Below are positions 1 through 64,000 of a DNA stretch of 64,000 nucleotides, one piece after another. Under the pieces are notes generated by a model. The model was not told the origin of the DNA, did no database searches, and worked only from the letters and a program-made list of their open reading frames with translations. The stretch's first letter is position 1, and every line of letters begins with the position of its first letter. The DNA comes from Pseudomonas sp. P8_241 (lineage in GTDB: Bacteria; Pseudomonadota; Gammaproteobacteria; Pseudomonadales; Pseudomonadaceae): NCBI RefSeq assembly GCF_034008315.1, contig NZ_CP125377.1, positions 2,802,001 to 2,866,000 of the forward strand. Reading direction: 5' to 3'. The position numbers were made by a program, and so were the translations under genes.

Positions 1-357
1 GGCCAGGGCAATGGGAAGGAACATGGCAACCAGGGCAGTCATGGAAACAAAAACAAGAACAGTGGCGCAGAGGACTGGAGCAATGGCCCGAGCGTCAATC
101 GTGACAGCGTGTTCGGGATTATTGGCGGCAATCGGGATTACTGGAGCCCAGGTCCTGCGTTGCCACCGGGTATCCAGAAAAACCTCGCTCGCGGCAAACC
201 GCTGCCGCCGGGCATCGCCAAGAAGCTGGACGGTCGGTTGATCGGCCGGTTGCCTCATTATGATGGCTACGAATGGCAGCAGGTCGGCACGGATCTGATC
301 CTGGTTGCGCTGGCCACCGGGCTGATTTATGAAATTCTCGATGGGGCATTTGATTAA
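1..357 (+). CDS. CigR/RcnB-like small protein, 5' end cut by window
   Basis: The frame is open from the first base to a TAA at 355-357, so the start lies outside the window. The visible 118 residues begin with a Gly/Asn/His/Lys-rich low-complexity stretch. They continue with a segment containing PPGIQKNLARGKPLPPGIAK and end in a hydrophobic tail (LILVALATGLIYEILDGAF). The paired PPGI motifs and the short hydrophobic C-terminus are typical of the RcnB/CigR family of secreted or inner-membrane-associated proteins in gamma-proteobacteria, several of which are called anti-virulence regulator CigR. The molecular role of the Pseudomonas members is not established. The next gene also encodes a low-complexity exported protein, but about 120 bases separate them and no operon is evident. 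Confidence 0.6.
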   Translation, partial: GQGNGKEHGNQGSHGNKNKNSGAEDWSNGPSVNRDSVFGIIGGNRDYWSPGPALPPGIQKNLARGKPLPPGIAKKLDGRLIGRLPHYDGYEWQQVGTDLILVALATGLIYEILDGAFD

Positions 358-476
358 CCTTCGAACGGCGGATTTCTCTGGTCGCCAACCCCGATCCGTC
401 CGTCGAGGCACTTGAACTGTAAGGGCGAAATCGCGTCTTAAATCACGCGATATCAACCCCCCTTACGGAAGCGATC

Positions 477-950
477 ATGCTTTTAAAAAACAAGAGTCTC
501 GTTGCAGTCCTGTCGTGCGCCCTGATGTTGGCAGCTGCCCCGTTGTTGCCTGATGGCCTGTCGATCATGGGCTCCGCCTACGCGAAAGATGGCGGTGGCG
601 GTGGCGGTGGCGGTGGCAATGGCGGTGGAAACGGCGGCGGCAATGGTGGCGGCCATGGCGGTGGAATGGGCGGCGGCAATGGCAATGGCGGTGCGGGTCA
701 CTCCGGTGGCTCTGCCAGTAACGGTCACGGTAAAGGTTTGGCCAGCGACCACGCCGGAAAGTCTGTCCGCGACCATGGCGAAAGCGGGAACCACTACGGC
801 AGTGATCGCAACAGCGATCGAGGTCATGGCACCACGACCTCCGGCGTCGCCCATTCCAAAGACACCCGCGGCCTGAGCAAGGCCACGGCGATCTCGGCTA
901 CAACCCCGGGTGATCACAACACCAAAGGGTTGAGCAAGACCGGTCATTGA
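477..950 (+). CDS. Glycine-rich exported protein, unknown function
   Basis: A 157-residue protein with a clear signal peptide: Lys-rich start, hydrophobic core around residues 9-25, and a likely cleavage after SAYA near residue 36. The mature part begins with a run of glycines broken by Asn, His and Met (about residues 39-75), coded by GGT/GGC repeats. It then becomes rich in His, Ser, Asp and Lys. No catalytic domain is visible. An AGCGATC stretch precedes the ATG, so the ribosome site is weak. The composition suggests a disordered periplasmic or surface protein, perhaps metal-binding through its histidines, but that is inference. The repeat-coded glycine run could vary in length between strains. 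Confidence 0.6.
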   Translation: MLLKNKSLVAVLSCALMLAAAPLLPDGLSIMGSAYAKDGGGGGGGGGNGGGNGGGNGGGHGGGMGGGNGNGGAGHSGGSASNGHGKGLASDHAGKSVRDHGESGNHYGSDRNSDRGHGTTTSGVAHSKDTRGLSKATAISATTPGDHNTKGLSKTGH

Positions 951-971
951 TTCAACGTTGCGAAATGATCC

Positions 972-1074
972 CCTGTAGGAGCGAGCATGCTCGCGATGGA
1001 CTCAAGATCGCCACGATTAACCAGCACTACGCGTTATCGTTGGTGACCATCGCGAGCAAGCTCGCTCCTACAAG
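972..1074. repeat. REP pair (REPIN)
   Basis: Two inverted copies of the Pseudomonas GTAGGAGCGAGC-type palindrome, at about 972-998 and 1048-1074, flank a short spacer. Each copy is itself palindromic around a GAGCATGCTC or GAGCAAGCTC core. It lies between the ends of two convergent genes, the usual REPIN position. Confidence 0.9.
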
Positions 1075-1087
1075 TCCAATGGCTGAC

Positions 1088-2461
1088 TTACCGAATTCCT
1101 TCCTGGCGCAACGCCGCCGGGGTATAGCTCGCCGCCGACGCAGTCGCACCAAACGCGATGCTGCGTTTCTCCTCGTTTTTCAGCCCCAGTACTGAATAGC
1201 GGCCCGATTGCAGGTCGTACAGCGTTTCGGCGGTATAGCCGGGCACTTGCTTGTGATAGTACTGCTGGGCATGACCTTCACCCACGCGCCAGAGTTGGCC
1301 GCGCCCGTCGTAGTGATCCACCTCTGCCAATTGCCAGGTGTCTTCATCGAAGTACATGTGGCGTGTCGCATAGATGTGGCGTTCGCCCGGCTTGAGTTTG
1401 GCCACCACTTCCCAGACCCGGTGCAATTCATAGCGCGTCAGGTCCTGGTTGATGTGGCCCGCCTTGAGGATGTCGGCGTACTTGAGGTTCGGCGAGTCGA
1501 GTTTGTAGCTGTTGTAGGGGATGTACAGTTCTTTCTTGCCGACCAGTTCCCAGGTGTAGCGATCCGGTGCTCCGTTGAACATGTCGTAGTTGTCGGTGGT
1601 GGCCAGGCCGTCGGCAGCGGTGGCCGGACCGTCATAGGCCACTTGCGGCGCACGGCGCACGCGACGCTGGCCGGCGTTGTACAGCCAGGCTTCGCGAGGC
1701 TCTTTGACCTGGTCGATGGTTTCGTGGACCAGCAGCACGTTGCCAGCCAGCCGTGCCGGGCCGGTCACGCGCTGGATGAAGTAGAACAGTATGTTTTCCG
1801 CCTTGTCCTTGTCGAGGTCAGGCAGTTCGCGCGGATAGGAGATTTCATCCTCCAGTTGCACCATGTTGAAATCGCCGTTCGCCTGGGGCTGCACGCGGGT
1901 GGCCAGGCGATTGAGGTTACCGCCGCGATAGCGGGTCAGGTGGTTCCACAGCACTTCGACGCCGCTCTTGGGGATCGGGAACGCGTAGTACCGCGTGTCC
2001 GTGAACCCCGCCAGGCCATTACCGCCATCCACCTCTTCAGTCTTGACCGCACTGTTTTTGATCACCGAATAGATATCAGCCGGGGCTGCGGCCGTGCGGT
2101 GCGTGGGGTAGACCGGGATCTTGTAGGTGTCGGGGTAACGCTTGAACATCGCCAACTGCCCGGCGGACAGTTTGTCCTTGTACTTTTCGGCGTTGGCGGC
2201 AGTGATCACGAACAATGGTTTTTCGTTGGCAAACGGGTCACTCAAGAAGCCCTTACTGTCGACAGTGCCGGCACTGGTCGGCAATCCGCCGTTCCAGGCC
2301 GGGATGCTGCCGTCGGCGTTCCCGGCTTTTACCGCGCCGATGGGTGTGAGGGTAGTGCCCAGTTGCGCAGCTTCATCGGGAGAGACTTTGGCCATGACGG
2401 CGGTGGCCAACAGTGAAAGCGCGAGAGCGCCGGTTTGCAGCATCATTTTTGTTGTTGTCAT
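1088..2461 (-). CDS. DUF1329 outer-membrane-type protein
   Basis: A 457-residue protein with an N-terminal signal peptide (hydrophobic LALSLLATAVMA, cleavage after MA near residue 24). The rest is one DUF1329 domain, recognised from its length and from stretches such as GSIPAWNGGL, FMVQ-type beta segments and the YPRELPDLDKDKAEN region. DUF1329 proteins are structurally related to LolB/LppX-like lipid-carrier folds. They are repeatedly found near degradation genes for hydrophobic compounds, usually with an RND transporter. Here the gene is last in a co-directional run with a GFA protein, an MFS transporter and a two-component flavin monooxygenase, which suggests handling of a hydrophobic substrate or product. 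The substrate is unknown. Confidence 0.8.
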   Translation of the reverse strand: MTTTKMMLQTGALALSLLATAVMAKVSPDEAAQLGTTLTPIGAVKAGNADGSIPAWNGGLPTSAGTVDSKGFLSDPFANEKPLFVITAANAEKYKDKLSAGQLAMFKRYPDTYKIPVYPTHRTAAAPADIYSVIKNSAVKTEEVDGGNGLAGFTDTRYYAFPIPKSGVEVLWNHLTRYRGGNLNRLATRVQPQANGDFNMVQLEDEISYPRELPDLDKDKAENILFYFIQRVTGPARLAGNVLLVHETIDQVKEPREAWLYNAGQRRVRRAPQVAYDGPATAADGLATTDNYDMFNGAPDRYTWELVGKKELYIPYNSYKLDSPNLKYADILKAGHINQDLTRYELHRVWEVVAKLKPGERHIYATRHMYFDEDTWQLAEVDHYDGRGQLWRVGEGHAQQYYHKQVPGYTAETLYDLQSGRYSVLGLKNEEKRSIAFGATASAASYTPAALRQEGIR

Positions 2462-2494
2462 GTGCAGGTTCGCTCGCAGGGTTTGAAGTCAGTT

Positions 2495-2908
2495 TTACTC
2501 GGTGACGGCGTGCTCGTAACACGCTACATCGCGATCAATGGCGACCCAGGGTTGCGCCGATGCACACCACATGTTCAGGGCCGGGGTGAGGGTCGACGCG
2601 TCGCTGAGGGTGCCGGCCTTGACGGCGAACAGGCCGGGCATGGCCATCAACGAGGTGTACAGCGCCGAGCCACAGTGACTGCAGAAAAAACGCTGTACCG
2701 GCAGACCGCTGCCACCCTTGCTGGAGTAGCTGCTCAAACTCTGGCCCTGGACTTCAAAGCCGTCGGCCGGCACTACCACGTTGACGGAGAACGCACTGCC
2801 TGACTGTTTCTGGCAATCCTTGCAGTGACACACGGCGGTCATCAGGGGGACGGCGAGGGTGGAATACTGAACGTTGCCGCACAGGCAACTGCCATTGAGG
2901 GTGCTCAT
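2495..2908 (-). CDS. GFA-family zinc-binding protein
   Basis: 137 residues matching the glutathione-dependent formaldehyde-activating (GFA) fold. The cysteine ligands expected for two zinc sites are visible: C8 and C10 (SCLCG), C27, C29 and C32 (CHCKDC), and C76 and C79 (CSHCG). Most GFA proteins are of unknown function; the prototype accelerates formation of S-hydroxymethylglutathione from formaldehyde. The gene sits 34 bases before the DUF1329 gene and 32 bases after the MFS gene, so it is probably in the same transcript. If the neighbouring monooxygenase releases an aldehyde, a GFA protein would fit, but that is inference. Confidence 0.85.
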   Translation of the reverse strand: MSTLNGSCLCGNVQYSTLAVPLMTAVCHCKDCQKQSGSAFSVNVVVPADGFEVQGQSLSSYSSKGGSGLPVQRFFCSHCGSALYTSLMAMPGLFAVKAGTLSDASTLTPALNMWCASAQPWVAIDRDVACYEHAVTE

Positions 2909-2939
2909 GGTTGAATGCTCTTTTTGGAGGAGAAAGGGA

Positions 2940-4328
2940 TTACGGGTGAACGAGGCGCTCGGCCTCCCATTGCAAGGCTTTTTGCGCGGTGTGCCGCAAG
3001 CTGCTCCAGGCGCTGAAAAACAGCAGCGCCGCGAGGCCGCAGCCGAAGAGAACTACATAAAGAATCGAGTACTTGATGGCGTGCGGATCCTTGAACGCGT
3101 AGTCGGTCAACATCCCGACCAGCACTGGTCCGCAGCCGGCGCCCAACAGGCTCAATGCGCCGGTGAACATCGCCATGAACTGGCCACGCATGGACGCCGG
3201 GGCCACTTCGACGATCAGGGCTGCGCCGACGCCGAACAGGCAGGTCCAGAGCGTGGCGGCCAGTGAGAGGAAGGGGATCGCCCGCTCGATGCTCGACGCC
3301 ATCAACAACGGAACGCTCACCAGCGCCAACAGCACACTGGCAATCAAGGCGATGCGCAGGTTGGCGTTGGCGACTCCACGATTGCGCCAGTGCTCACCCA
3401 GCCAGCTGGCGATGATCACGCCGAGCGGACCGCAAACGCACATGATTGCGCCCATCAAGGCGCCGACCCGGGCGTAGGTCCAGCCAAATTCACGCACCAG
3501 AAACGTCGGCACCCAGCTGCCACTGCCATACACCGCGGTGTAGAAACAGCCGGCACCGACAAAGATCGCGACGAAAGTGCGACGGTTTTCTCGCAGGTAG
3601 GCCAGCACTTCACGCAATGGCACCTGCGGCTGTGCGACGGGTTTGACGCCCAAGGCATTTTTACGCAGGCGTGGCTCCGCAACGCCGATCATCAGCACCA
3701 ATACCAGCAACCCTGGCAGCCCGATCGACATCAACGTGGTCTGCCACGGTTGCAGCAAGCCCAACCCGGGCAGGGTCAGCGGATGTGCAGTGAAGTAACC
3801 GAGCACCAATCCGGTGGCGAGTAACCCGGCGCCGGCGCCGAACGAGGCGCCGGTGCCAAATACTCCCAAGGCGCGCCCGCGTTTTTCCGGGGTAAACAGA
3901 TCGCTGATCAACGACACTGCCCCGGGTAACAGCACCGCTTCACCCACCGCGACACCGATGCGCGCCAGCAACAGATGCCAGAATTCGTTGGCAAGTCCGC
4001 CAGCCGCCGTCGCCAGGCACCACAGGCCGATACCGATGGCAATCACCAGCCGCCGATTACCACGGTCGATGAGCCGCGCAATTGGCAGGCCGACCAGGGA
4101 ATAAAACGCAGCAAAGGTAAAACCGTGAAGCACCCCCATCCAACTGTCGTTGACCTGCAGCGACTGCTGAATCGGGCCAACCAGCAGTGTCAGGATTTGC
4201 CGGTCCATGATGGAAAAAATGTAGGCGATCAGCAAAACGCTGACGGTGTAATACGCCTGCCCGCGATGGGGCAGCTCCACGACAGAAGGCTGAGCAGTGG
4301 AGACCTGGATACCGGTTGAACTCGACAT
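2940..4328 (-). CDS. MFS transporter
   Basis: 462 residues with about 12 hydrophobic membrane segments and the MFS loop signature after the second segment (GLPIARLIDRGNRR). TPEKRGRALGVFG in the middle of the N-terminal half is typical of the spinster/ACS-like MFS branch. It lies between the flavin reductase and the GFA gene, all on the minus strand, so its likely role is uptake of the monooxygenase substrate or export of a product. A GAGG element lies about 12 bases upstream of the ATG, which is acceptable spacing. The substrate cannot be told from sequence. Confidence 0.85.
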   Translation of the reverse strand: MSSSTGIQVSTAQPSVVELPHRGQAYYTVSVLLIAYIFSIMDRQILTLLVGPIQQSLQVNDSWMGVLHGFTFAAFYSLVGLPIARLIDRGNRRLVIAIGIGLWCLATAAGGLANEFWHLLLARIGVAVGEAVLLPGAVSLISDLFTPEKRGRALGVFGTGASFGAGAGLLATGLVLGYFTAHPLTLPGLGLLQPWQTTLMSIGLPGLLVLVLMIGVAEPRLRKNALGVKPVAQPQVPLREVLAYLRENRRTFVAIFVGAGCFYTAVYGSGSWVPTFLVREFGWTYARVGALMGAIMCVCGPLGVIIASWLGEHWRNRGVANANLRIALIASVLLALVSVPLLMASSIERAIPFLSLAATLWTCLFGVGAALIVEVAPASMRGQFMAMFTGALSLLGAGCGPVLVGMLTDYAFKDPHAIKYSILYVVLFGCGLAALLFFSAWSSLRHTAQKALQWEAERLVHP

Positions 4329-4420
4329 CTGGTGATGACCTCATGGCATGCGCTGTTTTTATTGTTGAACCCGACCCGTGGGGGCAAGTTGCTGCCCCCG
4401 GTGGTGCCTTGGCAAAACGT

Positions 4421-5413
4421 TTAGCCGGGCTGCTGCCAAAGATTGTTGTCCTGCCAGATGTTTTCCTTGCGCCAGTGATCCGGCAGGGTTTCGCCGGTTT
4501 GCTGGATCACGCGGCCGATCAGCAGTTTCAGTTGCTGGGCTTCTTCGTAGTCGAGTGACTCCATCGCTGTCATTTCCGCCGCCTTGGCGAACGCCAGCCA
4601 TTGGATGGTCAATTGCCGCCCGGGCTCGGTGAAGTAAATCCGTTGCGATTGTTCGCCACACGCTTGCAGGGTGAGCAGGCCCTTGTCGACCCAGATGTCC
4701 AGGTGTTCCTGAAGCAGCTGTTTACCGACGAACTCAAACAACCGACGCAATTCGCCCAGGGTTTTGCCTTCGCCAAAACTGAGCATGCCCAGCAGTTCGA
4801 AATCGAGATCGCTCATGCCCATGGCCTTGAGTTGCTGGCGAATCGGCAGTTGCATCTGGTAGTAGGCACGGCCGAGCAGGAAGCCGAGCCAGTTCTCGCC
4901 GTAGACGCTGTTGTCCACCGTGGGTACAGGCTGCATCAGACGCCGGTAACCGCCGCCATGAAACACCAGCGGCGGGGTGTCGAAACGGTCGAAGGCCAGC
5001 ACTTCACCGACCAGAATGACGTGATCGCCACCTTCATATTGATAGGTGGTGCGGCACTGGAAACGTGCCGAACAACCTTCCAGCAACGGGATACCGTCGG
5101 AACCGCGGGTGGTGGTCAGCCCGGCGAACTTGTCGGCGCCGCGCTTGGCAAACAGGTTGGACAGATGTTCCTGGTCGGTGGCCAGGATGTGCACGGCAAA
5201 GTGTTCGGAACCGGTGAAGGCGTGGGCCGACGTCGAGTCTTTGTTCAAGCTCCATAGCACCATCGGCGGGTCGATAGACACCGAGTTGAAGCTGTTGGCG
5301 GTCAGGCCATAGTCCTGGCCGTCCGCGCCGCGGGTAGTGACGATGGTCACGCCGGTGGTAAAGGCACCGAGTGCCTGGCGAAACTGTCGCGGGTCGAAAT
5401 TCGAAGGGTTCAT
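4421..5413 (-). CDS. Flavin reductase with C-terminal helical/MarR-like domain
   Basis: The first 170 or so residues are a flavin reductase domain of the HpaC/DIM6-NTAB type: GAFTTGVTIVTT near the N-terminus, LTANSFNSVSIDPP for flavin contact, and GGDHVILVGEV. They supply reduced FMN/FAD to a partner monooxygenase. Ordinary reductases of this type stop at 160-190 residues, but this one continues to 330. The extra part (from about residue 180) is predicted helical, with an apparent winged-helix pattern (LDFELLGMLSFGEGKTLGEL). That resembles the C1 reductase of Acinetobacter p-hydroxyphenylacetate hydroxylase, whose MarR-like tail makes the enzyme respond to substrate. The gene is 72 bases downstream of the LLM monooxygenase, its likely partner. 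Confidence 0.85.
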   Translation of the reverse strand: MNPSNFDPRQFRQALGAFTTGVTIVTTRGADGQDYGLTANSFNSVSIDPPMVLWSLNKDSTSAHAFTGSEHFAVHILATDQEHLSNLFAKRGADKFAGLTTTRGSDGIPLLEGCSARFQCRTTYQYEGGDHVILVGEVLAFDRFDTPPLVFHGGGYRRLMQPVPTVDNSVYGENWLGFLLGRAYYQMQLPIRQQLKAMGMSDLDFELLGMLSFGEGKTLGELRRLFEFVGKQLLQEHLDIWVDKGLLTLQACGEQSQRIYFTEPGRQLTIQWLAFAKAAEMTAMESLDYEEAQQLKLLIGRVIQQTGETLPDHWRKENIWQDNNLWQQPG

Positions 5414-5485
5414 GCAAGGGGCTCCATCGCCGCTGACGGATCGCGGCGAATTTTTTTGTTTTTGTTCTGGCGATCACGCTGTATT

Positions 5486-6553
5486 TCAAGGGCAGAGCAA
5501 AGGCATGACCAAGCGGCCAAAGCGTTCGGCTTCCTCGTGATGCGGATAACCCGACAGGCAGAAACCGGTACAGCCCGCGTCGACGAACTCCATCAGTTGC
5601 GCGGCGACTTGCTGCGGATTGCCGACCACGGCAACCCCGGCGCCCGGACGCACTTCGGTAATGCCGGTCCACAGGTGCGGCGTCATCTTGCGTCCGGCGG
5701 TTTTGGACAGTTCAGCGGCACGCTGGCTGGCGACGGAGTTGCTCTTCGCCGCGAGTTGAACCGCAGCGGCCAGCGCCGAGTTTTCCGCACCGGCGATGAG
5801 CGCCTGCGCGGCGGCCCAGGCATCGTCTTCGTTTTCGCGGCAAATAATTTGCAGGCGCATGGCGAAACGGATCTCGTCTTCGCGTCCATATTTGGCCGCG
5901 CGGGCGCGCATCTCGATGATCTGCCCGGCGATGCGTTCCGGGTAATCGCCCCAGAACAGGTGGACCGACGAATGCTTGGCGGAGATTTCAGCGGCCTGTT
6001 CAGAACCGCCGCCGAGGAAGAAGGGTGGATGCGGCTGCTGGAAAGTGGCCGGCATGATCTTCGGCCCATTGACCTGAAAATGTTTGCCGTTGTGCTCGAC
6101 ACCTTGCTCGGTCCACAGGCGCTTCATCAGCTCGACTTCTTCCAGCAGCTGGTCGTAGCGATCCTCTTTGGCCTCGAATTGACCTTCGGCCAACGCGTCT
6201 TTGTCGCTGACACCGGCGATCAGGTTGAGGTAAATGCGGCCCTGGGACAGTTGGTCGAAGGTCGCGATCATTTTGGCCTGGGCGACCGGGTGGATATAGC
6301 CGGGTTTCAAGGCAGCCAGCATTTTCAGCTTGGTGGTGCGCGCGGCGAGGTACGAAGCCACGACCCAGGCGTCCCAGCAAATGGCGCTGACTGGAATCAG
6401 CATGTAGTCGAAACCGGCGTTTTCGGCCGCAAGGGCGACGCGTTCGAAGTGCTCCAGCGAGCGTGGAATTTCCTGGCTCGGATCACCAAATGCGCTGGTG
6501 TCGCCAAGGGTTGGACAGAACCAACCCATGCTCAGGGGGATTTTTTTATTCAT
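5486..6553 (-). CDS. LLM-class flavin-dependent monooxygenase, SsuD-like
   Basis: A 355-residue bacterial luciferase-like monooxygenase. It resembles alkanesulfonate monooxygenase SsuD in layout: MGWFCPTLGD at the start, ENAGFDYMLIP, RIYLNLIAGVSDKDALAEG, and PFFLGGGSEQA. It would use reduced flavin from the adjacent reductase plus oxygen to cleave or oxidise its substrate in the cytoplasm. The open frame extends upstream to 7153, but the ATG at 6553 (protein start MNKKIPLSM) has a GGGAG ribosome site and is chosen because the extension would run through the divergent LysR gene. No ssuEACB genes are near, so a sulfonate substrate is not proven. Confidence 0.88.
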   Translation of the reverse strand: MNKKIPLSMGWFCPTLGDTSAFGDPSQEIPRSLEHFERVALAAENAGFDYMLIPVSAICWDAWVVASYLAARTTKLKMLAALKPGYIHPVAQAKMIATFDQLSQGRIYLNLIAGVSDKDALAEGQFEAKEDRYDQLLEEVELMKRLWTEQGVEHNGKHFQVNGPKIMPATFQQPHPPFFLGGGSEQAAEISAKHSSVHLFWGDYPERIAGQIIEMRARAAKYGREDEIRFAMRLQIICRENEDDAWAAAQALIAGAENSALAAAVQLAAKSNSVASQRAAELSKTAGRKMTPHLWTGITEVRPGAGVAVVGNPQQVAAQLMEFVDAGCTGFCLSGYPHHEEAERFGRLVMPLLCP

Positions 6554-6635
6554 TGTGAGTCTCCCGACGGTGAACGATGGGTCCACTAAATCAAAGGCCT
6601 TACAATGAGTAAAATGAATATGTACCATTCGAGGA

Positions 6636-7550
6636 ATGCACAATATTAATATCCGTACCCTGGATCTGAATCTGCTGGTGGTGTTCATCACCCTCTGGGA
6701 AACCCAGAGCGTGACCCGCGCCAGCGAACGCCTGGCGTTGAGCCAGTCCGCCGTCAGCCATGCCCTGCGTCGATTGCGCGAGCGAATGGGCGATGAATTG
6801 TTCGTACTCGGGCGCGCAGGCCTGTTGCCCACGCCACGCGCCACCGAACTGATCGGTCCGATACGCGAGGCTCTGGAGAAGATTGACCAGGCCTTGCAGG
6901 GTGACGCGTCGTTCGCGCCCGCAACGGCCCGCCGCACGTTCCGTATCGCGGCGGGCGACTTTGTCGAGTTCCTGATCCTGCCCAGGCTGCTGCAACACAT
7001 TTCCATCGCGGCGCCGGGCGTTGTCATTGAAATCGTGCCCTTGCCGGAGCCTGCGGCGTTGCCATTGATGCTGGAAAGCGGGGCGATTGATCTGGTGGTC
7101 AATACCCCGATGGCATTGGGGGCAGGCCTGCGCTTTGAGCAATTGGCGACCATTCAGTTGCTCACGCTGATCTGGCAGCGCGAGCGCCTGGACGCCGGGC
7201 GTTTTCCACTGGCGCTGTACCTGGAACGGCCCCACGTCGTCATCAGCATGCATGATCGCGGCGGCAACATCATCGACCGCACACTGGCCGCGAAGTCCTT
7301 GAGCCGACGCATTGGCGCGGTCGTGCAAAATTTCATGGCGATGCCGGTCATCGCCTCGCAAACCGGCTACATTTGTAACTTGCCGAGCCCTATTGCGCGC
7401 ACGTTCGCCGACATGTTCAGCCTCAGTTGTCACGCCCCGCCGCTTGAGTTTCCCGAGCCCGAGTTGATTGCCTGTTGGCACACGCGATTCGATGCCGATG
7501 AAGGTCTGCAATGGTTACGTGTGCAGATAAGGGATAGTGCGGTCAGCTGA
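6636..7550 (+). CDS. LysR-family regulator of the monooxygenase locus
   Basis: 304 residues with the LysR N-terminal winged helix-turn-helix (SVTRASERLALSQSAVSHALRRLRERM, residues about 25-51) and a periplasmic-binding-like effector domain. It is divergent from the LLM monooxygenase gene across only 82 bases, the classic arrangement for a LysR activator of the adjacent operon. The ATG at 6636 is the only in-frame start near the conserved RTLDLNLLVVF segment. The GAGG at 6631-6634 is almost touching it, so translation may be leaderless-like or inefficient. The effector is unknown. Confidence 0.88.
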   Translation: MHNINIRTLDLNLLVVFITLWETQSVTRASERLALSQSAVSHALRRLRERMGDELFVLGRAGLLPTPRATELIGPIREALEKIDQALQGDASFAPATARRTFRIAAGDFVEFLILPRLLQHISIAAPGVVIEIVPLPEPAALPLMLESGAIDLVVNTPMALGAGLRFEQLATIQLLTLIWQRERLDAGRFPLALYLERPHVVISMHDRGGNIIDRTLAAKSLSRRIGAVVQNFMAMPVIASQTGYICNLPSPIARTFADMFSLSCHAPPLEFPEPELIACWHTRFDADEGLQWLRVQIRDSAVS

Positions 7551-7592
7551 GTTCACTCATCATCCGCATCACGATTTGCGACGGAGTTACTC

Positions 7593-9314
7593 ATGGATCA
7601 GCAAGGCAGCCATCCGCACGAACACACTCCCGGGTTTCAACGCGGGAGTAGGGTGCGTGACCTGTTGATACCGGAGTGGCTGAGCAACTATCGGCCCGAC
7701 TGGTTCAGGGGGGACATCATCGCCGGACTCACCGCCGCGGCGGTGGTGATTCCCAAGGCACTGGCCTATGCCACCATCGCCGGTCTGCCGGTGCAGGTCG
7801 GGCTGTACACGGCATTGGTGCCGATGGTGATTTATGCGCTGCTCGGCAGTTCGCGCCCGCTCAGCGTCAGCACCACCACCACCCTGGCCATCCTGGCCGG
7901 TTCGGCACTCGGACAGGTCAGCCCCGACGGCGATGCGGCGACCTTGCTCGCGGCGTCCGCCACGCTGGCGCTGATGGTGGGGGCGATCCTGATTGTCGCT
8001 GGGATACTGCGGCTGGGCTTTGTCGCCAACTTCATTTCTGAACCGGTGCTGGTGGGATTCAAGGCTGGCATTGGTGTGGTCATCGTGCTCGATCAGATGC
8101 CCAAACTGCTGGGTACGCACATCGACAAAGGCGGGTTCCTGCATAACGTTGTGGCGACTTTTCAAAGCCTCGGACACGCCTCGCTGCCGACCGTGGTGGT
8201 TGGCGTGTCCATGGTGCTGCTGCTGATCGCCATGAAGCGTTTTACCCCGCGCTTGCCGGCACCGCTGATTGCCGTGGGGATCGGCATTCTCGCGATGAGT
8301 CTGTTGGACCTTGAGCGATTCGGCGTCTCGTCCGTTGGCACAGTGCCGATTGGCCTGCCGGCGCTGACGATGCCCATCTGGTCGATGGCCGAAGCGTTGT
8401 GGCCTTCGGCTTTGGGTATCGCGCTGATGAGTTTTACCGAAACCATTGCCGCAGGACGCGCCTTCGCCCGCAATGACGAGCCCACCCCGCAGCCGAACCG
8501 CGAACTGGTTGCCACCGGTGTCGCCAACATCGGCGGAGCCTTTCTCGGGGCCATGGTCGCCGGGGGCGGGACTACTCAGACTGCCGTGAATCGCCTGGCC
8601 GGGGCGCGTTCGCAGCTGGCCGCGCTGGTCACTGCGGGGTTGTCGCTGGGCACTTGCCTGCTGCTGGCACCGTTCATTGGCCTGATGCCCAACGCCACGC
8701 TCGCCGCGGTGGTGATCGTCTATTCGGTGGGTCTGATCGAACCGGCAGAGTTTCGCGAGATCCTGTCGGTGCGGCGCACCGAGTTTGTCTGGGCCTTGGT
8801 GGCAATGCTGGGGGTGATGTTGCTGGGCACGTTGCAAGGCATCGTCGTGGCGATCGTTGTCTCGCTGGTAGCGCTGGCCTATCAGGTGTCCGATCCTCCT
8901 GTGCATCGACTGGGTCGCAAACCCGGTACCAACGTCTATCGTCCGCAGTCCGCAGAGAATGCCGCAGACGAGCAGTTTGACGGGTTGCTGTTATTGCGCC
9001 CGGAAGGTCGCGTGTTCTTCGCCAATGCCGAACGCATCGGCGACAAAATGCGCCCGCTGATCAATGACGCCAACCCCGAGGTGGTGATTCTCGACCTGCG
9101 CAGCGTGTTCGACCTCGAATACACCGCCTTGAAGATGCTCACCGTGGCGGAGCAGCGAATGCGCGAAAAAGGCGTTTCGCTGTGGATGGTGGGCATGAGC
9201 CCGACGGTTTGGGACATGGTCGTCAAGGCTCCGTTGGGTCGCACGCTGGGCGAGGGGCATATGTTCTTGAACCTTGAGCAGGCAGTCGATCATTACCAGC
9301 GCAGTCGACAGTGA
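7593..9314 (+). CDS. SulP-family anion transporter with STAS domain
   Basis: 573 residues. The first 420 contain 10-12 membrane segments with the SulP signature region (AGLTAAAVVIPKALAYATIAGLPVQ, about residues 40-64). The last 120 form a cytoplasmic STAS domain (FDGLLLLRPEGRVFFANAER ... VVILDLRSVFDLEYTALKML). SulP proteins exchange or symport sulfate, bicarbonate, dicarboxylates or chloride, and the substrate cannot be fixed from sequence. A CGGAGT ribosome site precedes the ATG. The stop codon is directly followed by the PPK2 region, so the two genes are probably cotranscribed. Confidence 0.9.
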   Translation: MDQQGSHPHEHTPGFQRGSRVRDLLIPEWLSNYRPDWFRGDIIAGLTAAAVVIPKALAYATIAGLPVQVGLYTALVPMVIYALLGSSRPLSVSTTTTLAILAGSALGQVSPDGDAATLLAASATLALMVGAILIVAGILRLGFVANFISEPVLVGFKAGIGVVIVLDQMPKLLGTHIDKGGFLHNVVATFQSLGHASLPTVVVGVSMVLLLIAMKRFTPRLPAPLIAVGIGILAMSLLDLERFGVSSVGTVPIGLPALTMPIWSMAEALWPSALGIALMSFTETIAAGRAFARNDEPTPQPNRELVATGVANIGGAFLGAMVAGGGTTQTAVNRLAGARSQLAALVTAGLSLGTCLLLAPFIGLMPNATLAAVVIVYSVGLIEPAEFREILSVRRTEFVWALVAMLGVMLLGTLQGIVVAIVVSLVALAYQVSDPPVHRLGRKPGTNVYRPQSAENAADEQFDGLLLLRPEGRVFFANAERIGDKMRPLINDANPEVVILDLRSVFDLEYTALKMLTVAEQRMREKGVSLWMVGMSPTVWDMVVKAPLGRTLGEGHMFLNLEQAVDHYQRSRQ

Positions 9315-9368
9315 ATGCTGTCGGACGCTTTGCGAACGTTATTTCACGAAATGAACGAGGTATCGGCG

Positions 9369-10187
9369 ATGGCGAAGAAGAAGGCTGCAGCGAAGAGCAA
9401 GCCTGTTGAAAGTGACAAGCTCAAGACCAAGGACTATCTCGAGGAACTGGCCCGGCTGCATGTCGAGCTGGTCAAGCTGCAAGAGTGGGTCAAGCACAAG
9501 GGCCTGAAGGTTTGCATTCTTTTCGAAGGGCGTGACGGGGCAGGCAAGGGCGGTACGATCAAGGCCATCACCGAACGCGTCAGCCCGCGGGTATTCAGGG
9601 TGCTGGCATTACCGGCACCCACCGAGCGGGAAAAAAGCCAGATGTATCTGCAACGCTATCTGCCGCACCTGCCGGCAGCCGGTGAAGTGGTGATCTTCGA
9701 CCGCAGCTGGTACAACCGTGCGGGCGTGGAACGGGTCATGGGTTTTTGCACTGAAGAGCAGGTCGATACCTTCCTCAAAGTGGCGCCTCGTGTCGAACAG
9801 GCCCTGGTCGAGTCGGGGATCATCCTGATCAAATACTGGCTTGAAGTGAGTGAAGAGGAACAGACTCGACGGCTCAAGGGGCGCATCACCGACGGACGAA
9901 AAATCTGGAAGCTGTCGCCAATGGACCTCAAGTCCTACAACCGCTGGTACGACTATTCCCGCGCCCGGGACGACATGTTCGCAGCCACCGACACCGAGTT
10001 CGCCCCCTGGCGTGTTGCCAATTCGAACGACAAGCGCCGGGCCCGGCTCAATATCATCAGTGATCTGCTCGCCAGCATTCCCTATGAGGACGTTCCTCGG
10101 GCGAAAGTGAAGCTGCCAAAACGCCAGGGGCCGGGTAACTATCGGGATCCCAACTATCCGTTCAAGTTCATTACGGAAAAGTACTGA
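9369..10187 (+). CDS. ppk2: Polyphosphate kinase 2
   Basis: A PPK2-family kinase of 272 residues, which transfers phosphate between polyphosphate and nucleoside diphosphates. Key parts are the Walker A loop FEGRDGAGKGG (about residues 50-60), the Walker B/active-site segment FDRSWYNRAGVERVMGF, and the lid-arginine region EEEQTRRLKGRITDGRKIWK. The frame is open from 9315, immediately after the SulP stop. The ATG at 9369 has a GAGG site eight bases upstream, and the Lys/Ala-rich start that follows is usual for the family. A perfect 12-bp inverted repeat follows the stop. Confidence 0.92.
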   Translation: MAKKKAAAKSKPVESDKLKTKDYLEELARLHVELVKLQEWVKHKGLKVCILFEGRDGAGKGGTIKAITERVSPRVFRVLALPAPTEREKSQMYLQRYLPHLPAAGEVVIFDRSWYNRAGVERVMGFCTEEQVDTFLKVAPRVEQALVESGIILIKYWLEVSEEEQTRRLKGRITDGRKIWKLSPMDLKSYNRWYDYSRARDDMFAATDTEFAPWRVANSNDKRRARLNIISDLLASIPYEDVPRAKVKLPKRQGPGNYRDPNYPFKFITEKY

Positions 10188-10200
10188 CCCGTAAAAATGA

Positions 10201-10226
10201 CAGGGGCCAGGCAAGCCTGGCCCCTG
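10201..10226. terminator. Bidirectional terminator between ppk2 and decarboxylase
   Basis: A perfect inverted repeat with 12-base arms (CAGGGGCCAGGC and its complement) separated by two bases, placed between two convergent genes. On the minus strand an A/T-rich stretch (TTTTTA) follows it. Confidence 0.8.
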
Positions 10227-10236
10227 CATCAGCGCA

Positions 10237-12420
10237 TCAGGCCTTGATCACATAGCCGTAAGCCCGAGTGCGGCCACCTTCGTTCTTCAAATACACGCCT
10301 TGCAGCTCCGGCGTGAAACCCGGCAAGGCGTTGATGCCTTCTTCCAGTGCCAGGAAATACTTCAGCACCGCGCCACCCCAGATTTCGCCAGGCACCACGC
10401 ACAGCACGCCGGGCGGATAGGGCAGTGCGCCTTCGGCGGCGATCCGGCCGTCTGCATCGGCCAGCGCCACCAGTTCGACGTTGCCACGGATGTACTCGTT
10501 CTGCGCTTGCTGCGGGTTCATGGCTTTTTTCGGGAAGTGTTCCTTGCGGAACATCGCCTTCTGCAGATGCTGGACGTCGCGCTCGCGGTAGAGGTCGTGC
10601 ATTTCCTGGCAGAGCTGGCGGATGGTGTAGTTGCGGTAGCGCTCCTCGTTCGCCGCGTAGATCGTTGGCAACACCCGGCTCATCGGCGCGTCATCGCTGA
10701 TGAAACGCTCAAAACGAGCGATCTGCGCGGCGAGGTGGGTCATTTTCGCCCAGTCTTCGGCCGGGGTGAGCAGGAACAGAATCGAGTTCAGGTCGCATTT
10801 TTCCGGCACGATGCCGTTCTCGCGCAGGAAGTTGGCGAGGATGCCCGCATGGATGCCGAAGTCGGTGTAGCTGCCATCGACCGGGTCGATCCCCGGTGTG
10901 GTGAACAGCAGCTTGCACGGGTCGATGAAGTATTGCTTCTCGGCGTATCCGCCAAAGGCATGCCAGCGATCCTTCGGATGGAATTCGAAGAAACGCAGGT
11001 CGTTGGCGATCTCATCCGTCGGATAGTCTTCCCAGGCGCGGCCTTCAATGGTATCGGGCACAAATGGGCGCACCATGGTGCAGGCTTCCAGAATCAGTTT
11101 GCGGGCATCGATGCCGAACTTCACGCAGTCTTCCCACAGGCGCAGGCCACTGCGTCCGGCGTGGATACGCGCGTTGACGTCCAGCGAGGCGAACAACGGG
11201 TAGAACGGGCTGGTCGAGGCCTGGGCCATGAAGGAGTTGTTCAGCCGATGATGGTTGCAGTAGCGGTCCTGGCCCTTGATGTGCCGGTCTTTCTTGTGCA
11301 CCTGGGACGCCTGGGAGAAACCGGCTTGTTGTTTGTGCACCGATTGGGTGACGAAGATGCCGGGGTCGTTTTCATTCAGCTCCAGCAGCAGGGGCGAGCA
11401 GTCTTTCATCATCGGGATGAACTGTTCGTAACCGACCCATGCCGAGTCGAACAGGATGTAGTCGCACAATTTGCCGATGCGGTCGACGACCTGCCGGGCG
11501 TTGTAGATGGTGCCATCGTAAGTGCCGAGCTGAATGATCGCCAGGCGGAACGGCCGTGGCAGCTGGGCTTTATCCGGCGCGACCTCGGCAATCAGCTCAC
11601 GCAGGTAGTCTTCTTCAAAACAATGCGAGTCGATCCCGCCAATGAAACCATAGGGGTTGCGCGCCGTTTCCAGGTACACCGGCGTCGCGCCGGACTGGAT
11701 CAGCGCCCCTTGGTGATTGGACTTGTGGTTGTTGCGGTCGAACAGCACCAGATCGCCCGGGGTGAGCAGGGCGTTGGTCACCACTTTGTTGGAGGCGGAA
11801 GTGCCGTTGAGCACGAAGTAGGTCTTGTCGGCGTTGAACACTTTCGCCGCGTGTTTTTGTGCCAGCAGTGCCGGGCCCTCGTGGATCAGCAAGTCGCCGA
11901 GCTTGACGTCGGCGTTGCACATGTCGGCGCGAAACAGCGTCTCGCCAAAGAAGTCGAAAAACTGCCGGCCTGCCGGGTGCTTGCGGAAGAACTGCCCACC
12001 CTGGTGACCTGGGCAGGCGAATGTGGCGTTGGCCGATTCGGTGTACTTTTTCAGCGAGTCGAAGAAGGGCGGCAGCAGGGTTGCTTCATAGGCCCGGGCC
12101 GCGGTTTCCAGTTGGTTGCCATGGTATTCGACGTTGGCACGGGTCCTGTCGAAAATGCCATTTACCTGCAACAGTACGTCTTGCAGGTGCTTGTAGACTT
12201 GTCGGGGTTGGGTTTCCACCCCTGGGGAGGCGACCAGAAAAATCGGAATATCGAATCCGGTGCGCTGGATGGCGTCCAGGGCACCGGCCAAAACATCGGC
12301 AACAGAGACCACCGCAACCGCAACATTGGTGAAGTCGGTGTTGCCGAGCAGGACCACTTCCCGGGCATTTTTGAAACATTCCTGCGCGCCTTCGCTGGCG
12401 GCAATCTTCAGGGCTTTCAT
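10237..12420 (-). CDS. speF: Inducible-type ornithine decarboxylase (fold-type I)
   Basis: A 727-residue PLP enzyme closely resembling the enterobacterial SpeC/SpeF ornithine decarboxylases end to end: LKIAASEGAQ at the start, ATFACPGHQGGQFFRKHPAG, LNGTSASNKVV, and the PLP-lysine segment VTQSVHKQQAGFSQ. The C-terminal part includes LPYPPGVLCVVPGEIWGG. It should convert ornithine to putrescine and CO2 in the cytoplasm. The start at 12420 is chosen because AGGAGA lies eight bases upstream; the open frame extends 13 codons further. Pseudomonads usually carry a different ornithine decarboxylase of about 390 residues, so this is an additional enzyme. A lysine or arginine preference cannot be excluded, but the similarity is to the ornithine group. 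Confidence 0.88.
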   Translation of the reverse strand: MKALKIAASEGAQECFKNAREVVLLGNTDFTNVAVAVVSVADVLAGALDAIQRTGFDIPIFLVASPGVETQPRQVYKHLQDVLLQVNGIFDRTRANVEYHGNQLETAARAYEATLLPPFFDSLKKYTESANATFACPGHQGGQFFRKHPAGRQFFDFFGETLFRADMCNADVKLGDLLIHEGPALLAQKHAAKVFNADKTYFVLNGTSASNKVVTNALLTPGDLVLFDRNNHKSNHQGALIQSGATPVYLETARNPYGFIGGIDSHCFEEDYLRELIAEVAPDKAQLPRPFRLAIIQLGTYDGTIYNARQVVDRIGKLCDYILFDSAWVGYEQFIPMMKDCSPLLLELNENDPGIFVTQSVHKQQAGFSQASQVHKKDRHIKGQDRYCNHHRLNNSFMAQASTSPFYPLFASLDVNARIHAGRSGLRLWEDCVKFGIDARKLILEACTMVRPFVPDTIEGRAWEDYPTDEIANDLRFFEFHPKDRWHAFGGYAEKQYFIDPCKLLFTTPGIDPVDGSYTDFGIHAGILANFLRENGIVPEKCDLNSILFLLTPAEDWAKMTHLAAQIARFERFISDDAPMSRVLPTIYAANEERYRNYTIRQLCQEMHDLYRERDVQHLQKAMFRKEHFPKKAMNPQQAQNEYIRGNVELVALADADGRIAAEGALPYPPGVLCVVPGEIWGGAVLKYFLALEEGINALPGFTPELQGVYLKNEGGRTRAYGYVIKA

Positions 12421-12616
12421 CGTGGCGTCTCCTGGCGGGCACTCAATTGTCCGCGGCATTAATAGAGATCAATTTCCGAGGGAGCCTTCCAGTTCCCCTG
12501 ATCGAAAATCGTGTCACCACTGGTTATAGAGCATATTCATGATCTGTCAGTCTTTTCCCTGCCTGTTGCGGAAATTGCCGACAGACGCTTGATTCAGGTC
12601 AACAAAGCGGTGCTGA

Positions 12617-12685
12617 TCAGGCGTGTCCCAGGGCAACGGCAAAAGACACCACGATCATGCAGGCGAAAGCGAAATTGAGATTCAT
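12617..12685 (-). CDS. Possible 22-residue membrane peptide
   Basis: A short frame beginning MNLNFAFACMIVVSFAVALG with a single hydrophobic segment and a TGA stop at 12617-12619. The ribosome site is weak (GGATGGA about seven bases upstream). Small hydrophobic peptides of this size are often real in Pseudomonas, but here only composition supports it. It lies upstream of, and in the same direction as, the decarboxylase gene, so a leader-peptide role is conceivable. Confidence 0.25.
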   Translation of the reverse strand: MNLNFAFACMIVVSFAVALGHA

Positions 12686-12814
12686 GAGGGTTCCATCCGT
12701 TCGATTGGCAATGGCGCCATCTTGAACAGATCGGGAGCAAATAAAAAATTCGCCGTAGTGATTTGAGAGATCGAAAGAATTGATACTTGACGATGTGTTT
12801 GCGGTGTAGCGGGT

Positions 12815-12911
12815 GGCCCCATCGCGGGCAAGCCCCACAGGGGATATCTGTCAGACACAAATTTTGTGTTCGACCGCAATCCCTGTAGGAGCAAGCTTGC
12901 TCGCGAAGAGG
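12815..12911. repeat. REP pair
   Basis: Two inverted REP palindromes, one GCGGGCAAGCCC type at 12815-12842 and one GTAGGAGCAAGC type at 12882-12911, separated by about 40 bases. Confidence 0.85.
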
Positions 12912-12952
12912 CCCGTACAGACAACATCAATGCTGAAAATGCAGCAATTGGC

Positions 12953-14239
12953 TCAGCGCAACCGCTCCAGCATCTGGTAATACCACATGCCCGCCGCCAG
13001 CATCGGGTTGCCCAGCAGGTCCCCCATCGGCACACGAATGTGCTGGCACGCGGCGAACGTATCGTACTGCTCCATTTGTCCGGTAATCGCCCGGCCCATG
13101 ATTTCGCCCATGATATGGCTCGTGGCGATGCCGTGGCCGGAGTAGCCCTGGCAGTACCAGACGTTGTCCGAAAGCTTGCCCAGCTGCGGGATGCGATTGA
13201 TCACGATGCCCATCGCGCAGCTCCATTGGTAATCGATGGCCACCCCCTTGAGCGCCGGGAACGTTTGCTCGATGCACGGACGCAGTTCGGCGGCGATGTC
13301 GCGTGAGTCTTTGCCGCTGTAGTTGGCGCCACCGCCGAACAGCAGGCGACCATCGGCGGTCAGGCGGTAGTAGTCGAGCACGAAACGGCAGTCGTAGACC
13401 GCGAGGTCTTCGGGGTTGATCTGCTTCGCCAGATCGCCCAGCGGCGCAGTGGTGACGATGCCGCCCATGGCCGGGAAGATCTTGCCCTTGAGCTTGCCCG
13501 GTTCGAGCTTGTGATAGACGTCACCGGCCAGCAGCACTTGACTGGCATCGATGCGGCCGTGGGCGGTACGCACGCCCGGTGTGTCGCCGTGGATGATTTC
13601 CAGCACTTCGCTGTTTTCGAAGATCAGTGCGCCCAGGCGCTCGGCCGCACGCGCTTCACCGATGCACAGGTTCAACGGGTGCAAATGCATGTTGCGGGTG
13701 TTCTTGATTGCCCCGTGATAGAGGTCGCTTTGCAACAGGTCGCGTACCTGGCTGCGATCGAGCAGGCTGACCTCGTCGCTCATGCCACGGCGCACGGCTT
13801 CGTCGTAATCCTTGCGCAAGCCGTCCATGTGAGCAGGCTTGTAGGCCGCATGCAGGTGACCGTGCTTGAGGTCGCAGGCGATACCGTATTTCTCGACCCG
13901 CTGCTGGATGATCTGGTGCCCGCGCCAGCGCAGGTGCCAGATGAAATCGTCGACGTCGTCGCCAATGGTGCGGCGCATCTGTTTGCGCATCGCTTCATCG
14001 CCCGAGAGGCTGCCGGTGACCTGGCCGCCATTGCGCCCGGTGGCGCCCCAGCCGATTTTATTACTTTCGACAATGGCGACTTTCAGGCCTTTTTCCGCCA
14101 GTTCGACAGCGGTGGCGACGCCGGTGAAACCGCCGCCGATGATCACCACGTCGACGCGGTGCCGGCCTTGCAGGGTCGGGTAATCAGTGTCCTGGTTGAG
14201 GGTTGCGGTGTAGTAGGAGTTGCAGCGTTGTTGGGTCAT
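12953..14239 (-). CDS. FAD-dependent oxidoreductase, PuuB-like
   Basis: 428 residues of the DAO/GlpO-type FAD oxidoreductase family, with the dinucleotide-binding motif VVIIGGGFTGVATAVELAEKG (about residues 30-50, Gly-rich loop) and IGWGATGRNGGQVTGS. It ends with the SGHGIATSHIMGEIM FAD-contact region. The closest recognisable function is gamma-glutamylputrescine oxidoreductase (PuuB), which oxidises gamma-glutamylputrescine to the aldehyde. The upstream neighbour is a PuuA-like ligase, which supports this. The frame is open to 14329, but the extra 30 codons run into a REP element, so the ATG at 14239 is used. Confidence 0.8.
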   Translation of the reverse strand: MTQQRCNSYYTATLNQDTDYPTLQGRHRVDVVIIGGGFTGVATAVELAEKGLKVAIVESNKIGWGATGRNGGQVTGSLSGDEAMRKQMRRTIGDDVDDFIWHLRWRGHQIIQQRVEKYGIACDLKHGHLHAAYKPAHMDGLRKDYDEAVRRGMSDEVSLLDRSQVRDLLQSDLYHGAIKNTRNMHLHPLNLCIGEARAAERLGALIFENSEVLEIIHGDTPGVRTAHGRIDASQVLLAGDVYHKLEPGKLKGKIFPAMGGIVTTAPLGDLAKQINPEDLAVYDCRFVLDYYRLTADGRLLFGGGANYSGKDSRDIAAELRPCIEQTFPALKGVAIDYQWSCAMGIVINRIPQLGKLSDNVWYCQGYSGHGIATSHIMGEIMGRAITGQMEQYDTFAACQHIRVPMGDLLGNPMLAAGMWYYQMLERLR

Positions 14240-14281
14240 TTGGGTGTCTACGCAAAAGGGGAAGTGAAGGCGACGCGAATC

Positions 14282-14374
14282 TTGTAGGAGCGAGCTTGCT
14301 CGCGATGAGGCCATGTCAGGCAACATCACAGGTCAATGACACACCGCAATCGCGAGCAAGCTCGCTCCCACAGG
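14282..14374. repeat. REP pair (REPIN)
   Basis: Inverted GTAGGAGCGAGC palindromes at 14282-14310 and 14349-14374, between the PuuA-like and PuuB-like genes. Because both genes run on the minus strand, this REPIN lies inside a likely transcript. Confidence 0.9.
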
Positions 14375-14377
14375 GGC

Positions 14378-15742
14378 TTACGCTTCAGTCAAATACCAGC
14401 GCCAGTCCTGCTCACCCACTTCAGCCATGAACTGCCGGTACTCGGCGCGTTTGACCGCCAGATACACCCCCAGAAACTCCTGACCCAAGGCGTCCCGCGC
14501 CCATACTGAATTCTCCAGCGCTGTCAGCGACGTCAGCCAATCGGTCGGCAGCAATTGCGTAGCTTGCGCGTAGCCGTTGCCTTCCACCGGATCGCCCGGA
14601 TCGATGTTTTCGCTGATGCCCCGATGAATCCCCGCCAGAATCGCCGCGGCCGCCAGATACGGGTTGGCGTCGGCGCCGCAGATGCGGTGTTCGATGTGGC
14701 GGCTGTTGGCCGGGCCACCGGGCACGCGCAGGCTGACGGTGCGGTTGTCGACGCCCCAGGTCGGCGCCAGCGGTGCGTAGCTGTTGGCCTGGAAACGCCG
14801 GTAGGAGTTGGCGTTGGGGCAGAACAGCAGCAGTGAATCAAGCAACGAAGCCAGCATGCCGCCGATGGCGGTGCGCAGCAGTGGCGTACCGGCCGGGTCT
14901 TCGGACGCGAACAGATTGCGTCCCTCGGCGTCGGCGATGCTGACGTGCATGTGCATACCGGTGCCCGCCAGGTGATCGAACGGCTTGGCCATGAACGTCG
15001 CCTGCATGCCGTGCTTGTGGGCGATGGCTTTCACCAGACGCTTGTAGCGCACCGCTTGGTCCATCGCTTCCAGGGCATCGCCATGTTCCAGGGTGATTTC
15101 CACCTGACCCGGTGCGTACTCGGAAATCGCCGTGCGAGCTGGAATGCCGTGGAGCTTGCACGCCGCATAAAGGTCGGCGAGGAACGGTTCGATCTGTTCC
15201 AGTTCGCGCAGGCCATACACCTGCGTGTGTCGCGGTCGACCACCGTCCGCGTCCAGCGCCGGTTGCGGGCGACCGTTGTGGTCGCGTTTGGCGTCGAGCA
15301 GGTAGAACTCCAGTTCGCAGGCCATCACCGGGTAGTAACCCTCGGCTTTCAGACGCTCGATCACATTGATCAGCAGGTGACGCGGGTCGGCGATGCTCGC
15401 CGGCATGCCTTCTTCAGGGTGCATGCTGACCTGCACGGCGGCGGTCGGAATCTGCCGCCACGGCAAGCGCACCAGGCTGCCTTCGAGCGGATAGGCGCGG
15501 CAATCGATGTCGCCCACGTCCCAGACCAGACCGGAGTTTTCGACGTCCTCACCTTGCAGGGTCAAACCGAGGATGGTGCTGGGCAGCGGACGGCCGCTTT
15601 CGTAGACCGCCAGCAGTTCTTCGCGGTGCAACAGCTTGCCGCGCGGCACGCCGTTGGCGTCGAGAATGAACAGCTCGATCATATCGATATCGGGGTTGTC
15701 GGCCAGAAAGCGTTTGGCGTCTTCAAGGGCTGCGAATTTCAT
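14378..15742 (-). CDS. Glutamine-synthetase-type gamma-glutamylpolyamine ligase, PuuA/PauA-like
   Basis: 454 residues of the glutamine synthetase fold: N-terminal beta-grasp (IDMIELFILDANGVPRGK), ATP/glutamate site segments MACELEFYLLD, GTGMHMHVS and NSYRRF, and RIEHR-like RHIEHRICGADANPY. Members with this length and the PRGKLLHREEL motif in pseudomonads are gamma-glutamylpolyamine synthetases, which couple glutamate to putrescine or related amines using ATP. It would feed the PuuB-like oxidoreductase downstream and is consistent with the nearby ornithine decarboxylase. Several paralogues usually exist in Pseudomonas, each with a preferred amine, so the exact substrate is not decided here. 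Confidence 0.85.
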   Translation of the reverse strand: MKFAALEDAKRFLADNPDIDMIELFILDANGVPRGKLLHREELLAVYESGRPLPSTILGLTLQGEDVENSGLVWDVGDIDCRAYPLEGSLVRLPWRQIPTAAVQVSMHPEEGMPASIADPRHLLINVIERLKAEGYYPVMACELEFYLLDAKRDHNGRPQPALDADGGRPRHTQVYGLRELEQIEPFLADLYAACKLHGIPARTAISEYAPGQVEITLEHGDALEAMDQAVRYKRLVKAIAHKHGMQATFMAKPFDHLAGTGMHMHVSIADAEGRNLFASEDPAGTPLLRTAIGGMLASLLDSLLLFCPNANSYRRFQANSYAPLAPTWGVDNRTVSLRVPGGPANSRHIEHRICGADANPYLAAAAILAGIHRGISENIDPGDPVEGNGYAQATQLLPTDWLTSLTALENSVWARDALGQEFLGVYLAVKRAEYRQFMAEVGEQDWRWYLTEA

Positions 15743-16062
15743 GGTTCGTCACTCACGTTGGCGTCCTGCGGACGCACGGATTCGGGCCTCGGCACGACGG
15801 CGGATACAAAGATCCGGGGCATGCAGGCAAGGGATTAGCGAGGGAGAGGGCTCGACGCGTTGGGGACGCGCTTAGACGAGCAGGGTGCTATCCGGCGGAC
15901 GTGCGGAGTGACGAAGTTTGGAACGGCTCAAGGCCATGGGCAGATTGACAATGCGGTTCATAGCGAGTTTTCCAGCATTGGATTTCGTCGGAGGCCAGTG
16001 TGACAAGCCATCCGGGCGTGGCTGGATACTAGGGGGGAATGTGGCGTGTGTAAACGCCTGAT
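15743..16062. other. Upstream region of the PuuA-like gene with a possible leader ORF
   Basis: 320 bases without a recognised gene. A minus-strand frame of 29 codons (15872-15961, beginning MNRIVNLPMALSRSKLRHSA) has an ATG, a TAA and basic residues but only a weak ribosome site. It could be a leader peptide of the downstream ligase gene or simply chance. No clear terminator or REP is present. Confidence 0.35.
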
Positions 16063-17403
16063 TCATTGCATCAGACCCAGGCCGAGCACCCCACTGCCGA
16101 TCAATACTTCGATCACGCCGCGCTTGAAGTGCAGCAACGCAGCCGCCGCTGCCATCGCGATCAGCGCCGAAGGCCAGTCGAGGTTTGCACTGAAACCGTT
16201 CGGCCAAAGGACGTGATAGGCAAAAAAACACGCCAGATTAAGAATCACCCCGACCACTGCGGCCGTGATCGCGGTCAACGGCGCGGTGAATTTGAGTTCG
16301 TTGTGTGTCGACTCCACCAGCGGGCCACCGGCGAGAATGAACAGGAACGAGGGCAGGAAGGTAAACCAGGTTACCAGCGATGCGGCCAGTGCACCGGCGA
16401 CAAAAGCCTGATCCGGGCCGAACACCTGATGCACGTAAGCGCCGATGAAGCCGACAAATGCCACCACCATGATCAACGGGCCGGGCGTTGTTTCGCCGAG
16501 CGCCAGGCCGTCGATCATCTGCGTCGGTGTCAGCCATCCATAGTGGCCGACCGCGCCCTGGTACACATACGGCAGCACCGCGTAGGCGCCGCCGAACGTG
16601 AGCAGCGCCGCTTTGGTGAAGAACCAGCCCATTTGCGTCAGCGTGCCTTCCCAGCCGAACAGGGTGATGAGGATCGCCATGGGAAGCGTCCATAACACCG
16701 CGCCGATCACCAGCAGACGCGCCAGTTTCAATCCACTGAAACGGGCGTGTTCAGGGGGCGGTGTGTCGTCGTCGATCAACGCTGGACCGAAGGTTTTTTC
16801 GGCAGCACTGTGTCCCCCGGTCCTGAATTTTTCCGGAGCCAGTCGCCCGCCGAAATAACCGATCACCGCCGCGCCCAGCACGATCAGGGGAAACGGCATG
16901 TTGAGTACAAAAATAGCCACGAAAGACGCCGCGGCAATGCCCCACAACCAATTATTCTTCAACGCCCGCGAGCCGATGCGATGCGCCGCTTGCAGCACAA
17001 TCGCCGTCACCGCCGGCTTGACCCCGTAAAACAACCCGGCCACCACCGGTACGTCCCCGAACGCGATGTACACCCAGGACAGCAGGATCAGGATGAACAG
17101 CGACGGCAACACAAACAGCACGCCAGCGATCACACCGCCCCAGGTCCGGTGCATCAGCCAGCCGATGTAAGTCGCCAGTTGCTGGGCCTCGGGGCCGGGC
17201 AGCAACATGCAATAGTTGAGGGCGTGCAGGAAGCGCCGTTCGGAAATCCAGCGCCGGCGTTCGACCAGTTCCTGGTGCATGATCGAAATCTGCCCCGCCG
17301 GCCCGCCGAAACTGATGAAGCCCAGTTTGAGCCAGAACAGAAATGCTGCACGCAGGCTGATGGCTTGAGGTGTCGACAGATCCTGTTCCGAGATCGGCTT
17401 CAA
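16063..17403 (-). CDS. chrA: Chromate efflux transporter ChrA
   Basis: 446 residues with two homologous CHR domains, each starting with the family signature: FWLKLGFISFGGPAGQISIM (N-terminal half, about residues 25-44) and FTKAALLTFGGAYAVLPY (C-terminal half). About 10-12 membrane segments are seen. ChrA expels chromate from the cytoplasm by proton-coupled antiport. The frame starts at TTG 17403 with AAGGAA about seven bases upstream. No closer ATG precedes the conserved first CHR motif, so a TTG start is likely. Confidence 0.92.
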   Translation of the reverse strand: MKPISEQDLSTPQAISLRAAFLFWLKLGFISFGGPAGQISIMHQELVERRRWISERRFLHALNYCMLLPGPEAQQLATYIGWLMHRTWGGVIAGVLFVLPSLFILILLSWVYIAFGDVPVVAGLFYGVKPAVTAIVLQAAHRIGSRALKNNWLWGIAAASFVAIFVLNMPFPLIVLGAAVIGYFGGRLAPEKFRTGGHSAAEKTFGPALIDDDTPPPEHARFSGLKLARLLVIGAVLWTLPMAILITLFGWEGTLTQMGWFFTKAALLTFGGAYAVLPYVYQGAVGHYGWLTPTQMIDGLALGETTPGPLIMVVAFVGFIGAYVHQVFGPDQAFVAGALAASLVTWFTFLPSFLFILAGGPLVESTHNELKFTAPLTAITAAVVGVILNLACFFAYHVLWPNGFSANLDWPSALIAMAAAAALLHFKRGVIEVLIGSGVLGLGLMQ

Positions 17404-17421
17404 ACGGATTTCCTTATGGGT

Positions 17422-18321
17422 TCAGCTCAGCACAAAGTCCACGGGTTCCAGCAGTGGTGGCAAGGGGCTCACACCTTGTGCCGCCAGAACGTCGCGCTCG
17501 ATGATGCGCACCAGCGCATCGGTGGGCAACTGGTTCTCATCGCCGCCGAACGGGTCCTCGAGGGCATCGGCAATTGCGTCCAGACCGAAAAAGGTATAGC
17601 TGACGATCGCGGTGAAAATCGGCGTCATCCAGCCCAGCGGCTCGGCCATGGCGAAGGGCAGCAGGATGCAGAACAGGTAAATGGTCCGGTGCAGCAACAG
17701 GGTGTAGGGGAAGGGCAGCGGGGTGTTTTTGATCCGCTCACAGATGGCCTGGACCTGGGTCAGGCGGGTCAACTGGTTGGACATAAGCGTGTAGCGCCAT
17801 TCATTGATCGCGCCGGACTCGGCGAGGGTCGAGCAGCGCTGTCCGACCTGCATCAGAATCCGCCCGCAGAGGTCGCCGGCAGTGTCCTTGGGCACCGGAT
17901 CGAGCCAGGCGCCACTGGCGGCCAGTTCGTCCTCCTTACGCAACCTGGCGTTCAGCGCGTGAGCAAAACCGCACAGGTTTCGCAGCAGGCTGTGACGCTC
18001 GCTTTCCTCCTTGATGACCTGGGCTTCGCGCGCCAGGGAGCGAACCCCCACCAGCAGATCGCCCCACGCTTTACGCGCTTCATACCAGCGGTCGTAACAA
18101 GCGTTGTTGCGAAAGCTCATGAAGATCGACAACGACAAGCCGAGCAGGGTGAAGGGCGTTGCACTGACTTTGGAAAAGTAGCTGGGGTGCCACATTTCAA
18201 CGAGCACGATGGCTGACGCGAGCAGCGTCACCATCAACGCGCGCCAGGCGATGCGTTTGGCAATCGAGCCCTTGAGCGAAGTCAGGATGCCGATCAGGTT
18301 GGGCTTGGGTCTTACGATCAT
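17422..18321 (-). CDS. Bestrophin-family (UPF0187) membrane protein
   Basis: 299 residues of the bacterial bestrophin family: the N-terminal WRALMVTLLASAIVLVE membrane helix, then FTLLGLSLSIFMSFRNNACYDRWYEAR, which is the conserved family core, and a C-terminal GLDAIADALEDPFG segment. Bacterial bestrophins form pentameric ion channels (cation-selective in the characterised Klebsiella protein) in the inner membrane. It is 18 bases upstream of the chrA start on the same strand, so the two may be cotranscribed. Confidence 0.88.
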   Translation of the reverse strand: MIVRPKPNLIGILTSLKGSIAKRIAWRALMVTLLASAIVLVEMWHPSYFSKVSATPFTLLGLSLSIFMSFRNNACYDRWYEARKAWGDLLVGVRSLAREAQVIKEESERHSLLRNLCGFAHALNARLRKEDELAASGAWLDPVPKDTAGDLCGRILMQVGQRCSTLAESGAINEWRYTLMSNQLTRLTQVQAICERIKNTPLPFPYTLLLHRTIYLFCILLPFAMAEPLGWMTPIFTAIVSYTFFGLDAIADALEDPFGGDENQLPTDALVRIIERDVLAAQGVSPLPPLLEPVDFVLS

Positions 18322-18463
18322 GGTGTTCGCCAGAGAAGAGCCGTAGTCCAGCCACGGCTCGTGTTCATCAAACGGCGCAGGCTAGAAACAAAGGGACGCG
18401 GCGTCCAATCACTGTTAATGACCGGGTCATCGATAACCTCTATGAAGCTTCCCGTTGCCCCGT

Positions 18464-19315
18464 TCACTGCGCCCCAAACATCGCCGTCCAGTAAATCCCG
18501 CCGTCGCTCTTCGGGTCGGTCGCGTACGCCGCGCCCAGATCGCGGAACTGCGGGTTCATCAGGTTGGCGCAATGGCCGGGGCTGGCGAGCCAGCCGTCGA
18601 CTACCTTGCTCACGCTGTCTTGCCCGGCGGCAATGTTTTCGCCGATTTGCTGAAAGTCGTAGCCCGCCAGTTCCGCACGATCACCGGGGGTGCGGCCGTC
18701 GCGATCCTTGTGATCGAAGTAGTTGTTGTTGGCCATGGACCGCGAGTGAGTCTCGGCCGCCGTTGCCAGCGTGGCGTTCCAGGTCAGCGGCGTGGTGGCG
18801 GCAAAAGATTGTGTGCCGCACTGGGTGGCGCGGCTGCGGGCGGTGTTGAGTTCGGCCAGGAGTTTCTGGCCTTCGGCCTGCCAGTCGCCCAGTCGCCCGC
18901 TCAACAGGGGACGCGCCAGGGTAATGCGCCATTCACGGTCCTGACGGCTGACGCCGACGTCGACGAATTGCGGATCGAGCACGATCTGGCAAAAACTTTC
19001 CTGGATGGCTTTCATCGCCGACGGCGCATCACGCGGGCCGGACAAACTGATCGCCTGCACGTTCTTCATCGGATAACCCGCCGTGGCCATGGCCTGTTGC
19101 AGGTTGCCGACACTGGCGGCGGACAGCACCAGGCGTGGATCGGCCGACAGCGGCGGCAACTCCGAGGAGGCCTGGCCGGCACAGCGCTGCGGTTGGTTGC
19201 GGTACTGGTTGATCGACTCGATCAACTGCGACTCGTCGCTGGCCGCGGCTGAGGCCGCGAACACCAGGCCCAGTGACAAACCGGCAAAACGCATGGCGGA
19301 TGACGTCAAACGCAT
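18464..19315 (-). CDS. Secreted CAP/SCP-domain protein
   Basis: 283 residues with a signal peptide (FAGLSLGLVFAASAAA, cleavage near residue 22). A CAP domain lies in the C-terminal half: WNATLATAAETHSRSMANNNYFDHKDRDGR with the metal-site histidines, GENIAAG, and VVDGWLASPGHCANLMNP. Bacterial CAP proteins are extracytoplasmic and of mostly unknown activity. The N-terminal 120 residues look like a degenerate additional region with PPLSADPRLVLSAASVGNLQ. The ATG at 19315 is chosen for the AAGGGGA site and the signal peptide. It is divergent from the SleB-like gene. Confidence 0.85.
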   Translation of the reverse strand: MRLTSSAMRFAGLSLGLVFAASAAASDESQLIESINQYRNQPQRCAGQASSELPPLSADPRLVLSAASVGNLQQAMATAGYPMKNVQAISLSGPRDAPSAMKAIQESFCQIVLDPQFVDVGVSRQDREWRITLARPLLSGRLGDWQAEGQKLLAELNTARSRATQCGTQSFAATTPLTWNATLATAAETHSRSMANNNYFDHKDRDGRTPGDRAELAGYDFQQIGENIAAGQDSVSKVVDGWLASPGHCANLMNPQFRDLGAAYATDPKSDGGIYWTAMFGAQ

Positions 19316-19457
19316 GGAAATCCCCTTTGAACTGACTGCGCCCATGATGCGCGAAGTTGCCCCCTCATGGGCAACGGATTTTCCAAGTGTAGTGGGGCGA
19401 GTGCAATCATTTCACTACTACACTGAAGGCACATCGCCAACAGGGTTGAACCCCACT

Positions 19458-20078
19458 ATGCGTCTAGACTGGATCGCCACTTGCCTTGCCGTCACGTTGC
19501 TTGCCGGCCCGGTTTTCGCCACCGAACAGCAGCAAAAACAAAAAGTCGCCGAAGACAAGGCCCAAGCGCTTGAGCAAAAAGCTGCACAGGACAGGAGCCC
19601 GGCGCCGGCACCCAAGGCGCAAGCCATTACCCAGCCTGAAGTCCAGGCCGTGGACCCGGCAGGCAAAGCACCACTGGATGACGCAATCACCTGCATGGCC
19701 CGCTCGATCTACTGGGAAGCCAAAGGCAAGAACGCCGCCGATATGGAAGCGGTGGCCAATGTGGTCATGAATCGACTGGGGCACAAGGGTTTTCCGGACA
19801 CGGTCTGCGCCGTGGTCAAGCGGGGTTCTGAAAGCAAAAGCTGCCAGTTCTCCTGGTGGTGCGACGGGCGCTCCGATTCCGTACAGGAAGAAGTGCCTTA
19901 CGCGCTGGCCAAGGAAATCGCGCGCAAGGCATTGAACAAACAACTACCGGATCGCACAAAAGGCGCATTGTATTTTCACGACCGTACGGTGAAGCCTGAT
20001 TGGGCCAGGGAGTACACCAATACGGCGAACATCGGGTTGTTCAAGTTTTACAAGCCTCAAGGCGCAGACGCGAAGTAG
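19458..20078 (+). CDS. SleB-type cell wall hydrolase
   Basis: 206 residues: signal peptide ending near FATE (residue 21), then a Gln/Lys/Ala-rich linker to about residue 65. The hydrolase_2 (SleB) domain follows: MARSIYWEAKGKNAADMEAVANVVMNR with the expected catalytic Glu, CQFSWWCDG, and GALYFHDRTVKPDW. Such enzymes cleave peptidoglycan glycan strands in the periplasm as lytic transglycosylases or amidase-like hydrolases. The open frame extends far upstream to 19083, but that would overlap the divergent CAP gene. The ATG at 19458 gives the signal peptide and is preferred. Confidence 0.88.
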   Translation: MRLDWIATCLAVTLLAGPVFATEQQQKQKVAEDKAQALEQKAAQDRSPAPAPKAQAITQPEVQAVDPAGKAPLDDAITCMARSIYWEAKGKNAADMEAVANVVMNRLGHKGFPDTVCAVVKRGSESKSCQFSWWCDGRSDSVQEEVPYALAKEIARKALNKQLPDRTKGALYFHDRTVKPDWAREYTNTANIGLFKFYKPQGADAK

Positions 20079-20144
20079 TTGCGTTGACCGGACGCTGTTC
20101 TACGTCTCAACCAGTCGATTCGCCTGGACCCGTATAAACCATCG

Positions 20145-20163
20145 GCGCCGGCATTGCCGGCGC
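20145..20163. terminator. Hairpin between convergent genes
   Basis: Perfect eight-base arms (GCGCCGGC and GCCGGCGC) around a three-base loop, between the convergent SleB-like and alcohol dehydrogenase genes. No T-tract follows, so it may be a weak terminator or a GC-rich palindromic repeat. Confidence 0.45.
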
Positions 20164-20196
20164 AGGCGGCCAATCCCTAAGGTGTGAGCGGGGCGG

Positions 20197-21231
20197 TCAT
20201 TTACTGGCATCCAGCACGACGCGGTAACGCGCCTTGCCGCTGCGCAAATGTTCGACTGCCTCGTTGACCCGGCTCATGGGAAACATCTCGACCTGCGGCA
20301 GAATCTGATGCCGGGCGCAGAACTCCAGCATCAGCGCCGTGTTGGCAGGCGACCCGACTGGCGAGGCGGACAAGGTTTTTTGCTGCGGGATCAGGTCGAA
20401 CACATGAACCGGAATCGCACCGGGCACGATGCCGACAAAATGCAGTCGGCCTTTGCCACGCAGGGTGGCAAGCATGGCCGCCCAGTCCAGATCGGCGTTG
20501 GCGGTGATCAACAGAAAATCCAGGGTGCCGGCGATGGCCTTCAGCGCTTCGCTGTCGGTCGAGGCCACCACCTTGTGCGCGCCCAAGCGCTTGGCTTCAT
20601 CCTGTTTGCTCAATGACGAAGTGAATGCGGTGACTTCGCAGCCCCAGGCATTGAGAAAACCCAGCGCCAGATGACCGAGTCCGCCGATGCCGACCACACC
20701 CACTCGATCAGTGGGCTTGATGCCGAATTCCACCAGTGGGTTGAACACCGTTGAGCCTGCGCAGAACAGTGGTCCGGCCATGGCCGGGTCGAGCCCGTCG
20801 GGGATCGGCAGGGCCCAGGCCCAGTGCGAGCGCAGGCGGTCGGCAAAACCGCCGTTACTGCCGATGATGGTCGGTTGCACCGTACGGCACAGGTTATGCG
20901 AGCCTTCGATACAGGACGAGCAGTGCATGCAACTGCCCTTGTACCAGCCAATGCCCACCCGTTGGCCGACCTTGAGACCACGCACTTGCGCGCCTGCCCG
21001 CACCACCCGACCGACAACCTCGTGCCCAGGAATGAACGGGTACTGGCTGATGCCCCAATCGTTATCGATCAGCGACTGGTCGGAATGGCAGACGCCGCAA
21101 TATTCCACGGCGACTTCCACTTCGTCATTGCCCAAGGGACCTGGATCGTAGCTGTGGCGTTCCAGTGGCGCGCCGGCTGCAGTGGCGGCCCAGCCGGTGA
21201 AGGTTTTGAGTTCGGTACTGGCGTCGCTCAT
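20197..21231 (-). CDS. ahr: Zinc-dependent NADPH aldehyde reductase, Ahr (YjgB)-like
   Basis: 344 residues of the medium-chain zinc alcohol dehydrogenase family. The catalytic zinc Cys is in YCGVCHSD, and GHEVVGRVV is the second ligand region. Structural zinc cysteines are in CMHCSSCIEGSHNLC, and the cofactor site is VGVVGIGGLGHLALGF. The protein aligns along its length with E. coli Ahr/YjgB, a broad NADPH-dependent aldehyde reductase (SLIDNDWGISQYPFIPGHE and SGKARYRVVL are shared features). The ATG at 21231 has GGAGG seven bases upstream and is preferred over an ATG six codons earlier. Confidence 0.87.
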   Translation of the reverse strand: MSDASTELKTFTGWAATAAGAPLERHSYDPGPLGNDEVEVAVEYCGVCHSDQSLIDNDWGISQYPFIPGHEVVGRVVRAGAQVRGLKVGQRVGIGWYKGSCMHCSSCIEGSHNLCRTVQPTIIGSNGGFADRLRSHWAWALPIPDGLDPAMAGPLFCAGSTVFNPLVEFGIKPTDRVGVVGIGGLGHLALGFLNAWGCEVTAFTSSLSKQDEAKRLGAHKVVASTDSEALKAIAGTLDFLLITANADLDWAAMLATLRGKGRLHFVGIVPGAIPVHVFDLIPQQKTLSASPVGSPANTALMLEFCARHQILPQVEMFPMSRVNEAVEHLRSGKARYRVVLDASK

Positions 21232-21374
21232 GGGAGACCTCCGGATCAAGTGTCAGGGGAGTCGGCCGTACGGGTGCAACGGCCGAGCGAAGAAAGTGTA
21301 GCGGGTTGCGGGCGCTGCACTTTGTACCGTTGGTGCTCAAGGATTTGAGCAATGACCGGGGATACGGGCAAGGT

Positions 21375-22847
21375 TTATCGCAGGGAGCTGTCTGTTCTCT
21401 CTATCACCCTGAAACTCAATCGCACCGACGTTCCTTGTTGTTCGTGACGGGTCAGACTGGCCTCTCCACCAAAACTTTCCATGATCTGTTTCACCATGAT
21501 CAACCCGATACCCAGCCTGCCTTGCCGGGTGGTGTAGAAAGACTTGAACGCGAGCATTTCCTGCTGACGCGATGCGCCTTCCCCGGTGTCATCGATCGAC
21601 AGATGCAGCCATTGGTGGCTGTCCTCCAGGCGGGACTTGATAGTCAATGTCCCCCCGGCAGGCATCGATTCGATGGCATGGGCCATCACACTGTCGACGA
21701 TTTGCGTAAGCAAATGCGGGTTGCTGACTACCCGTGGCGTTTGCTCGTTGCCGTTGAGGTCGACATGAATTCTAGACTGGGCCAGTTGCGTACCGAAGCG
21801 GGACACTGTGGCCTGAACGATCGCCATGGGCTCCACCAGCTCTGGCTCGCCGTGGATCGGGCGCAAGCACTGTAGCAACTCATGGACCCACTTGGACATG
21901 CGATCAACCTGGTTGACGATGTCGGCGATGTTTTTGGTCGCCGGTTGACCGTCCATGTCGTTGGCCAGTTCAGCACTGGAGCGGATGCAGGCCAGTGGAT
22001 TGCGCAAACTGTGGGCCACCGCCGTGGACATCTCGACCAGGCCAACGTAGGTCTTGTTGGCAACCAGCTGGGCTTGCTGGGACGCCAGCTGGATCGATGC
22101 CCGCCGGACCATCCAGTAGAGCCCGAAATACAAGAGCAGGCCGCCCACGGCCGTGGCCAGCCAGATGATTCGATGCCCCCGGTTGAACCGTTCAATCAGG
22201 TCGAACGGTTCCTTGTAGATTTCCACCACCGCCAGGGTATTCCCCAGGTCATCGACCAGGGGAATGTAGCTCTCGATGAAGAACATTTTGGGTGGATACA
22301 AAAATTGCTGCTCGGCGCGGACTTCATCCGCATCGCTGTATTGGGTGGAAACGCGATCCCGGGAGCTAAAGGCTGCTTCCAGCGCGTCGTTGTTCAGAAA
22401 TCGCTGCCCGACCCGTTGTGGGTTGGTGGACCAGATCACCGTTCGCAGCGGGGAATAGATGCTGATCAGCAGTGAATCGGGGAGGTGCGAAAGGTGGTCG
22501 AGAAACTCCGAGCGTGCACGGTGCCTGTTCTGCGTCATTTCATCCGACAACATCCCATACGGGGTGGCCGCCAGCACATCCCCCATTCGCATTCCGAGCA
22601 GTTGGTGATGGCGTATCTCGCCGGTCGCGATGGTCTGAATGAACTGCGCTGACAGCAGGGCGTCGCGCTCCAGGCTTTCGGTCACCAGAAAACGCGTTGA
22701 AACCGTACCCAATCCGACAGCGATCGCACTGATGAGAATGAAACTGATGACTGAAAACCAGCGCAGGAGGTTGAATTGTCCAATGGGCGCAATCGAGCCA
22801 CTCGTTCTTTGAGGCAGGCGCCTGAACAATGCGGATAGTGCATGCAT
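21375..22847 (-). CDS. Orphan membrane sensor histidine kinase with altered N-box
   Basis: 490 residues. Membrane segments at about 31-52 and 228-247 enclose a periplasmic sensor region. The phosphoacceptor His is H279 in VAHSLRNPLACIRS, and the ATPase domain has DDTGEG and RLGIGLIMVKQIMESFGG. The N-box reads MAHAIESMPAGG, with His where the family almost always has the ATP/Mg-binding Asn. The architecture resembles NtrB/DctB-type kinases that control sigma-54 activators. No response regulator gene is adjacent, so it is an orphan here. The ATG at 22847 has AAGGAC upstream. Kinase activity is uncertain because of the altered N-box. Confidence 0.85.
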   Translation of the reverse strand: MHALSALFRRLPQRTSGSIAPIGQFNLLRWFSVISFILISAIAVGLGTVSTRFLVTESLERDALLSAQFIQTIATGEIRHHQLLGMRMGDVLAATPYGMLSDEMTQNRHRARSEFLDHLSHLPDSLLISIYSPLRTVIWSTNPQRVGQRFLNNDALEAAFSSRDRVSTQYSDADEVRAEQQFLYPPKMFFIESYIPLVDDLGNTLAVVEIYKEPFDLIERFNRGHRIIWLATAVGGLLLYFGLYWMVRRASIQLASQQAQLVANKTYVGLVEMSTAVAHSLRNPLACIRSSAELANDMDGQPATKNIADIVNQVDRMSKWVHELLQCLRPIHGEPELVEPMAIVQATVSRFGTQLAQSRIHVDLNGNEQTPRVVSNPHLLTQIVDSVMAHAIESMPAGGTLTIKSRLEDSHQWLHLSIDDTGEGASRQQEMLAFKSFYTTRQGRLGIGLIMVKQIMESFGGEASLTRHEQQGTSVRLSFRVIERTDSSLR

Positions 22848-22908
22848 GGCGAGTGTCCTTTGGTGTGGTTCATATCCCTGTTCGCCCGCTTGGGTTTGCA
22901 GGTCACGC

Positions 22909-22924
22909 CTGGGTGATTACCCAG
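22909..22924. promoter_or_regulatory. 16-bp palindrome upstream of the histidine kinase
   Basis: CTGGGT-GATT-ACCCAG, perfect six-base arms, 62-77 bases before the kinase start codon. It is a possible operator, or it may act near the transcription start of the sigma-54-like promoter that it overlaps. Confidence 0.4.
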
Positions 22925-22938
22925 CATTCTCTATGCCA
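22923..22938 (-). promoter_or_regulatory. Sigma-54-like promoter for the histidine kinase
   Basis: On the minus strand TGGCAT-N5-ATGCT, with GG and GC separated by ten bases as required for -24/-12 promoters. The -12 box differs from TTGC(A/T) by one base. The predicted start is near 22912, about 65 bases before the ATG. Confidence 0.35.
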
Positions 22939-23214
22939 ACAGGCTTGGGCGAGCGACGAATGAGAAAGACCCCGGCACTTTTGCAGCGTTGCGCCTGAAA
23001 CCGGGGACAGCGAATGCCACAGCCATCGCGGCAACCAGAATGATGAAAGGCGGGGCTGGGGCAATCCAACCAGCTCTGGGGTAAATGCCCCTGTGCGTGG
23101 GGGGTGGCCGGAAATAGTGAAGGGTGTGGCGTTTTTCTTTGCAGTACATCTCGCCCGGAAAACAGCGGCCCGGTCAGTCACACGGGCCGTTGCTGTGAAG
23201 GTGCCTGACTCACC

Positions 23215-24268
23215 TCAAAGATGATCCGCGTCAATCACCGCCTTGGCGAACGCCTGTGGATCTTCCTGCGGCAGGTTGTGGCCGATGCCGCCGTTGATCA
23301 GGCGGAACTCGTATTTGCCGGTGAATCGCCTGGCATAGTCCTCGGGGGCCGGGTGCGGAGCGCCGTTGGCGTCGCCTTCGAGGGTGATGGTCGGCACGTT
23401 GATCGGCGGCGCCGTGGCAAGTTTTTGCTCCAGCGCTTCGTATTGGCTTTCGCCTTTTACCAGCCCGAGTCGCCAGCGGTAGTTGAACACGGTGATGTCG
23501 ACATGGTCGGGGTTGCTCAAGGCCTTGGCGCTGCGGTCGAAGGTAGCGTCATCGAACGCCCATTTCGGCGACGCCAATTGCCAGATCAACTTGGCGAAGT
23601 CGTGGGTGTTCTTTTCGTACCCGGCACGACCTCGGTCGGTGGCGAAGTAGAACTGATACCACCATTGCAACTCAGCCTTGGGTGGCAAAGGATTCTGGCC
23701 CGCCGCCTGATTGCCGATCAGATAGCCGCTGACCGACACCAGTGCCTTGACCCGTTCCGGCCACAGTGCCGACACGATATCGGCCGACCGAGCGCCCCAG
23801 TCATAACCCCCTAGCACGGCTTGTTTGATCTGGAGTGCATCCATGAAGTCGATGACATCACTGGCCAGTGCGGCCGGCTGGCCATTGCGCATGGTCTTCT
23901 CGGACAGGAAATGCGTGTCGCCATACCCACGGGCATACGGCATCAGCACGCGATAGCCCTTGGCGGCGAGCAAGGGCGCGACTTCGTCATAGCTGTGAAT
24001 GTCGTAGGGCCAGCCGTGCAGCAGTATCACCACCGGGCCATCGGCCGGCCCGGTTTCGGCATAGGCCACGTTCAGCAGGCCGGCGTTGACGTGTTTGAGC
24101 GGGCCGAACGGAGAAGGGGTCGAGTACGAGGCGCTGGCGCTGGTCGAGGGCGCAGTCGCTTGCGCGTGGGCCACGCCGAAACCACTTAACAGGGTGAGAG
24201 CAAGGACCGACGAGCCGACCAGGCGGTGAGCGGTGAGCGGTGAAGTGTTTCTGCAATGCCATCTTCAT
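23215..24268 (-). pseudogene. Exported alpha/beta hydrolase, signal peptide frameshifted by a 7-bp repeat
   Basis: The body encodes an alpha/beta hydrolase of the epoxide hydrolase/haloalkane dehalogenase type: HGWPYDIHSYDEV oxyanion region, nucleophile Asp in GGYDWGARS, and catalytic His in GGIGHNLPQ. The ATG at 24268, with a GGAGA site eight bases upstream, begins MKMALQKHFTAHR. It then runs out of frame because 24223-24243 holds three tandem GCGGTGA units. With two units the frames join, giving HRLVGSSVLALTLLSGFGV and an AHA cleavage site, a textbook signal peptide, for a 348-residue secreted enzyme. As written, only a GTG at 24174 could start the mature domain, which would stay in the cytoplasm. 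It may be a recent slippage mutation, a phase-variable switch or a sequencing error. Confidence 0.82.
24223..24243. repeat. Triple 7-bp tandem repeat in a signal-peptide coding region
   Basis: Three perfect copies of GCGGTGA (24223-24229, 24230-24236, 24237-24243). The unit length is not a multiple of three, so gain or loss of one unit switches the reading frame of the hydrolase gene. Confidence 0.95.
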
Positions 24269-24432
24269 GGGGATGTCTCCGTTGCAAGCCATTGGCCAGG
24301 GGCTCTGGGGTGCTCCCCTTCAAACCGTGCCTGCATTTGAACGCGGTGACGTATCCGTTCTGTGTCGAAAGGGTGGGAGGGATGAAAGCCTGTGTATCGG
24401 GAAACCGGTTCGATACACAGTGATACACAGCC

Positions 24433-24838
24433 TGATCTTCAGTGAACGCCAATCCCGCTGATTACAAATCCCTGTAGGAGCGGGCTTGCCCGCGAAGAGG
24501 TCGGCACGTCCAACAGAGATATTGGCCGGCCCACCGCTATCGCGAGCATGCTCGCTCCTACAGTTTGATCTTCAGTGAATGCCAATCCGCCGGCCGTCCA
24601 CAAATCCCTGTAGGAGCGGGCTTGCCCGCGAAGAGGTCGGCACGTCCAACAGAGATATTGGCCGGCCCACCGCCATCGCGAGCATGCTCGCTCCTACAGT
24701 TTGATCTTCAGTGAATGCCAATCCGCCGGCCGTCCACAAATCCCGGTAGGAGCGGGCTTGCCCGCGAAGAGGTCGGCACGTCCAACAGAGATATTGGCCG
24801 GCCCACCGCTATCGCGAGCATGCTCGCTCCTACAGGGC
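24433..24838. repeat. Three-copy tandem array of a 136-bp REPIN unit
   Basis: Each unit holds a GTAGGAGCGGGC REP, a 60-base spacer containing GGTCGGCACGTCCAACAGAG, an inverted GAGCATGCTCGCTCCTAC REP, and a TGATCTTCAGTGAATGCCAA linker. The GTAGGAG motifs recur with an exact 136-base period (24473, 24609, 24745). Units two and three differ at only a few positions. The first linker is more diverged (three-base indel, CGCTGATTA instead of CGCCGGCCGT). The array fills most of the gene-free stretch 24269-24842 between the hydrolase and the aldehyde dehydrogenase. Confidence 0.93.
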
Positions 24839-24842
24839 CTGC

Positions 24843-26315
24843 TTACTTCAAGTACCAACCCCACGGCTGATCGCTGATGTACTCGGTCACTTGTTTGACC
24901 TCCAGGTAATTGTGCAGCCCCCATTGCCCCAGTTCACGGCCGATGCCGCTGTGTTTCATGCCGCCCCAGGGCGCTTCGACGAAGGTCGGTTGCGAGCAAT
25001 TGACCCAGACGATCCCGGCGCGCAGTTGGTTGGCGACGCGGGCCGTGCGCTGCAAGTCGGCGCTCATCACGGCGGCAGCGAGGCCGAAGCGGCTGGCGTT
25101 GGCCATCTGCACGGCTTGCTCTTCGGTCTTGAAGCGCTTGATGCACAGCACCGGACCGAACACCTCTTCGCGCCATAGAATGCTGCTGTGGCCTGGCTCA
25201 TCAAAAATCGCCGGTTCGATGAAGTAACCTTGGTTCAGGTGGGCCGGCCGCCGCCCACCCGTGAGCAAACGGGCGCCACTGGCCAGTCCTTGATCGATGA
25301 ACCCGAGCACCTTGTCGTACTGGCCCTGGCTGACCAGCGGACCGAGCAGTACACCGGGCTGCATGCCGGGACCCATGCTGATCTTGCGGGTTTCTTCTAC
25401 CAGCCGTTCGATCAGGCGCGGGGCGATGGATTCTTGAACCAGCAAGCGTGACGTGGCGCTGCACACCTGGCCCTGGTTCCAGAAAATTCCGAACAGAATC
25501 CACTCCACTGCGGCATCGATATCAGCGTCGTCAAACACGATGAAGGCTGACTTGCCACCCAGCTCCAGACTGATGTTCTTGATGTCCAGCGCCGCCGCCG
25601 ACATGATTTTCGCCCCGGTGGGCACGCTGCCGGTGAAGGCCAGTTTGTCCACGCCCGGGTGCTCGGTGAGCGGGCTGCCAGCCTCGGCACCGAGTCCGGT
25701 CACTACGTTCAGCACTCCAGCGGGTAAGCCGATGCGGTCGGCGGCGGCCGCCAGCTCCAGGGCGGTCAACGGCGTCAGCTCGGACGGTTTCAACACCACC
25801 GTGGCCCCGGCGGCAAGGGCTGGCGCAACCTTCCACGCGGCCATCAGCAACGGGTAGTTCCAGGGAATGATCTGCCCGGCCACGCCAATCGGCTCGTGGC
25901 GGATGCGGCAGCGGAAGCGTGCGTCCGGTAAGGCCAGCGGTTGGTCCTGCTGTTGATCGAGATCGCGGGCCAACCCTGCGTAATAACGCAAGCACCCAAT
26001 CGCGTCGCCAATGTCCCACTGCGCTTCTGGCAACGGTTTGCCGTTGTCACGCACTTCCAGCTCCGCCAGTGCCTGCTGGCCGCTTTCCAGTTCATTGGCC
26101 AATGCTTCCAGCCACTGCGCGCGCTCGGCGCCGGTGGTCTGGCTCCAGCCACTGTCGAAGGCGCGACGGGCCGCACGCACGGCGTGGTCAACGTCCTCTT
26201 CAGTGCCTGCCGCGACGCGATGGAAGACTTGCTCGGTGGCTGGGTCGATCACGTCCAGATAACCGCCCAGATCCGGGCTGACCCATTCGCCGTTGATGTA
26301 GAGCTGATCACGCAT
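24843..26315 (-). CDS. NAD(P)-dependent aldehyde dehydrogenase of the polyamine-type importer operon
   Basis: 490 residues, a full-length ALDH: IPWNYPLLMAAWKVAPALAAG and VVLKPSELTPLTALEL for cofactor binding, FTGSVPTGAKIM, catalytic Glu in LELGGKSAF, and catalytic Cys in GQVCSATSR. It resembles betaine-aldehyde and omega-aminoaldehyde dehydrogenases. The ATG at 26315 overlaps the end of the upstream permease gene by eight bases, so translation is coupled to the ABC transporter. The likely role is oxidation of an aminoaldehyde made from the imported amine. Which amine is not known. Confidence 0.88.
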   Translation of the reverse strand: MRDQLYINGEWVSPDLGGYLDVIDPATEQVFHRVAAGTEEDVDHAVRAARRAFDSGWSQTTGAERAQWLEALANELESGQQALAELEVRDNGKPLPEAQWDIGDAIGCLRYYAGLARDLDQQQDQPLALPDARFRCRIRHEPIGVAGQIIPWNYPLLMAAWKVAPALAAGATVVLKPSELTPLTALELAAAADRIGLPAGVLNVVTGLGAEAGSPLTEHPGVDKLAFTGSVPTGAKIMSAAALDIKNISLELGGKSAFIVFDDADIDAAVEWILFGIFWNQGQVCSATSRLLVQESIAPRLIERLVEETRKISMGPGMQPGVLLGPLVSQGQYDKVLGFIDQGLASGARLLTGGRRPAHLNQGYFIEPAIFDEPGHSSILWREEVFGPVLCIKRFKTEEQAVQMANASRFGLAAAVMSADLQRTARVANQLRAGIVWVNCSQPTFVEAPWGGMKHSGIGRELGQWGLHNYLEVKQVTEYISDQPWGWYLK

Positions 26316-27135
26316 GGTGCGACTCCTGAACGCCGGTGCGGCGGTTTTGCAGATGGCGGGAAGTGAACAGCAAGGCCAGCGACACGCAGATGATCACCGT
26401 GGACACTGCATTGATCTCCGGCGTCACGCCGCGGCGGATGGATGAAAAGATGTAGATCGGCAAGGTCGTTTCGGAACCGGCGACGAAGAACGCGATGATG
26501 AAATCGTCGAAGCTAAAGGTGAAAGCCAGCAGGAACCCGGCCATGATCGCCGGACTGATCTGCGGCAGGGTGACTCGCCAGAAGGTGTCCATCGGCGGGG
26601 CGTACAAGTCCGCCGAGGCTTCCAGCAAGGCCTTGTCGAGCGAGTCGACGCGACTGCGCACGATCACCATCACCAGCGCCATGGTGAACAACGAGTGCGC
26701 GGCGATCACGGTGAAGAAGCCCATGTTCAACTTCGGCACCGTCGGCAACCAACTCGCCAGCAGTGGGTTGATCAGGTCGAACAGGCTGATGAAGGCGATC
26801 AGCGTCGAGATGCCGATGACGATGCCCGGCACGATGATTGCGCAATAGGTCAGCGCATCGAACAGCAGGCGCACTTTGGGGCCGCAGCGCTGCAAACCGA
26901 ACACCGCCAGGGTGCCGAACAGCGTGGCGATCACCGCCGAGCTAAAAGCAATCAGCGCGCTGTTACCCAGTGCCTCCATGATGAACGGGTTGCCGAATGC
27001 GGTGCCGAACCACTGCACCGAACAGCACTGGAACGCCAGGCCACTGCGCCCGGCGTTGAAGCTGAACAACACGATCAAGGCAATCGGCGCGTAGAGGAAC
27101 AGGTACAGCGAGGTTGAATAGCTGCGCAGCCACAT
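26308..27135 (-). CDS. ABC transporter permease, PotC/PotI type
   Basis: 275 residues with six membrane segments and the EAA-type loop ASADLYAPPMDTFWRVTLPQISPAI (about residues 170-195) that docks to the ATPase. The C-terminal segment DDFIIAFFVAGSETTLP is typical of PotC/PotI spermidine/putrescine permeases. The start at 27135 is chosen because GGAGG lies eight bases upstream, leaving one base after the stop of the upstream permease. The 3' end overlaps the aldehyde dehydrogenase start. Confidence 0.9.
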   Translation of the reverse strand: MWLRSYSTSLYLFLYAPIALIVLFSFNAGRSGLAFQCCSVQWFGTAFGNPFIMEALGNSALIAFSSAVIATLFGTLAVFGLQRCGPKVRLLFDALTYCAIIVPGIVIGISTLIAFISLFDLINPLLASWLPTVPKLNMGFFTVIAAHSLFTMALVMVIVRSRVDSLDKALLEASADLYAPPMDTFWRVTLPQISPAIMAGFLLAFTFSFDDFIIAFFVAGSETTLPIYIFSSIRRGVTPEINAVSTVIICVSLALLFTSRHLQNRRTGVQESHHA

Positions 27136-27136
27136 G

Positions 27137-28054
27137 TCACAGGCCTCCATCGGCAGGGCGGCCGCCGTAGCGCGCCACCAGTTTCAGATACACGCCGATG
27201 ATCAGCAGCATCATCGCCACCAGCGTCATCGCCAGCGCACTGCCGAACGGCCAGTTGCGCGATTGCAGGAACAGGTCGACCAGCGCGTTGCCGACAAAGA
27301 ACACCTTGCCGCCGCCGAGAATGGCCGGGATCAGGAACTCGCCCATCAACAGGATGAACACCAGCATCACCCCGGTAATAATCCCCGGCGCGGACAGCGG
27401 CAGAGTGATCCGGCGAAAGCTTTCGAAGGCGCTGGCGCCCAGGTCCGCCGAGGCTTCGAGCAGGCGCTTGTCGAGTTTTTCCAGGCTGACGTAGATCGGG
27501 AACACCATCAGCGGCAGGTAGCCGTAGACGATCCCGATCAGCACCGCCCACGGCGTATTGATCAGCCGCACATCCTCAAGACCCAGGCTGGCCAGCAGCG
27601 CCGGAATGCCCTTGCCGCTGAGGATGAAAATCCACGCGTAGGTGCGGATCAGGAAACTGGTCCAGAACGGCACGATCACCAGGGTCAGCAACAGCGAGCG
27701 GTTCCTTGTGACCTTGACCGCCAGGAAGTACGCCAATGGATAAGCCGCCACCAGGCACACCAGGGTGCCCAGCGGCGCCAGCATCAGCGTGTTGCTGAAC
27801 GCCGCGCCGCGAGAACCGAGGTTCAGGTAGTTGGCCACCGTGAAGCCACCGGCGTAACCGCCCACGGCGCTGCGCTCGCCGAAACTGAAGACCAGGATGA
27901 TCACCAGCGGCATCAACAACAGCAGCAGGAACCACAAGGTCGAAGGCAAAAGCATCAGCAGGGTGATGCGCCGGCCGAGGCTGCGCCGTTGGCGCACCTC
28001 GACCGACAGGGCATGGCCCGGCTGCACCGTTTGCGGGTGGGCGGCGGCATTCAT
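27137..28054 (-). CDS. ABC transporter permease, PotB/PotH type
   Basis: 305 residues with six membrane segments and an EAA loop (EASADLGASAFESFRRITLPLSAPG). It pairs with the PotC/PotI-like permease that follows directly. LMGEFLIPAILGGGKVFFVGN matches the conserved C-terminal region of PotB/PotH. GAGGAG stands seven bases before the ATG at 28054; an in-frame start seven codons earlier lacks this. Confidence 0.9.
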   Translation of the reverse strand: MNAAAHPQTVQPGHALSVEVRQRRSLGRRITLLMLLPSTLWFLLLLLMPLVIILVFSFGERSAVGGYAGGFTVANYLNLGSRGAAFSNTLMLAPLGTLVCLVAAYPLAYFLAVKVTRNRSLLLTLVIVPFWTSFLIRTYAWIFILSGKGIPALLASLGLEDVRLINTPWAVLIGIVYGYLPLMVFPIYVSLEKLDKRLLEASADLGASAFESFRRITLPLSAPGIITGVMLVFILLMGEFLIPAILGGGKVFFVGNALVDLFLQSRNWPFGSALAMTLVAMMLLIIGVYLKLVARYGGRPADGGL

Positions 28055-28085
28055 GGGTGACTCCTCATTGGCCATGGTCAGGCGA

Positions 28086-29228
28086 TCAGGCGGACTTGAA
28101 ACGCGCCATCAGTTCAGCGCGCGCCGGGCTGGTCAGCGTCGCGGCGGCACCGAACTCCAACGGGCTCAGGGCCTCGGCGGCCGGGTACATGATCGGATCG
28201 TCGAGCATCGCCACCGGCAGCAGCGCGTCGACACGCTTGTCGCCGCTCGGGTAGCCGTGGCTCAGCACTTCAAGCTTGTTGTGCTGCGGATCGAGCAGGT
28301 AGTTGATGAAAGCGTACGCGGCGTCCTTGTGCTCCGAACTTTTGGGGATGGCGAAGAAGTCGCTCCACAGCTCGCCGCCTTCCTTGCCCAGCTCGAACTG
28401 CATTTGCGCGTTGTCGCGGTGCAGTTGCGAGGCATCGCCGGTCCAGGACATCGCCAGCCAGGCATCGCCGCTGCGCATCGACGGTTGGATGTCGGAGTTG
28501 ATCGCGAACAGGTGCGGCTTGACCTCGATCAGTAGTTTTTCCGCGTCGGCCAGTTCTTTCGGGTCCAGGGAGTTGAAGCTGTAGCCGAAGCTTTTCAGGG
28601 CGTTGCCGATGGCAGTCAACTGGTAGTCGTGGACCATCGTGCGGCCGCTGGCCGGACCTTGTGCGGCGGCCCAGAATTCCTTCCAGCTGGTCGGGCCGTT
28701 TTTCAGTTTGCCGGCATCGTAGAGCATGCCGGTGGTGCCCCAGTTTTTCGGCACCGCGTAGACCTTGCCGTCTACCGTGCCTTGGGCCATGAACTTCTGC
28801 TGGAACGCCGACGCGTCGAAGTTGGGAAGACGCGACAGGTCCAGCGGTTCGATCAGCCCCAGGCCGACGTAGGTGCTGATGGTGTAGTTGGTTGGTACCA
28901 ATACGTCCCAGCCACTGCCGCCGGCCTGCAATTTGGCGAGCATTTCTTCGTTGGAACCGAACACGCTCATGGAGACCCGGGCGCCGGTGGTCTTACCGAA
29001 AGCGTCGAGGTTTTCCTGGCTGTGGTAGTTCGGCCAGGTCGCCAGCGACAGGCGATCCCCCAGTTTGCCTTGCTCTGCGGCCTCGGCGGTGGAGGTCAGC
29101 AGGCCGGGCATGTTGGTGGCGACGACGGCGGCGGCGATACCCAGGCCGGTGCGGCCAAGGAACTCGCGGCGGCTGATCGAGCCGTTCTGCCAGCTGCGCA
29201 GGGTTTTTATAAAAGTCTTCTGGTCCAT
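28086..29228 (-). CDS. Periplasmic binding protein of a polyamine-type ABC importer, Tat-exported
   Basis: 380 residues of the PotD/PotF-like family (bacterial solute-binding family 8). The N-terminus has a twin-arginine motif (SRREFLGRTGLGIAA) followed by a hydrophobic stretch and AEA cleavage, which points to Tat export. The mature domain shows LSLATWPNYHSQENLDAFGK, SGWDVLVPTNYTISTYVGLG and NWGTTGMLYDAGKL. The start at ATG 29228 is chosen over a GTG four codons earlier because GGAG is correctly spaced. The ligand is probably a polyamine or related cation, inferred from the family and the neighbouring aldehyde dehydrogenase. Confidence 0.9.
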   Translation of the reverse strand: MDQKTFIKTLRSWQNGSISRREFLGRTGLGIAAAVVATNMPGLLTSTAEAAEQGKLGDRLSLATWPNYHSQENLDAFGKTTGARVSMSVFGSNEEMLAKLQAGGSGWDVLVPTNYTISTYVGLGLIEPLDLSRLPNFDASAFQQKFMAQGTVDGKVYAVPKNWGTTGMLYDAGKLKNGPTSWKEFWAAAQGPASGRTMVHDYQLTAIGNALKSFGYSFNSLDPKELADAEKLLIEVKPHLFAINSDIQPSMRSGDAWLAMSWTGDASQLHRDNAQMQFELGKEGGELWSDFFAIPKSSEHKDAAYAFINYLLDPQHNKLEVLSHGYPSGDKRVDALLPVAMLDDPIMYPAAEALSPLEFGAAATLTSPARAELMARFKSA

Positions 29229-29267
29229 AGCACGCTCCACATCCGGTTGATGAAACGAATCGATGAT

Positions 29268-30383
29268 TTACAACGCCATGGCCAGGCCATTGGCGTGATC
29301 CCAGCCGACGCGCACTGGCGCGCCGTGTTCAAATGCATTGGCGCCGTGGTCCTGCTGGCGCGGCACCCGCACGCAGACCACGCCGAAGGCCTGGGTGCGC
29401 ACGCGGTATTCGGTGGAGTTGCCCAGGTAAATGCGATCTTCCACGCAACCTTGCAGCTTCACTTCCCGGGTCATTTCAGCGTTGGCGCTGGCGATGCTGA
29501 TCAGTTCCGGGCGCACGGCGATGCAACCGGCGGCGTTGGCGCTCAGGCCTTTGCCGGTAGGCGTCAGCGGGCTGATCAGTTCCAGCCCTTGCTCGGTGCG
29601 CAGCACCACCGAGTTGCCGTTGAGCTGGCGCACGGTGCCGTCGAACAGGTTGGACTCGCCGATAAAGTCAGCCACGTAGCGACTGGCCGGAGCTTCGTAG
29701 AGTTGTTCCGGAGTGGCGGTCTGGATGATCGAGCCGTTGTGCATCACGCTGATGCTGTCGCTCATCGACAGGGCTTCTTCCTGGTCGTGGGTGACCAGCA
29801 CGAAGGTGATGCCGACCTCCCGTTGCAGGCGCAGTAGCTCCGATTGCATTTCCTTGCGCAGCTTGCGGTCAAGCGCGGCCAGGGGCTCGTCGAGCAGCAA
29901 CACCGTCGGCTTGTTGACCAGGGCGCGGGCGAGGGCGACGCGCTGTTGCTGGCCGCCGGACAATTCACTTGGCTTGCGCTGGCCAAAGCCGCTCAGGCGA
30001 ACCATCTCCAACGCTTCATCGGCCATGCGCAGTTGCTGCTTTTTGTCCGGGCGCGGATTGCGATAGCGCAAGCCGTAGGCAATGTTTTGCGCCACGCTCA
30101 GGTGCGGGAACAGCGCGTAATGCTGGAACACCATGTTCACCGGTCGCTCGTACGCCGGCACACCGGCCACGTTTTTACCCGCCAGACGAACCTCGCCGCT
30201 GGTGGGCTGTTCGAAACCGGCGATCATGCGCAGGGTGGTGGTCTTGCCACAGCCCGAACCGCCGAGAAAGGAATGAAACGAGCCACGCCGCACCGCGAAA
30301 TCCAGACCGCTGACGGCCTGCACCTCGCCGTAGCGTTTGACCACATTGCAGAATTCGATATCGCTTGGCGGGGTGTCGTTCAC
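29268..30383 (-). CDS. ABC transporter ATPase, PotA-like
   Basis: 371 residues. Walker A is GGSGCGKTT (about residues 41-49), signature LSGGQQQRVALARAL, Walker B VLLLDEPLAALD, then a switch His, and a C-terminal TOBE domain (CVEDRIYLGNSTEYRVRTQ). It energises the two permeases encoded downstream. It is the first gene of the importer operon and starts with GTG at 30383, with GGGAG seven bases upstream. A 16-bp palindrome lies about 75-90 bases upstream. Confidence 0.92.
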   Translation of the reverse strand: MNDTPPSDIEFCNVVKRYGEVQAVSGLDFAVRRGSFHSFLGGSGCGKTTTLRMIAGFEQPTSGEVRLAGKNVAGVPAYERPVNMVFQHYALFPHLSVAQNIAYGLRYRNPRPDKKQQLRMADEALEMVRLSGFGQRKPSELSGGQQQRVALARALVNKPTVLLLDEPLAALDRKLRKEMQSELLRLQREVGITFVLVTHDQEEALSMSDSISVMHNGSIIQTATPEQLYEAPASRYVADFIGESNLFDGTVRQLNGNSVVLRTEQGLELISPLTPTGKGLSANAAGCIAVRPELISIASANAEMTREVKLQGCVEDRIYLGNSTEYRVRTQAFGVVCVRVPRQQDHGANAFEHGAPVRVGWDHANGLAMAL

Positions 30384-30455
30384 GGTCGGGCTCCCTTGCA
30401 GTGATCAATCAGTGCGTCGGGGGCCAAACTAGCAATCGGGGTTTTGCGCTGTATA

Positions 30456-30471
30456 TATCCCTTGGGGGATA
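30456..30471. promoter_or_regulatory. 16-bp palindrome upstream of the importer operon
   Basis: TATCCC-TTGG-GGGATA, perfect six-base arms and A/T-rich flanks, 73-88 bases before the ATPase GTG. The LuxR-type regulator is encoded just upstream, so this is the best candidate for its operator. Confidence 0.5.
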
Positions 30472-30480
30472 GGCGCTATC

Positions 30481-30579
30481 CCTGTAGGAGCTGGCGCAGG
30501 CTGCGATCCTTTGATCTTGATCTTCGGCGTTCAAGTGCAAAAAAAATCAAAAGATCGCAGCCTGCGGCAGTTCCTGCGG
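30481..30579. repeat. Long inverted repeat of the GCAGGCTGCGATC class
   Basis: GGCGCAGGCTGCGATC at about 30493-30508 is repeated inverted as GATCGCAGCCTGCGGCAG at 30553-30570, with a TTTGAT/ATCAAAA extension. This is a second Pseudomonas intergenic repeat class, distinct from the GTAGGAGCGAGC REP. It sits just after the LuxR gene and could act as its terminator. Confidence 0.75.
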
Positions 30580-30600
30580 GGGGAGGTGTCGTGCGTTTTT

Positions 30601-31404
30601 TCAGGCTTGCAAGGGTTCCTCCGTCAACTCCCGAATAAACAACCCCAACAACTCCGACTGGCTGCCGATTCCCAACTTGGCGTAGATGTTCTTGCGGTGG
30701 ATCTTCACCGTGCCGGGGCTGATGTTCAGTTGTTCGGCCACCGAGGCACTGGAGTGGCCGCGCAGCAGCAGTTGCACGATTTCCTGCTCACGTCCGGTAA
30801 GGATGTGTGCGCCAAAGTGGTCGAAGGCTTCGCGGATCTTGAAGTCCAGGTCCTGTGCCGGGCGCGGTTGCTGGGCCTGACGCAGGCGCCAGGCTTCGCT
30901 GATGACTTGCTCGACCACTGCTTGCGCGCATTCGACCAACTGCATTTCGTCACGGCTGAACGCGCAATTGGCGCTGGAACGCATCAGCGACAACACCGCC
31001 ATGGCGCCATCGCCGAGGTCGACGAAGAACGCCACTTCCTCGGCCAGTCCGGTTTGCTGGTAATACGTCAGAAAGTATTCGCCGAGGTAGAAGTGGTCGG
31101 GCGCGAACTGGCGCAATCGCCACAACCCGGGCGCCTGCCCGCGGGTGCAGGCCAGGTAGAACGGGTCGAGCAAGTATGGCCCGCACTGGTAGTCGTCGAC
31201 ATACACCGCGCGTTTGTCCGCCGAGAAGGTGTCGAACAACGCCAGGGGCCGGTGATTGCCTTCGTAGACGAACAACACGAAATGATCGACCGGGCAAATC
31301 TGCCGTAGCCAGTGGCTCAAGCCCGACAGCCGTGCATGCCCGGCAGGCAGGTCCAGCAGATGGGCGACACCGGTGGTCCAGAGTTTGAGTTCCTTGGGGC
31401 GCAT
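30601..31404 (-). CDS. LuxR-family regulator of the importer operon
   Basis: 267 residues. The N-terminal 190 form a ligand-sensing region without a recognisable named domain. The C-terminus is a LuxR/FixJ helix-turn-helix (LTGREQEIVQLLLRGHSSAS, then VKIHRKNIYAKLGI, about residues 200-260). It lacks a phospho-receiver domain and the conserved autoinducer-site pattern of quorum sensors, so it probably senses a small metabolite. It is upstream of, and co-oriented with, the ABC importer operon. The frame is open to 31515, and the ATG at 31404 (MRPKELKLW) is preferred because the extension has unlikely composition. No strong ribosome site decides it. Confidence 0.8.
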   Translation of the reverse strand: MRPKELKLWTTGVAHLLDLPAGHARLSGLSHWLRQICPVDHFVLFVYEGNHRPLALFDTFSADKRAVYVDDYQCGPYLLDPFYLACTRGQAPGLWRLRQFAPDHFYLGEYFLTYYQQTGLAEEVAFFVDLGDGAMAVLSLMRSSANCAFSRDEMQLVECAQAVVEQVISEAWRLRQAQQPRPAQDLDFKIREAFDHFGAHILTGREQEIVQLLLRGHSSASVAEQLNISPGTVKIHRKNIYAKLGIGSQSELLGLFIRELTEEPLQA

Positions 31405-31679
31405 GGCGACTACAGACTGAAGAAGATGGCGTTGGGATGCACAAACTACGCCATGGCGTGTTTCCCGGTGTTGGCGGGGCCGGCAGGGCCGAACCCATGA
31501 AAATACGCACCGCAACGGGGCCGGGTGTTACCGAGTGCTACAGGGTTGGTAGCAAAAGTGATCAGCCACCGGTCCGTGGTACCCGCAAGCCGATGGAATT
31601 TTCCCTGTCGAGCCAAATCTTCTGTTGAACGCACACGCATTTGCGTCGGCGCCAAAGACAGCGGCAGGAGATTAGCCCC

Positions 31680-33056
31680 ATGACATTGTTCACCCCGTTA
31701 TCCGGCTCCCCCTCAACGGTTGCACAGGCAACCGCTGGCCCGTTGCGCGAACTCTATGATGCGCTTTACAGCAACGCCCCCGATGCCGATCAACGGGCTG
31801 AACAATTCCTGCGCCAGCAACTGGCACTTGCCGCCGAACTGCCGAGCGATGTGCCCGAGAGTCCGGAGCAATTGTCGTCATGGGCGCAAGACCATTGCGC
31901 CGAAGTCGCCGGTGCGTATGCCCAATACCTTGAAGCGCGCAGGCAAGGAGACGGGCCTCGTTATTTTCAGAACAAGGCTCATGCGCTGTATTTCCTGCAA
32001 CGCGTGGCACCGACCAAAGAAGTCGACGGCGCGTGGCTGGAAGGTGTGCTGGAGCATTGGCAGGACTGGCGCTTCGATGGCTTGCTCAGCACTTACCTTG
32101 AAGAACTCGGCAACGGCGACCCGCGACAGAACCATGTGGTGATTTATCGCAAGTTGCTCGCCGCCCACGACTGCGGCGACAAGCAGGCGCTCAATGACGA
32201 ACTTTTCCTGCAAGGCGCTGTGCAACTGGCGCTCGGTCGTTGCGCGGAACAGTTTTTGCCCGAGGTCATTGGCTACAACCTCGGTTACGAGCAACTGCCC
32301 CTGCACCTGTTGATCACCGCTTTTGAACTGCGTGAGCTGGGGATCGACCCGTACTATTTCACCCTGCACGTGACGATCGACAACGTCAGCAGTGGCCACG
32401 GCTGCAAGGCTGTGCAATCGGTTCTGGACCTGTTGCCCTTGGGCGAGGGCAGGGCTGAGTTTTATCGTCGCATGACGCTGGGCTATCGCCTGAATGACCT
32501 GGGCCTCGGTTCGACGTTGGTGATCAAAGGGTTCGACCTGCAACGCGAAGTCATCGCCATGCTGGAACGCAAGCGCCGCTTTGGTCAGCACATGCATTCG
32601 GACTATTGCCGGGTCGAAGGAAAAACCGTCAATCAGTGGCTGGCGGCGCCCGGTCAAATTGAAGGCTTTCTGGTTGCTCTGGAGAAAAAGGGTTGGATCA
32701 AGCGCCATCAGGCGCCGCAGGACAGCCGATTCTGGCAACTGATCGAAGGCAGCAGTGCGGCGATGTTCGGGGTGTTCAGCGGGTATGAAAAACAGCTTTT
32801 GAAGGACTGGATTGCGGGCGATTGGCGAGAACCGCAACCTCGCCCATCGCGCCACCGGGATCACACCGCAGACCTTCCCGATGATAGGTGGGCGGACGAT
32901 CCAGAACTCAAGACGCTGCAAGCGTCACTGCGCAACCTCGAGCCGCAGCTGCAGCTGCAGCAGTTGATTCCGTGGCTGTCGGCGCAGCGGCATTGCCGTC
33001 CGGCCGGGCTCTACGCCACCCGCCGCTTCGTTGAATTGCGCAGCGCTTTGCGTTGA
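31680..33056 (+). CDS. Haem-oxygenase-like di-iron oxidase (HDO; iron-containing redox enzyme family)
   Basis: 458 residues. The middle of the protein carries the ligand pattern of haem-oxygenase-fold di-iron oxidases: E142-x9-H152 (EELGNGDPRQNH), a probable third carboxylate at E204, then H230-x3-D234 (FTLHVTID) with a further His at 240. The E-x9-H spacing and the distances between ligand pairs match SznF-type enzymes. Characterised HDO proteins use O2 for N-oxygenation, C-C cleavage or alkene formation in natural-product pathways. AGGAG stands nine bases before the ATG. It is the first gene of a three-gene operon with a methyltransferase and a YbdK-like ligase. Substrate unknown. Confidence 0.78.
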   Translation: MTLFTPLSGSPSTVAQATAGPLRELYDALYSNAPDADQRAEQFLRQQLALAAELPSDVPESPEQLSSWAQDHCAEVAGAYAQYLEARRQGDGPRYFQNKAHALYFLQRVAPTKEVDGAWLEGVLEHWQDWRFDGLLSTYLEELGNGDPRQNHVVIYRKLLAAHDCGDKQALNDELFLQGAVQLALGRCAEQFLPEVIGYNLGYEQLPLHLLITAFELRELGIDPYYFTLHVTIDNVSSGHGCKAVQSVLDLLPLGEGRAEFYRRMTLGYRLNDLGLGSTLVIKGFDLQREVIAMLERKRRFGQHMHSDYCRVEGKTVNQWLAAPGQIEGFLVALEKKGWIKRHQAPQDSRFWQLIEGSSAAMFGVFSGYEKQLLKDWIAGDWREPQPRPSRHRDHTADLPDDRWADDPELKTLQASLRNLEPQLQLQQLIPWLSAQRHCRPAGLYATRRFVELRSALR

Positions 33057-33085
33057 ACATCCAGCACCGACCACAGGAGCACCCC

Positions 33086-34030
33086 ATGTCGGCACAATCC
33101 TTCGCTGATCGGACATTGCTGGAACTGGGCAGGCACTTGATCGCCGACCGATATCACTTCATCACACCGACGCCGCTGACCCACGAACGCGTCTATCAAC
33201 GCTTGGCTACGCCGCTGGCCAAGGACATGCGCGATGTTTTTGGCTGGTCGATGCCGTTCGAGCACAGTCTGTTCCCGGCTGACGAACTGGCAGACCTGGA
33301 ACGCGCAGGCATTGTTGAACGCGATGGCGCGCTGTGGCGCAGCACCGTGCGCTGGTCTTCCCTTGAAGGCATGCTGTTCGCCCACTCGGCGTATCCGACC
33401 ACCCAGACTGACGCGATTTTTTTTGGCCCCGATAGCTACCGCTTTGCGCAACTGATCGAAGCACACCTGCAGCACTGTTTCGAGCCTGTGCGCCGTGTGG
33501 TCGATATCGGCTGTGGCGCCGGTGTCGGGGCGCTGATCGCTGCGCGCAGCCGACACGAGGCCGAGGTGCTGGCGGTGGACATCAACCCCGGCGCGCTGCG
33601 CTTGTCGGCGGTCAATGCCGAGTTGGCCGGCCTCAACAATGTCGCGGTTTATCACAGCGATGTGCTGGGCAGTGTCGAAGGCCCGTTCGACCTGATCATC
33701 GCCAACCCGCCATACATGAACGACAGCCAGCAGCGTGCGTATCGCCACGGCGGAGGCGCGCTGGGGGAAGGCCTGTCGCTGCGCATCGTGCGCGAATCGT
33801 TGCCGCGCCTGGCGTTGGGCGCAAGCCTGGTGCTGTACACCGGCGTGGCGATGGTGGCAGGTCACGACCCGTTTCTGGAGTCCGTCTTGCCGCTGGTATC
33901 CGGCGATGCCTTTGGCTGGACCTATCGGGAGCTGGACCCCGACGTGTTCGGCGAGGAGCTGCTCAAGCCCGGATACGAACGGGTTGAGCGCATTGCCGTC
34001 GTGGCGTTGACCGTGACCCGCAGGCAGTGA
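33086..34030 (+). CDS. Class I SAM methyltransferase with NPPY motif
   Basis: 314 residues. SAM-binding motif VVDIGCGAGVGALIA (about residues 138-152), acidic residue D165 in VLAVDIN, and catalytic NPPY at 207-210. NPPY is shared by PrmC/HemK-type glutamine N5-methyltransferases and N6-adenine methyltransferases, so it acts on an amide or amine nitrogen. The N-terminal 110 residues are an extra helical domain. AGGAG precedes the ATG at 33086. It lies 29 bases after the HDO gene and 13 bases before the YbdK-like gene, a clear operon. Context suggests a small-molecule target, but a protein target cannot be excluded. Confidence 0.82.
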   Translation: MSAQSFADRTLLELGRHLIADRYHFITPTPLTHERVYQRLATPLAKDMRDVFGWSMPFEHSLFPADELADLERAGIVERDGALWRSTVRWSSLEGMLFAHSAYPTTQTDAIFFGPDSYRFAQLIEAHLQHCFEPVRRVVDIGCGAGVGALIAARSRHEAEVLAVDINPGALRLSAVNAELAGLNNVAVYHSDVLGSVEGPFDLIIANPPYMNDSQQRAYRHGGGALGEGLSLRIVRESLPRLALGASLVLYTGVAMVAGHDPFLESVLPLVSGDAFGWTYRELDPDVFGEELLKPGYERVERIAVVALTVTRRQ

Positions 34031-34043
34031 GCGGAGCGACCCG

Positions 34044-35165
34044 ATGAATCCCGGCCCCCGGTTCGGCATCGAGGAAGAGTATTTCCTGACGGACCTCGAC
34101 ACCCGGCAAATGCTCGCCGAACCGAGTAAAAACCTGTTGCACGAATGCCGGGAGACGGTCGGCCGCAGCTTTGCCTACGAAATGTTCCAGGGACAGATCG
34201 AGGTGGCTTCACCGGTTTTCACTTCTACAGATCAGGCTGCCGATTTTTTCCATAATGTCCGCTCACAGCTTAATCGCACGCTCGCCGCTCATGGCCTGGG
34301 TTTGCTTTGCGCAGGCACGCATCCGCTGGCACGCTGGCGGGAACAGCGCGCCACCGCGCAACCGCACTTCGATTCATTGTTTGGCGAGTATCAATCGGTG
34401 GCGCAGCGCAGTGTGCTTTGCGGCCTGCATGTACACGTCGAAGTCCCCGAAGACGTCGACCGCATAACGGTCATGAACGCGGTAATGCCCTGGCTGCCGT
34501 TGTTGCTGCTGCTCAGTTGTTCCTCACCCTTCTGGGAAGGCGCTGACAGCGGTTTCATGAGTTATCGCCAAGTCGTTTGTGAAGGTTGGCCACGTATGGG
34601 CCTGCCTGAACACTTCAAGGACGAGGGCGAGTATCGGCGCTTTCTCGCATTGCTGCGGCGCACCGGTGCGATGGAGGCCGACGGCAATGGCTGGTGGGGA
34701 CTGCGTCCGGCGATCCGCTATCCAACCCTGGAATTGCGCATGACCGACGCTTGCCCACGGCTGAGTGAAACCGTGCTGCTGGCGACGCTTTTTCGAGTGA
34801 TGGTGGCCTTCGCCATTTCGGCTGCCAGACCGTGTGCAGGACACGACCCGGCGACACGCTGGTTACTGGAGGAGAACCGCTGGCAAGCCAAGCGCCATGG
34901 CGCGCAAGGACGTTTTGTAATGGATGCCGAAGGTGCTGTGATGAATGCCCGGCAGTGGCTGGACCAGGCCAGGACGACCTTTGAAGACACCGCGGTGCGC
35001 ATGGGCGAGCCGCGGTTGTTCGATCAAGCCCAGGCGGTGTTGCTTGCCGGCAACAGCGCTGAGCGACAACGGGCGTGTCATGCGCGGGCCAGCGCTCGTC
35101 TCTTCGAGCCCGCCCTGTGCATGCAGCAGGTGGTGGATCTGCTGCTGCAAGAAAGCCGAGGGTAA
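34044..35165 (+). CDS. YbdK-type carboxylate-amine ligase (GCS2 family)
   Basis: 373 residues of the glutamate-cysteine ligase 2 family: FGIEEEYFLTD at the start with the metal-binding glutamates, YEMFQGQIEVASP, and RSVLCGLHVHVEVP with the conserved His pair. ALRRTGAMEADGNGWWGLRP and YPTLELRMTDACP follow. YbdK enzymes form gamma-glutamyl or other carboxylate-amine bonds with ATP; E. coli YbdK has only weak glutamate-cysteine ligase activity. Third gene of the HDO operon. A ligase beside an N-oxygenase-type enzyme and an N-methyltransferase fits assembly of a modified amino acid or dipeptide, which is inference. Confidence 0.85.
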   Translation: MNPGPRFGIEEEYFLTDLDTRQMLAEPSKNLLHECRETVGRSFAYEMFQGQIEVASPVFTSTDQAADFFHNVRSQLNRTLAAHGLGLLCAGTHPLARWREQRATAQPHFDSLFGEYQSVAQRSVLCGLHVHVEVPEDVDRITVMNAVMPWLPLLLLLSCSSPFWEGADSGFMSYRQVVCEGWPRMGLPEHFKDEGEYRRFLALLRRTGAMEADGNGWWGLRPAIRYPTLELRMTDACPRLSETVLLATLFRVMVAFAISAARPCAGHDPATRWLLEENRWQAKRHGAQGRFVMDAEGAVMNARQWLDQARTTFEDTAVRMGEPRLFDQAQAVLLAGNSAERQRACHARASARLFEPALCMQQVVDLLLQESRG

Positions 35166-35174
35166 GTCGCCATC

Positions 35175-36395
35175 TCAGCGGCGTTCCTTGATCGACGGCA
35201 ACAGAATCGTCAGGATTCCCAGCAGCGGCAGGAAGGAGCACAACGTGTACACGTATTCGATGCCATGGCTATCCGCCAGATGCCCCAGCAGCGCCGCACC
35301 GATCCCGCCGAAACCGAACATCAGACCGAAGAATACCCCGGCGATCATGCCAACGTTGCCGGGCACCAGTTCCTGGGCGAAGACCACGATGGCCGAGAAC
35401 GCCGAGGCGAGGATGAAGCCGATGATCATGCTCAGCACACCGGTCCAGAACAGGTCGACATAGGGCAGGGCGAGGGTGAAGGGCGCTGCGCCAAGGATCG
35501 AGAACCAGATCACTTGCTTGCGGCCGATCCGGTCGCCAATCGGGCCACCAAAAAAGGTCCCAGCCGCGACGGCACCGAGAAACAGGAACAGGTACAGCTG
35601 CGAACTGGCCACCGACAGGTCGAACTTCTCGATCAGGTAGAAGGTGAAGTAGCTGGTGAAACTGGCCATGTAGAAGTATTTGGAAAACACCAGCAGCGCC
35701 AGCACGACCAAGGCGAAGGTTACCCGGCGTTTTGACAAGCCGTGGGTGGCTTGGCTGCCTTGCTTGAGCTTGAACAGGGTGAGGTGGTTGCGATACCAGC
35801 GGCTCAGGCCGTATTGCACGAGGATGGCGAACACCGCGAACAGGCCGAACCAGGCCACGTTGCCTTGGCCGTAGGGAATGATAATCGCGGCGGCCAGCAG
35901 CGGGCCGAATGCGCTGCCGGCGTTGCCACCGACCTGGAAGGTGGACTGCGCCAGACCGTAGCGACCGCCTGAGGCCAGTCGCGCAACCCGCGAGGTTTCC
36001 GGGTGAAAGGTTGACGAGCCAACGCCGACCAGCGCTGAGGCGACCAGAATCGCCGGGAAGCTGCCGACCATGGACAACATCAAGATACCAATCAGCGTGC
36101 AGACCATGCCCGCCGGCAACAACCACGGTTTTGGGTGGCGGTCGGTATGGAAACCGATCCATGGTTGCAGCAGCGAAGCGGTGAGCTGGAACGTCAGGGT
36201 GATCAGCCCGACCTGGGTGAACGTCAGGCCGTAATTGGCCTTGAGCATCGGGTAGATCGACGGCAGCACGGCCTGGATCAAATCGTTGATCAGGTGCGCC
36301 AACGCGCAGGCGCCGACGACGCGCATGACCAAGGGACTCGCTTGCGCGGCCACCGAGGCGGTGGGTGAGGGGGAGCTGAGGGTGGTGGTCGACAT
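35175..36395 (-). CDS. MFS efflux transporter, Fsr-like
   Basis: 406 residues, 12 membrane segments, resembling the fosmidomycin-resistance (Fsr) branch: LAHLINDLIQAVLPSIYPMLK near the start, WIGFHTDRHPKPW after segment two, and STFHPETSRVARLASGG. It is convergent with the HDO operon (nine bases apart) and divergent from an AraC regulator, the usual regulator-pump pair. The ATG at 36395 has GGAAG eight bases upstream. It may export a toxic compound; a role in exporting the product of the HDO operon is possible but unproven. Confidence 0.86.
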   Translation of the reverse strand: MSTTTLSSPSPTASVAAQASPLVMRVVGACALAHLINDLIQAVLPSIYPMLKANYGLTFTQVGLITLTFQLTASLLQPWIGFHTDRHPKPWLLPAGMVCTLIGILMLSMVGSFPAILVASALVGVGSSTFHPETSRVARLASGGRYGLAQSTFQVGGNAGSAFGPLLAAAIIIPYGQGNVAWFGLFAVFAILVQYGLSRWYRNHLTLFKLKQGSQATHGLSKRRVTFALVVLALLVFSKYFYMASFTSYFTFYLIEKFDLSVASSQLYLFLFLGAVAAGTFFGGPIGDRIGRKQVIWFSILGAAPFTLALPYVDLFWTGVLSMIIGFILASAFSAIVVFAQELVPGNVGMIAGVFFGLMFGFGGIGAALLGHLADSHGIEYVYTLCSFLPLLGILTILLPSIKERR

Positions 36396-36529
36396 GGGCG
36401 ATCTTCCGGATAAAAAACGCGAACTGCGCACGCAAGGCGCAGCCAATTTCAGGGTTCGGCGTTATCCTAGGGGCCTTGAAATCGCCCGTCTCGCGCAGAT
36501 CGGGCGCCTACTATCGTAAAAAGGGCAGT

Positions 36530-37303
36530 ATGATCAAGCCACTGGACAAATTTCTCGCGGATATCGACCAGGGCGAATGGGACGTTCGCAGCAGCGCGAC
36601 CGATTACCCGGAAAACTGGTTTATCCAGCCGCACTCCCACGAGAAGCATCAACTGATCTACGCCATCGAAGGCGTGATGGTGGTGCATTCGGCAAGCAGC
36701 CAGTGGACCGTGCCGCCGAGCCGTGGCATCTGGATGCCGAGCGGCGAAGTGCACTCGATTCGCTGCGTCGGGTCGATCAAGATGCGCAGTGTCTTTGTGC
36801 ACCCGGATGCGAGCATCGGATTGCCTGTCGAACCCCGCGCGGTGAGTGTTTCTGCACTGCTGAGCGAGCTGATCAAAGTCTCGGTCGAGTTCGACTTCAG
36901 CGGTGAACCGGACTCAAGGGAGGCCCGCGTGCTGCGCCTGATTCTGGATGAGCTGACAATCCTGCCGACCTTGCCACTGAATTTGCCGCAGCCTGGCGAC
37001 CCACGCATCAACCAGATCTGCAGCGCACTGCAGCGTGATCCCGGAAATGGCTCGACCCTGGCCGACTGGAGCGCCCGGCTAGGCCTCGACGAAAAAACCA
37101 TCCAGCGCCGCTTCCGCAAGGAAACCGGCATGACCTTCGGCCAGTGGCGTCAGCAGTCTCGGTTGCTGCTGGCTTTGGAGCGTATCGCCGTGGGGGAGAA
37201 GATCATCGACATCGCCGGGGAGCTGGGCTACGACAGCCCGAGCGCGTTCACCACCATGTTCAAGAAACAGTTCGGCAAGACGCCGAGCGAGTTTTTCAAG
37301 TGA
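36530..37303 (+). CDS. AraC-family regulator with cupin domain, NimR-like
   Basis: 257 residues. N-terminal cupin region (WFIQPHSHEKHQLIYAIEG, residues about 28-46) and a C-terminal AraC double helix-turn-helix (LADWSARLGLDEKTIQRRF, then IIDIAGELGYDSPSAF). The domain order and length match E. coli NimR (YeaM), which controls an adjacent MFS pump. The divergent Fsr-like pump is therefore the likely target. AAGGGCAG precedes the ATG at 36530. The frame is open 18 codons further upstream. Confidence 0.86.
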   Translation: MIKPLDKFLADIDQGEWDVRSSATDYPENWFIQPHSHEKHQLIYAIEGVMVVHSASSQWTVPPSRGIWMPSGEVHSIRCVGSIKMRSVFVHPDASIGLPVEPRAVSVSALLSELIKVSVEFDFSGEPDSREARVLRLILDELTILPTLPLNLPQPGDPRINQICSALQRDPGNGSTLADWSARLGLDEKTIQRRFRKETGMTFGQWRQQSRLLLALERIAVGEKIIDIAGELGYDSPSAFTTMFKKQFGKTPSEFFK

Positions 37304-37309
37304 TGGCGA

Positions 37310-37324
37310 CCGTCCGTGGGACGG
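37310..37324. terminator. Hairpin between convergent genes
   Basis: CCGTCC-GTG-GGACGG between the AraC gene and phnX. Stable but without a T-tract; probably a weak bidirectional terminator. Confidence 0.4.
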
Positions 37325-37345
37325 CCGCTTGGCGCCGGGATTGGG

Positions 37346-38173
37346 TCAGGATCCTTGCGGCGTTTCACCCCGCATCAGACGGGCATTGATGTCTTCGATC
37401 ACTGCCGGCAGATCGACGATGGTGTCGATCAAATAGTGTGGACGTGCGCCTTCGAACATCTTGATTATGCGTGCCCGCTCGCTGTCCAGCCTGTCTGAGG
37501 GCAGGGCCTTGAATTGATCGTAGGTCAAGCCCAGCGCATTGCCGGAGCAGGTCAGGGCGACCGTCCACATCCCGGCGGCCCGGCCTTCGAGAATGCCAGG
37601 CCAAGTGTCGTCGACCTTCACGCACGCGGCGACATCGCTGATCCCCAAGGCAATCACGTTGGCCAAGGCCTGGGCAGGGTAGGGGCGACCGTTGGGTACT
37701 TCATCGGTGGCGACGACGTGGTCGGCGACGTAGCCGTTATGCCGCGCCAGCTCCACCACTTTCTCCATGACAACGGCCGGGTAGCCGGAGCAGGAGCCGA
37801 TCTTCAGGCCTTGGTCGCGCAACGCGTCGATGGTGTTCAGGGCCCCCGGAATCAGCGCCGAGTGCAGCGCGATTTTCTCGATCTGCAGCGGCATGAATCG
37901 CTCATACAGCGCGGTGACATCGTCATCGGTCGGCAGGCGATCAAAGGCTGCGCGGTAGCGTTCGGCAATTTGCGGTTGATTGCACAGGGTGCGGATGTGA
38001 TCCCACTTGCCCATGCCCATCGGCCCCCGCGCTTCTTCCAGGGAAACCGCGACGCCGAACTCGGCAAACGCTTCGACGAAAATCTGCGTCGGGGCAAAGG
38101 AGCCGAAATCGACGACGGTGCCGGCCCAGTCCAGGACCACGGCTTGCAGTTGGGTCGGTTGTTGGTAATTCAT
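37346..38173 (-). CDS. phnX: Phosphonoacetaldehyde hydrolase PhnX
   Basis: 275 residues of the HAD family. Nucleophile D15 in [11 protein letters not shown], Schiff-base lysine K56 in [12 protein letters not shown], and the HAD loop [12 protein letters not shown]. PhnX cleaves phosphonoacetaldehyde to acetaldehyde and phosphate in the cytoplasm. In most bacteria it follows the 2-aminoethylphosphonate transaminase PhnW, but no phnW is present in this window. Here the neighbours are a LysR regulator, an OPA-type transporter and an iron alcohol dehydrogenase, all on the same strand. The length and motifs are normal for an active enzyme. Confidence 0.93.
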
Positions 38174-38210
38174 GGTGATTCTCCATTTTTTGTTGTGGGC
38201 AGGCCGTCCC

Positions 38211-38224
38211 TCTCGAGATCGAGA
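38211..38224. promoter_or_regulatory. Palindrome upstream of phnX
   Basis: TCTCGA-GA-TCGAGA lies 38-51 bases before the phnX start and is nested inside a wider AGGCC...GGCCT inverted repeat (38201-38232). It could be an operator for the adjacent LysR regulator or a terminator of its gene. Confidence 0.4.
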
Positions 38225-38259
38225 AGTAGGCCTGTGGATTGCTCAAGGGTGAGGCGAAA

Positions 38260-39132
38260 TCAGGTGGCCGGTGTGGGGCTTGCGTCGAACAGCTCTGCGA
38301 TCATTGGCCGGTTTCGGCGGATGCCCAGACAGCACAAGTGGTAGTCGATGGAAAACGGGTGATTGACGAAGGTGATGGGCCGAGTCCCCGGTGTTTCGGT
38401 GTACTCGACAGCCGAAACGAAACCGATCCCGATGCCTTTGGCGATGGCATGCACAATGGCTTCGCGGCTGTTCAACTGCATGACGCAGTTCAGGGCGACG
38501 CCCAGTTGCTTGCAGCTTTCTTCTACCAATTGGCGGGTGCGAGAACTTTTTTCCCGCATGACCCATTTCTCTTCGCTGATCTGCTCGACGTGCACTTCCT
38601 TCTGCCGGGCCCAGGGATGGTCCTCGCGCACCACGGCAATGATCGGGTAGCGTCGGTAAAGCTGCGTGTCGAAGCGTTGGTCGAATTCGGACAACGCCAG
38701 GATCGCCACATCGATATCGAAGTTGAACAGGCGATCCAGGGTCTCTTTTTCCGGGGAGAACGAGGTTTCCAGTTCAATGTCCGGATGACGTTGCATCAGT
38801 TCGTAGGTCAGGTTCATCGCAATCGGCGGCGAGACGGCGCCCAGGCGCAGCATGCCAGTCTTGCGTTGCTTGAAACTTTGCAGCAATTGCACGGCTTCAT
38901 CCTCCTGGCCAAACAGGCCCTGAGTGATTGCGTAGAGCTGGTGTCCAGCTGCACTCATTTCGATAAAGCGGCCGCGGCGGTGGAACAGTTCCACGGAGAA
39001 CTTCTTCTCCAGGGCGTTGACCTGCTCACTGACCGTGGGCTGGCCGACGCTCAAATACTCGGCGGCGAGGGTGAAGCTGCCGGTCTTGGCCACCGCATGA
39101 AATGAACGTAGCCACTTGTGGTACTGGTACAT
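38260..39132 (-). CDS. LysR-family regulator of the phosphonate locus
   Basis: 290 residues with an N-terminal LysR helix-turn-helix (GSFTLAAEYLSVGQPTVSEQ, residues about 18-37) and a substrate-binding domain. It is located between phnX and the OPA transporter, in the same direction as both. This is unusual for LysR regulators, which mostly diverge from their targets. It most likely controls the phosphonate genes in response to a phosphonate or phosphonoacetaldehyde. The N-terminal sequence (MYQYHKWLRSFHAVAKTG) resembles regulators found with AEP-utilisation genes, but I cannot name it with certainty. Confidence 0.85.
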   Translation of the reverse strand: MYQYHKWLRSFHAVAKTGSFTLAAEYLSVGQPTVSEQVNALEKKFSVELFHRRGRFIEMSAAGHQLYAITQGLFGQEDEAVQLLQSFKQRKTGMLRLGAVSPPIAMNLTYELMQRHPDIELETSFSPEKETLDRLFNFDIDVAILALSEFDQRFDTQLYRRYPIIAVVREDHPWARQKEVHVEQISEEKWVMREKSSRTRQLVEESCKQLGVALNCVMQLNSREAIVHAIAKGIGIGFVSAVEYTETPGTRPITFVNHPFSIDYHLCCLGIRRNRPMIAELFDASPTPAT

Positions 39133-39186
39133 AGACGATCCTGTTCCTGAGCCGCTGCCATTGATTCAATCTGTCCAGCCGGGCCA

Positions 39187-40482
39187 TCAACGCCTGATGA
39201 ACAGCGCCACCGACGCGCTGCAGAGACAGGCAGCGGTGACTACGATGAAGATCAGCGAGGTGTTGCCGGTACTGTCGAGCATACTGCCGATCAGCGGTTC
39301 CGCCAGGCCGGCGAACAGGTAGGACGAGAAGTTCATCACACCGGTCGCCGTCCCCGCGCGTTTGGCACCCACCAGGTCCGGGCACAGCGCCCAGAAACTG
39401 GAGGCGGGGCCGTACACGAAGAAACCGCAGAGGAACAACGCGACCAGGCCGGTCGCACTGTGCGGCGCCAGGGTCCACATCCACAAGCTGGTCGCTGCAC
39501 CGAGGAACATGTAAAGCATGATCGCCAGATAGCGTTTGGAACCGAACAGTTTGTCGGAGATCCAGCCATTGCTCAGTGCGCCGATGGCCATGCCGACGGG
39601 AAGTGCCACGGTGATCCACTTCGGATCGATCATGCTGTCGCCGGTCTTCCAGTTGGCGCCCAGAAAGTGCACCGGCACCCAGACGATCAAGCCATAGCGG
39701 GCAGCGTTCTGAAACCCGAGGGACACGGCTGCGATGATCAAACGGAAGTTCTTCAGCACGGCTTTGTAGCGTTGCGCCGATGTTTCGACTTCGCCGTGGG
39801 CCACTTCGTGGTTCTTGTCCTCGGCGTTGGCTACGCCAGTGTCGGCAAGCGGTTCGAACCCCAAGTCCTGCGGACGCTCCCGAGCCACGAGGTAGAAAAT
39901 GATGCCCCCCGCCAACATGAGCAGCACGGGCAAGCGGAAGATCCAGCGCCATTCCAGGTGCATCACTTCCAGTACGACGATCGACGTCACGTAAGACAGG
40001 ACAGAGGCGCACCCGGCCGCGAACACATAGAAGCCATACACTTTGCCGCGTTCGCCCGCACTCCACCAGTTGGAGATCAGTCGACTGCCCGGGGCCCAGC
40101 CCAATGCCTGGAAGTAGCCATTGATGCCCCAAGGCAAAATCAACGCTGCAAAGTTGCCGGCGAAGCTCGTCACCCAGTTGGCGCCACAGGACAGCACTGC
40201 GCCCACGGTCATGATGCGTCGGCCACCATATTTGTCGGCGAGGTTGCCGTTGATGGCCTGGCCAATCGCGTACGCCCAGAGCATGGCGGCCGAGGCCCAA
40301 CCCAGATGCTCCTTGGTAAAGCCGAACTCGGCCTGGATACCCGGAATGGCGAAGCCGAATGTTTGCCGCCCGGTGTAGAAAAACAGATAACAAAACATCG
40401 CTGCCAGCAACATGCGCCACTGGGCGACACGGAACGACGCGGTGTGTACGGCAAGACCTGGCAAGGTTTGGGCACGATTCAT
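39187..40482 (-). CDS. OPA-family MFS transporter, probable phosphonate/organophosphate uptake
   Basis: 431 residues with 12 membrane segments and the organophosphate:phosphate antiporter layout: FCYLFFYTGRQTFGFAIPG in segment one, WAYAIGQAINGNLADKYGGRR around the first loop, and GFFQ-type GINGYFQALGWAPGSRLISNWW, which is characteristic of GlpT/UhpT relatives. Known members exchange phosphorylated organic anions for phosphate, so uptake of an organophosphonate fits the flanking phnX and iron alcohol dehydrogenase. The exact substrate is inference. It lies between the LysR gene and the dehydrogenase. Confidence 0.87.
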   Translation of the reverse strand: MNRAQTLPGLAVHTASFRVAQWRMLLAAMFCYLFFYTGRQTFGFAIPGIQAEFGFTKEHLGWASAAMLWAYAIGQAINGNLADKYGGRRIMTVGAVLSCGANWVTSFAGNFAALILPWGINGYFQALGWAPGSRLISNWWSAGERGKVYGFYVFAAGCASVLSYVTSIVVLEVMHLEWRWIFRLPVLLMLAGGIIFYLVARERPQDLGFEPLADTGVANAEDKNHEVAHGEVETSAQRYKAVLKNFRLIIAAVSLGFQNAARYGLIVWVPVHFLGANWKTGDSMIDPKWITVALPVGMAIGALSNGWISDKLFGSKRYLAIMLYMFLGAATSLWMWTLAPHSATGLVALFLCGFFVYGPASSFWALCPDLVGAKRAGTATGVMNFSSYLFAGLAEPLIGSMLDSTGNTSLIFIVVTAACLCSASVALFIRR

Positions 40483-40507
40483 GATCTTTTCCTTATTCTT
40501 GTTCGGT

Positions 40508-40529
40508 CCCTCCGTGTGGTAACGGAGGG
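40508..40529. terminator. Hairpin between iron alcohol dehydrogenase and transporter genes
   Basis: CCCTCCGT-N6-ACGGAGGG, perfect eight-base arms. It follows the dehydrogenase stop by about 80 bases on the minus strand and lies 26 bases upstream of the transporter start. No minus-strand T-tract is present, so it may be an attenuating or stabilising hairpin within the transcript. Confidence 0.45.
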
Positions 40530-40610
40530 TGCACTCTTTTTCAGGTGCGGCAGGAAATCGTCGCGGCTCGTAACGCCGCTGGCAGTGTAGTGATTTATGA
40601 GCGGTGAAAC

Positions 40611-41702
40611 CTAGGCCGCGCGTGAACCGATGAAGTTCTTGCCGCGGGCACCCTGCAGGGCGAAATCGATCATGGCTTCGGCTTCGTCGGCCGTTACGCC
40701 GTAGTCGGCGAACTCGGTTTTGACATCGAGGCTGTGCAGGAAGGCGCGCAACCGGGACTGGGCCTGGTCCAGGTCCGGTCCGAAAACCCGTTGCAGGGTT
40801 TTGTCACGCGTTGCGTCGTGGCCCCAGGCAAGGCCCAAAACCAGCGGCAGGGTGAAGGAACACGCAATGCCGTGGGGCAAGCCGTAGCGCAAGGTCATCT
40901 CATAGGAAATGGAATGGGCCAGTGCAGTCTTGGTGTTGGAGAACGCCAGCCCGGCCTTGAGTGCCGCCAGGGCCATTCTTGAGCGCAGTTCCTGATTGGA
41001 CAGGTCCTGCCGCAGTAAGGGCAGGCATTCGAGGATGTCTTCGATGGCCGAGATGGCGAAGGTGTCGGAAATCGGGTTGGCGTTAATGTTCCAGATCGAT
41101 TCCAGCGCATGGGACAGGGCGTCCAGGCCCGTGGAGACGGTGACGCCGCCCGGAACCGTGAGCATCAATTGCGGATCGATGATGGCGACACTTGGCCAGG
41201 TGCAGTCCAGGTGCAGCGAGTACTTCTTGTGATTGGCCGCGTCCCAGATCGTCGCCCAGGGCGTGACCTCACTGCCCGTGCCCGCGGTGGTCGGGGCGGC
41301 GATCAGCTGTTTACTGCGAACCGGAACGAAGGGTTTGCCGCTTGCCAGCAATGCCAGCAGCTCATCGAAACGACCTGACTCGGTGCCGACAATCAGCGCC
41401 TTCGCCGTGTCGATGGCGCTGCCGCCACCAACGGCAATCACGGCGTGGCACTCGCCGGCTTCTTTCCAGAAACGTTCATAGGTCTCACGCAGTTGCGCGA
41501 CATCGGGATTGGGCTGGACGTCTTCGATCACATAGACCAGTCGGTCGCCCAGTAGCGCTTGAAGGCGATCCACCAGCCCCAGGCCTCGGGCTTCGGGAAA
41601 GGTCACAACGGCAACGCTCTGGTTCTCAGTGATGGCGGCAAGCTCTTGCAGGCTGCCCCAGCCGAAACGGGTATCCACTGGATTGTGAAATCGGGCGGTC
41701 AT
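40611..41702 (-). CDS. Iron-containing alcohol dehydrogenase, phosphonoacetaldehyde reductase/hydroxyethylphosphonate dehydrogenase candidate
   Basis: 363 residues of the group III metal-dependent alcohol dehydrogenases. NAD site GGGSAIDTAK (92-101); metal ligands D194, H198, H263 and H277 in the usual spacing; PTTAGTGSEVTPWATIWD matches the phosphonoacetaldehyde reductase-like (PhpC) branch. In this context it could oxidise 2-hydroxyethylphosphonate to phosphonoacetaldehyde, which PhnX then cleaves. The ATG at 41702 has AAGGAC upstream; the much longer open frame to 42284 would run through the divergent NIPSNAP gene and is rejected. Confidence 0.85.
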   Translation of the reverse strand: MTARFHNPVDTRFGWGSLQELAAITENQSVAVVTFPEARGLGLVDRLQALLGDRLVYVIEDVQPNPDVAQLRETYERFWKEAGECHAVIAVGGGSAIDTAKALIVGTESGRFDELLALLASGKPFVPVRSKQLIAAPTTAGTGSEVTPWATIWDAANHKKYSLHLDCTWPSVAIIDPQLMLTVPGGVTVSTGLDALSHALESIWNINANPISDTFAISAIEDILECLPLLRQDLSNQELRSRMALAALKAGLAFSNTKTALAHSISYEMTLRYGLPHGIACSFTLPLVLGLAWGHDATRDKTLQRVFGPDLDQAQSRLRAFLHSLDVKTEFADYGVTADEAEAMIDFALQGARGKNFIGSRAA

Positions 41703-41972
41703 GGCGGGTCCTTTGTTTTTGTTGTTGGAAGTGACGCCATGCTCGCGGTCTGCGCACTGCTGCACAAATCGATAATTCGCAGGTTTGAATCGGCTGAGCC
41801 GATAACAGCGGGTATGAAGGAAGGCGCTCTCGATCGTTGTAAAGAAACTACCTACCACACTGCGGTAATCACCATGACCGATGGTGGTTGCCTCAATATT
41901 TTGCCTGTGGGGTCTGGCATACGCTGTGCGCCAAGGGAGGCCCGCACGGGCTGACAATCGCCGGAGCGTGGT

Positions 41973-42596
41973 ATGCGTTTTTTTGAACTGATCACTTTGA
42001 CCGTGCGGGTGCGCACGGTGAACGATGCACTGGTGCGCATCGAAACTGCGTTGGCGAAGCCAGAAGTCGGTGGGGCGTTGATGGGCTGCTGGGCGTCGGA
42101 GATCGGCCAGTTGAACCAGATCACCGTACTGCGCGGCTATGAAGACGAAAGCCTGCGGCAGGCTGAGCGTGAGCGCTTCCTGTTGGGCGGCGAAGTGTTC
42201 GGTATCGGCGAGCTCATCACCGATCTGCGCATCGAAAACTACACGCTGTTTCCTTTCCTCGAACCCTTGCGTGCCGGCCAGCATGGCCCGTTCTACGAGA
42301 TGCGCGTCTACGACCTGATCAGCAGCGGTCTCAAGCCCACGCTCGACGGTTGGAGCAAAGCCATCGAAGCGCGCACCGCCGAACAGTACTCACCGGTGTA
42401 TGCGGCGTTTTACGCCACTGATGGTTCGCTGCCACGTTATCTGCACATCTGGCCGTGGGCCACGCTGGAAGAGCGCCTGCAAGTACGGACCCAAGCCGTT
42501 GCCGACGGCGTCTGGCCGCCGGAAAACTCCGGTCCGCAATTGCAGGACATGTGTTCGACGATCTATCTGCCGGCGAAATTTTCACCGTTGCAATGA
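41973..42596 (+). CDS. NIPSNAP-family protein
   Basis: 207 residues forming two tandem ferredoxin-like NIPSNAP units: residues about 1-95, and about 100-205 with FYEMRVYDLISSGLKPTLDGW and YLHIWPWATLEERLQVRTQA. NIPSNAP proteins have no settled enzyme function and occur often in amino-acid and xenobiotic catabolic loci. It is divergent from the iron alcohol dehydrogenase across 270 bases and convergent with the thioesterase gene, so it is not part of either operon. GGAG precedes the ATG. Confidence 0.85.
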   Translation: MRFFELITLTVRVRTVNDALVRIETALAKPEVGGALMGCWASEIGQLNQITVLRGYEDESLRQAERERFLLGGEVFGIGELITDLRIENYTLFPFLEPLRAGQHGPFYEMRVYDLISSGLKPTLDGWSKAIEARTAEQYSPVYAAFYATDGSLPRYLHIWPWATLEERLQVRTQAVADGVWPPENSGPQLQDMCSTIYLPAKFSPLQ

Positions 42597-42600
42597 TCGG

Positions 42601-43104
42601 TCAGCTGGCGTCCCGGCCGTGAGCGGCGGCCGCCAGTTGTTCGGTGTCTACGCGCACAAATGTCGAATCACCAACGGCGGTCAGCACTTCACCGGCGTAG
42701 ACCTCGCAGACGACACGGGTTTTGCGTCCGACCTCGCCTTCGACTTTGGCGCGCAGGGTCAGCGGCAATCCCATGGGTGTCGGTTTGATGAACTTGATGC
42801 CCAGGTTGCCGGTGACGCAATTGATCCGCGGCAGGCTGGCGGCATCCCGCTGTTCGGCGCGGTAGTGGTACGCCATCGCCGTCCAGTTGGAGTGACAGTC
42901 GACCAGCATCGCGATCAGGCCGCCGTACACCAGGTCCGGCCAGCCGCAATATCGGGCGTCCGGTACGTGCTCGGCCATGACGTGCACGCCGTCTTCGTGC
43001 CAGAAGCTCTTGATGTGCAGCCCGTGCGGGTTGTCGGGGCCGCAGCCATAACAAACGCCATCGGGCGCGGCGGTGTCTTGTAGGGAGGTGTCGTGCCGGG
43101 ACAT
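42601..43104 (-). CDS. PaaI-type hotdog thioesterase
   Basis: 167 residues with a hotdog fold: CYGCGPDNPHGLHIKSFWH near the N-terminus, DLVYGGLIAMLVDCHSNWTA as the central helix with the catalytic Asp/Gly region, and TGNLGIKFIKPTPMG. Members hydrolyse acyl-CoA thioesters. It is 54 bases downstream of the hydroxyproline dehydrogenase stop, so it might be read through from that operon. A perfect palindrome lies immediately upstream, suggesting separate control. The ATG at 43104 is preferred; an in-frame GTG 12 codons upstream overlaps the palindrome. Confidence 0.8.
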   Translation of the reverse strand: MSRHDTSLQDTAAPDGVCYGCGPDNPHGLHIKSFWHEDGVHVMAEHVPDARYCGWPDLVYGGLIAMLVDCHSNWTAMAYHYRAEQRDAASLPRINCVTGNLGIKFIKPTPMGLPLTLRAKVEGEVGRKTRVVCEVYAGEVLTAVGDSTFVRVDTEQLAAAAHGRDAS

Positions 43105-43127
43105 ACCTTGATCATCCTTTGAAATGT

Positions 43128-43147
43128 GAACCATCACTTGATGGTTC
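43128..43147. promoter_or_regulatory. 20-bp perfect palindrome upstream of the thioesterase
   Basis: GAACCATCA-CT-TGATGGTTC, nine-base arms with a two-base centre, located 24-43 bases before the thioesterase start and 12 bases after the hydroxyproline dehydrogenase stop. The size and symmetry fit a dimeric repressor operator (TetR/GntR type). It is not GC-rich and has no T-tract, so it is less likely to be a terminator. Confidence 0.6.
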
Positions 43148-43158
43148 TACAGTTTCCC

Positions 43159-44436
43159 TCAAAAACGATCCAGTCTGTAGGGCTCAGTCGCGGGTAATCC
43201 TGTAGAGGCTGCGACACTCCCGGGCAGGGCCAGTTGTGCGATGAGTTCGGCGGTGACCGCTGCTTGCGTCAACCCCAAGTGCTGATGACCGAAGGCAAGC
43301 AGCACCTTGCCGTCGCACACCCGGTCGATGATCGGCAGTGAATCCGGCAGCGAAGGGCGAAATCCCATCCACGGCGTTGCGGCTTCTGCGTTCAAGTCGC
43401 GACGGAACAAGCCTTTGCTCAAGCGGTGCAATTGCCAGGCGCGCTCCATGCTCGGTGGCTGATCAAGTCCGGCGAACTCGACCGTCCCCGCCAACCTCAA
43501 GCCTTCGGCCATGGGCGTCATGATGAACTTGCGCTCCAGCGAGGTCACGGCAAACGGCAACCGTTCGAGCTCAAGGGGCAACATCAGGTGATAACCGCGC
43601 TCGGTGTCCAGCGGGACTTTTTTGCCGGTCAGGGCAGCCGTGAGTTTCGCTGAGTGAGCACCGCAGGCGATCAAGACGTGTCGGCTGGAGACTCGGCCTT
43701 GATCGGTGATCAACGAAACACCGTGCTCAGTGAGCTGTCCGCCCTCGACCCGTTGCTTGAGGAACTGCACACCGCTGGCCTTGGCTGCGTGGACCAGTTC
43801 GCCAACCACCCGAAACGGGTCGAGAAAATGCCCCGTGCGCGGGAAGAACAATCCGCCCCGGATGCCTTCGCTCAGTTGCGGGGCCGTATCGCGCACCGCT
43901 TTGGCCTGCCAGAAATCGACGGGCACCTGTTGCTGACGCATGCGTGCCAGCACTGCTTCGATGGCTGGTTGTGAATCGGGCCGTTCGAACACCAGCAGCG
44001 AGCCGTCTTCTTTCAGCAGATCAGGACGAGCGATCCCGACGAGCAGCCGTTGCCAGGCGTCCAGGCTGCTTTCATTCAAGGCGCGGATGCCGGCCACGGT
44101 TCGCTGGAACGGCGCCGGGCGCAGGTTCAGCAGCAGGCGCATGAACCAGGGCAGGGCGCGGGGCATGTATTTCCAGTCCAGGCGCAGCGGGCCCATCGGG
44201 TCCATGAGCATGGCGGGCAGGCGCTTGAGGATCGACAGGTCGGCGATGGGGAACACCTGCTCGGTGGCCAGGTGCCCGGCGTTGCCAAACGAAGCGCCGC
44301 GACCGGGCTCCTGCTGGTCGATGACCACCACTCGATGGCCCTGGCGGGCGAGCTGCAAGGCGCAGGCGACGCCGATGATGCCGGCGCCGACCACGGCAAT
44401 GTCATGGGCAGGGTTGGACGAAGAAAGATTCGACAT
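43159..44436 (-). CDS. FAD-dependent cis-4-hydroxy-D-proline dehydrogenase
   Basis: 425 residues of the DadA-type D-amino acid dehydrogenase family: IAVVGAGIIGVACALQLARQG dinucleotide site (about residues 12-32), GRGASFGNAGHLATEQVFP, and a C-terminal FGHQHLGLTQAAVTAELIAQL FAD contact. In the operon with hydroxyproline epimerase, a DapA-like deaminase and a semialdehyde dehydrogenase, its reaction is oxidation of cis-4-hydroxy-D-proline to 1-pyrroline-4-hydroxy-2-carboxylate at the inner membrane. It is three bases from the upstream dehydrogenase gene. Confidence 0.88.
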   Translation of the reverse strand: MSNLSSSNPAHDIAVVGAGIIGVACALQLARQGHRVVVIDQQEPGRGASFGNAGHLATEQVFPIADLSILKRLPAMLMDPMGPLRLDWKYMPRALPWFMRLLLNLRPAPFQRTVAGIRALNESSLDAWQRLLVGIARPDLLKEDGSLLVFERPDSQPAIEAVLARMRQQQVPVDFWQAKAVRDTAPQLSEGIRGGLFFPRTGHFLDPFRVVGELVHAAKASGVQFLKQRVEGGQLTEHGVSLITDQGRVSSRHVLIACGAHSAKLTAALTGKKVPLDTERGYHLMLPLELERLPFAVTSLERKFIMTPMAEGLRLAGTVEFAGLDQPPSMERAWQLHRLSKGLFRRDLNAEAATPWMGFRPSLPDSLPIIDRVCDGKVLLAFGHQHLGLTQAAVTAELIAQLALPGSVAASTGLPATEPYRLDRF

Positions 44437-44439
44437 GGC

Positions 44440-46017
44440 CTAGGCTTCTCTCTGGCCGTCGAGCAGGCGCCGCAGTTGCAGCGGATTACCCTGCTGGAGC
44501 GCAGCGGGGAGCAGGGCGTCCGGGAAGTCCTGATAACACACCGGGCGCAGGAAACGCTGGATAGCAGCGGTGCCGACCGAGGTGGTACGTGGGTCGGACG
44601 TCGCCGGGAACGGTCCGCCATGGACCATGGCATCACACACTTCGACGCCGGTCGGCCAACCGTTGACCAGCAAGCGGCCAGCCTTGCGTTCAAGCACCGG
44701 CAACAAGGCCCGAGCGCTGTCCAGATCGGCGTCATCGAGCTGCAACGTGGCGGTCAATTGGCCTTCGAGGTGCTCGATGACCTGACGCATTTCATTGTCA
44801 TCGGCGCATTGCACGATCAGCGAAGCGGCGCCGAACATTTCAGCCTGTAACGCGGGGTCCGCGAGAAAATCCTGTGCACGGGTGACGAACAAATGGGTCT
44901 GGCATTGGTTGGGTGTTTCACCCGCCAAACCGACGGCTGCTGCCTGGGCATGCGCATGCTCGACCAGAGAGCCGACGCCGGCCTCGTAGGCACTGAAAAT
45001 CCCGGGCGTGAGCATGGTTTGCGCGGGGCTGCGACGCACAATGTCGGCTGCTGCGCTGATGAAACGATCGAGGGCCGGCCCTTGGCGGGCGATCACCAGA
45101 CCGGGATTGGTGCAGAACTGACCGGCACCCTGGGTCAGCGACGCGACGAAGCCTTGAGCCAGTGCTTCGCCGCGTGCTTGCAGGGCGGCCGGGAACAGCA
45201 ACACCGGGTTGATCGAACTCATTTCCGCGTACACCGGGATCGGCTCTGGACGCGCCTGGGCTGCTTGGCACAAAGCGATGCCACCACTGCGCGAACCGGT
45301 AAACCCCACGGCCTTGATGCGCGGATCGGTGACCAGGGCGATGCCGACTTCGCGACCGGAACCGAACAACAGCGAAAACACACCCTCGGGCAGCGCGCAC
45401 TTTTTCACTGCAAGCGCCACCGCACGACCGACCAGTTCGCTGGTCCCCGGATGTGCGCTGTGCGCCTTGACCACCACCGGGCACCCGGCGGCCAATGCTG
45501 ACGCGGTGTCGCCACCGGCGACGGAGAAGGCCAGCGGAAAATTGCTTGCACCGAACACAGCCACCGGGCCTACGGGGATCTGCCGCTGACGCAGGTCCGG
45601 ACGGGGCAGGGGTTGGCGCTCCGGCAGCGCGTTGTCGACGCGTACATCCAGCCATTCGCCGGCCCGTACGGTGCGGGCAAACAGGCGCAGTTGCTGACAG
45701 GTGCGGCCCCGTTCGCCCTGGATGCGCGGACGCGGCAGGCCGGTCTCAGCCACAGCGCGGTCGACCAGTTCATCGCCGAGGGCTTCGATCTCGCTGGCGA
45801 TGGTTTCGAGGAATTCGGCGCGTGCCTCCGGCGAGGTTGTGCGATAGCCGTCGAAGGCGGCCGATGCCAGGGCACACGCCTGTTCGACGTGCTCGCGGCC
45901 ACCTCCGAGGTAGGCCGGTTCGAGTTGCACGCCAGTGGCGGGATTAATGGCCCGGATCGCTTCGCGATGCCCGGTAACGGCTTGCTGACCGATCAGCAGG
46001 TTGCCTGTCAGAGTCAT
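44440..46017 (-). CDS. Alpha-ketoglutarate semialdehyde dehydrogenase (NADP+)
   Basis: 525 residues, the longer ALDH type used for 2,5-dioxopentanoate: [37 protein letters not shown], catalytic Glu in [13 protein letters not shown], and catalytic Cys in [12 protein letters not shown]. It oxidises alpha-ketoglutarate semialdehyde to 2-oxoglutarate, the last step of hydroxyproline catabolism. The start at 46017 ([10 protein letters not shown]) has AGGAA upstream. The open frame to 46137 would cross the terminator-like hairpin and is rejected. It follows a strong terminator, so it may have its own promoter or depend on partial read-through. Confidence 0.9.
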
Positions 46018-46047
46018 GGTTGTTCCTGAAAAAAATAGGTGGGGACG

Positions 46048-46078
46048 AAAACAAAAGCGGCGCGACCCAGCGCGCCGC
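46048..46078 (-). terminator. Intrinsic terminator inside the hydroxyproline operon
   Basis: On the minus strand GCGGCGCG-N6-CGCGCCGC is followed by TTTTGTTTT. It lies directly after the DapA-like gene and 31 bases before the semialdehyde dehydrogenase start. Its form is that of a strong rho-independent terminator, which would lower expression of the last two genes. Confidence 0.8.
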
Positions 46079-46097
46079 CGTGCAAGCCGGGTGAACG

Positions 46098-47045
46098 TCA
46101 GGCGACGTTCTGTTCGGCCGACCAGTGCTCGTACCACTGGCGGAACAGCGCGTACTGGTTCTCGGCGTAACGACGCTGGGCATCGCTCAGGACATCGGTT
46201 TCGTTGAAGTGCAGGGCGTATCCCTTGTCACCGTTGAGCACCATCAGGTGCTTGTAATAGAGCACCAGGTCGCAACCCTCGTCGAAGGACGACAGCACGG
46301 CCAGTGCCGATTCCAGCTCGCGGGCCTGACGGCGGGCCTTGGCGTCACCTTTGGCGGCTTGCTTGCTCAGGGCCACCAGTTGCAGCACTTCGCGGGGCAG
46401 GGCGTTGCCGATGCCGGTGATGGCGCCAGTGGCGTTGCAGTTGACGAAACCGTGCACCACTTGGGTGTCGACACCGACCATCAGGGTGACGGCGTCATCC
46501 CTGGAGGTGATGTGTTCGGCGGCGTAGCGCAGGTCGGCGGCACCGCCGAACTCTTTGAAACCGATGAGGTTCGGGTACTCGCGACGCAGTTCGAAGAACA
46601 GGTCGGCACGGGTGGCGAAGCCGTAGTAAGGGCTGTTGTAGATCACGGCGGGCAAGCCCGGTGCGGCTTTCAGAATCGCGGCGAAGTGAGCTTTTTGCGC
46701 GGTGGCCGAAGCGCCACGGGACAGCACACGAGGAATGACCATCAGGCCATGGGCGCCAACCTCGGCCGCATGCGCCGCATGGGAAACCGCCTCGCGGCTG
46801 TTGACCGCACCAGTACCGACGATGGTCGCAATGCCGGCAGCCACCAGACGGGCTACGCCTTCCTGACGCTCGGCCTCGGTCAGCAGTGGCCAGTCACCCA
46901 TGGAACCGCAATACACGACGGCGCTCATGCCGATGTCGATCAGTTCGCGACCCTTGGCGACGAGGGCGTCGAAGTCCGGCTTGCGGTCGGCGGTGCACGG
47001 GGTCATCAGTGCAGGAATGCAGCCAGTGAAAATGTTGTCGCTCAT
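46098..47045 (-). CDS. 1-pyrroline-4-hydroxy-2-carboxylate deaminase (DHDPS family)
   Basis: 315 residues of the dihydrodipicolinate synthase/N-acetylneuraminate lyase family. Schiff-base lysine K164 in GFKEFGG and Y136 in VIYNSPYYG, both in standard positions. [17 protein letters not shown] replaces the GTTGE motif of DHDPS, as in pyrroline-hydroxycarboxylate deaminases. It converts 1-pyrroline-4-hydroxy-2-carboxylate to alpha-ketoglutarate semialdehyde and ammonia. The ATG at 47045 has GGAG eight bases upstream. Confidence 0.9.
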
Positions 47046-47100
47046 TGTTGTAACTCCTTGAAGCATTCATTCAGTTTTATTGAGGGAATTGGCGTGGGGC

Positions 47101-48027
47101 TCAAATGCCCCACGCAAAGGGATCTTGTTCGTCGATCAGCAGCGTGGCGTCGGCGGTCATGTAGGCGCGGCCGGTGATGAAAGGGATGATGCGTTCGCCG
47201 TCCCATTCATAGCGGCCGACGAACTGGCTGCCGGTGATGCTGGCCTGGACCCAGCGCTCACCGACGGCGAGTTTTGCGTCGGCCGCCAGGCAGGCCAGTT
47301 TGGCGCTGGTGCCGGTGCCGCAGGGTGAGCGGTCGTAGGCTTTGCCCGGGCACATGACGAAGTTGCGGCTGTCGGCCCGGTCGTCCTCGGCAAACAACTC
47401 GACGTGGTCGATCAGCGCACCGTTCTCGCCGTGGATGCCTTGGGCTTCGAGGGCCTTGAGCATTGCCCAGGTGAACTCGGTCAGGGCGTCGACGTTATCC
47501 ATCTGCAACGTTTTGCCGTGGTCGGACACCAGGAAAAACCAGTTGCCGCCCCAGGCGATATCGCCATAGACACGACCATGGCCAGGCACCTCGACCGGCA
47601 CTTGTTGGCGGTAGCGGTAAGCGGGCACGTTGCGCAGGGTGACGTTGCCGTCCTCATGCAACGTCGCGTTGACCGGGCCGACCGGGGTGTCGATCTTGTG
47701 CACGCCGGGCTGGATATGCCCCAGGTAATGCAGCGAGTTGACCAGGCCGATGGTGCCGTGGCCGCACATGCCGAGGTAGCCGGTGTTGTTGAAGAAGATC
47801 ACGCCGCAGGTGGCATCCGGCGACACCGGTTCGCAGTACAACGCACCCACCAGCACATCGTTGCCACGGGGCTCTAGCAGGCAGGCGCGACGCCATGGGT
47901 CATGCAGTTCGCGCAGGGCATCGCGCTTTTCGGCCATGGTCCGGCCGGACAACTGGGGCAGGCCCGACATCACCAGGCGAGTCGGTTCGCCGCCGGTGTG
48001 GGAATCAATGACATGTACTTTTTTCAT
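47101..48027 (-). CDS. 4-hydroxyproline 2-epimerase
   Basis: 308 residues of the proline racemase superfamily, the usual length of the epimerase group. Both catalytic cysteines are present: C88 in MCGHGTIG and C236 in SPCGTGTSA. Two cysteines mark racemase/epimerase activity, as opposed to trans-3-hydroxyproline dehydratases, which have Thr at the second place. It interconverts trans-4-hydroxy-L-proline and cis-4-hydroxy-D-proline. The ATG at 48027 ([17 protein letters not shown]) is preceded by GGAAAGG and is preferred over one four codons upstream. Confidence 0.93.
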
Positions 48028-48073
48028 AAACCTTTCCATTCAGAGGAACACGCAGGCATTGCTGGCCTGAATT

Positions 48074-49720
48074 TCAGCGAGAGGTCTGGGCGGACACACC
48101 GATTGGGCGCTGGCCTGTGGTCGTGCCGGTGTGAACAGGATCGGCTTCGCTTTCACCGTCCTCTTCTTCCAGGCGAACCAGATGCGCCGGCACGCCGGTG
48201 GCCGCGCCCCAGTAGTAAATGCCCATCGCACAAGCCGCCACGACCACGGTGTCGAACGGATGGGTGAGCACGCCCATGCCGCCGAAACTGCCGAGCCAGG
48301 ACAGCACGATGGTCACGGCGTAGAAGCCGATCAGCCATGCCGAAGAGCGCACTTGCTGGGCCAGGCTCAGGTGGTGCGTCGGTACAAAACGTGCGCACAG
48401 CAGGTAAATCACGAACATCAGGATTTGCAGGCCGAGTAGCCAGGACACCGTGCCCCAGCCCGACCAGTAGACGATCAGCGCGGCGATGATGAACGACACG
48501 GGGCCGAGGACACCCATGTGCTTGACCCTGAATGGGCGCGGCATGTCCGGTGCATTGCGACGCAGGGCGGCAACGGAGACCGGCGCCACGGCATAGCTCA
48601 ACACCAGCGCGGCGGAGACCACGTTGATCAGGGCTTCCCACGACGGGAAGGGCAGGGTCCAGAACACCGACAAGGCAAAGGTCAGCCACAGCGCCGGCCG
48701 CGGAATGCCGGACTTTTCGTCGATACGGGTGAAGATCTTGAAGAAGGTGCCGGTCTGCGCCCAGCCGTAAATCACACGTGGCGTAGCGTTCATGTAGATG
48801 TTGCCGCAACCGCTCGGGGAGATCACCGCGTCAGCCACTACCAGATAAGCCAGCCAGCCCACGCCCAATGCCAAGGCGATGTCGCGGTATGGCAGGGCCA
48901 GTTCTTTGGCGACGCCGGCCCAGCCGTTGGCGAGCATTTCGGTCGGGACGCCGCCGAGGAAGGCCACTTGCAGCAAGACATAAATCGCGGTGGAGAGCAG
49001 CACCGACAGGATCAGTGCAATCGGTATGGTGCGTTGCGGATTCTTCACTTCGCTGGCCACCGAGATGATCGGCGTCAGCCCCAGATAGGCGAAGATAATG
49101 CCGCCGGCGGACACCGCCATCTCGACACCGGACAGCCCGAACGGCATGAAGCCCTGGGACTGGAAGTTCTCCGGTTTGAAAAAGGTGAACAGCACGCCGA
49201 TCACCAGCAACGGCACGATGAACTTGAACATACTGATCAGGTTGTTGGCCTTGGCGAAGGTCTTCACACTGTAGTAGTTGAGCATGAAGAACAGGCACAG
49301 CAGGCCGAACTGGACCAGCCAGCCGATCGCCGTTGGATTGCTGGAACCGGCCTGGGTCAATGAGGGAAACCATGCCGCGGCATACTGGCGTGCGGCGACC
49401 ACTTCGATCGCCACCAGGCTGGAAAATGCGATCAGCGTGATGAAGCCCATCAGGTAGCCGAGCAGTGGGCCATGGGAGAACACCGGGTAGCGAACCACGC
49501 CACCGGCACGCGGCAACGCCGCACCCAATTCACAGTAAACGATGCCCAACAGCAGAACGGCAAACCCGCCCAGCAACCAGGAAAAAATCCCCGCCGGCCC
49601 CGCAATCGCGGAGACGTGACTGGCTGCGAACAGCCAACCGGAGCCGAAAATGGCCCCCAGTCCGATAAACGTAAGGTCTATCAACGACAGTTGTTTTTTG
49701 AACTTGCCTTGGCCTGACAT
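48074..49720 (-). CDS. APC-family amino acid permease, probable hydroxyproline uptake
   Basis: 548 residues, about 12-14 membrane segments, with the APC signature near the start (LTFIGLGAIFGSGWLFAASH). It is longer than typical APC permeases because of extra C-terminal segments and a hydrophilic tail rich in Glu and Asp (EEEDGESEAD). It is the first gene of the hydroxyproline operon, just upstream of the epimerase, so uptake of hydroxyproline or a related imino acid is likely. The ATG at 49720 has AAGGCGA upstream; 14 extra upstream codons are possible but unsupported. Confidence 0.87.
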   Translation of the reverse strand: MSGQGKFKKQLSLIDLTFIGLGAIFGSGWLFAASHVSAIAGPAGIFSWLLGGFAVLLLGIVYCELGAALPRAGGVVRYPVFSHGPLLGYLMGFITLIAFSSLVAIEVVAARQYAAAWFPSLTQAGSSNPTAIGWLVQFGLLCLFFMLNYYSVKTFAKANNLISMFKFIVPLLVIGVLFTFFKPENFQSQGFMPFGLSGVEMAVSAGGIIFAYLGLTPIISVASEVKNPQRTIPIALILSVLLSTAIYVLLQVAFLGGVPTEMLANGWAGVAKELALPYRDIALALGVGWLAYLVVADAVISPSGCGNIYMNATPRVIYGWAQTGTFFKIFTRIDEKSGIPRPALWLTFALSVFWTLPFPSWEALINVVSAALVLSYAVAPVSVAALRRNAPDMPRPFRVKHMGVLGPVSFIIAALIVYWSGWGTVSWLLGLQILMFVIYLLCARFVPTHHLSLAQQVRSSAWLIGFYAVTIVLSWLGSFGGMGVLTHPFDTVVVAACAMGIYYWGAATGVPAHLVRLEEEDGESEADPVHTGTTTGQRPIGVSAQTSR

Positions 49721-49906
49721 GGCATCGCCTTCTTGTGAGTTATTGGATAGGCAGGTGTGCACTTCAAGTCGCCCCGGTCGGTTTTGCCGAGGAGGGCGGT
49801 GGCCATAGATTGAACGTGGCGGCGAACTCGCGATTGATGTTTTTCTTGGGTGTCGATGACGAAATCAGCACAATGGGCAGGTCTGATTTTTGCGAAGGGC
49901 GGGTTG

Positions 49907-50701
49907 ATGACTCAGGATGCGTTTGCGATGTTGTGCCAGGGCGACGACTCGAATCGCCCCGAATCCATCGAGCAATTGCTGGCCGGCGTTGCGCTGTTGC
50001 TGCCCATGCTGGATGTCATTCCCAATGCCGCGATCTTCATCAAGGATTTGCAGGCGCGCTATGTCATGGCCAATCGCACGCTGGTGCAACGCTGCGGCTT
50101 GAAGCAGTTGAAACCGCTCTTGGGGAAAACCAGCGCCGAAGTGTTTCCGGCGCAATTGGGCCCCGGTTATACCGAGCAGGACCGACGCGTACTGGAGCAG
50201 GGTTTTGTCCTGGAGGATCAACTGGAGCTGCACCTGTACGGCAGTCGAGAACCGGGTTGGTGCCTGACTCACAAGCGGCCGCTGTATAACCGTCGCAATG
50301 AAATCATCGGCCTGGCCGGGATCTCGGTCGACCTGCAATCGGCAAGCGACACGCACCCGGCGTATCAGCGTCTGGCGGCGGTCGATGAGCACATTCGCGC
50401 GCACTTCAATCGTCGTGTGACCCTCGGCGAACTGACGCGCATCGCCGGTATTTCAGTGGCGCAACTGGAGCGCTATTGCAAGCGCGTGTTCCACCTGACC
50501 CCGCGGCAGATGATCCAGAAAATTCGCCTGGAACATGCCCATCGCCTGCTGCACACCGAAATGCCCATCACCGACGTTGCCTTGCAATGCGGCTACACCG
50601 ACCACAGTGCGTTCACTCGGCAGTTCAAAGCCTCGACCGGATTCACGCCGCGTCAATACCGGCAGGCGACCGGTCTGGAGCAGTCGTCGAGTCTGGATTA
50701 G
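49907..50701 (+). CDS. AraC-family regulator with PAS-like sensor, hydroxyproline operon regulator
   Basis: 264 residues. The N-terminal half has a PAS-like fold (VIPNAAIFIKDLQARYVMANRTLVQRCG ... PLYNRRNEIIGLAGISVDL). The C-terminal third is an AraC DNA-binding domain (LGELTRIAGISVAQLERYCK and ITDVALQCGYTDHSAFTRQF). It is divergent from the hydroxyproline operon across 186 bases and is its likely activator. A PAS-AraC fusion is uncommon, since most AraC regulators use cupins. The ATG at 49907 has GAAGGGCGGG upstream; an in-frame ATG 19 codons earlier lacks a good site. Confidence 0.87.
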   Translation: MTQDAFAMLCQGDDSNRPESIEQLLAGVALLLPMLDVIPNAAIFIKDLQARYVMANRTLVQRCGLKQLKPLLGKTSAEVFPAQLGPGYTEQDRRVLEQGFVLEDQLELHLYGSREPGWCLTHKRPLYNRRNEIIGLAGISVDLQSASDTHPAYQRLAAVDEHIRAHFNRRVTLGELTRIAGISVAQLERYCKRVFHLTPRQMIQKIRLEHAHRLLHTEMPITDVALQCGYTDHSAFTRQFKASTGFTPRQYRQATGLEQSSSLD

Positions 50702-50776
50702 CGACGCGTCGGGATTGGCCTGTAAACTGGCTGTGTAAAAGGCATTCGCCTTACCCATTCAAGCAAGAGAGTTCCC

Positions 50777-51157
50777 ATGGCAAACCACGACCTGACCTTT
50801 ACGCCCGATCCTGATGCGGATTCGATTTCCTCCGACGTCGTCGGTTTCGGCGGCGTGCTGGTCTCCACGCAGATTCCGACCCGCGCCGACGGCAGCCTCG
50901 AACTGGGCGACATCACCCTGCAAAGCGAATGCACCCTGCAAGCGCTGAAGGTGGCGCTGGAGCGCGCGGGCAGTTCCATGGACCGCGTGATGCACCTGAC
51001 CATCTACCTTACCGACATGGCCGACCGCGCCGCGTTCAACGAGGTTTACAAGCGTTACTTCGCCAAGCCCTGGCCGGTGCGCGCCGCCGTGGGCGTGGCT
51101 GCACTGGCGGTCGAAGGCATGCGCGTGGAAGTCACCGCGATGGCGGCCAAGGCCTGA
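50777..51157 (+). CDS. RidA-family imine/enamine deaminase
   Basis: 126 residues of the RidA/YjgF family: VGFGGVLVSTQIPTRADGSLELGDI, LQALKVALERAGSSMDRVMHLTIYLTDM, and RAAVGVAALAVEGMRVEV with the conserved Arg that binds the substrate carboxylate. RidA proteins hydrolyse reactive 2-aminoacrylate-type imines. It is 75 bases downstream of the AraC regulator and co-oriented. Imines arise in D-amino acid oxidation, so it could protect cells during hydroxyproline use, though this is inference. Confidence 0.88.
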   Translation: MANHDLTFTPDPDADSISSDVVGFGGVLVSTQIPTRADGSLELGDITLQSECTLQALKVALERAGSSMDRVMHLTIYLTDMADRAAFNEVYKRYFAKPWPVRAAVGVAALAVEGMRVEVTAMAAKA

Positions 51158-51180
51158 TCTCGGCCAGACATACACAAAAC

Positions 51181-51284
51181 CCTGTAGGAGCGAGCCTGCT
51201 CGCGATGAACACAAGGGCGACGCATGCACTCAGAATGCCCGCGTCATCGTTAACGTCCATCGCGAGCAAGCTTGCTCCTACAAG
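51181..51284. repeat. REP pair (REPIN)
   Basis: Inverted GTAGGAGCGAGC and GAGCAAGCTTGCTCCTAC palindromes at 51182-51208 and 51258-51284, between the RidA and rlhA genes. Confidence 0.9.
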
Positions 51285-51399
51285 GATTAAGGCTGTCAGA
51301 TCTTCCCAGGGCCACCACCTGGCAGCACACGGGTGCTCCTAAAGCGTTTCACCGCTACAATGCACGCCTCGACCGTGACAGCCTGACTAAAAAAATATT

Positions 51400-53388
51400 A
51401 TGTCCCTGCCCAAACATCATCTGGAATTGCTCAGCCCCGCCCGTGACGTGGCCATCGCCCGTGAGGCGATCCTGCATGGCGCTGATGCGATTTACATCGG
51501 CGGCCCGAGCTTCGGTGCCCGCCACAATGCCTGCAACGAAGTCAGCGAAATCGCCGAATTGGTGGAATTCGCCCGTCGTTATCACGCGCGGGTGTTCACC
51601 ACCATCAACACTATCCTGCACGACAACGAACTGGAGCCGGCCCGCAAGCTGATCCACCAGTTGTACGATGCCGGTGTCGATGCGCTGATCGTCCAGGACC
51701 TGGGCGTGATGGAACTGGACATTCCACCCATTGAGTTGCACGCCAGCACCCAGACTGACATCCGCACCCTGGAACGGGCAAAGTTCCTCGATCAGGCCGG
51801 CTTCTCCCAGTTGGTGCTGGCCCGTGAGCTGAACCTGCAAGAGATCCGTGCGATTGCCAACGAGACCGACGCGGCCATCGAGTTCTTCATCCACGGTGCG
51901 TTGTGCGTGGCGTTTTCCGGGCAGTGCAACATTTCCCACGCCCACACCGGTCGCAGCGCCAACCGCGGCGATTGCTCCCAGGCGTGCCGTTTGCCTTACA
52001 CCCTCAAGGACGAGAAGGGCGGTGTGATCGCTTACGAAAAACACCTGCTGTCGATGAAGGACAATAACCAGAGCGCCAACATCCGCGCCCTGGTCGAAGC
52101 CGGCGTGCGCTCGTTCAAGATCGAAGGGCGCTACAAGGACATGGGCTATGTGAAAAACATCACGGCCTATTACCGCCAGCGCCTCGACGCCGTGCTCGAA
52201 GACCGCCCGGACCTGGCCCGCGCCTCCAGCGGCCGCACCGCGCATTTCTTCCTGCCCGACCCGGAAAAAACCTTCCACCGTGGCAGCACCGATTACTTCG
52301 TCACGGATCGCAAGATCGACATCGGTGCCTTCGACTCACCGACCTTCACCGGTTTGCCGGTGGGTGTGGTCGAGAAAGTCGCCAAGCGTGACATGCAGGT
52401 CGTGACGCACGAGCCGCTGTCCAACGGCGACGGTCTCAACGTGCTGGTCAAGCGCGAAGTGGTGGGTTTCCGCGCCAACATCGCCGAGCCGAAAGGTGAA
52501 TTCGAGGAGGACGGCGAGAAGCGTTATCGCTATCGCGTCGAGCCAAACGAGATGCCGGAGGGGATGTACAAACTGCGCCCCAACCATCCGCTGAATCGCA
52601 ACCTCGATCACAACTGGCAACAGGCGCTGCAAAAGACCTCAGCCGAGCGTCGCGTGGCCCTGCGTTGGGTCGCTTGCCTGCGTGAAGAGCAGCTGGAACT
52701 CACCGCGACCAGCGAAGAGGGCATCAGCGCCAGCGTCACCCTGAAAGGGCCGTTCGGTGCCGCCAACAAGCCGGAGCAGGCACTGGAGCAATTGCAGGAT
52801 CTGCTTGGTCAGTTGGGCACTACGCAGTACCACGCCATCGATATCAAGCTGGACGCGCCGCAGGCGTACTTCATTCCGAACTCGCAGCTCAAAGCCTTGC
52901 GCCGTGAAGTGATTGAAGCCTTGACCGAAGCGCGCATCGCCGCTCACCCACGCGGTGGTCGCAAGGCCGAGACCACACCGCCACCGGTGTACCCGGAATC
53001 GCACCTGTCATTCCTGGCCAACGTCTACAACCAGAAGGCCCGCGACTTCTATCATCGCCACGGTGTGAAATTGATCGACGCGGCCTACGAGGCTCACGAG
53101 GAAACCGGCGACGTCCCGGTGATGATCACCAAGCACTGCCTGCGATTCTCCTTCAACCTGTGTCCGAAACAGGCCAAGGGCGTCACTGGCGTGCGCACCA
53201 AGGTCGCGCCAATGCAATTGATTCATGGCGACGAGGTGCTGACGCTGAAGTTCGACTGCAAGCCTTGCGAAATGCACATCATCGGCAAGATGAAAGGCCA
53301 CATCCTCAACCTGCCGCAACCCGGCAGTGTGGTGGGTCACATCAGCCCTGAAGACCTGCTCAAGACCATCGCGCGCGCGCCGCATTGA
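51400..53388 (+). CDS. rlhA: U32-family 23S rRNA C2501 hydroxylase RlhA
   Basis: 662 residues, aligning along its full length with E. coli RlhA (YdcP). N-terminal TIM-barrel (LELLSPARDVAIAREAILHG; VDALIVQDLGVMELD), the U32 signature region with clustered cysteines (CVAFSGQCNISH, SANRGDCSQACRLPY), and the C-terminal Cys region (CLRFSFNLCPKQAKG, FDCKPCEMH) that probably binds an iron-sulfur cluster. RlhA uses prephenate-linked metabolism to make 5-hydroxycytidine at 23S rRNA position 2501. The length separates it from the shorter tRNA enzyme TrhP (YegQ). It is a single gene after a REP pair. Confidence 0.92.
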   Translation: MSLPKHHLELLSPARDVAIAREAILHGADAIYIGGPSFGARHNACNEVSEIAELVEFARRYHARVFTTINTILHDNELEPARKLIHQLYDAGVDALIVQDLGVMELDIPPIELHASTQTDIRTLERAKFLDQAGFSQLVLARELNLQEIRAIANETDAAIEFFIHGALCVAFSGQCNISHAHTGRSANRGDCSQACRLPYTLKDEKGGVIAYEKHLLSMKDNNQSANIRALVEAGVRSFKIEGRYKDMGYVKNITAYYRQRLDAVLEDRPDLARASSGRTAHFFLPDPEKTFHRGSTDYFVTDRKIDIGAFDSPTFTGLPVGVVEKVAKRDMQVVTHEPLSNGDGLNVLVKREVVGFRANIAEPKGEFEEDGEKRYRYRVEPNEMPEGMYKLRPNHPLNRNLDHNWQQALQKTSAERRVALRWVACLREEQLELTATSEEGISASVTLKGPFGAANKPEQALEQLQDLLGQLGTTQYHAIDIKLDAPQAYFIPNSQLKALRREVIEALTEARIAAHPRGGRKAETTPPPVYPESHLSFLANVYNQKARDFYHRHGVKLIDAAYEAHEETGDVPVMITKHCLRFSFNLCPKQAKGVTGVRTKVAPMQLIHGDEVLTLKFDCKPCEMHIIGKMKGHILNLPQPGSVVGHISPEDLLKTIARAPH

Positions 53389-53431
53389 TTGACTGGTTGT
53401 GAGCGCGGTCGTGGTGCCGCGTTCACAGTGG

Positions 53432-54016
53432 TCAAATCCTGCAACAGCTGAAGTAAATGATTGCCACGGTGACGGCAATGCCGAATGACGCCAGTGCTTT
53501 TACCGTTAAATGGGGTAAAGGTACGAATTCGGTGATTTGTGGCGAGTAGGATGAGGAAGCCTGCGAGGGTTTTCTGCGGTGGTGCCTGATGGACTTATAG
53601 CTGTACTGCAAGCTGATCAGCAGTGAGAGAGCAATCAGTCCAAGGGCAAACCAGCGGGCGCTTGTCGGTTTTTGTGCAGGTGTAACCATTTCGTCTTCGC
53701 AAGCGGCGCTGTCGATTTCAATCACCGAAATTGGCTGATAAGTCGATGAGTACCGTTTCGCATCGTTCTGGATTGATGCGAGTTGCTCCAGATCCAGCGC
53801 TTGATACTTCCACAGCGTTGACGAGCCCTCGCGGCAATAAGTGAAAGAGACCGGATTTTTGGCGCCAATGATGCACGCGTCATTGATACCCATTTTTTTC
53901 AGCGTTTCATCCGCTGACCGGGTGAAGTCCAGGTCGAAGACAGGCATGACGCCGGTTGCAGAAGCCGCGGACGAAACCAACAGGATCGCCAAGGCGCAGA
54001 ATGCTGAAGTGTTCAC
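53432..54016 (-). CDS. Unknown exported membrane protein
   Basis: 194 residues: signal peptide (FCALAILLVSSAASA, cleavage near residue 20), and a periplasmic part of about 100 residues with two or three cysteines (NDACIIGAKN, FTYCREG, SAACEDEM) that may form a disulfide. Two membrane segments follow at about 124-142 and 172-191. I recognise no family. Its A/T content is somewhat higher than that of the neighbours. It is co-oriented with the next small unknown gene, but 114 bases separate them. Confidence 0.6.
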   Translation of the reverse strand: MNTSAFCALAILLVSSAASATGVMPVFDLDFTRSADETLKKMGINDACIIGAKNPVSFTYCREGSSTLWKYQALDLEQLASIQNDAKRYSSTYQPISVIEIDSAACEDEMVTPAQKPTSARWFALGLIALSLLISLQYSYKSIRHHRRKPSQASSSYSPQITEFVPLPHLTVKALASFGIAVTVAIIYFSCCRI

Positions 54017-54130
54017 CGTCTGGGCTTCCTCGTTGTGCTTTGGCTTTTTGTTTTAATCGCGGAGCCAGGATGCAACAGCCTTTGATGGAGTCTAGACGCA
54101 TTCGCAAATTCTACCCTTAAAAAATCGCCC

Positions 54131-54574
54131 CTAATTACAGGCTTCAGCGACGGCCTTTTCAGCGCGTTTGAATTCCTGGCTGACGTCCGTGGTGATTTTC
54201 TGCTTTTTCATTTCCTGACCGAGAAATGGTTGCTCGCCTCGGGACTGGACTTCGGCATTTTCGGCCACGATCTGTGCTTCGATGGCGGTGGCATGCTGAT
54301 CGATGACGGCATCGACCTCCGCCTGGTTTTTTGCGGTATCGAGGGCGCTGACAAGTTTGCCTGCCTCGGCTTTCTCGGCCTCGGCATAGGCCTCGATCGT
54401 CAGTCCGGCAGCCATCGCCCGAGCCTGGGTTTCCAGGTCTTTGAGATGCTGTTGCGCGGTCGTGCACAGAACTTCCTGTCTGTGGCTCTGCTCCAGATTC
54501 CAGCTATTGAAGCCGTAGAGCGCGGCACCGGTGACGATGAGGGTGACCGCGGCGGTAATCAGTTTGCCTTTCAC
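54131..54574 (-). CDS. Unknown protein with N-terminal membrane anchor and helical domain
   Basis: 147 residues: a hydrophobic N-terminus (ITAAVTLIVTGAALYGF, residues 6-22), then an Ala/Glu/Lys/Gln-rich helical region to the end with one Cys near residue 37 and a terminal Cys-Asn. It is probably an inner-membrane-anchored or exported coiled-coil protein. No conserved domain is recognised and neighbours give no hint. Confidence 0.55.
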   Translation of the reverse strand: MKGKLITAAVTLIVTGAALYGFNSWNLEQSHRQEVLCTTAQQHLKDLETQARAMAAGLTIEAYAEAEKAEAGKLVSALDTAKNQAEVDAVIDQHATAIEAQIVAENAEVQSRGEQPFLGQEMKKQKITTDVSQEFKRAEKAVAEACN

Positions 54575-54920
54575 ATTCCGTACCTTGTGGGTGGCAAGAG
54601 AAATCTATTTTGCATCCATTACCCGACTCCGTTCGAGCAAAGAAAAGCGTAGCAGACGAAAATCAGCTGCCGGTGGCGTATGGCTCGGCGCGTGCCAGGT
54701 TGGGGCAGTAGGCCGCCGAACCGCCTGCTTCAGCGGTTTCACAGTCGTTGGGTGTTTTACCTCTCAGTAAGCGTCTGTTTTAACAAACAATTTTTACTAA
54801 AAGGGCTTCCCAGGCAGAGTAAAAGTTGATAAATTTCCGCCCGTTCTTGCAGCAACCCTTTCAGGGCGTGCAGCGCAGGGGCTTCTATAGAGAGCAGCAC
54901 GCTCTCGTCGCAATACCTAC
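54575..54920. other. Gene-free stretch before tRNA-Gln
   Basis: 346 bases, A/T-rich around 54770-54830, which probably contains the tRNA promoter. No coding frame, REP or terminator is seen. Confidence 0.4.
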
Positions 54921-54995
54921 AGGGGCGTCGCCAAGCGGTAAGGCAGCAGGTTTTGATCCTGCCATGCGTTGGTTCGAATCCAGCCGCCCCTGCCA
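54921..54995 (+). tRNA. tRNA-Gln (anticodon UUG)
   Basis: 75 bases. Acceptor stem AGGGGCG pairs with CGCCCCT, the D-arm contains AAGCGGTAAGGC, and the anticodon stem GCAGG/CCTGC closes a TTTTGAT loop with anticodon TTG (54953-54955). The T-arm has GGTTCGAATCC, and the CCA end is encoded (54993-54995). Confidence 0.96.
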
Positions 54996-55314
54996 TTTTC
55001 CTTACAAGCATCCAGTCAGTCGGCCGATAACGCGCCCGCCTGGGATGATTGTGTCTATTGAAGCAGCCTTCCTTTAAACCAGATCGACGTCCATCCCGTC
55101 CGCGACCCCAACCTTCCTGTTAACGACTATTGAAAGCTGATGAGTGCCGCCGACGATGCGACGCTGGCGTTCAATTCTGTTAGAAGTCGAGTGGCCGACC
55201 GCTACGTCGAGGGATCGCTTGTCACGCGGTGCATTGCAGCGGCATTCTCCACGCAAATTCGTTTAAGCGCTCAACAGCGACGGCGGTGTGTATGTTCAAT
55301 TGTAAGCGAGGCGA
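54996..55314. other. Gene-free stretch after tRNA-Gln
   Basis: 319 bases between the tRNA and the GlxA-type regulator. A TTTT run directly after the tRNA may end its transcript. No integrase, direct repeat of the tRNA 3' end or credible ORF is seen. Confidence 0.4.
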
Positions 55315-56331
55315 GTGTTGGTAGAGCGACGTCAGTTCAGCGGTGCGATGAAGGGCAAGAATCTTCGCTACCTCAAAGAGCATGAAGACCCGTCGGTCCC
55401 GCAGGCGCTGGCAGGTTTTCTGTTGCTGGAGCATTTTTCGTTGCCGGCGTTCACCCAGGCACTCGATACGGTCGTCACGGCCAACCTCTTGCGGCCCGAG
55501 TTGTTCTTGACCAAGACCTTCGGTTTGACCGAAGGCGAAGTGATCAGCGATCTGGGGTTGGTGATTCGACCCGATGCCCGTCTCAGTCATGCCGAGATTC
55601 AGCAGCTGGATCTACTGGTGGTCTGTGGCGGTTACCGAACGGCGCTCAAGGCCGACGACGCGCTGATCGGTTTGTTGCACGACGCGGCCGAGCAGGGCAT
55701 TACGCTGGCGGGGATCTGGAATGGCGCGTGGTTTCTTGGGCGAGCCGGGGTTCTGGATGGCTATCGTTGTGCGATTCATCCGGAGCATCGCCCTGCGCTG
55801 GCGGAAATCGCCAAGCTGAGCCAAGTCACCAGTGAAGCGTATGTGGTGGATCGCGATCGACTGACCGCGTCCAGTCCGAATGGCACTTTTTACATGGCGC
55901 TGGAATGGATCAGGGGGTTGCACGACAAGGCGCTCACGGACGCCATCGAAGACATTCTGGCCTTTGAAGCGTCGCGTTACCGGCGCATCAAGCCCACGCT
56001 GAGCGTGTCTGTCAGTGGCCCGCTGCGGGAGGTAGTCAACCTGATGGACGCCAACCTGGAGGAGCCGCTGGAAATGGATGCGCTCTGTCTTTACGCGGGA
56101 CGGTCTCGTCGGCAGATCGAGCGCCTGTTCAAGGAGCAGCTGGGCACCACGCCCCAGCGCTATTACATGGATTTGCGGATCACCGAGGCGCGGCGCTTGC
56201 TGCAGCACACGACGTTGACCATCGTTGAAGTCTCGGTGGCCTGCGGGTTCGTCTCGCCCAGCCACTTCAGCAAATGCTACAGCGCTTACTTCGGCTATCG
56301 GCCGTCCAGGGAAGTCAGGCTGGTGAAGTAA
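55315..56331 (+). CDS. GlxA-family AraC regulator with DJ-1/PfpI-like domain
   Basis: 338 residues. A DJ-1/PfpI-like domain spans about residues 30-190 (QLDLLVVCGGYRTALKADD, GITLAGIWNGAWFLGRAGVLDGYR). Then comes an AraC DNA-binding domain (EMDALCLYAGRSRRQIERLFKEQLGTTPQRYY ... VSVACGFVSPSHFSKCY). The elbow after AGI is WNGAWF, without the catalytic Cys of true proteases, as expected for a sensing domain. Relatives include the arginine (ArgR) and glycine-betaine (GbdR) regulators of Pseudomonas. Start GTG 55315 has GAGG five bases upstream; ATG 55348 is an alternative. Confidence 0.83.
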   Translation: MLVERRQFSGAMKGKNLRYLKEHEDPSVPQALAGFLLLEHFSLPAFTQALDTVVTANLLRPELFLTKTFGLTEGEVISDLGLVIRPDARLSHAEIQQLDLLVVCGGYRTALKADDALIGLLHDAAEQGITLAGIWNGAWFLGRAGVLDGYRCAIHPEHRPALAEIAKLSQVTSEAYVVDRDRLTASSPNGTFYMALEWIRGLHDKALTDAIEDILAFEASRYRRIKPTLSVSVSGPLREVVNLMDANLEEPLEMDALCLYAGRSRRQIERLFKEQLGTTPQRYYMDLRITEARRLLQHTTLTIVEVSVACGFVSPSHFSKCYSAYFGYRPSREVRLVK

Positions 56332-56334
56332 CGG

Positions 56335-56360
56335 AAAAGGGCAGTGTGACTGCCCCTTTC
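56335..56360. terminator. Bidirectional terminator
   Basis: AAAAGGGCAGT-GTG-ACTGCCCCTTTC, an inverted repeat with one unpaired C and A/T-rich ends, between the convergent regulator and glutathione transferase genes. Confidence 0.75.
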
Positions 56361-56376
56361 CTCCCATCACCCTTGG

Positions 56377-57039
56377 TTAACGAAACCTTTGCGCGATTGC
56401 CTCGGCAAACGGAAACATGGAGAAGTACGGTCGCGCTTCGTCGATGACCCGCTGGCAGGACGGCCGGGTGGTCAAACGGTCGAAATACGTATTCAAATGG
56501 CGATGCTCATCGGCAAACGGCACCAGCATGCTGGCGTAGAACAGGGCCGGGCAGGCGGCGCAATCGGCCATGCTGAACACGTCCCCGGCGGCCCAGGTTG
56601 TGGACGCCAGTTGACGCTCGAGCATGCCGTACGCAGTGGTAAGGGCTGCGCGCTCCCGGGTCAGGTCGCCGTTCGCCGAGCGCAGGCGATCGAGGACTAT
56701 CTGGTTCATCGGGCCCTGGACGTGGAGGTCGAAAAAGCGATCCCAAAAACGAACCTGCAGCGCGGACTCCCAATCGCCGGGTATCAGGCGGTGTTGGCCG
56801 GCTTGAAAGTGGTCCAGATACTCAATGATGATGCTCGACTCCGCCACGTCGCGCTGACGGGTGTGATCGTGGACCACCGGAAATTTGACCAGCGGCCACA
56901 GGGCTTGAAGCTCCGCCCGGTCGGCATCGTTGCCCAGGTCGATGATCCTTTTTTCAAATTCGACCTGGTGTTCGTAGAGTGCGATCAACACTTTGTGACA
57001 GTACGACGAGAGCGGGTGGAAGTAGAGAGTCAGCGGCAT
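56377..57039 (-). CDS. Glutathione S-transferase family protein
   Basis: 220 residues. N-terminal thioredoxin-like domain (MPLTLYFHPLSSYCHKVLIALYE; then KFPVVHDHTRQRDVAESSIIIEYLD with the Glu-Ser glutathione contact) and an all-helical C-terminal domain (STTWAAGDVFSMADCAACPALFY, the usual ADC motif). It conjugates or reduces substrates with glutathione in the cytoplasm. The ATG at 57039 has GAGGGAC upstream; 24 additional upstream codons are open but unsupported. It is divergent from the riboswitch-controlled operon, and its promoter shares that intergenic region. Confidence 0.87.
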   Translation of the reverse strand: MPLTLYFHPLSSYCHKVLIALYEHQVEFEKRIIDLGNDADRAELQALWPLVKFPVVHDHTRQRDVAESSIIIEYLDHFQAGQHRLIPGDWESALQVRFWDRFFDLHVQGPMNQIVLDRLRSANGDLTRERAALTTAYGMLERQLASTTWAAGDVFSMADCAACPALFYASMLVPFADEHRHLNTYFDRLTTRPSCQRVIDEARPYFSMFPFAEAIAQRFR

Positions 57040-57219
57040 CTTTCGGTCCCTCGGCCAAGTGCAAACCCGTGCATTATCCGCCTGCACTCGCCGATGTGCG
57101 AGACGCTCCATCGTGGTGCTGTCTGGAGGTGAAAGGGTTGGGAGTTGCTTGATCTGAAAATAATTAAAATATCTTTCAAATCAATGCGATCGTAACTCGT
57201 TCGATGATCAGTCCGAACG

Positions 57220-57235
57220 TGGCACGCACATTGCT
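57220..57235 (+). promoter_or_regulatory. Sigma-54 (-24/-12) promoter
   Basis: TGGCAC-N5-TTGCT matches the RpoN consensus at every defined position, with GG and GC ten bases apart. It predicts a start near 57246, giving a leader of about 105 bases that contains the whole riboswitch. Sigma-54 control points to nitrogen-limitation regulation through NtrC or another enhancer-binding protein. Confidence 0.85.
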
Positions 57236-57246
57236 CCATTTCTTTG

Positions 57247-57262
57247 GCACCGGTTCTGGTGC
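57247..57262 (+). promoter_or_regulatory. Inverted repeat at the predicted transcript start
   Basis: GCACC-N6-GGTGC lies just after the sigma-54 element and seven bases before riboswitch hairpin P1. It resembles an NtrC half-site pair with one extra central base, or it may form a 5' hairpin in the leader. Confidence 0.4.
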
Positions 57263-57268
57263 GAATGA

Positions 57269-57319
57269 TCCGGGACGACCCGGAGGCCTAGCGGCTCTGC
57301 GATATCTGGACGACCAGGT
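57269..57319 (+). promoter_or_regulatory. Guanidine-II (mini-ykkC) riboswitch
   Basis: Two hairpins with identical ACGA loops closed by G-C pairs. P1 is TCCGGG-ACGA-CCCGGA (57269-57284). P2 is ATCTGG-ACGA-CCAGGT (57304-57319). Both have six-base-pair stems and a 19-base linker. Two GG-ACGR-CC hairpins in tandem just before a Shine-Dalgarno sequence are the defining pattern of the guanidine-II class, where guanidine binds both loops and drives their pairing. The AGGAGG site is at 57339-57344 and the start codon at 57351, so control would be at translation initiation. Confidence 0.9.
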
Positions 57320-57350
57320 GACATTTTGACTAATCATCAGGAGGTTACTT

Positions 57351-58400
57351 ATGGCGCCCACGCCTCGAACTACCCCTCATTCAGCGTTCGAACACCTGCC
57401 CCTGGTGGACATTGGCGGACTGTTTTCCGACTGCGCCGCCGATCGCATCCAAGCCGCCGCAGCGTTGGGGAACGCCGCGCAGCAGGCGGGTTTCCTCTAT
57501 GTGACCGGGCACGGTATCGATCCGCAGATCATCAATCGTCTCAAGCAACGGACCGTTGAATACTTCGCCCAGCCGGTCGAGCGCAAGATGCAGGATTACA
57601 TCGGGCTTTCGAGCAATCACTGCGGGTATGTCCCGGAGGGCGAGGAGCAGTTTGTCGAGGGCAGCATCGATCACAAGGAGGCCTTCGACGTTGGCTTCGA
57701 CTATGTCCTGCCAGAGGGGCAGCGCCCCATGCTGGGGGCCAATCGCTGGCCAGTGTTGCCGGGTTTCAAGCAGGACATCAAGGCTTACTACGACGCGGTG
57801 TTCAGCCTCAGCCTTGCGCTGTTTCGGGGCTTTGCGCTGGCCTTGGGGTTACCGGAAAACGCCATCAGCCAATGGGTCAATCATCCGCCCAGCCAACTTC
57901 GGTTGATTCACTATCCGTATTCAAAGGATGCACCGCAGGATCGTCCGGGTATTGGCGCGCACACCGACTACGAATGCTTCACCATCCTGCTGCCGACTGC
58001 GCCGGGGCTTGAAGTGTTGAACGGAGCAGGGCAGTGGATCGACGTGCCGCTGGTCGAAGGTGCATTTGTGATCAATATCGGCGACATGATGGAGGTGCTG
58101 AGCAATGGCACCTATGTCGCCACGGCCCATCGGGTGCGCAAGGTCAGTGAAGAGCGTTATTCCTTCCCGATGTTCTGCGCTTGCGACTATGACACGGTCA
58201 TCGAACCTATCGCGCAACTGCTCGAACCGGCAGCTCCGAGCCGCTATGGGCCGGTGGTTTGCGGGGAGCATCTGTACGCACAGACCCTGCAAACCTTTCG
58301 CTATCTCAAGCAACGCATGGCACGGGGCGAGCTGAGCTTGCCCAGTGGCGCCAAAGGCTTGTCGTCATTCGGCTACGCCGCCATCGGCGAGGAGGTTTGA
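57351..58400 (+). CDS. 2-oxoglutarate/Fe(II) oxygenase, isopenicillin N synthase family, guanidine-riboswitch controlled
   Basis: 349 residues. The N-terminal DIOX_N region includes LPLVDIGGLF and GFLYVTGHGID. The iron site is H204, D206 (GAHTDYECF) and H260 (ATAHRVRKV), with R269-x-S271 binding 2-oxoglutarate. It is a complete, active-looking oxygenase. The NHCGYVPEGEEQF and DHKEAFDVGF segments belong to the subgroup with variable amine or amino-acid substrates. It is the first gene behind a sigma-54 promoter and a guanidine-II riboswitch, with an ideal AGGAGG. The substrate is probably a guanidino compound (for example N-alkylguanidine dealkylation or hydroxylation), inferred only from the riboswitch and the binding protein gene. 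Confidence 0.9.
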   Translation: MAPTPRTTPHSAFEHLPLVDIGGLFSDCAADRIQAAAALGNAAQQAGFLYVTGHGIDPQIINRLKQRTVEYFAQPVERKMQDYIGLSSNHCGYVPEGEEQFVEGSIDHKEAFDVGFDYVLPEGQRPMLGANRWPVLPGFKQDIKAYYDAVFSLSLALFRGFALALGLPENAISQWVNHPPSQLRLIHYPYSKDAPQDRPGIGAHTDYECFTILLPTAPGLEVLNGAGQWIDVPLVEGAFVINIGDMMEVLSNGTYVATAHRVRKVSEERYSFPMFCACDYDTVIEPIAQLLEPAAPSRYGPVVCGEHLYAQTLQTFRYLKQRMARGELSLPSGAKGLSSFGYAAIGEEV

Positions 58401-58401
58401 C

Positions 58402-59343
58402 ATGCACCTTCACCAGCTTGTCGAGCAATTCGCACAACAACCACCCCAGGGTGTTCCCGACTGGATGCTCGGTTTCTACAAGCGCCGAGCGATCAGTTTT
58501 GCCGACGGCCTGACCGATGTGCAGACCCACGTGTGCTGGTTCCAGAGCCGCAATTTCACCATCGATCTGCGCCTGCCGCTTGAGCATCAACAAGTGCCGG
58601 CCAAGCCCTTGTCGGGGTACAGCGCGCAAGAGCTGCAAGTGCTCGCCAATTACGAAGGCTGGGAAGCCTTGTGTTCCTGGGAAGGCGAGACCCTGAGCTG
58701 GCACACGGACACGTCCTTGCAGGTGCACAATCGCTGGCCGGAGCCTGGGCTTCTCAAGCGCATCGGTGACTGCATGATCGAGTTCTCACCCAGTGACGCC
58801 TACGTCGAAGACTGGCGCTTGCAATCATCGGCACCGGGGGCATTGATCGGCTTGCGACTGCTGCACGAAAAGGAGCTGGGCAGTGGTCGCGTGCACCACC
58901 GTGGTGGCGGGCTGATCGTGTGCGGCGATCATGCGGCGCTGGTGCTCGGGCGGGCCGAGGTGCTTGAGTGCGGCCCCCTCGATCTGCGTGAGGCGGTTGC
59001 GCGCCATGCCGACGATCTGCAATGGCTCAGTCGTGCCTTCAATTTCGAAACTTCAGTCGCCTGTGGCTCCCTCGCAGAGGGCTTCAATGTGACCCTTTCG
59101 ACCTGCGCTGCACGCATCGGCCAGCCGTTGATCTCGCTGGAAGGCTTCGAGATTCACCCTGACGGTCAGCACGTTTGCCAGTTGCTTCAGGTCGACGGCG
59201 TTGTCCGCGAGCGGTTGTTCGTGATCGACACTCTGGAGCCGCAGGTCAGCTATTCATCCGCCACCGGATTCACCGACCGTGCCGCGCAATGGTACGAGCG
59301 CGAATCCCCGACATTGAGCCGCTACACCCGGCCGCTCGTTTGA
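58402..59343 (+). CDS. Unknown protein of the guanidine-riboswitch operon
   Basis: 313 residues with no family that I recognise. Start ATG 58402, one base after the oxygenase TGA, with GAGGAGG inside the oxygenase end; the two are translationally coupled. No signal peptide or membrane segment is seen, so it is cytoplasmic. Visible features include an aromatic-rich N-terminal third (LGFYKRRAISFADG, VCWFQSRNF, YEGWEALCSWEGETLSWHTD), a beta-rich middle (VHHRGGGLIVCGDHAALVLGR), and a tail ending YERESPTLSRYTR. Its coupling to an oxygenase suggests a partner enzyme or accessory factor acting on the same compound. Confidence 0.8.
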   Translation: MHLHQLVEQFAQQPPQGVPDWMLGFYKRRAISFADGLTDVQTHVCWFQSRNFTIDLRLPLEHQQVPAKPLSGYSAQELQVLANYEGWEALCSWEGETLSWHTDTSLQVHNRWPEPGLLKRIGDCMIEFSPSDAYVEDWRLQSSAPGALIGLRLLHEKELGSGRVHHRGGGLIVCGDHAALVLGRAEVLECGPLDLREAVARHADDLQWLSRAFNFETSVACGSLAEGFNVTLSTCAARIGQPLISLEGFEIHPDGQHVCQLLQVDGVVRERLFVIDTLEPQVSYSSATGFTDRAAQWYERESPTLSRYTRPLV

Positions 59344-59382
59344 ACCCAATGCGTCACCCCATTCATAACCCGTGAGGTTTCC

Positions 59383-60462
59383 ATGAAGGCATTCTCGTGC
59401 GTGTTCTACCGTGTTGCAGTCGTGTTGCTGGCGTTGTCCTGTGTGGCTTTCGGTGCTTCTGCGGCCGAGAAAAAACAGTCGTTCAAGGTGGCCTGGTCGA
59501 TCTATTCCGGGTGGATGCCGTGGGGCTACGCCAGCGAACACGGGATCATCGACAAATGGGCGAAAAAGTACGGCATCCAGATTGAACTGGTGCAACTCAA
59601 CGACTACATCGAGTCGATCAACCAGTACGCCGCGGGTGCATTCGATGCCTGCGGTATGACCAACATGGATGCCTTGACCATCCCGAGCGCCAATGGCGTG
59701 GACACCACGGGGCTGATTCTGGGCGATTACTCCAATGGCAACGACGCCATCGTCCTGAAGAACGGCAAGACCTTTGCCGACATCAAGGGCCAGCAGGTCA
59801 ATCTGGTGGAGTTGTCGGTGTCCGACTACCTGATGTCCCGGGCCCTGGACATTCATGGCCTGAGCCAGCGCGATATCAAGATCATGAACACCTCCGATGC
59901 TGATGCCGTGGCTTCGTTCTCCACGTCCGGGGTGACAGCGGCAGCATTGTGGAATCCGCAATTGAGCATGGTGATGAAGCAGTCACCGACGGCGGTTCAG
60001 GTCTTCACCTCCAAAGAAATACCGGGGGAGATCATTGACATGATGGCGGTGAACACCGAGACGCTGGCGGCCAATCCGGAACTGGGCAAGGCGTTGGTCG
60101 GTGCGTGGTTCGAGACCTTGCAATTGATGAGCGGCGACAGCAGGCAGGCCATCGCCGCACGTACTTCGATGGCCGAGCGCTCGGGTACCGACCTTAAAGG
60201 CTACGAGGAACAACTCACGCAAACCATGTTGTTCTATACGCCGGGCACCGCGTTCGAGTTCGCCAACTCCGACGCCATCCGCCATACCATGGACAAGGTG
60301 CGCACCTTCTCCTTTGCCAAAGGCTTGCTGGGCCAGGCCGCCACCAGCGCCGATGCGGTGGGCATGCAGTTTGCCGACGGCTCGACCCTTGGTGATAAGA
60401 ACAACATCAAGCTGCGCTTCGATAGCCGCTTCGTGAACATGGCCGTGGCCAACCAGCTCTGA
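59383..60462 (+). CDS. Periplasmic binding protein of the urea/guanidine-carboxylase-associated ABC family
   Basis: 359 residues: signal peptide ending ASA near residue 28, and then an NMT1/SsuA-type binding fold (FKVAWSIYSGWMPWGYASEHG, YIESINQYAAGAFDACGMTNM, LGDYSNGNDAIVLKNGK, SKEIPGEIIDMMAVNTETL). This matches the binding-protein family encoded next to urea carboxylase genes, many of which are now known to be guanidine carboxylases. Ligand recognition of guanidine or a derivative therefore fits the riboswitch upstream. No permease or ATPase genes are adjacent, so the protein is an orphan that must use a transporter encoded elsewhere or act as a sensor. The gene is 39 bases after the unknown gene. 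Confidence 0.87.
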   Translation: MKAFSCVFYRVAVVLLALSCVAFGASAAEKKQSFKVAWSIYSGWMPWGYASEHGIIDKWAKKYGIQIELVQLNDYIESINQYAAGAFDACGMTNMDALTIPSANGVDTTGLILGDYSNGNDAIVLKNGKTFADIKGQQVNLVELSVSDYLMSRALDIHGLSQRDIKIMNTSDADAVASFSTSGVTAAALWNPQLSMVMKQSPTAVQVFTSKEIPGEIIDMMAVNTETLAANPELGKALVGAWFETLQLMSGDSRQAIAARTSMAERSGTDLKGYEEQLTQTMLFYTPGTAFEFANSDAIRHTMDKVRTFSFAKGLLGQAATSADAVGMQFADGSTLGDKNNIKLRFDSRFVNMAVANQL

Positions 60463-60472
60463 GCGAAGGCGA

Positions 60473-60501
60473 CCATGAGCGTTCGTCTTGAACGCCCATG
60501 G
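60473..60501 (+). terminator. Hairpin closing the riboswitch operon
   Basis: CCATG-A-GCGTTC-N5-GAACGC-C-CATGG, 11 pairs with one mismatch and a five-base loop. It starts ten bases after the binding-protein stop and lies before the convergent DoxX gene. It has no long T-tract. Confidence 0.55.
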
Positions 60502-60507
60502 CGTGTT

Positions 60508-61014
60508 TCAGCGATGCCAGAAATAACGAGTCAGCAGCGCATCGAGACTCAGTTTGCCGGGGCCGGAGAACAGCAGCGGCATAAAGGCCACGAGGTAGAT
60601 CAGTGGCAGTTTGAAGTTGCCGAAACCCTTGTTGCTGATCGCGTAGCCCTGGGCGAGTTCGCTTAAGGTGGACCAGTCGGCTGGCCAGTGCACGGCTGCG
60701 GTCGCGACAAGGGTTACGACTATCAGAATGAATGCCGAAATCCGTGTGCCGAGGCCCACCAGAATCGCCAGGGCGCAGATCAGTTCAGCCCACATCGACA
60801 ACTCCCAGTTCAACGTCGTCGACACGTGGTTGAACGGAAACGGGAAGCGCGACTGAATATCGGCGAACCAATTCTGGCCATTGAATTTTTCCAGGCCCGA
60901 CTCGAAGAATTCCCAGGCGACGAACACCCGCAAGGCCAGGGGCGCGATCCATTCGCCGACGCGGTCGAGGTTGAGGTGCAGGCCTTTGACGGCCGAGGAG
61001 ATGGCGGTGTTCAT
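60508..61014 (-). CDS. DoxX-family membrane protein
   Basis: 168 residues with four membrane segments (IAPLALRVFVAWEFF, LSMWAELICALAILVGLG, ISAFILIVVTLVATAAVHW, LPLIYLVAFMPLLFSG) and the DoxX pattern GLEKFNGQNWF. DoxX proteins are small inner-membrane proteins linked to oxidative-stress complexes in some bacteria; here the function is unknown. It is convergent with the riboswitch operon and therefore not part of it. Confidence 0.85.
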   Translation of the reverse strand: MNTAISSAVKGLHLNLDRVGEWIAPLALRVFVAWEFFESGLEKFNGQNWFADIQSRFPFPFNHVSTTLNWELSMWAELICALAILVGLGTRISAFILIVVTLVATAAVHWPADWSTLSELAQGYAISNKGFGNFKLPLIYLVAFMPLLFSGPGKLSLDALLTRYFWHR

Positions 61015-61343
61015 GGGCGATGGTCCCCTTGATTGAGTTGAGCGCCGGGATCGGCTTGGCCAATCGACAGGCGTATTGCATCAACGGGATGTATCTGCGA
61101 TGTGTCGCCTGGGTGGGGTTTTGAGTGTTTGGAGTGTCACGGGCGGGGCTGTACACACTGTGATACTTCAAGCACCGCTTATCCCCCCGTGGGAGCGAGC
61201 CTGCTTCAGATACATCAATGTGGCTGACCCACCGCTATCGCGAGCAGGCTCGCTCCCACAAAGGTCACCCACAAAGGGCAGTGACGCTCTCGCGCAATTG
61301 CTATACATTTTCCGGCCGCCCCTCAGCATGGTGATACCGCTTC
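61015..61343. other. Intergenic region with REP pair
   Basis: 329 bases between the divergent DoxX and dehydrogenase genes. It holds the REP pair at 61189-61261. No other gene or clear promoter pair is assigned. Confidence 0.4.
61189..61261. repeat. REP pair, one arm degenerate
   Basis: GTGGGAGCGAGCCTGCT at 61189-61206 and the inverted GAGCAGGCTCGCTCCCAC at 61243-61260. The first copy lacks the GCGAA/GCGAT tail and runs straight into the spacer, so it is partly eroded. Confidence 0.8.
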
Positions 61344-62846
61344 ATGTCTCTTGCGCTCGAACGTCTAATCGCTGGCACGCCGATCCCTTTCGCTGGTAAC
61401 CGTGTCACGGTGGTCAGCCCCGAACTGGCAGCACGCTTCCAGCCCGGTGACCACTTGTTGGTGGAGCAGGTCAGCGGTGAACTGTTGCTGATTCCGGTGG
61501 CCGACCAGCACGCGGCAGCGGTGGCGATCGAACAGGCCGAAGCGGCATTCACGGCAATGTCTGCGGTTTCCGATCAGGCGATCAGCACATTTTTCGACCT
61601 GTTTGCCCAGCGCCTGGAAACCCCGGCGTGCTGGACCTTGATCGAGGCCGCAAACCTGGCTGACATCGAGCGGGCCAAGGCCCGTGGGCGTTCGACCACG
61701 CGCCTGCTGGCCGATGAGCGCATGCGCCGCGACATGATTGCCGGGCTGCGCGCCTGGCGCGATGCCTCGGCCACACGCGGCAAAGTGGTCAGTTGCGTCG
61801 AGCATGACGGCTGGAAAGTCGAGCAAGTGGTTTCGCCGCTGGGCATCGTCGCGTTTGTCTTCGAAGGTCGGCCGAACGTGTTCGCCGACGCTGCCGGCGT
61901 ATTGCGCACCGGCAACACTGCCGTACTGCGCATTGGCAGCGATGCGTTGGGCACGGCCCAGGCAATCGTCAGCCACGCGCTGAATCCGGCGCTGGCCGAT
62001 GCCGGTTTGCCCCAGGGCGCGGTATCGCTGGTGGAAAGCGTCAATCATGCCGCCGGTTGGGCGATGTTTGCCGACCGGCGCCTGTCGCTGGCCGTGGCTC
62101 GTGGTTCGGGTCGTGCTGTCAGCCAGTTGGGCAGCATCGCGCAGCAGGCGGGCACCGCTGTCAGTTTGCACGGCACCGGTGGTGCCTGGCTGGTCGCCCA
62201 TGCTGATGCGGATGCCCAGCGCTTCGCCAGCGTGGTGCGCAACTCCCTGGACCGCAAAGTCTGCAACACCCTGAACGTATGCCTGATTCACCGCGACCGT
62301 GCCGCTGAGCTGGTGCCGCTGTTTCTCGATGCTTTGCAGCAGGCGGGCAAGGCGCGCGGGCAGGGCTGCAAATTGCACATCGTCGAAGGCAGCGAGCTGT
62401 ACTTGCCCAGTGATTGGCAAACGGCAACTGTCCAGGTACATCGCGCCGAAGGCTATCAGACTGAAGCATTGGCCGAGCCCCTGCCCGAAGATCAGTTGGG
62501 CCGAGAGTGGGAATGGGAAGAAACCCCGGAAGTCAGCCTGAAAATCGTCGATGACCTGGACAGCGCCATCGCCTTGTTCAACCGCTACAGCCCACAATTC
62601 ACGGTGTCGTTGATCAGCGACAGCGCAGAGTCTCAGGACCGTTTCTACCACGCGGTCAACGCACCCTTTGTCGGCAACGGCATTACCCGCTGGGTTGACG
62701 GCCAGTACGCGCTGAACAAACCGGAACTGGGCCTTTCGAATTGGGAAAGCGGGCGACTGTTTGCCCGCAGCGCGATTCTCTCGGGCGATGGCGTGTTCAC
62801 CATCCGTAGCCGCATGACCCAGGTCGACCTGGACGTCAAACGCTGA
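61344..62846 (+). CDS. ProA-like aldehyde dehydrogenase with N-terminal extension
   Basis: 500 residues of the ALDH superfamily, closest in pattern to gamma-glutamyl phosphate reductase: SPLGIVAFVFEGRPNVFADAAG, NTAVLRIGSDALGTAQAIVSHAL, and the catalytic Cys in NSLDRKVCNTLNVCL. Classical ProA has about 420 residues; the extra 80 lie mainly at the N-terminus (about residues 1-60, with FQPGDHLLVEQVSGELLLIPV) and in an insertion near 380-400. It may act on a different aldehyde or acyl phosphate than proline synthesis. No proB is adjacent, and the ribosome site is weak. Confidence 0.82.
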   Translation: MSLALERLIAGTPIPFAGNRVTVVSPELAARFQPGDHLLVEQVSGELLLIPVADQHAAAVAIEQAEAAFTAMSAVSDQAISTFFDLFAQRLETPACWTLIEAANLADIERAKARGRSTTRLLADERMRRDMIAGLRAWRDASATRGKVVSCVEHDGWKVEQVVSPLGIVAFVFEGRPNVFADAAGVLRTGNTAVLRIGSDALGTAQAIVSHALNPALADAGLPQGAVSLVESVNHAAGWAMFADRRLSLAVARGSGRAVSQLGSIAQQAGTAVSLHGTGGAWLVAHADADAQRFASVVRNSLDRKVCNTLNVCLIHRDRAAELVPLFLDALQQAGKARGQGCKLHIVEGSELYLPSDWQTATVQVHRAEGYQTEALAEPLPEDQLGREWEWEETPEVSLKIVDDLDSAIALFNRYSPQFTVSLISDSAESQDRFYHAVNAPFVGNGITRWVDGQYALNKPELGLSNWESGRLFARSAILSGDGVFTIRSRMTQVDLDVKR

Positions 62847-62859
62847 AACCCTCCCTCCA

Positions 62860-62883
62860 GCGACCGCCAGTGTGCGGTCGCTG
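62860..62883. terminator. Bidirectional hairpin terminator
   Basis: AGCGACCGC-N6-GCGGTCGCT, perfect nine-base arms, between the convergent dehydrogenase and carbonic anhydrase genes. Confidence 0.65.
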
Positions 62884-62892
62884 TCATGTTCG

Positions 62893-63552
62893 TCATGCGG
62901 CCTCAGTCGCTCTACCGTACACGGCGCAAGTCACCGGGTGCTCGGCCAGTGACACGAAGCTGCGGCTGTCGGTGTCCAGTGCGTCGATCGAACCGGTCTC
63001 GATGTCGTATACCCAGCCATGCAGGTTCAACAGGCCTTTTTCCTGTGCCAGGCGCACGCTCGGATGGGTCTGGATATTGGCCAGTTGAGCGATGACATTT
63101 TCCCGCACCATTGAACTCACCTTGGCTGCTTCATTGGCGTGAGGGCGCGACTCGTTGATCACCTTCGCCGACGCGGTATGTTGCAGCCAGCCGCTGACGG
63201 CGGGCAGGTGATCCATGCAGGTGCACTTGGCCACGGCGGTCATGGCACCGCAGTCGGAATGGCCGCAGATCACGATGTCGGTCACGCCGAGCACGGCGAC
63301 GGCGTATTCAACGGTTGCTGATACACCCCCGGGATGCGGACTGTACGACGGCACGATGTTGCCGGCGTTGCGGATCACAAACAGTTCGCCGGGTTCCTGC
63401 TGGGTCAGCAGTTCCGGTACGACGCGGCTGTCGGAGCAGGTGATGAACAAGGTGCCGGGGTGTTGCGTGGTTGCGAGGTGTTTGAACAGGTCGGTGCGTT
63501 GTGGAAACGCTTCTGTCTGGAATTTCAAAAAACCTTCGATGAGCGCTTTCAT
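62893..63552 (-). CDS. cynT: Beta-carbonic anhydrase of the cyanate locus
   Basis: 219 residues, beta-class carbonic anhydrase. Zinc ligands and active site: C39, D41 and R43 in [11 protein letters not shown], and H98 and C101 in CGHSDCGAM. The length and sequence match CynT. It keeps bicarbonate supplied for cyanase, which consumes bicarbonate and cyanate. It follows cynS by 64 bases on the minus strand. GGAG lies eight bases before the ATG at 63552. Confidence 0.93.
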
Positions 63553-63616
63553 GGGGCTTGCTCCAAATCAACGTGGTGATCGACGGCCCGCACGAACGCT
63601 ACGGGCCGGCATTCGA

Positions 63617-64000
63617 TCAGAAAGGACGCAGGGGCAGGAACTTGCCGTCGAGGGTGATCACGGCGCGGGAGCCGCCTTCCGGGTCCTCGACTTTTTTCAT
63701 GTCGAGCTTGAAGTTGATTGCACTGATGATGCCGTCGCCGAACTGCTCATGAACCAGGGCTTTGAGCGTGGTGCCGTAGATCTGGATCATCTCGTAGAAG
63801 CGGTAGATGGTCGGGTCTGTCGGCACGCCCGCGAGACTACCGCGCAGCGGGATGATCTGCAGGTAGGCCACGGCGTCAGCATCCAGTTCGAGCTTGTCGC
63901 CAACGACCTGGGCGGCATTTTCCGGCAGAGGATGCTGGCCGAGCAGGGCAGCGGTGACATAGGCCAGACTCAGCCCGGTGCCGTCGGTCAGGTCCTGCCA
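63617..64000 (-). CDS. cynS: Cyanase CynS, 5' end cut by window
   Basis: The frame stays open to the window edge; 127 C-terminal residues are visible, about 80 percent of the normal 156. Visible are the helical domain ([15 protein letters not shown]) and the catalytic domain with [15 protein letters not shown] (active-site Arg and Glu) and [14 protein letters not shown] (active-site Ser), ending in [11 protein letters not shown]. Cyanase converts cyanate and bicarbonate to ammonia and CO2. It is cotranscribed with cynT; an upstream transporter or regulator would lie outside the window. Confidence 0.95.

What the first reader, a model, noticed from the sequence alone, without database searches (positions are those of the whole stretch)
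57220..60501. Guanidine-sensing, sigma-54-driven operon with a 2OG/Fe(II) oxygenase, an unknown protein and an orphan binding protein
Seen in sequence: a consensus -24/-12 promoter, then two tandem hairpins with ACGA loops, then AGGAGG and three tightly packed genes closed by a hairpin. Established: tandem ACGR-loop hairpins define guanidine-II riboswitches; the binding-protein family is encoded beside urea/guanidine carboxylases; the oxygenase has an intact H-D-H iron site. Inference: under nitrogen limitation and when guanidine is present, the cell makes an oxygenase and partner that release or consume guanidine from a guanidino compound (for example by N-dealkylation or hydroxylation). I know of no described guanidine-riboswitch pathway built around an IPNS-type oxygenase.
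Basis: partly seen in the sequence, partly recalled or inferred. Interest (0 to 1): 0.92.

Follow-up and report, generated by a model that had tools for sequence, protein, structure and literature searches.

The report
Methylguanidine-demethylating operon with guanidine riboswitch
This Pseudomonas stretch very likely lets the cell strip the methyl group off methylguanidine and feed the resulting guanidine to a nitrogen-salvage pathway, a chemistry first published in 2025 for a salt-loving bacterium, but here with its own switch, its own promoter and a different kind of lyase.

Summary
In detail: at 57220-60462 a perfect sigma-54 promoter, tandem ACGA hairpins, a ribosome site and three co-directional genes lie in order. 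Stock Rfam scores the switch below its cut-off (23.4 of 32 bits), but a model trained without this window or its 12 nearest loci finds it at 44 bits, E 4e-8. Tandem hairpins recur before the same oxygenase gene in 58 of 70 loci (0.08 expected).

Sinn et al. 2025 (PMC12508155) showed that MgdH hydroxylates methylguanidine and MgdL splits the product into guanidine and formaldehyde. Gene 1 is an MgdH (54% identity). Gene 2 is a distant MgdL relative (27%, catalytic Asp and Arg kept) from a longer subfamily that is MgdH's usual partner. Gene 3 is a guanidine-type receptor; in four related genomes it is the only one found.

New: a free-standing mgdHL-receptor operon 2.2 Mb from the carboxylase operon, sigma-54 plus riboswitch control, and the alternative lyase. 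No activity was measured; function rests on homology, conservation and co-occurrence.

The parts
57220..57235 (+). sigma-54 (-24/-12) promoter
   Evidence: Exact consensus, only one in the window; 29 of 35 leaders carry a 10- or 11-of-11 match, 0.43 expected.
57267..57321 (+). guanidine-II-type riboswitch aptamer: hairpin P1 (57269-57284), spacer hairpin (57285-57296), hairpin P2 (57303-57320), both loops ACGA
57317..57349 (+). proposed P3: GGUGAC (57317-57322, shared with the foot of P2) pairs with GUUACU (57344-57349), enclosing the ribosome site AGGAGG (57339-57344)
   Evidence: Predicted fold; own partners pair better than swapped ones in 33 leaders, 0 of 1000 swaps reach the observed mean.
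57351..58400 (+). gene 1, mgdH-type methylguanidine hydroxylase (2OG/Fe(II) oxygenase, 349 aa)
   Evidence: 54% identity over 335 residues to V. boliviensis MgdH; same clade; Pfam.
58402..59343 (+). gene 2, long-subfamily MgdL-type lyase (313 aa; D55 and R57 match MgdL D49 and R51)
   Evidence: 27% over 214 residues, E 3e-7; profile comparison probability 97.6; shared invariant residues; model pLDDT 93.8.
59383..60462 (+). gene 3, TIGR03427 periplasmic binding protein of the lyase-linked clade
   Evidence: 505.5 bits against cut-off 333.9; tree; whole-genome search.

Best explanation
The operon is a free-standing methylguanidine-demethylation module. A sigma-54 promoter transcribes it (inferred: when nitrogen is short). 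In the leader, guanidine or methylguanidine makes hairpins P1 and P2 dock (proposed for the class); a firm P2 keeps its 3' foot from pairing with the sequence just after the ribosome site (P3), so translation starts. Gene 1 (MgdH) hydroxylates the methyl group of methylguanidine with 2-oxoglutarate, O2 and iron; [quoted passage not shown] gene 3 is an extra periplasmic receptor, most likely for methylguanidine, working with the permease and ATPase of the guanidine carboxylase operon elsewhere in the genome. The guanidine is then consumed by that carboxylase pathway. Shown here: anatomy, homology, conservation, co-occurrence. From the literature: the chemistry in V. boliviensis and the ligands of guanidine-II switches. 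Inferred: activity, substrate, transport partner, nitrogen control.
For: MgdH: 54% identity over 335 residues to the tested enzyme, clade of 81 rows including it. MgdL: homology and conserved D/R/E/W set. Lyase directly beside mgdH in 69 of 73 loci. Carboxylase: full operon in this genome with guanidine-I and -II elements; in 44 of 46 genomes whose fetched stretch lacked it; in 12 of 12 lyase-bearing Pseudomonas against 163 of 298. Switch: 58 of 70, held-out model. P3. Promoter. Receptor: one clade of 34 rows with the window's and the sole TIGR03427 protein found in four genomes. V. boliviensis Gd-II binds methylguanidine as well as guanidine (PMC12508155).
Against: Stock Rfam score is below cut-off. 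Gene 2 is only 27% identical to the tested lyase and groups away from it. 10 of 70 loci lack the hairpin pair. G784 and G792 show no carboxylase beyond biotin-carboxylase paralogues. Six of 35 leaders lack a good sigma-54 site and the window has no close NtrC-like site. Some leaders form only 3-4 P3 pairs (L083, L084, L103, L104, L117). No biochemical test.
Confidence: 0.8

Rival explanations
1. Same kind of operon, but the pair acts mainly on another N-alkyl guanidine (dimethylguanidine, a longer N-alkylguanidine or another methylated guanidino compound), the long lyase subfamily being tuned to a different hemiaminal.
For: V. boliviensis MgdH also takes N,N-dimethylguanidine (PMC12508155); the lyase belongs to another subfamily than the tested one.
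Against: MgdH-clade residues are strongly conserved between gene 1 and V. boliviensis MgdH (104 columns at 97% or more in 81 rows; among the polar ones listed V. boliviensis differs at two); the lyase active-site set is invariant in both subfamilies; V. boliviensis Gd-II did not respond to dimethylguanidine (PMC12508155).
Confidence: 0.12
2. Gene 1 is an ethylene-forming-type or homoarginine-hydroxylase-type enzyme that releases guanidine from arginine or homoarginine.
For: The best PDB chain by sequence is labelled 2-oxoglutarate-dependent ethylene/succinate-forming enzyme (9ovh, E 1.6e-51); such enzymes release guanidine (PMC12508155 introduction).
Against: Far stronger match to MgdH (361 bits against 178.7 bits); MgdH consumed O2 only with methylguanidine and dimethylguanidine among the compounds tested (PMC12508155; the full list is in a supplement not seen); a dedicated hemiaminal lyase is encoded beside it.
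Confidence: 0.05
3. The operon serves mainly detoxification of methylguanidine rather than nitrogen supply.
For: The genome has a guanidine-II element ahead of a small (104 aa) membrane-exporter-like gene (exporter identity recalled); the window has no close NtrC-like site.
Against: A periplasmic receptor, that is uptake, belongs to the operon here and in 33 other rows; the carboxylase co-occurs; NtrC-like sites with at most 2 mismatches in 16 of 35 leaders, 2.7 expected.
Confidence: 0.08

Closest known systems
mgdH/mgdL in the Vreelandella boliviensis guanidine carboxylase operon (Sinn et al. 2025, PMC12508155)
   Same: Orthologous-looking oxygenase (54%), a lyase-superfamily partner with the same catalytic Asp and Arg, guanidine-II control, guanidine carboxylase in the genome.
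   Different: Here a separate operon 2.2 Mb from the carboxylase operon, its own guanidine-II switch directly before mgdH, a sigma-54 promoter, its own receptor gene, and a lyase of a longer, separate subfamily.
Guanidine-II (mini-ykkC) riboswitch, Rfam RF01068
   Same: Two G+C-rich hairpins with ACGA loops before the ribosome site.
   Different: Below Rfam's gathering score; the spacer holds a small hairpin. The spacer length (18 nt between the hairpins as I counted them) lies in the 7-40 nt range given for the class (PMC7544219, passage).
TIGR03427 putative urea ABC transporter substrate-binding protein
   Same: Well over the curated cut-off; 58% identical to the one in this genome's carboxylase operon.
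   Different: Belongs to a clade encoded downstream of the lyase gene, not beside permease genes.

Membership tests
Guanidine-II riboswitch (RF01068) | two hairpins with ACGR tetraloops in tandem before a gene | tested here: met
   57269-57320, loops ACGA; 58 of 70 relatives
Guanidine-II riboswitch (RF01068) | score over Rfam's gathering cut-off | tested here: not met
   23.4 against 32 bits. So it is filed as guanidine-II-type, a family variant; a model from relatives reaches 44 bits
Guanidine-II riboswitch (RF01068) | guanidine-dependent structure change | not testable with these tools
   needs in-line probing
MgdH methylguanidine hydroxylase | close sequence relation to the tested enzyme | tested here: met
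   54% over 335 residues; one clade of 81 rows against the second V. boliviensis oxygenase (midpoint root, long-branch warning for the V. boliviensis row)
MgdH methylguanidine hydroxylase | 2-His-1-carboxylate iron site | tested here: met
   H204, D206, H260 conserved in at least 97% of 81 rows; assignment of the roles recalled
MgdH methylguanidine hydroxylase | hydroxylates methylguanidine | not testable with these tools
   needs an assay
MgdL N-(hydroxymethyl)guanidine lyase | catalytic Asp and Arg | tested here: met
   D55 and R57 align with D49 and R51; invariant in 42 and 29 rows
MgdL N-(hydroxymethyl)guanidine lyase | same subfamily as (orthologous to) the tested V. boliviensis protein | tested here: not met
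   27% identity; tree puts it apart, 100/98 and 100/99; AU p 0.037 against one clade (group named after the first tree was seen). Filed as MgdL-type, a different subfamily
MgdL N-(hydroxymethyl)guanidine lyase | speeds decay of N-(hydroxymethyl)guanidine | not testable with these tools
   needs an assay
TIGR03427 binding protein | score over curated cut-off | tested here: met
   505.5 against 333.9 bits
sigma-54 promoter | GG-N10-GC with TGGCAC-N5-TTGC consensus | tested here: met
   57220-57235; conserved
sigma-54 promoter | loss of expression without rpoN | not testable with these tools
   needs a mutant

The most novel reading that the evidence does not exclude
The Asp-x-Arg beta-barrel proteins form a wider superfamily of hemiaminal lyases that finish N-dealkylations begun by different oxygenases: the long subfamily is the usual partner of MgdH in proteobacteria, and occurs with it in Myxococcota and Acidobacteria; the published Halomonas-type MgdL is a recruit from a short subfamily; other short members, beside a second 2OG oxygenase with an ABC transporter (V. 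boliviensis, L162) or near a luciferase-type monooxygenase with ABC-transporter genes (Pseudomonas, L049), act on still unknown N-alkyl compounds.
Probability: 0.35. Interest if true: 0.75.

Novelty: new variant of a known kind. Interest (0 to 1): 0.5.

Why it matters
It carries a pathway described in 2025 from halophiles to many Pseudomonas and other proteobacteria, in a form (promoter plus riboswitch plus dedicated receptor) testable in ordinary laboratory pseudomonads. It gives a likely function to a lyase family without a Pfam or NCBIfam hit here (569 proteins at E 0.001 or better; 16 members scanned against Pfam), explains an 'orphan' binding protein, and suggests that methylguanidine is a nitrogen source well outside salt lakes. 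The competition of P2 and P3 is a concrete, mutable model of how this guanidine-II variant opens its ribosome site.

Tried and rejected
Arginine-splitting, ethylene-forming-type oxygenase: considered because the closest PDB chain by sequence carries that label; put low on the much stronger match to MgdH and the gene partner. Intrinsic terminator after gene 3: not found. PDB fold searches of both lyase models gave no match at E 0.001 or better, only weak lipocalin-like and fatty-acid-binding-protein-like barrels among other hits; no function taken from them. PDB sequence searches: nothing useful for the lyase (best E 0.52) and nothing for the binding protein at E 1e-5. The fourth guanidine-II hit in the genome (L004, 20.4 bits) was not followed. 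MAFFT alignment of whole leaders (A5) misaligned the P3 arm, so P3 was tested by swapping partners; that control does not keep relatedness, and 2 of 35 leaders (L095, L110) were dropped for lack of a clear ribosome site. P1/P2 pair counts are biased, as the leaders were chosen by having hairpins; one of its five measures (pairs with a change on both sides, 4) was reached in 27 of 500 shuffles. The count not chosen that way is 58 of 70; its loci include near-identical species, of which 34 leaders (window included, of 61) are non-redundant. L123 runs off its contig and was kept as a miss. R1 recognises this family of leaders, not guanidine-II at large: it gave 18.9 and 16.9 bits for the carboxylase-operon switches of L035 and L161 and no hit to the one in L036. 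Of 43 named loci without a carboxylase hit in the fetched stretch, 38 were sent, three more (L062, L063, L067) are covered by handles of the same genomes as far as contig length and position show, and two (L090, L101) were not searched. About 53-62% identical carboxylases could include urea carboxylases; I did not separate the two beyond V. boliviensis gca being 58%.

Literature: PMC12508155 parts 1-4 of 7 (abstract, introduction, results, discussion, part of the methods) plus passages; PMC12186494, PMC7544219, PMC5486947 and PMC13296017 passages only; others search listings only. Searches for this operon type in print listed no paper that by title or abstract start describes a Pseudomonas mgdHL operon or sigma-54 with a guanidine riboswitch; open-licence PubMed Central papers only, no supplements. 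PMC13296017 passages describe guanidine-I riboswitches at the carboxylase-type locus of Ectopseudomonas guguanensis and do not mention mgdH.
Full report
WHAT IS THERE. The window lies in a single 6.39-Mb contig (G000); the nearest named relative at this locus is Pseudomonas sp. Irchel s3f7 (lyase 96%). At 57220-57235 stands the only exact TGGCACNNNNNTTGCW in 64 kb. Then come hairpin P1 (57269-57284), a small spacer hairpin, hairpin P2 (57303-57320), AGGAGG (57339-57344) and three co-directional genes: 57351-58400, 58402-59343 (1 nt later) and 59383-60462 (39 nt later). Two GGACGACC copies at such spacing occur once and in no shuffle. The scan of 57100-60700 found no sigma-70-like promoter (1.1 expected) and no U-tract terminator on the + strand, although a strong hairpin follows gene 3.

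IS IT A GUANIDINE-II RIBOSWITCH. Rfam's model gives 23.4 bits, under its cut-off of 32. I therefore looked at relatives fetched by protein, not by RNA. In the first 12 Pseudomonas loci, window included, both ACGA hairpins stand directly before the oxygenase gene in 12 of 12. Of 73 named loci fetched through the lyase, 70 had an oxygenase hit to look upstream of; 58 have tandem ACGR hairpins with a gap of at most 60 nt, against 0.08 expected from first-order shuffles, and two more (L073, L078) with a longer gap. A covariance model built from 23 leaders that exclude the window and its 12 nearest loci finds the window at 44 bits (E 4.1e-8 in 319 kb, calibration rough) and 12 of 12 held-out loci; the carboxylase-operon switches score only 17-19 bits. 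P1 and P2 keep 96.8% of pair cells, with 16 double-sided changes against 2.8 in shuffles (biased, since leaders were chosen by their hairpins).

HOW THE SWITCH MAY WORK. In the predicted fold the sequence after the ribosome site pairs back with the foot of P2, enclosing AGGAGG. Over 33 leaders this pairing (P3) is stronger with the leader's own partner than with partners swapped between leaders (mean score 12.05 against 9.43, sd 0.38; 0 of 1000 swaps reach it), and two Acidobacteria leaders have eight pairs there with quite different letters; some leaders have only three or four. P3 takes bases from the foot of P2, so docking of P1 and P2 on ligand, the model for the class (PMC5486947, PMC7544219, passages), would free the ribosome site. 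Swapping does not preserve relatedness: this is support, not proof.

PROMOTER. In 35 leaders (34 non-redundant ones plus L056) the 110 nt before P1 hold a sigma-54 site scoring at least 10 of 11 in 29 and 11 of 11 in 22, against 0.43 and 0.02 expected; four have none and two score 8. NtrC-like sites with at most two mismatches are enriched over the set (16 of 35, 2.7 expected), but the window's best has three, so NtrC control of this copy is inference.

WHAT THE GENES ARE. Sinn et al. (Nat Commun 2025, PMC12508155) showed in Vreelandella boliviensis that a 2OG/Fe(II) dioxygenase (MgdH) hydroxylates methylguanidine to N-(hydroxymethyl)guanidine, and that a second protein (MgdL) splits this into guanidine and formaldehyde, Asp49 and Arg51 being needed. 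I recovered both reference proteins: P0134 (named V. boliviensis) starts and ends as the published primers require and has D49 and R51; its 100% match lies in genome G686, whose locus L161 has the published gene order with guanidine-I and -II elements, and the MgdH there also fits the primer ends. Gene 1 is 54% identical to that MgdH over 335 residues, lies with it in a clade of 81 rows against the second V. boliviensis oxygenase (the V. boliviensis row carries a long-branch warning), and has H204, D206 and H260 conserved. Gene 2 matches MgdL at 27% over 214 residues (E 3e-7 for that single comparison) and by profile comparison at probability 97.6, E 2.7e-12. W46, Q48, D55, R57, W100, E127, Y134, E136 and W138, invariant in 42 long-subfamily rows, match positions invariant in 29 rows of the V. 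boliviensis family. The two AlphaFold models (pLDDT 93.8 and 87.6) have the same order of main elements, gene 2 having extra C-terminal strands and a helix. Gene 3 is a TIGR03427 binding protein.

CONTEXT. The lyase is directly beside mgdH in 69 of 73 loci. The other four: L081 (no mgdH hit), L086 (a switch at 27.7 bits directly before the lyase, no mgdH hit), L090 (contig begins inside the lyase) and L103 (only a partial oxygenase hit). The carboxylase is seen in the fetched stretch in 30 of 73. The window's genome has the carboxylase operon, with a guanidine-I and a guanidine-II element, 2.2 Mb away, and a guanidine-II element before a small exporter-like gene. Of 46 genomes whose fetched stretch showed no carboxylase, 44 have one by my reading of the table: 41 with a match over most of the protein, three on fragments; G784 and G792 show only biotin-carboxylase paralogues, and G780, among the 41, only a 53% match that could be a urea carboxylase. 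All 12 Pseudomonas genomes with the lyase have it, against 163 of 298 (6e-4 if genomes were independent).

THE ORPHAN RECEPTOR. Binding proteins encoded just downstream of the lyase form one clade of 34 rows, window included (SH-aLRT 98, quick tree; four pairs of rows are identical), apart from those beside permeases; one further downstream protein (L081) is unrelated to it. In four of 12 genomes searched (those of L072, L073, L075, L076; L073 is a metagenome assembly) the lyase-linked one is the only TIGR03427 protein found, and there it faces a permease-ATPase-carboxylase operon that shows none of its own. So this receptor type can serve the guanidine importer; preference for methylguanidine is inference.

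WHAT IS NEW. The published lyase does not look like the ortholog of the common one: V. boliviensis MgdL groups with short paralogues (100/98; 100/99 on shared columns), and holding it with the long lyases is mildly rejected (AU p 0.037; the grouping was named after seeing the first tree). MgdH thus seems to work with lyases of two subfamilies. The free-standing operon, its sigma-54 promoter, its own guanidine-II switch and its receptor are an arrangement I found in none of the papers listed; the chemistry is a known kind.

VERDICT.

Noticed in passing
L162 (G686, V. boliviensis) 2874-10313, minus strand; same set in L163: A second oxygenase plus short MgdL-like lyase pair beside ABC-transporter genes, a PhyH-type dioxygenase and a class II aldolase-type protein; substrate unknown.
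   Followed up: partly
L049 5121-9582 (Pseudomonas genome G137): A short MgdL-like protein (8168-8929) next to a TetR-type regulator and near a luciferase-type monooxygenase and ABC-transporter genes; no mgdH-type oxygenase hit in the stretch. Weak short relatives occur in 20 further of 298 Pseudomonas genomes.
   Followed up: partly
L086 7893-7956 (Oxalobacteraceae bacterium CAVE-383): A guanidine-II-type leader (27.7 bits) stands directly before a lyase gene with no mgdH beside it, inside a guanidine carboxylase locus.
   Followed up: no
L036 8041-8428 (G000:C1:2088376-2088428, minus strand): The same genome has a guanidine-II element over cut-off (43.8 bits) before a 104-aa membrane protein that looks like a small-multidrug-type guanidine exporter (identity recalled, not tested).
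   Followed up: no
window 55315-57111: Upstream neighbours (AraC-type regulator with a DJ-1/PfpI domain, and a GST-like gene on the minus strand) are found at this locus in few of the 12 nearest named loci (both in L055, GST also in L063), so they are probably not part of the module.
   Followed up: partly
window 53375-53449: Rfam mir-27 (an animal microRNA family) hit at 28.4 bits, below its cut-off of 48.5; surely chance.
   Followed up: no
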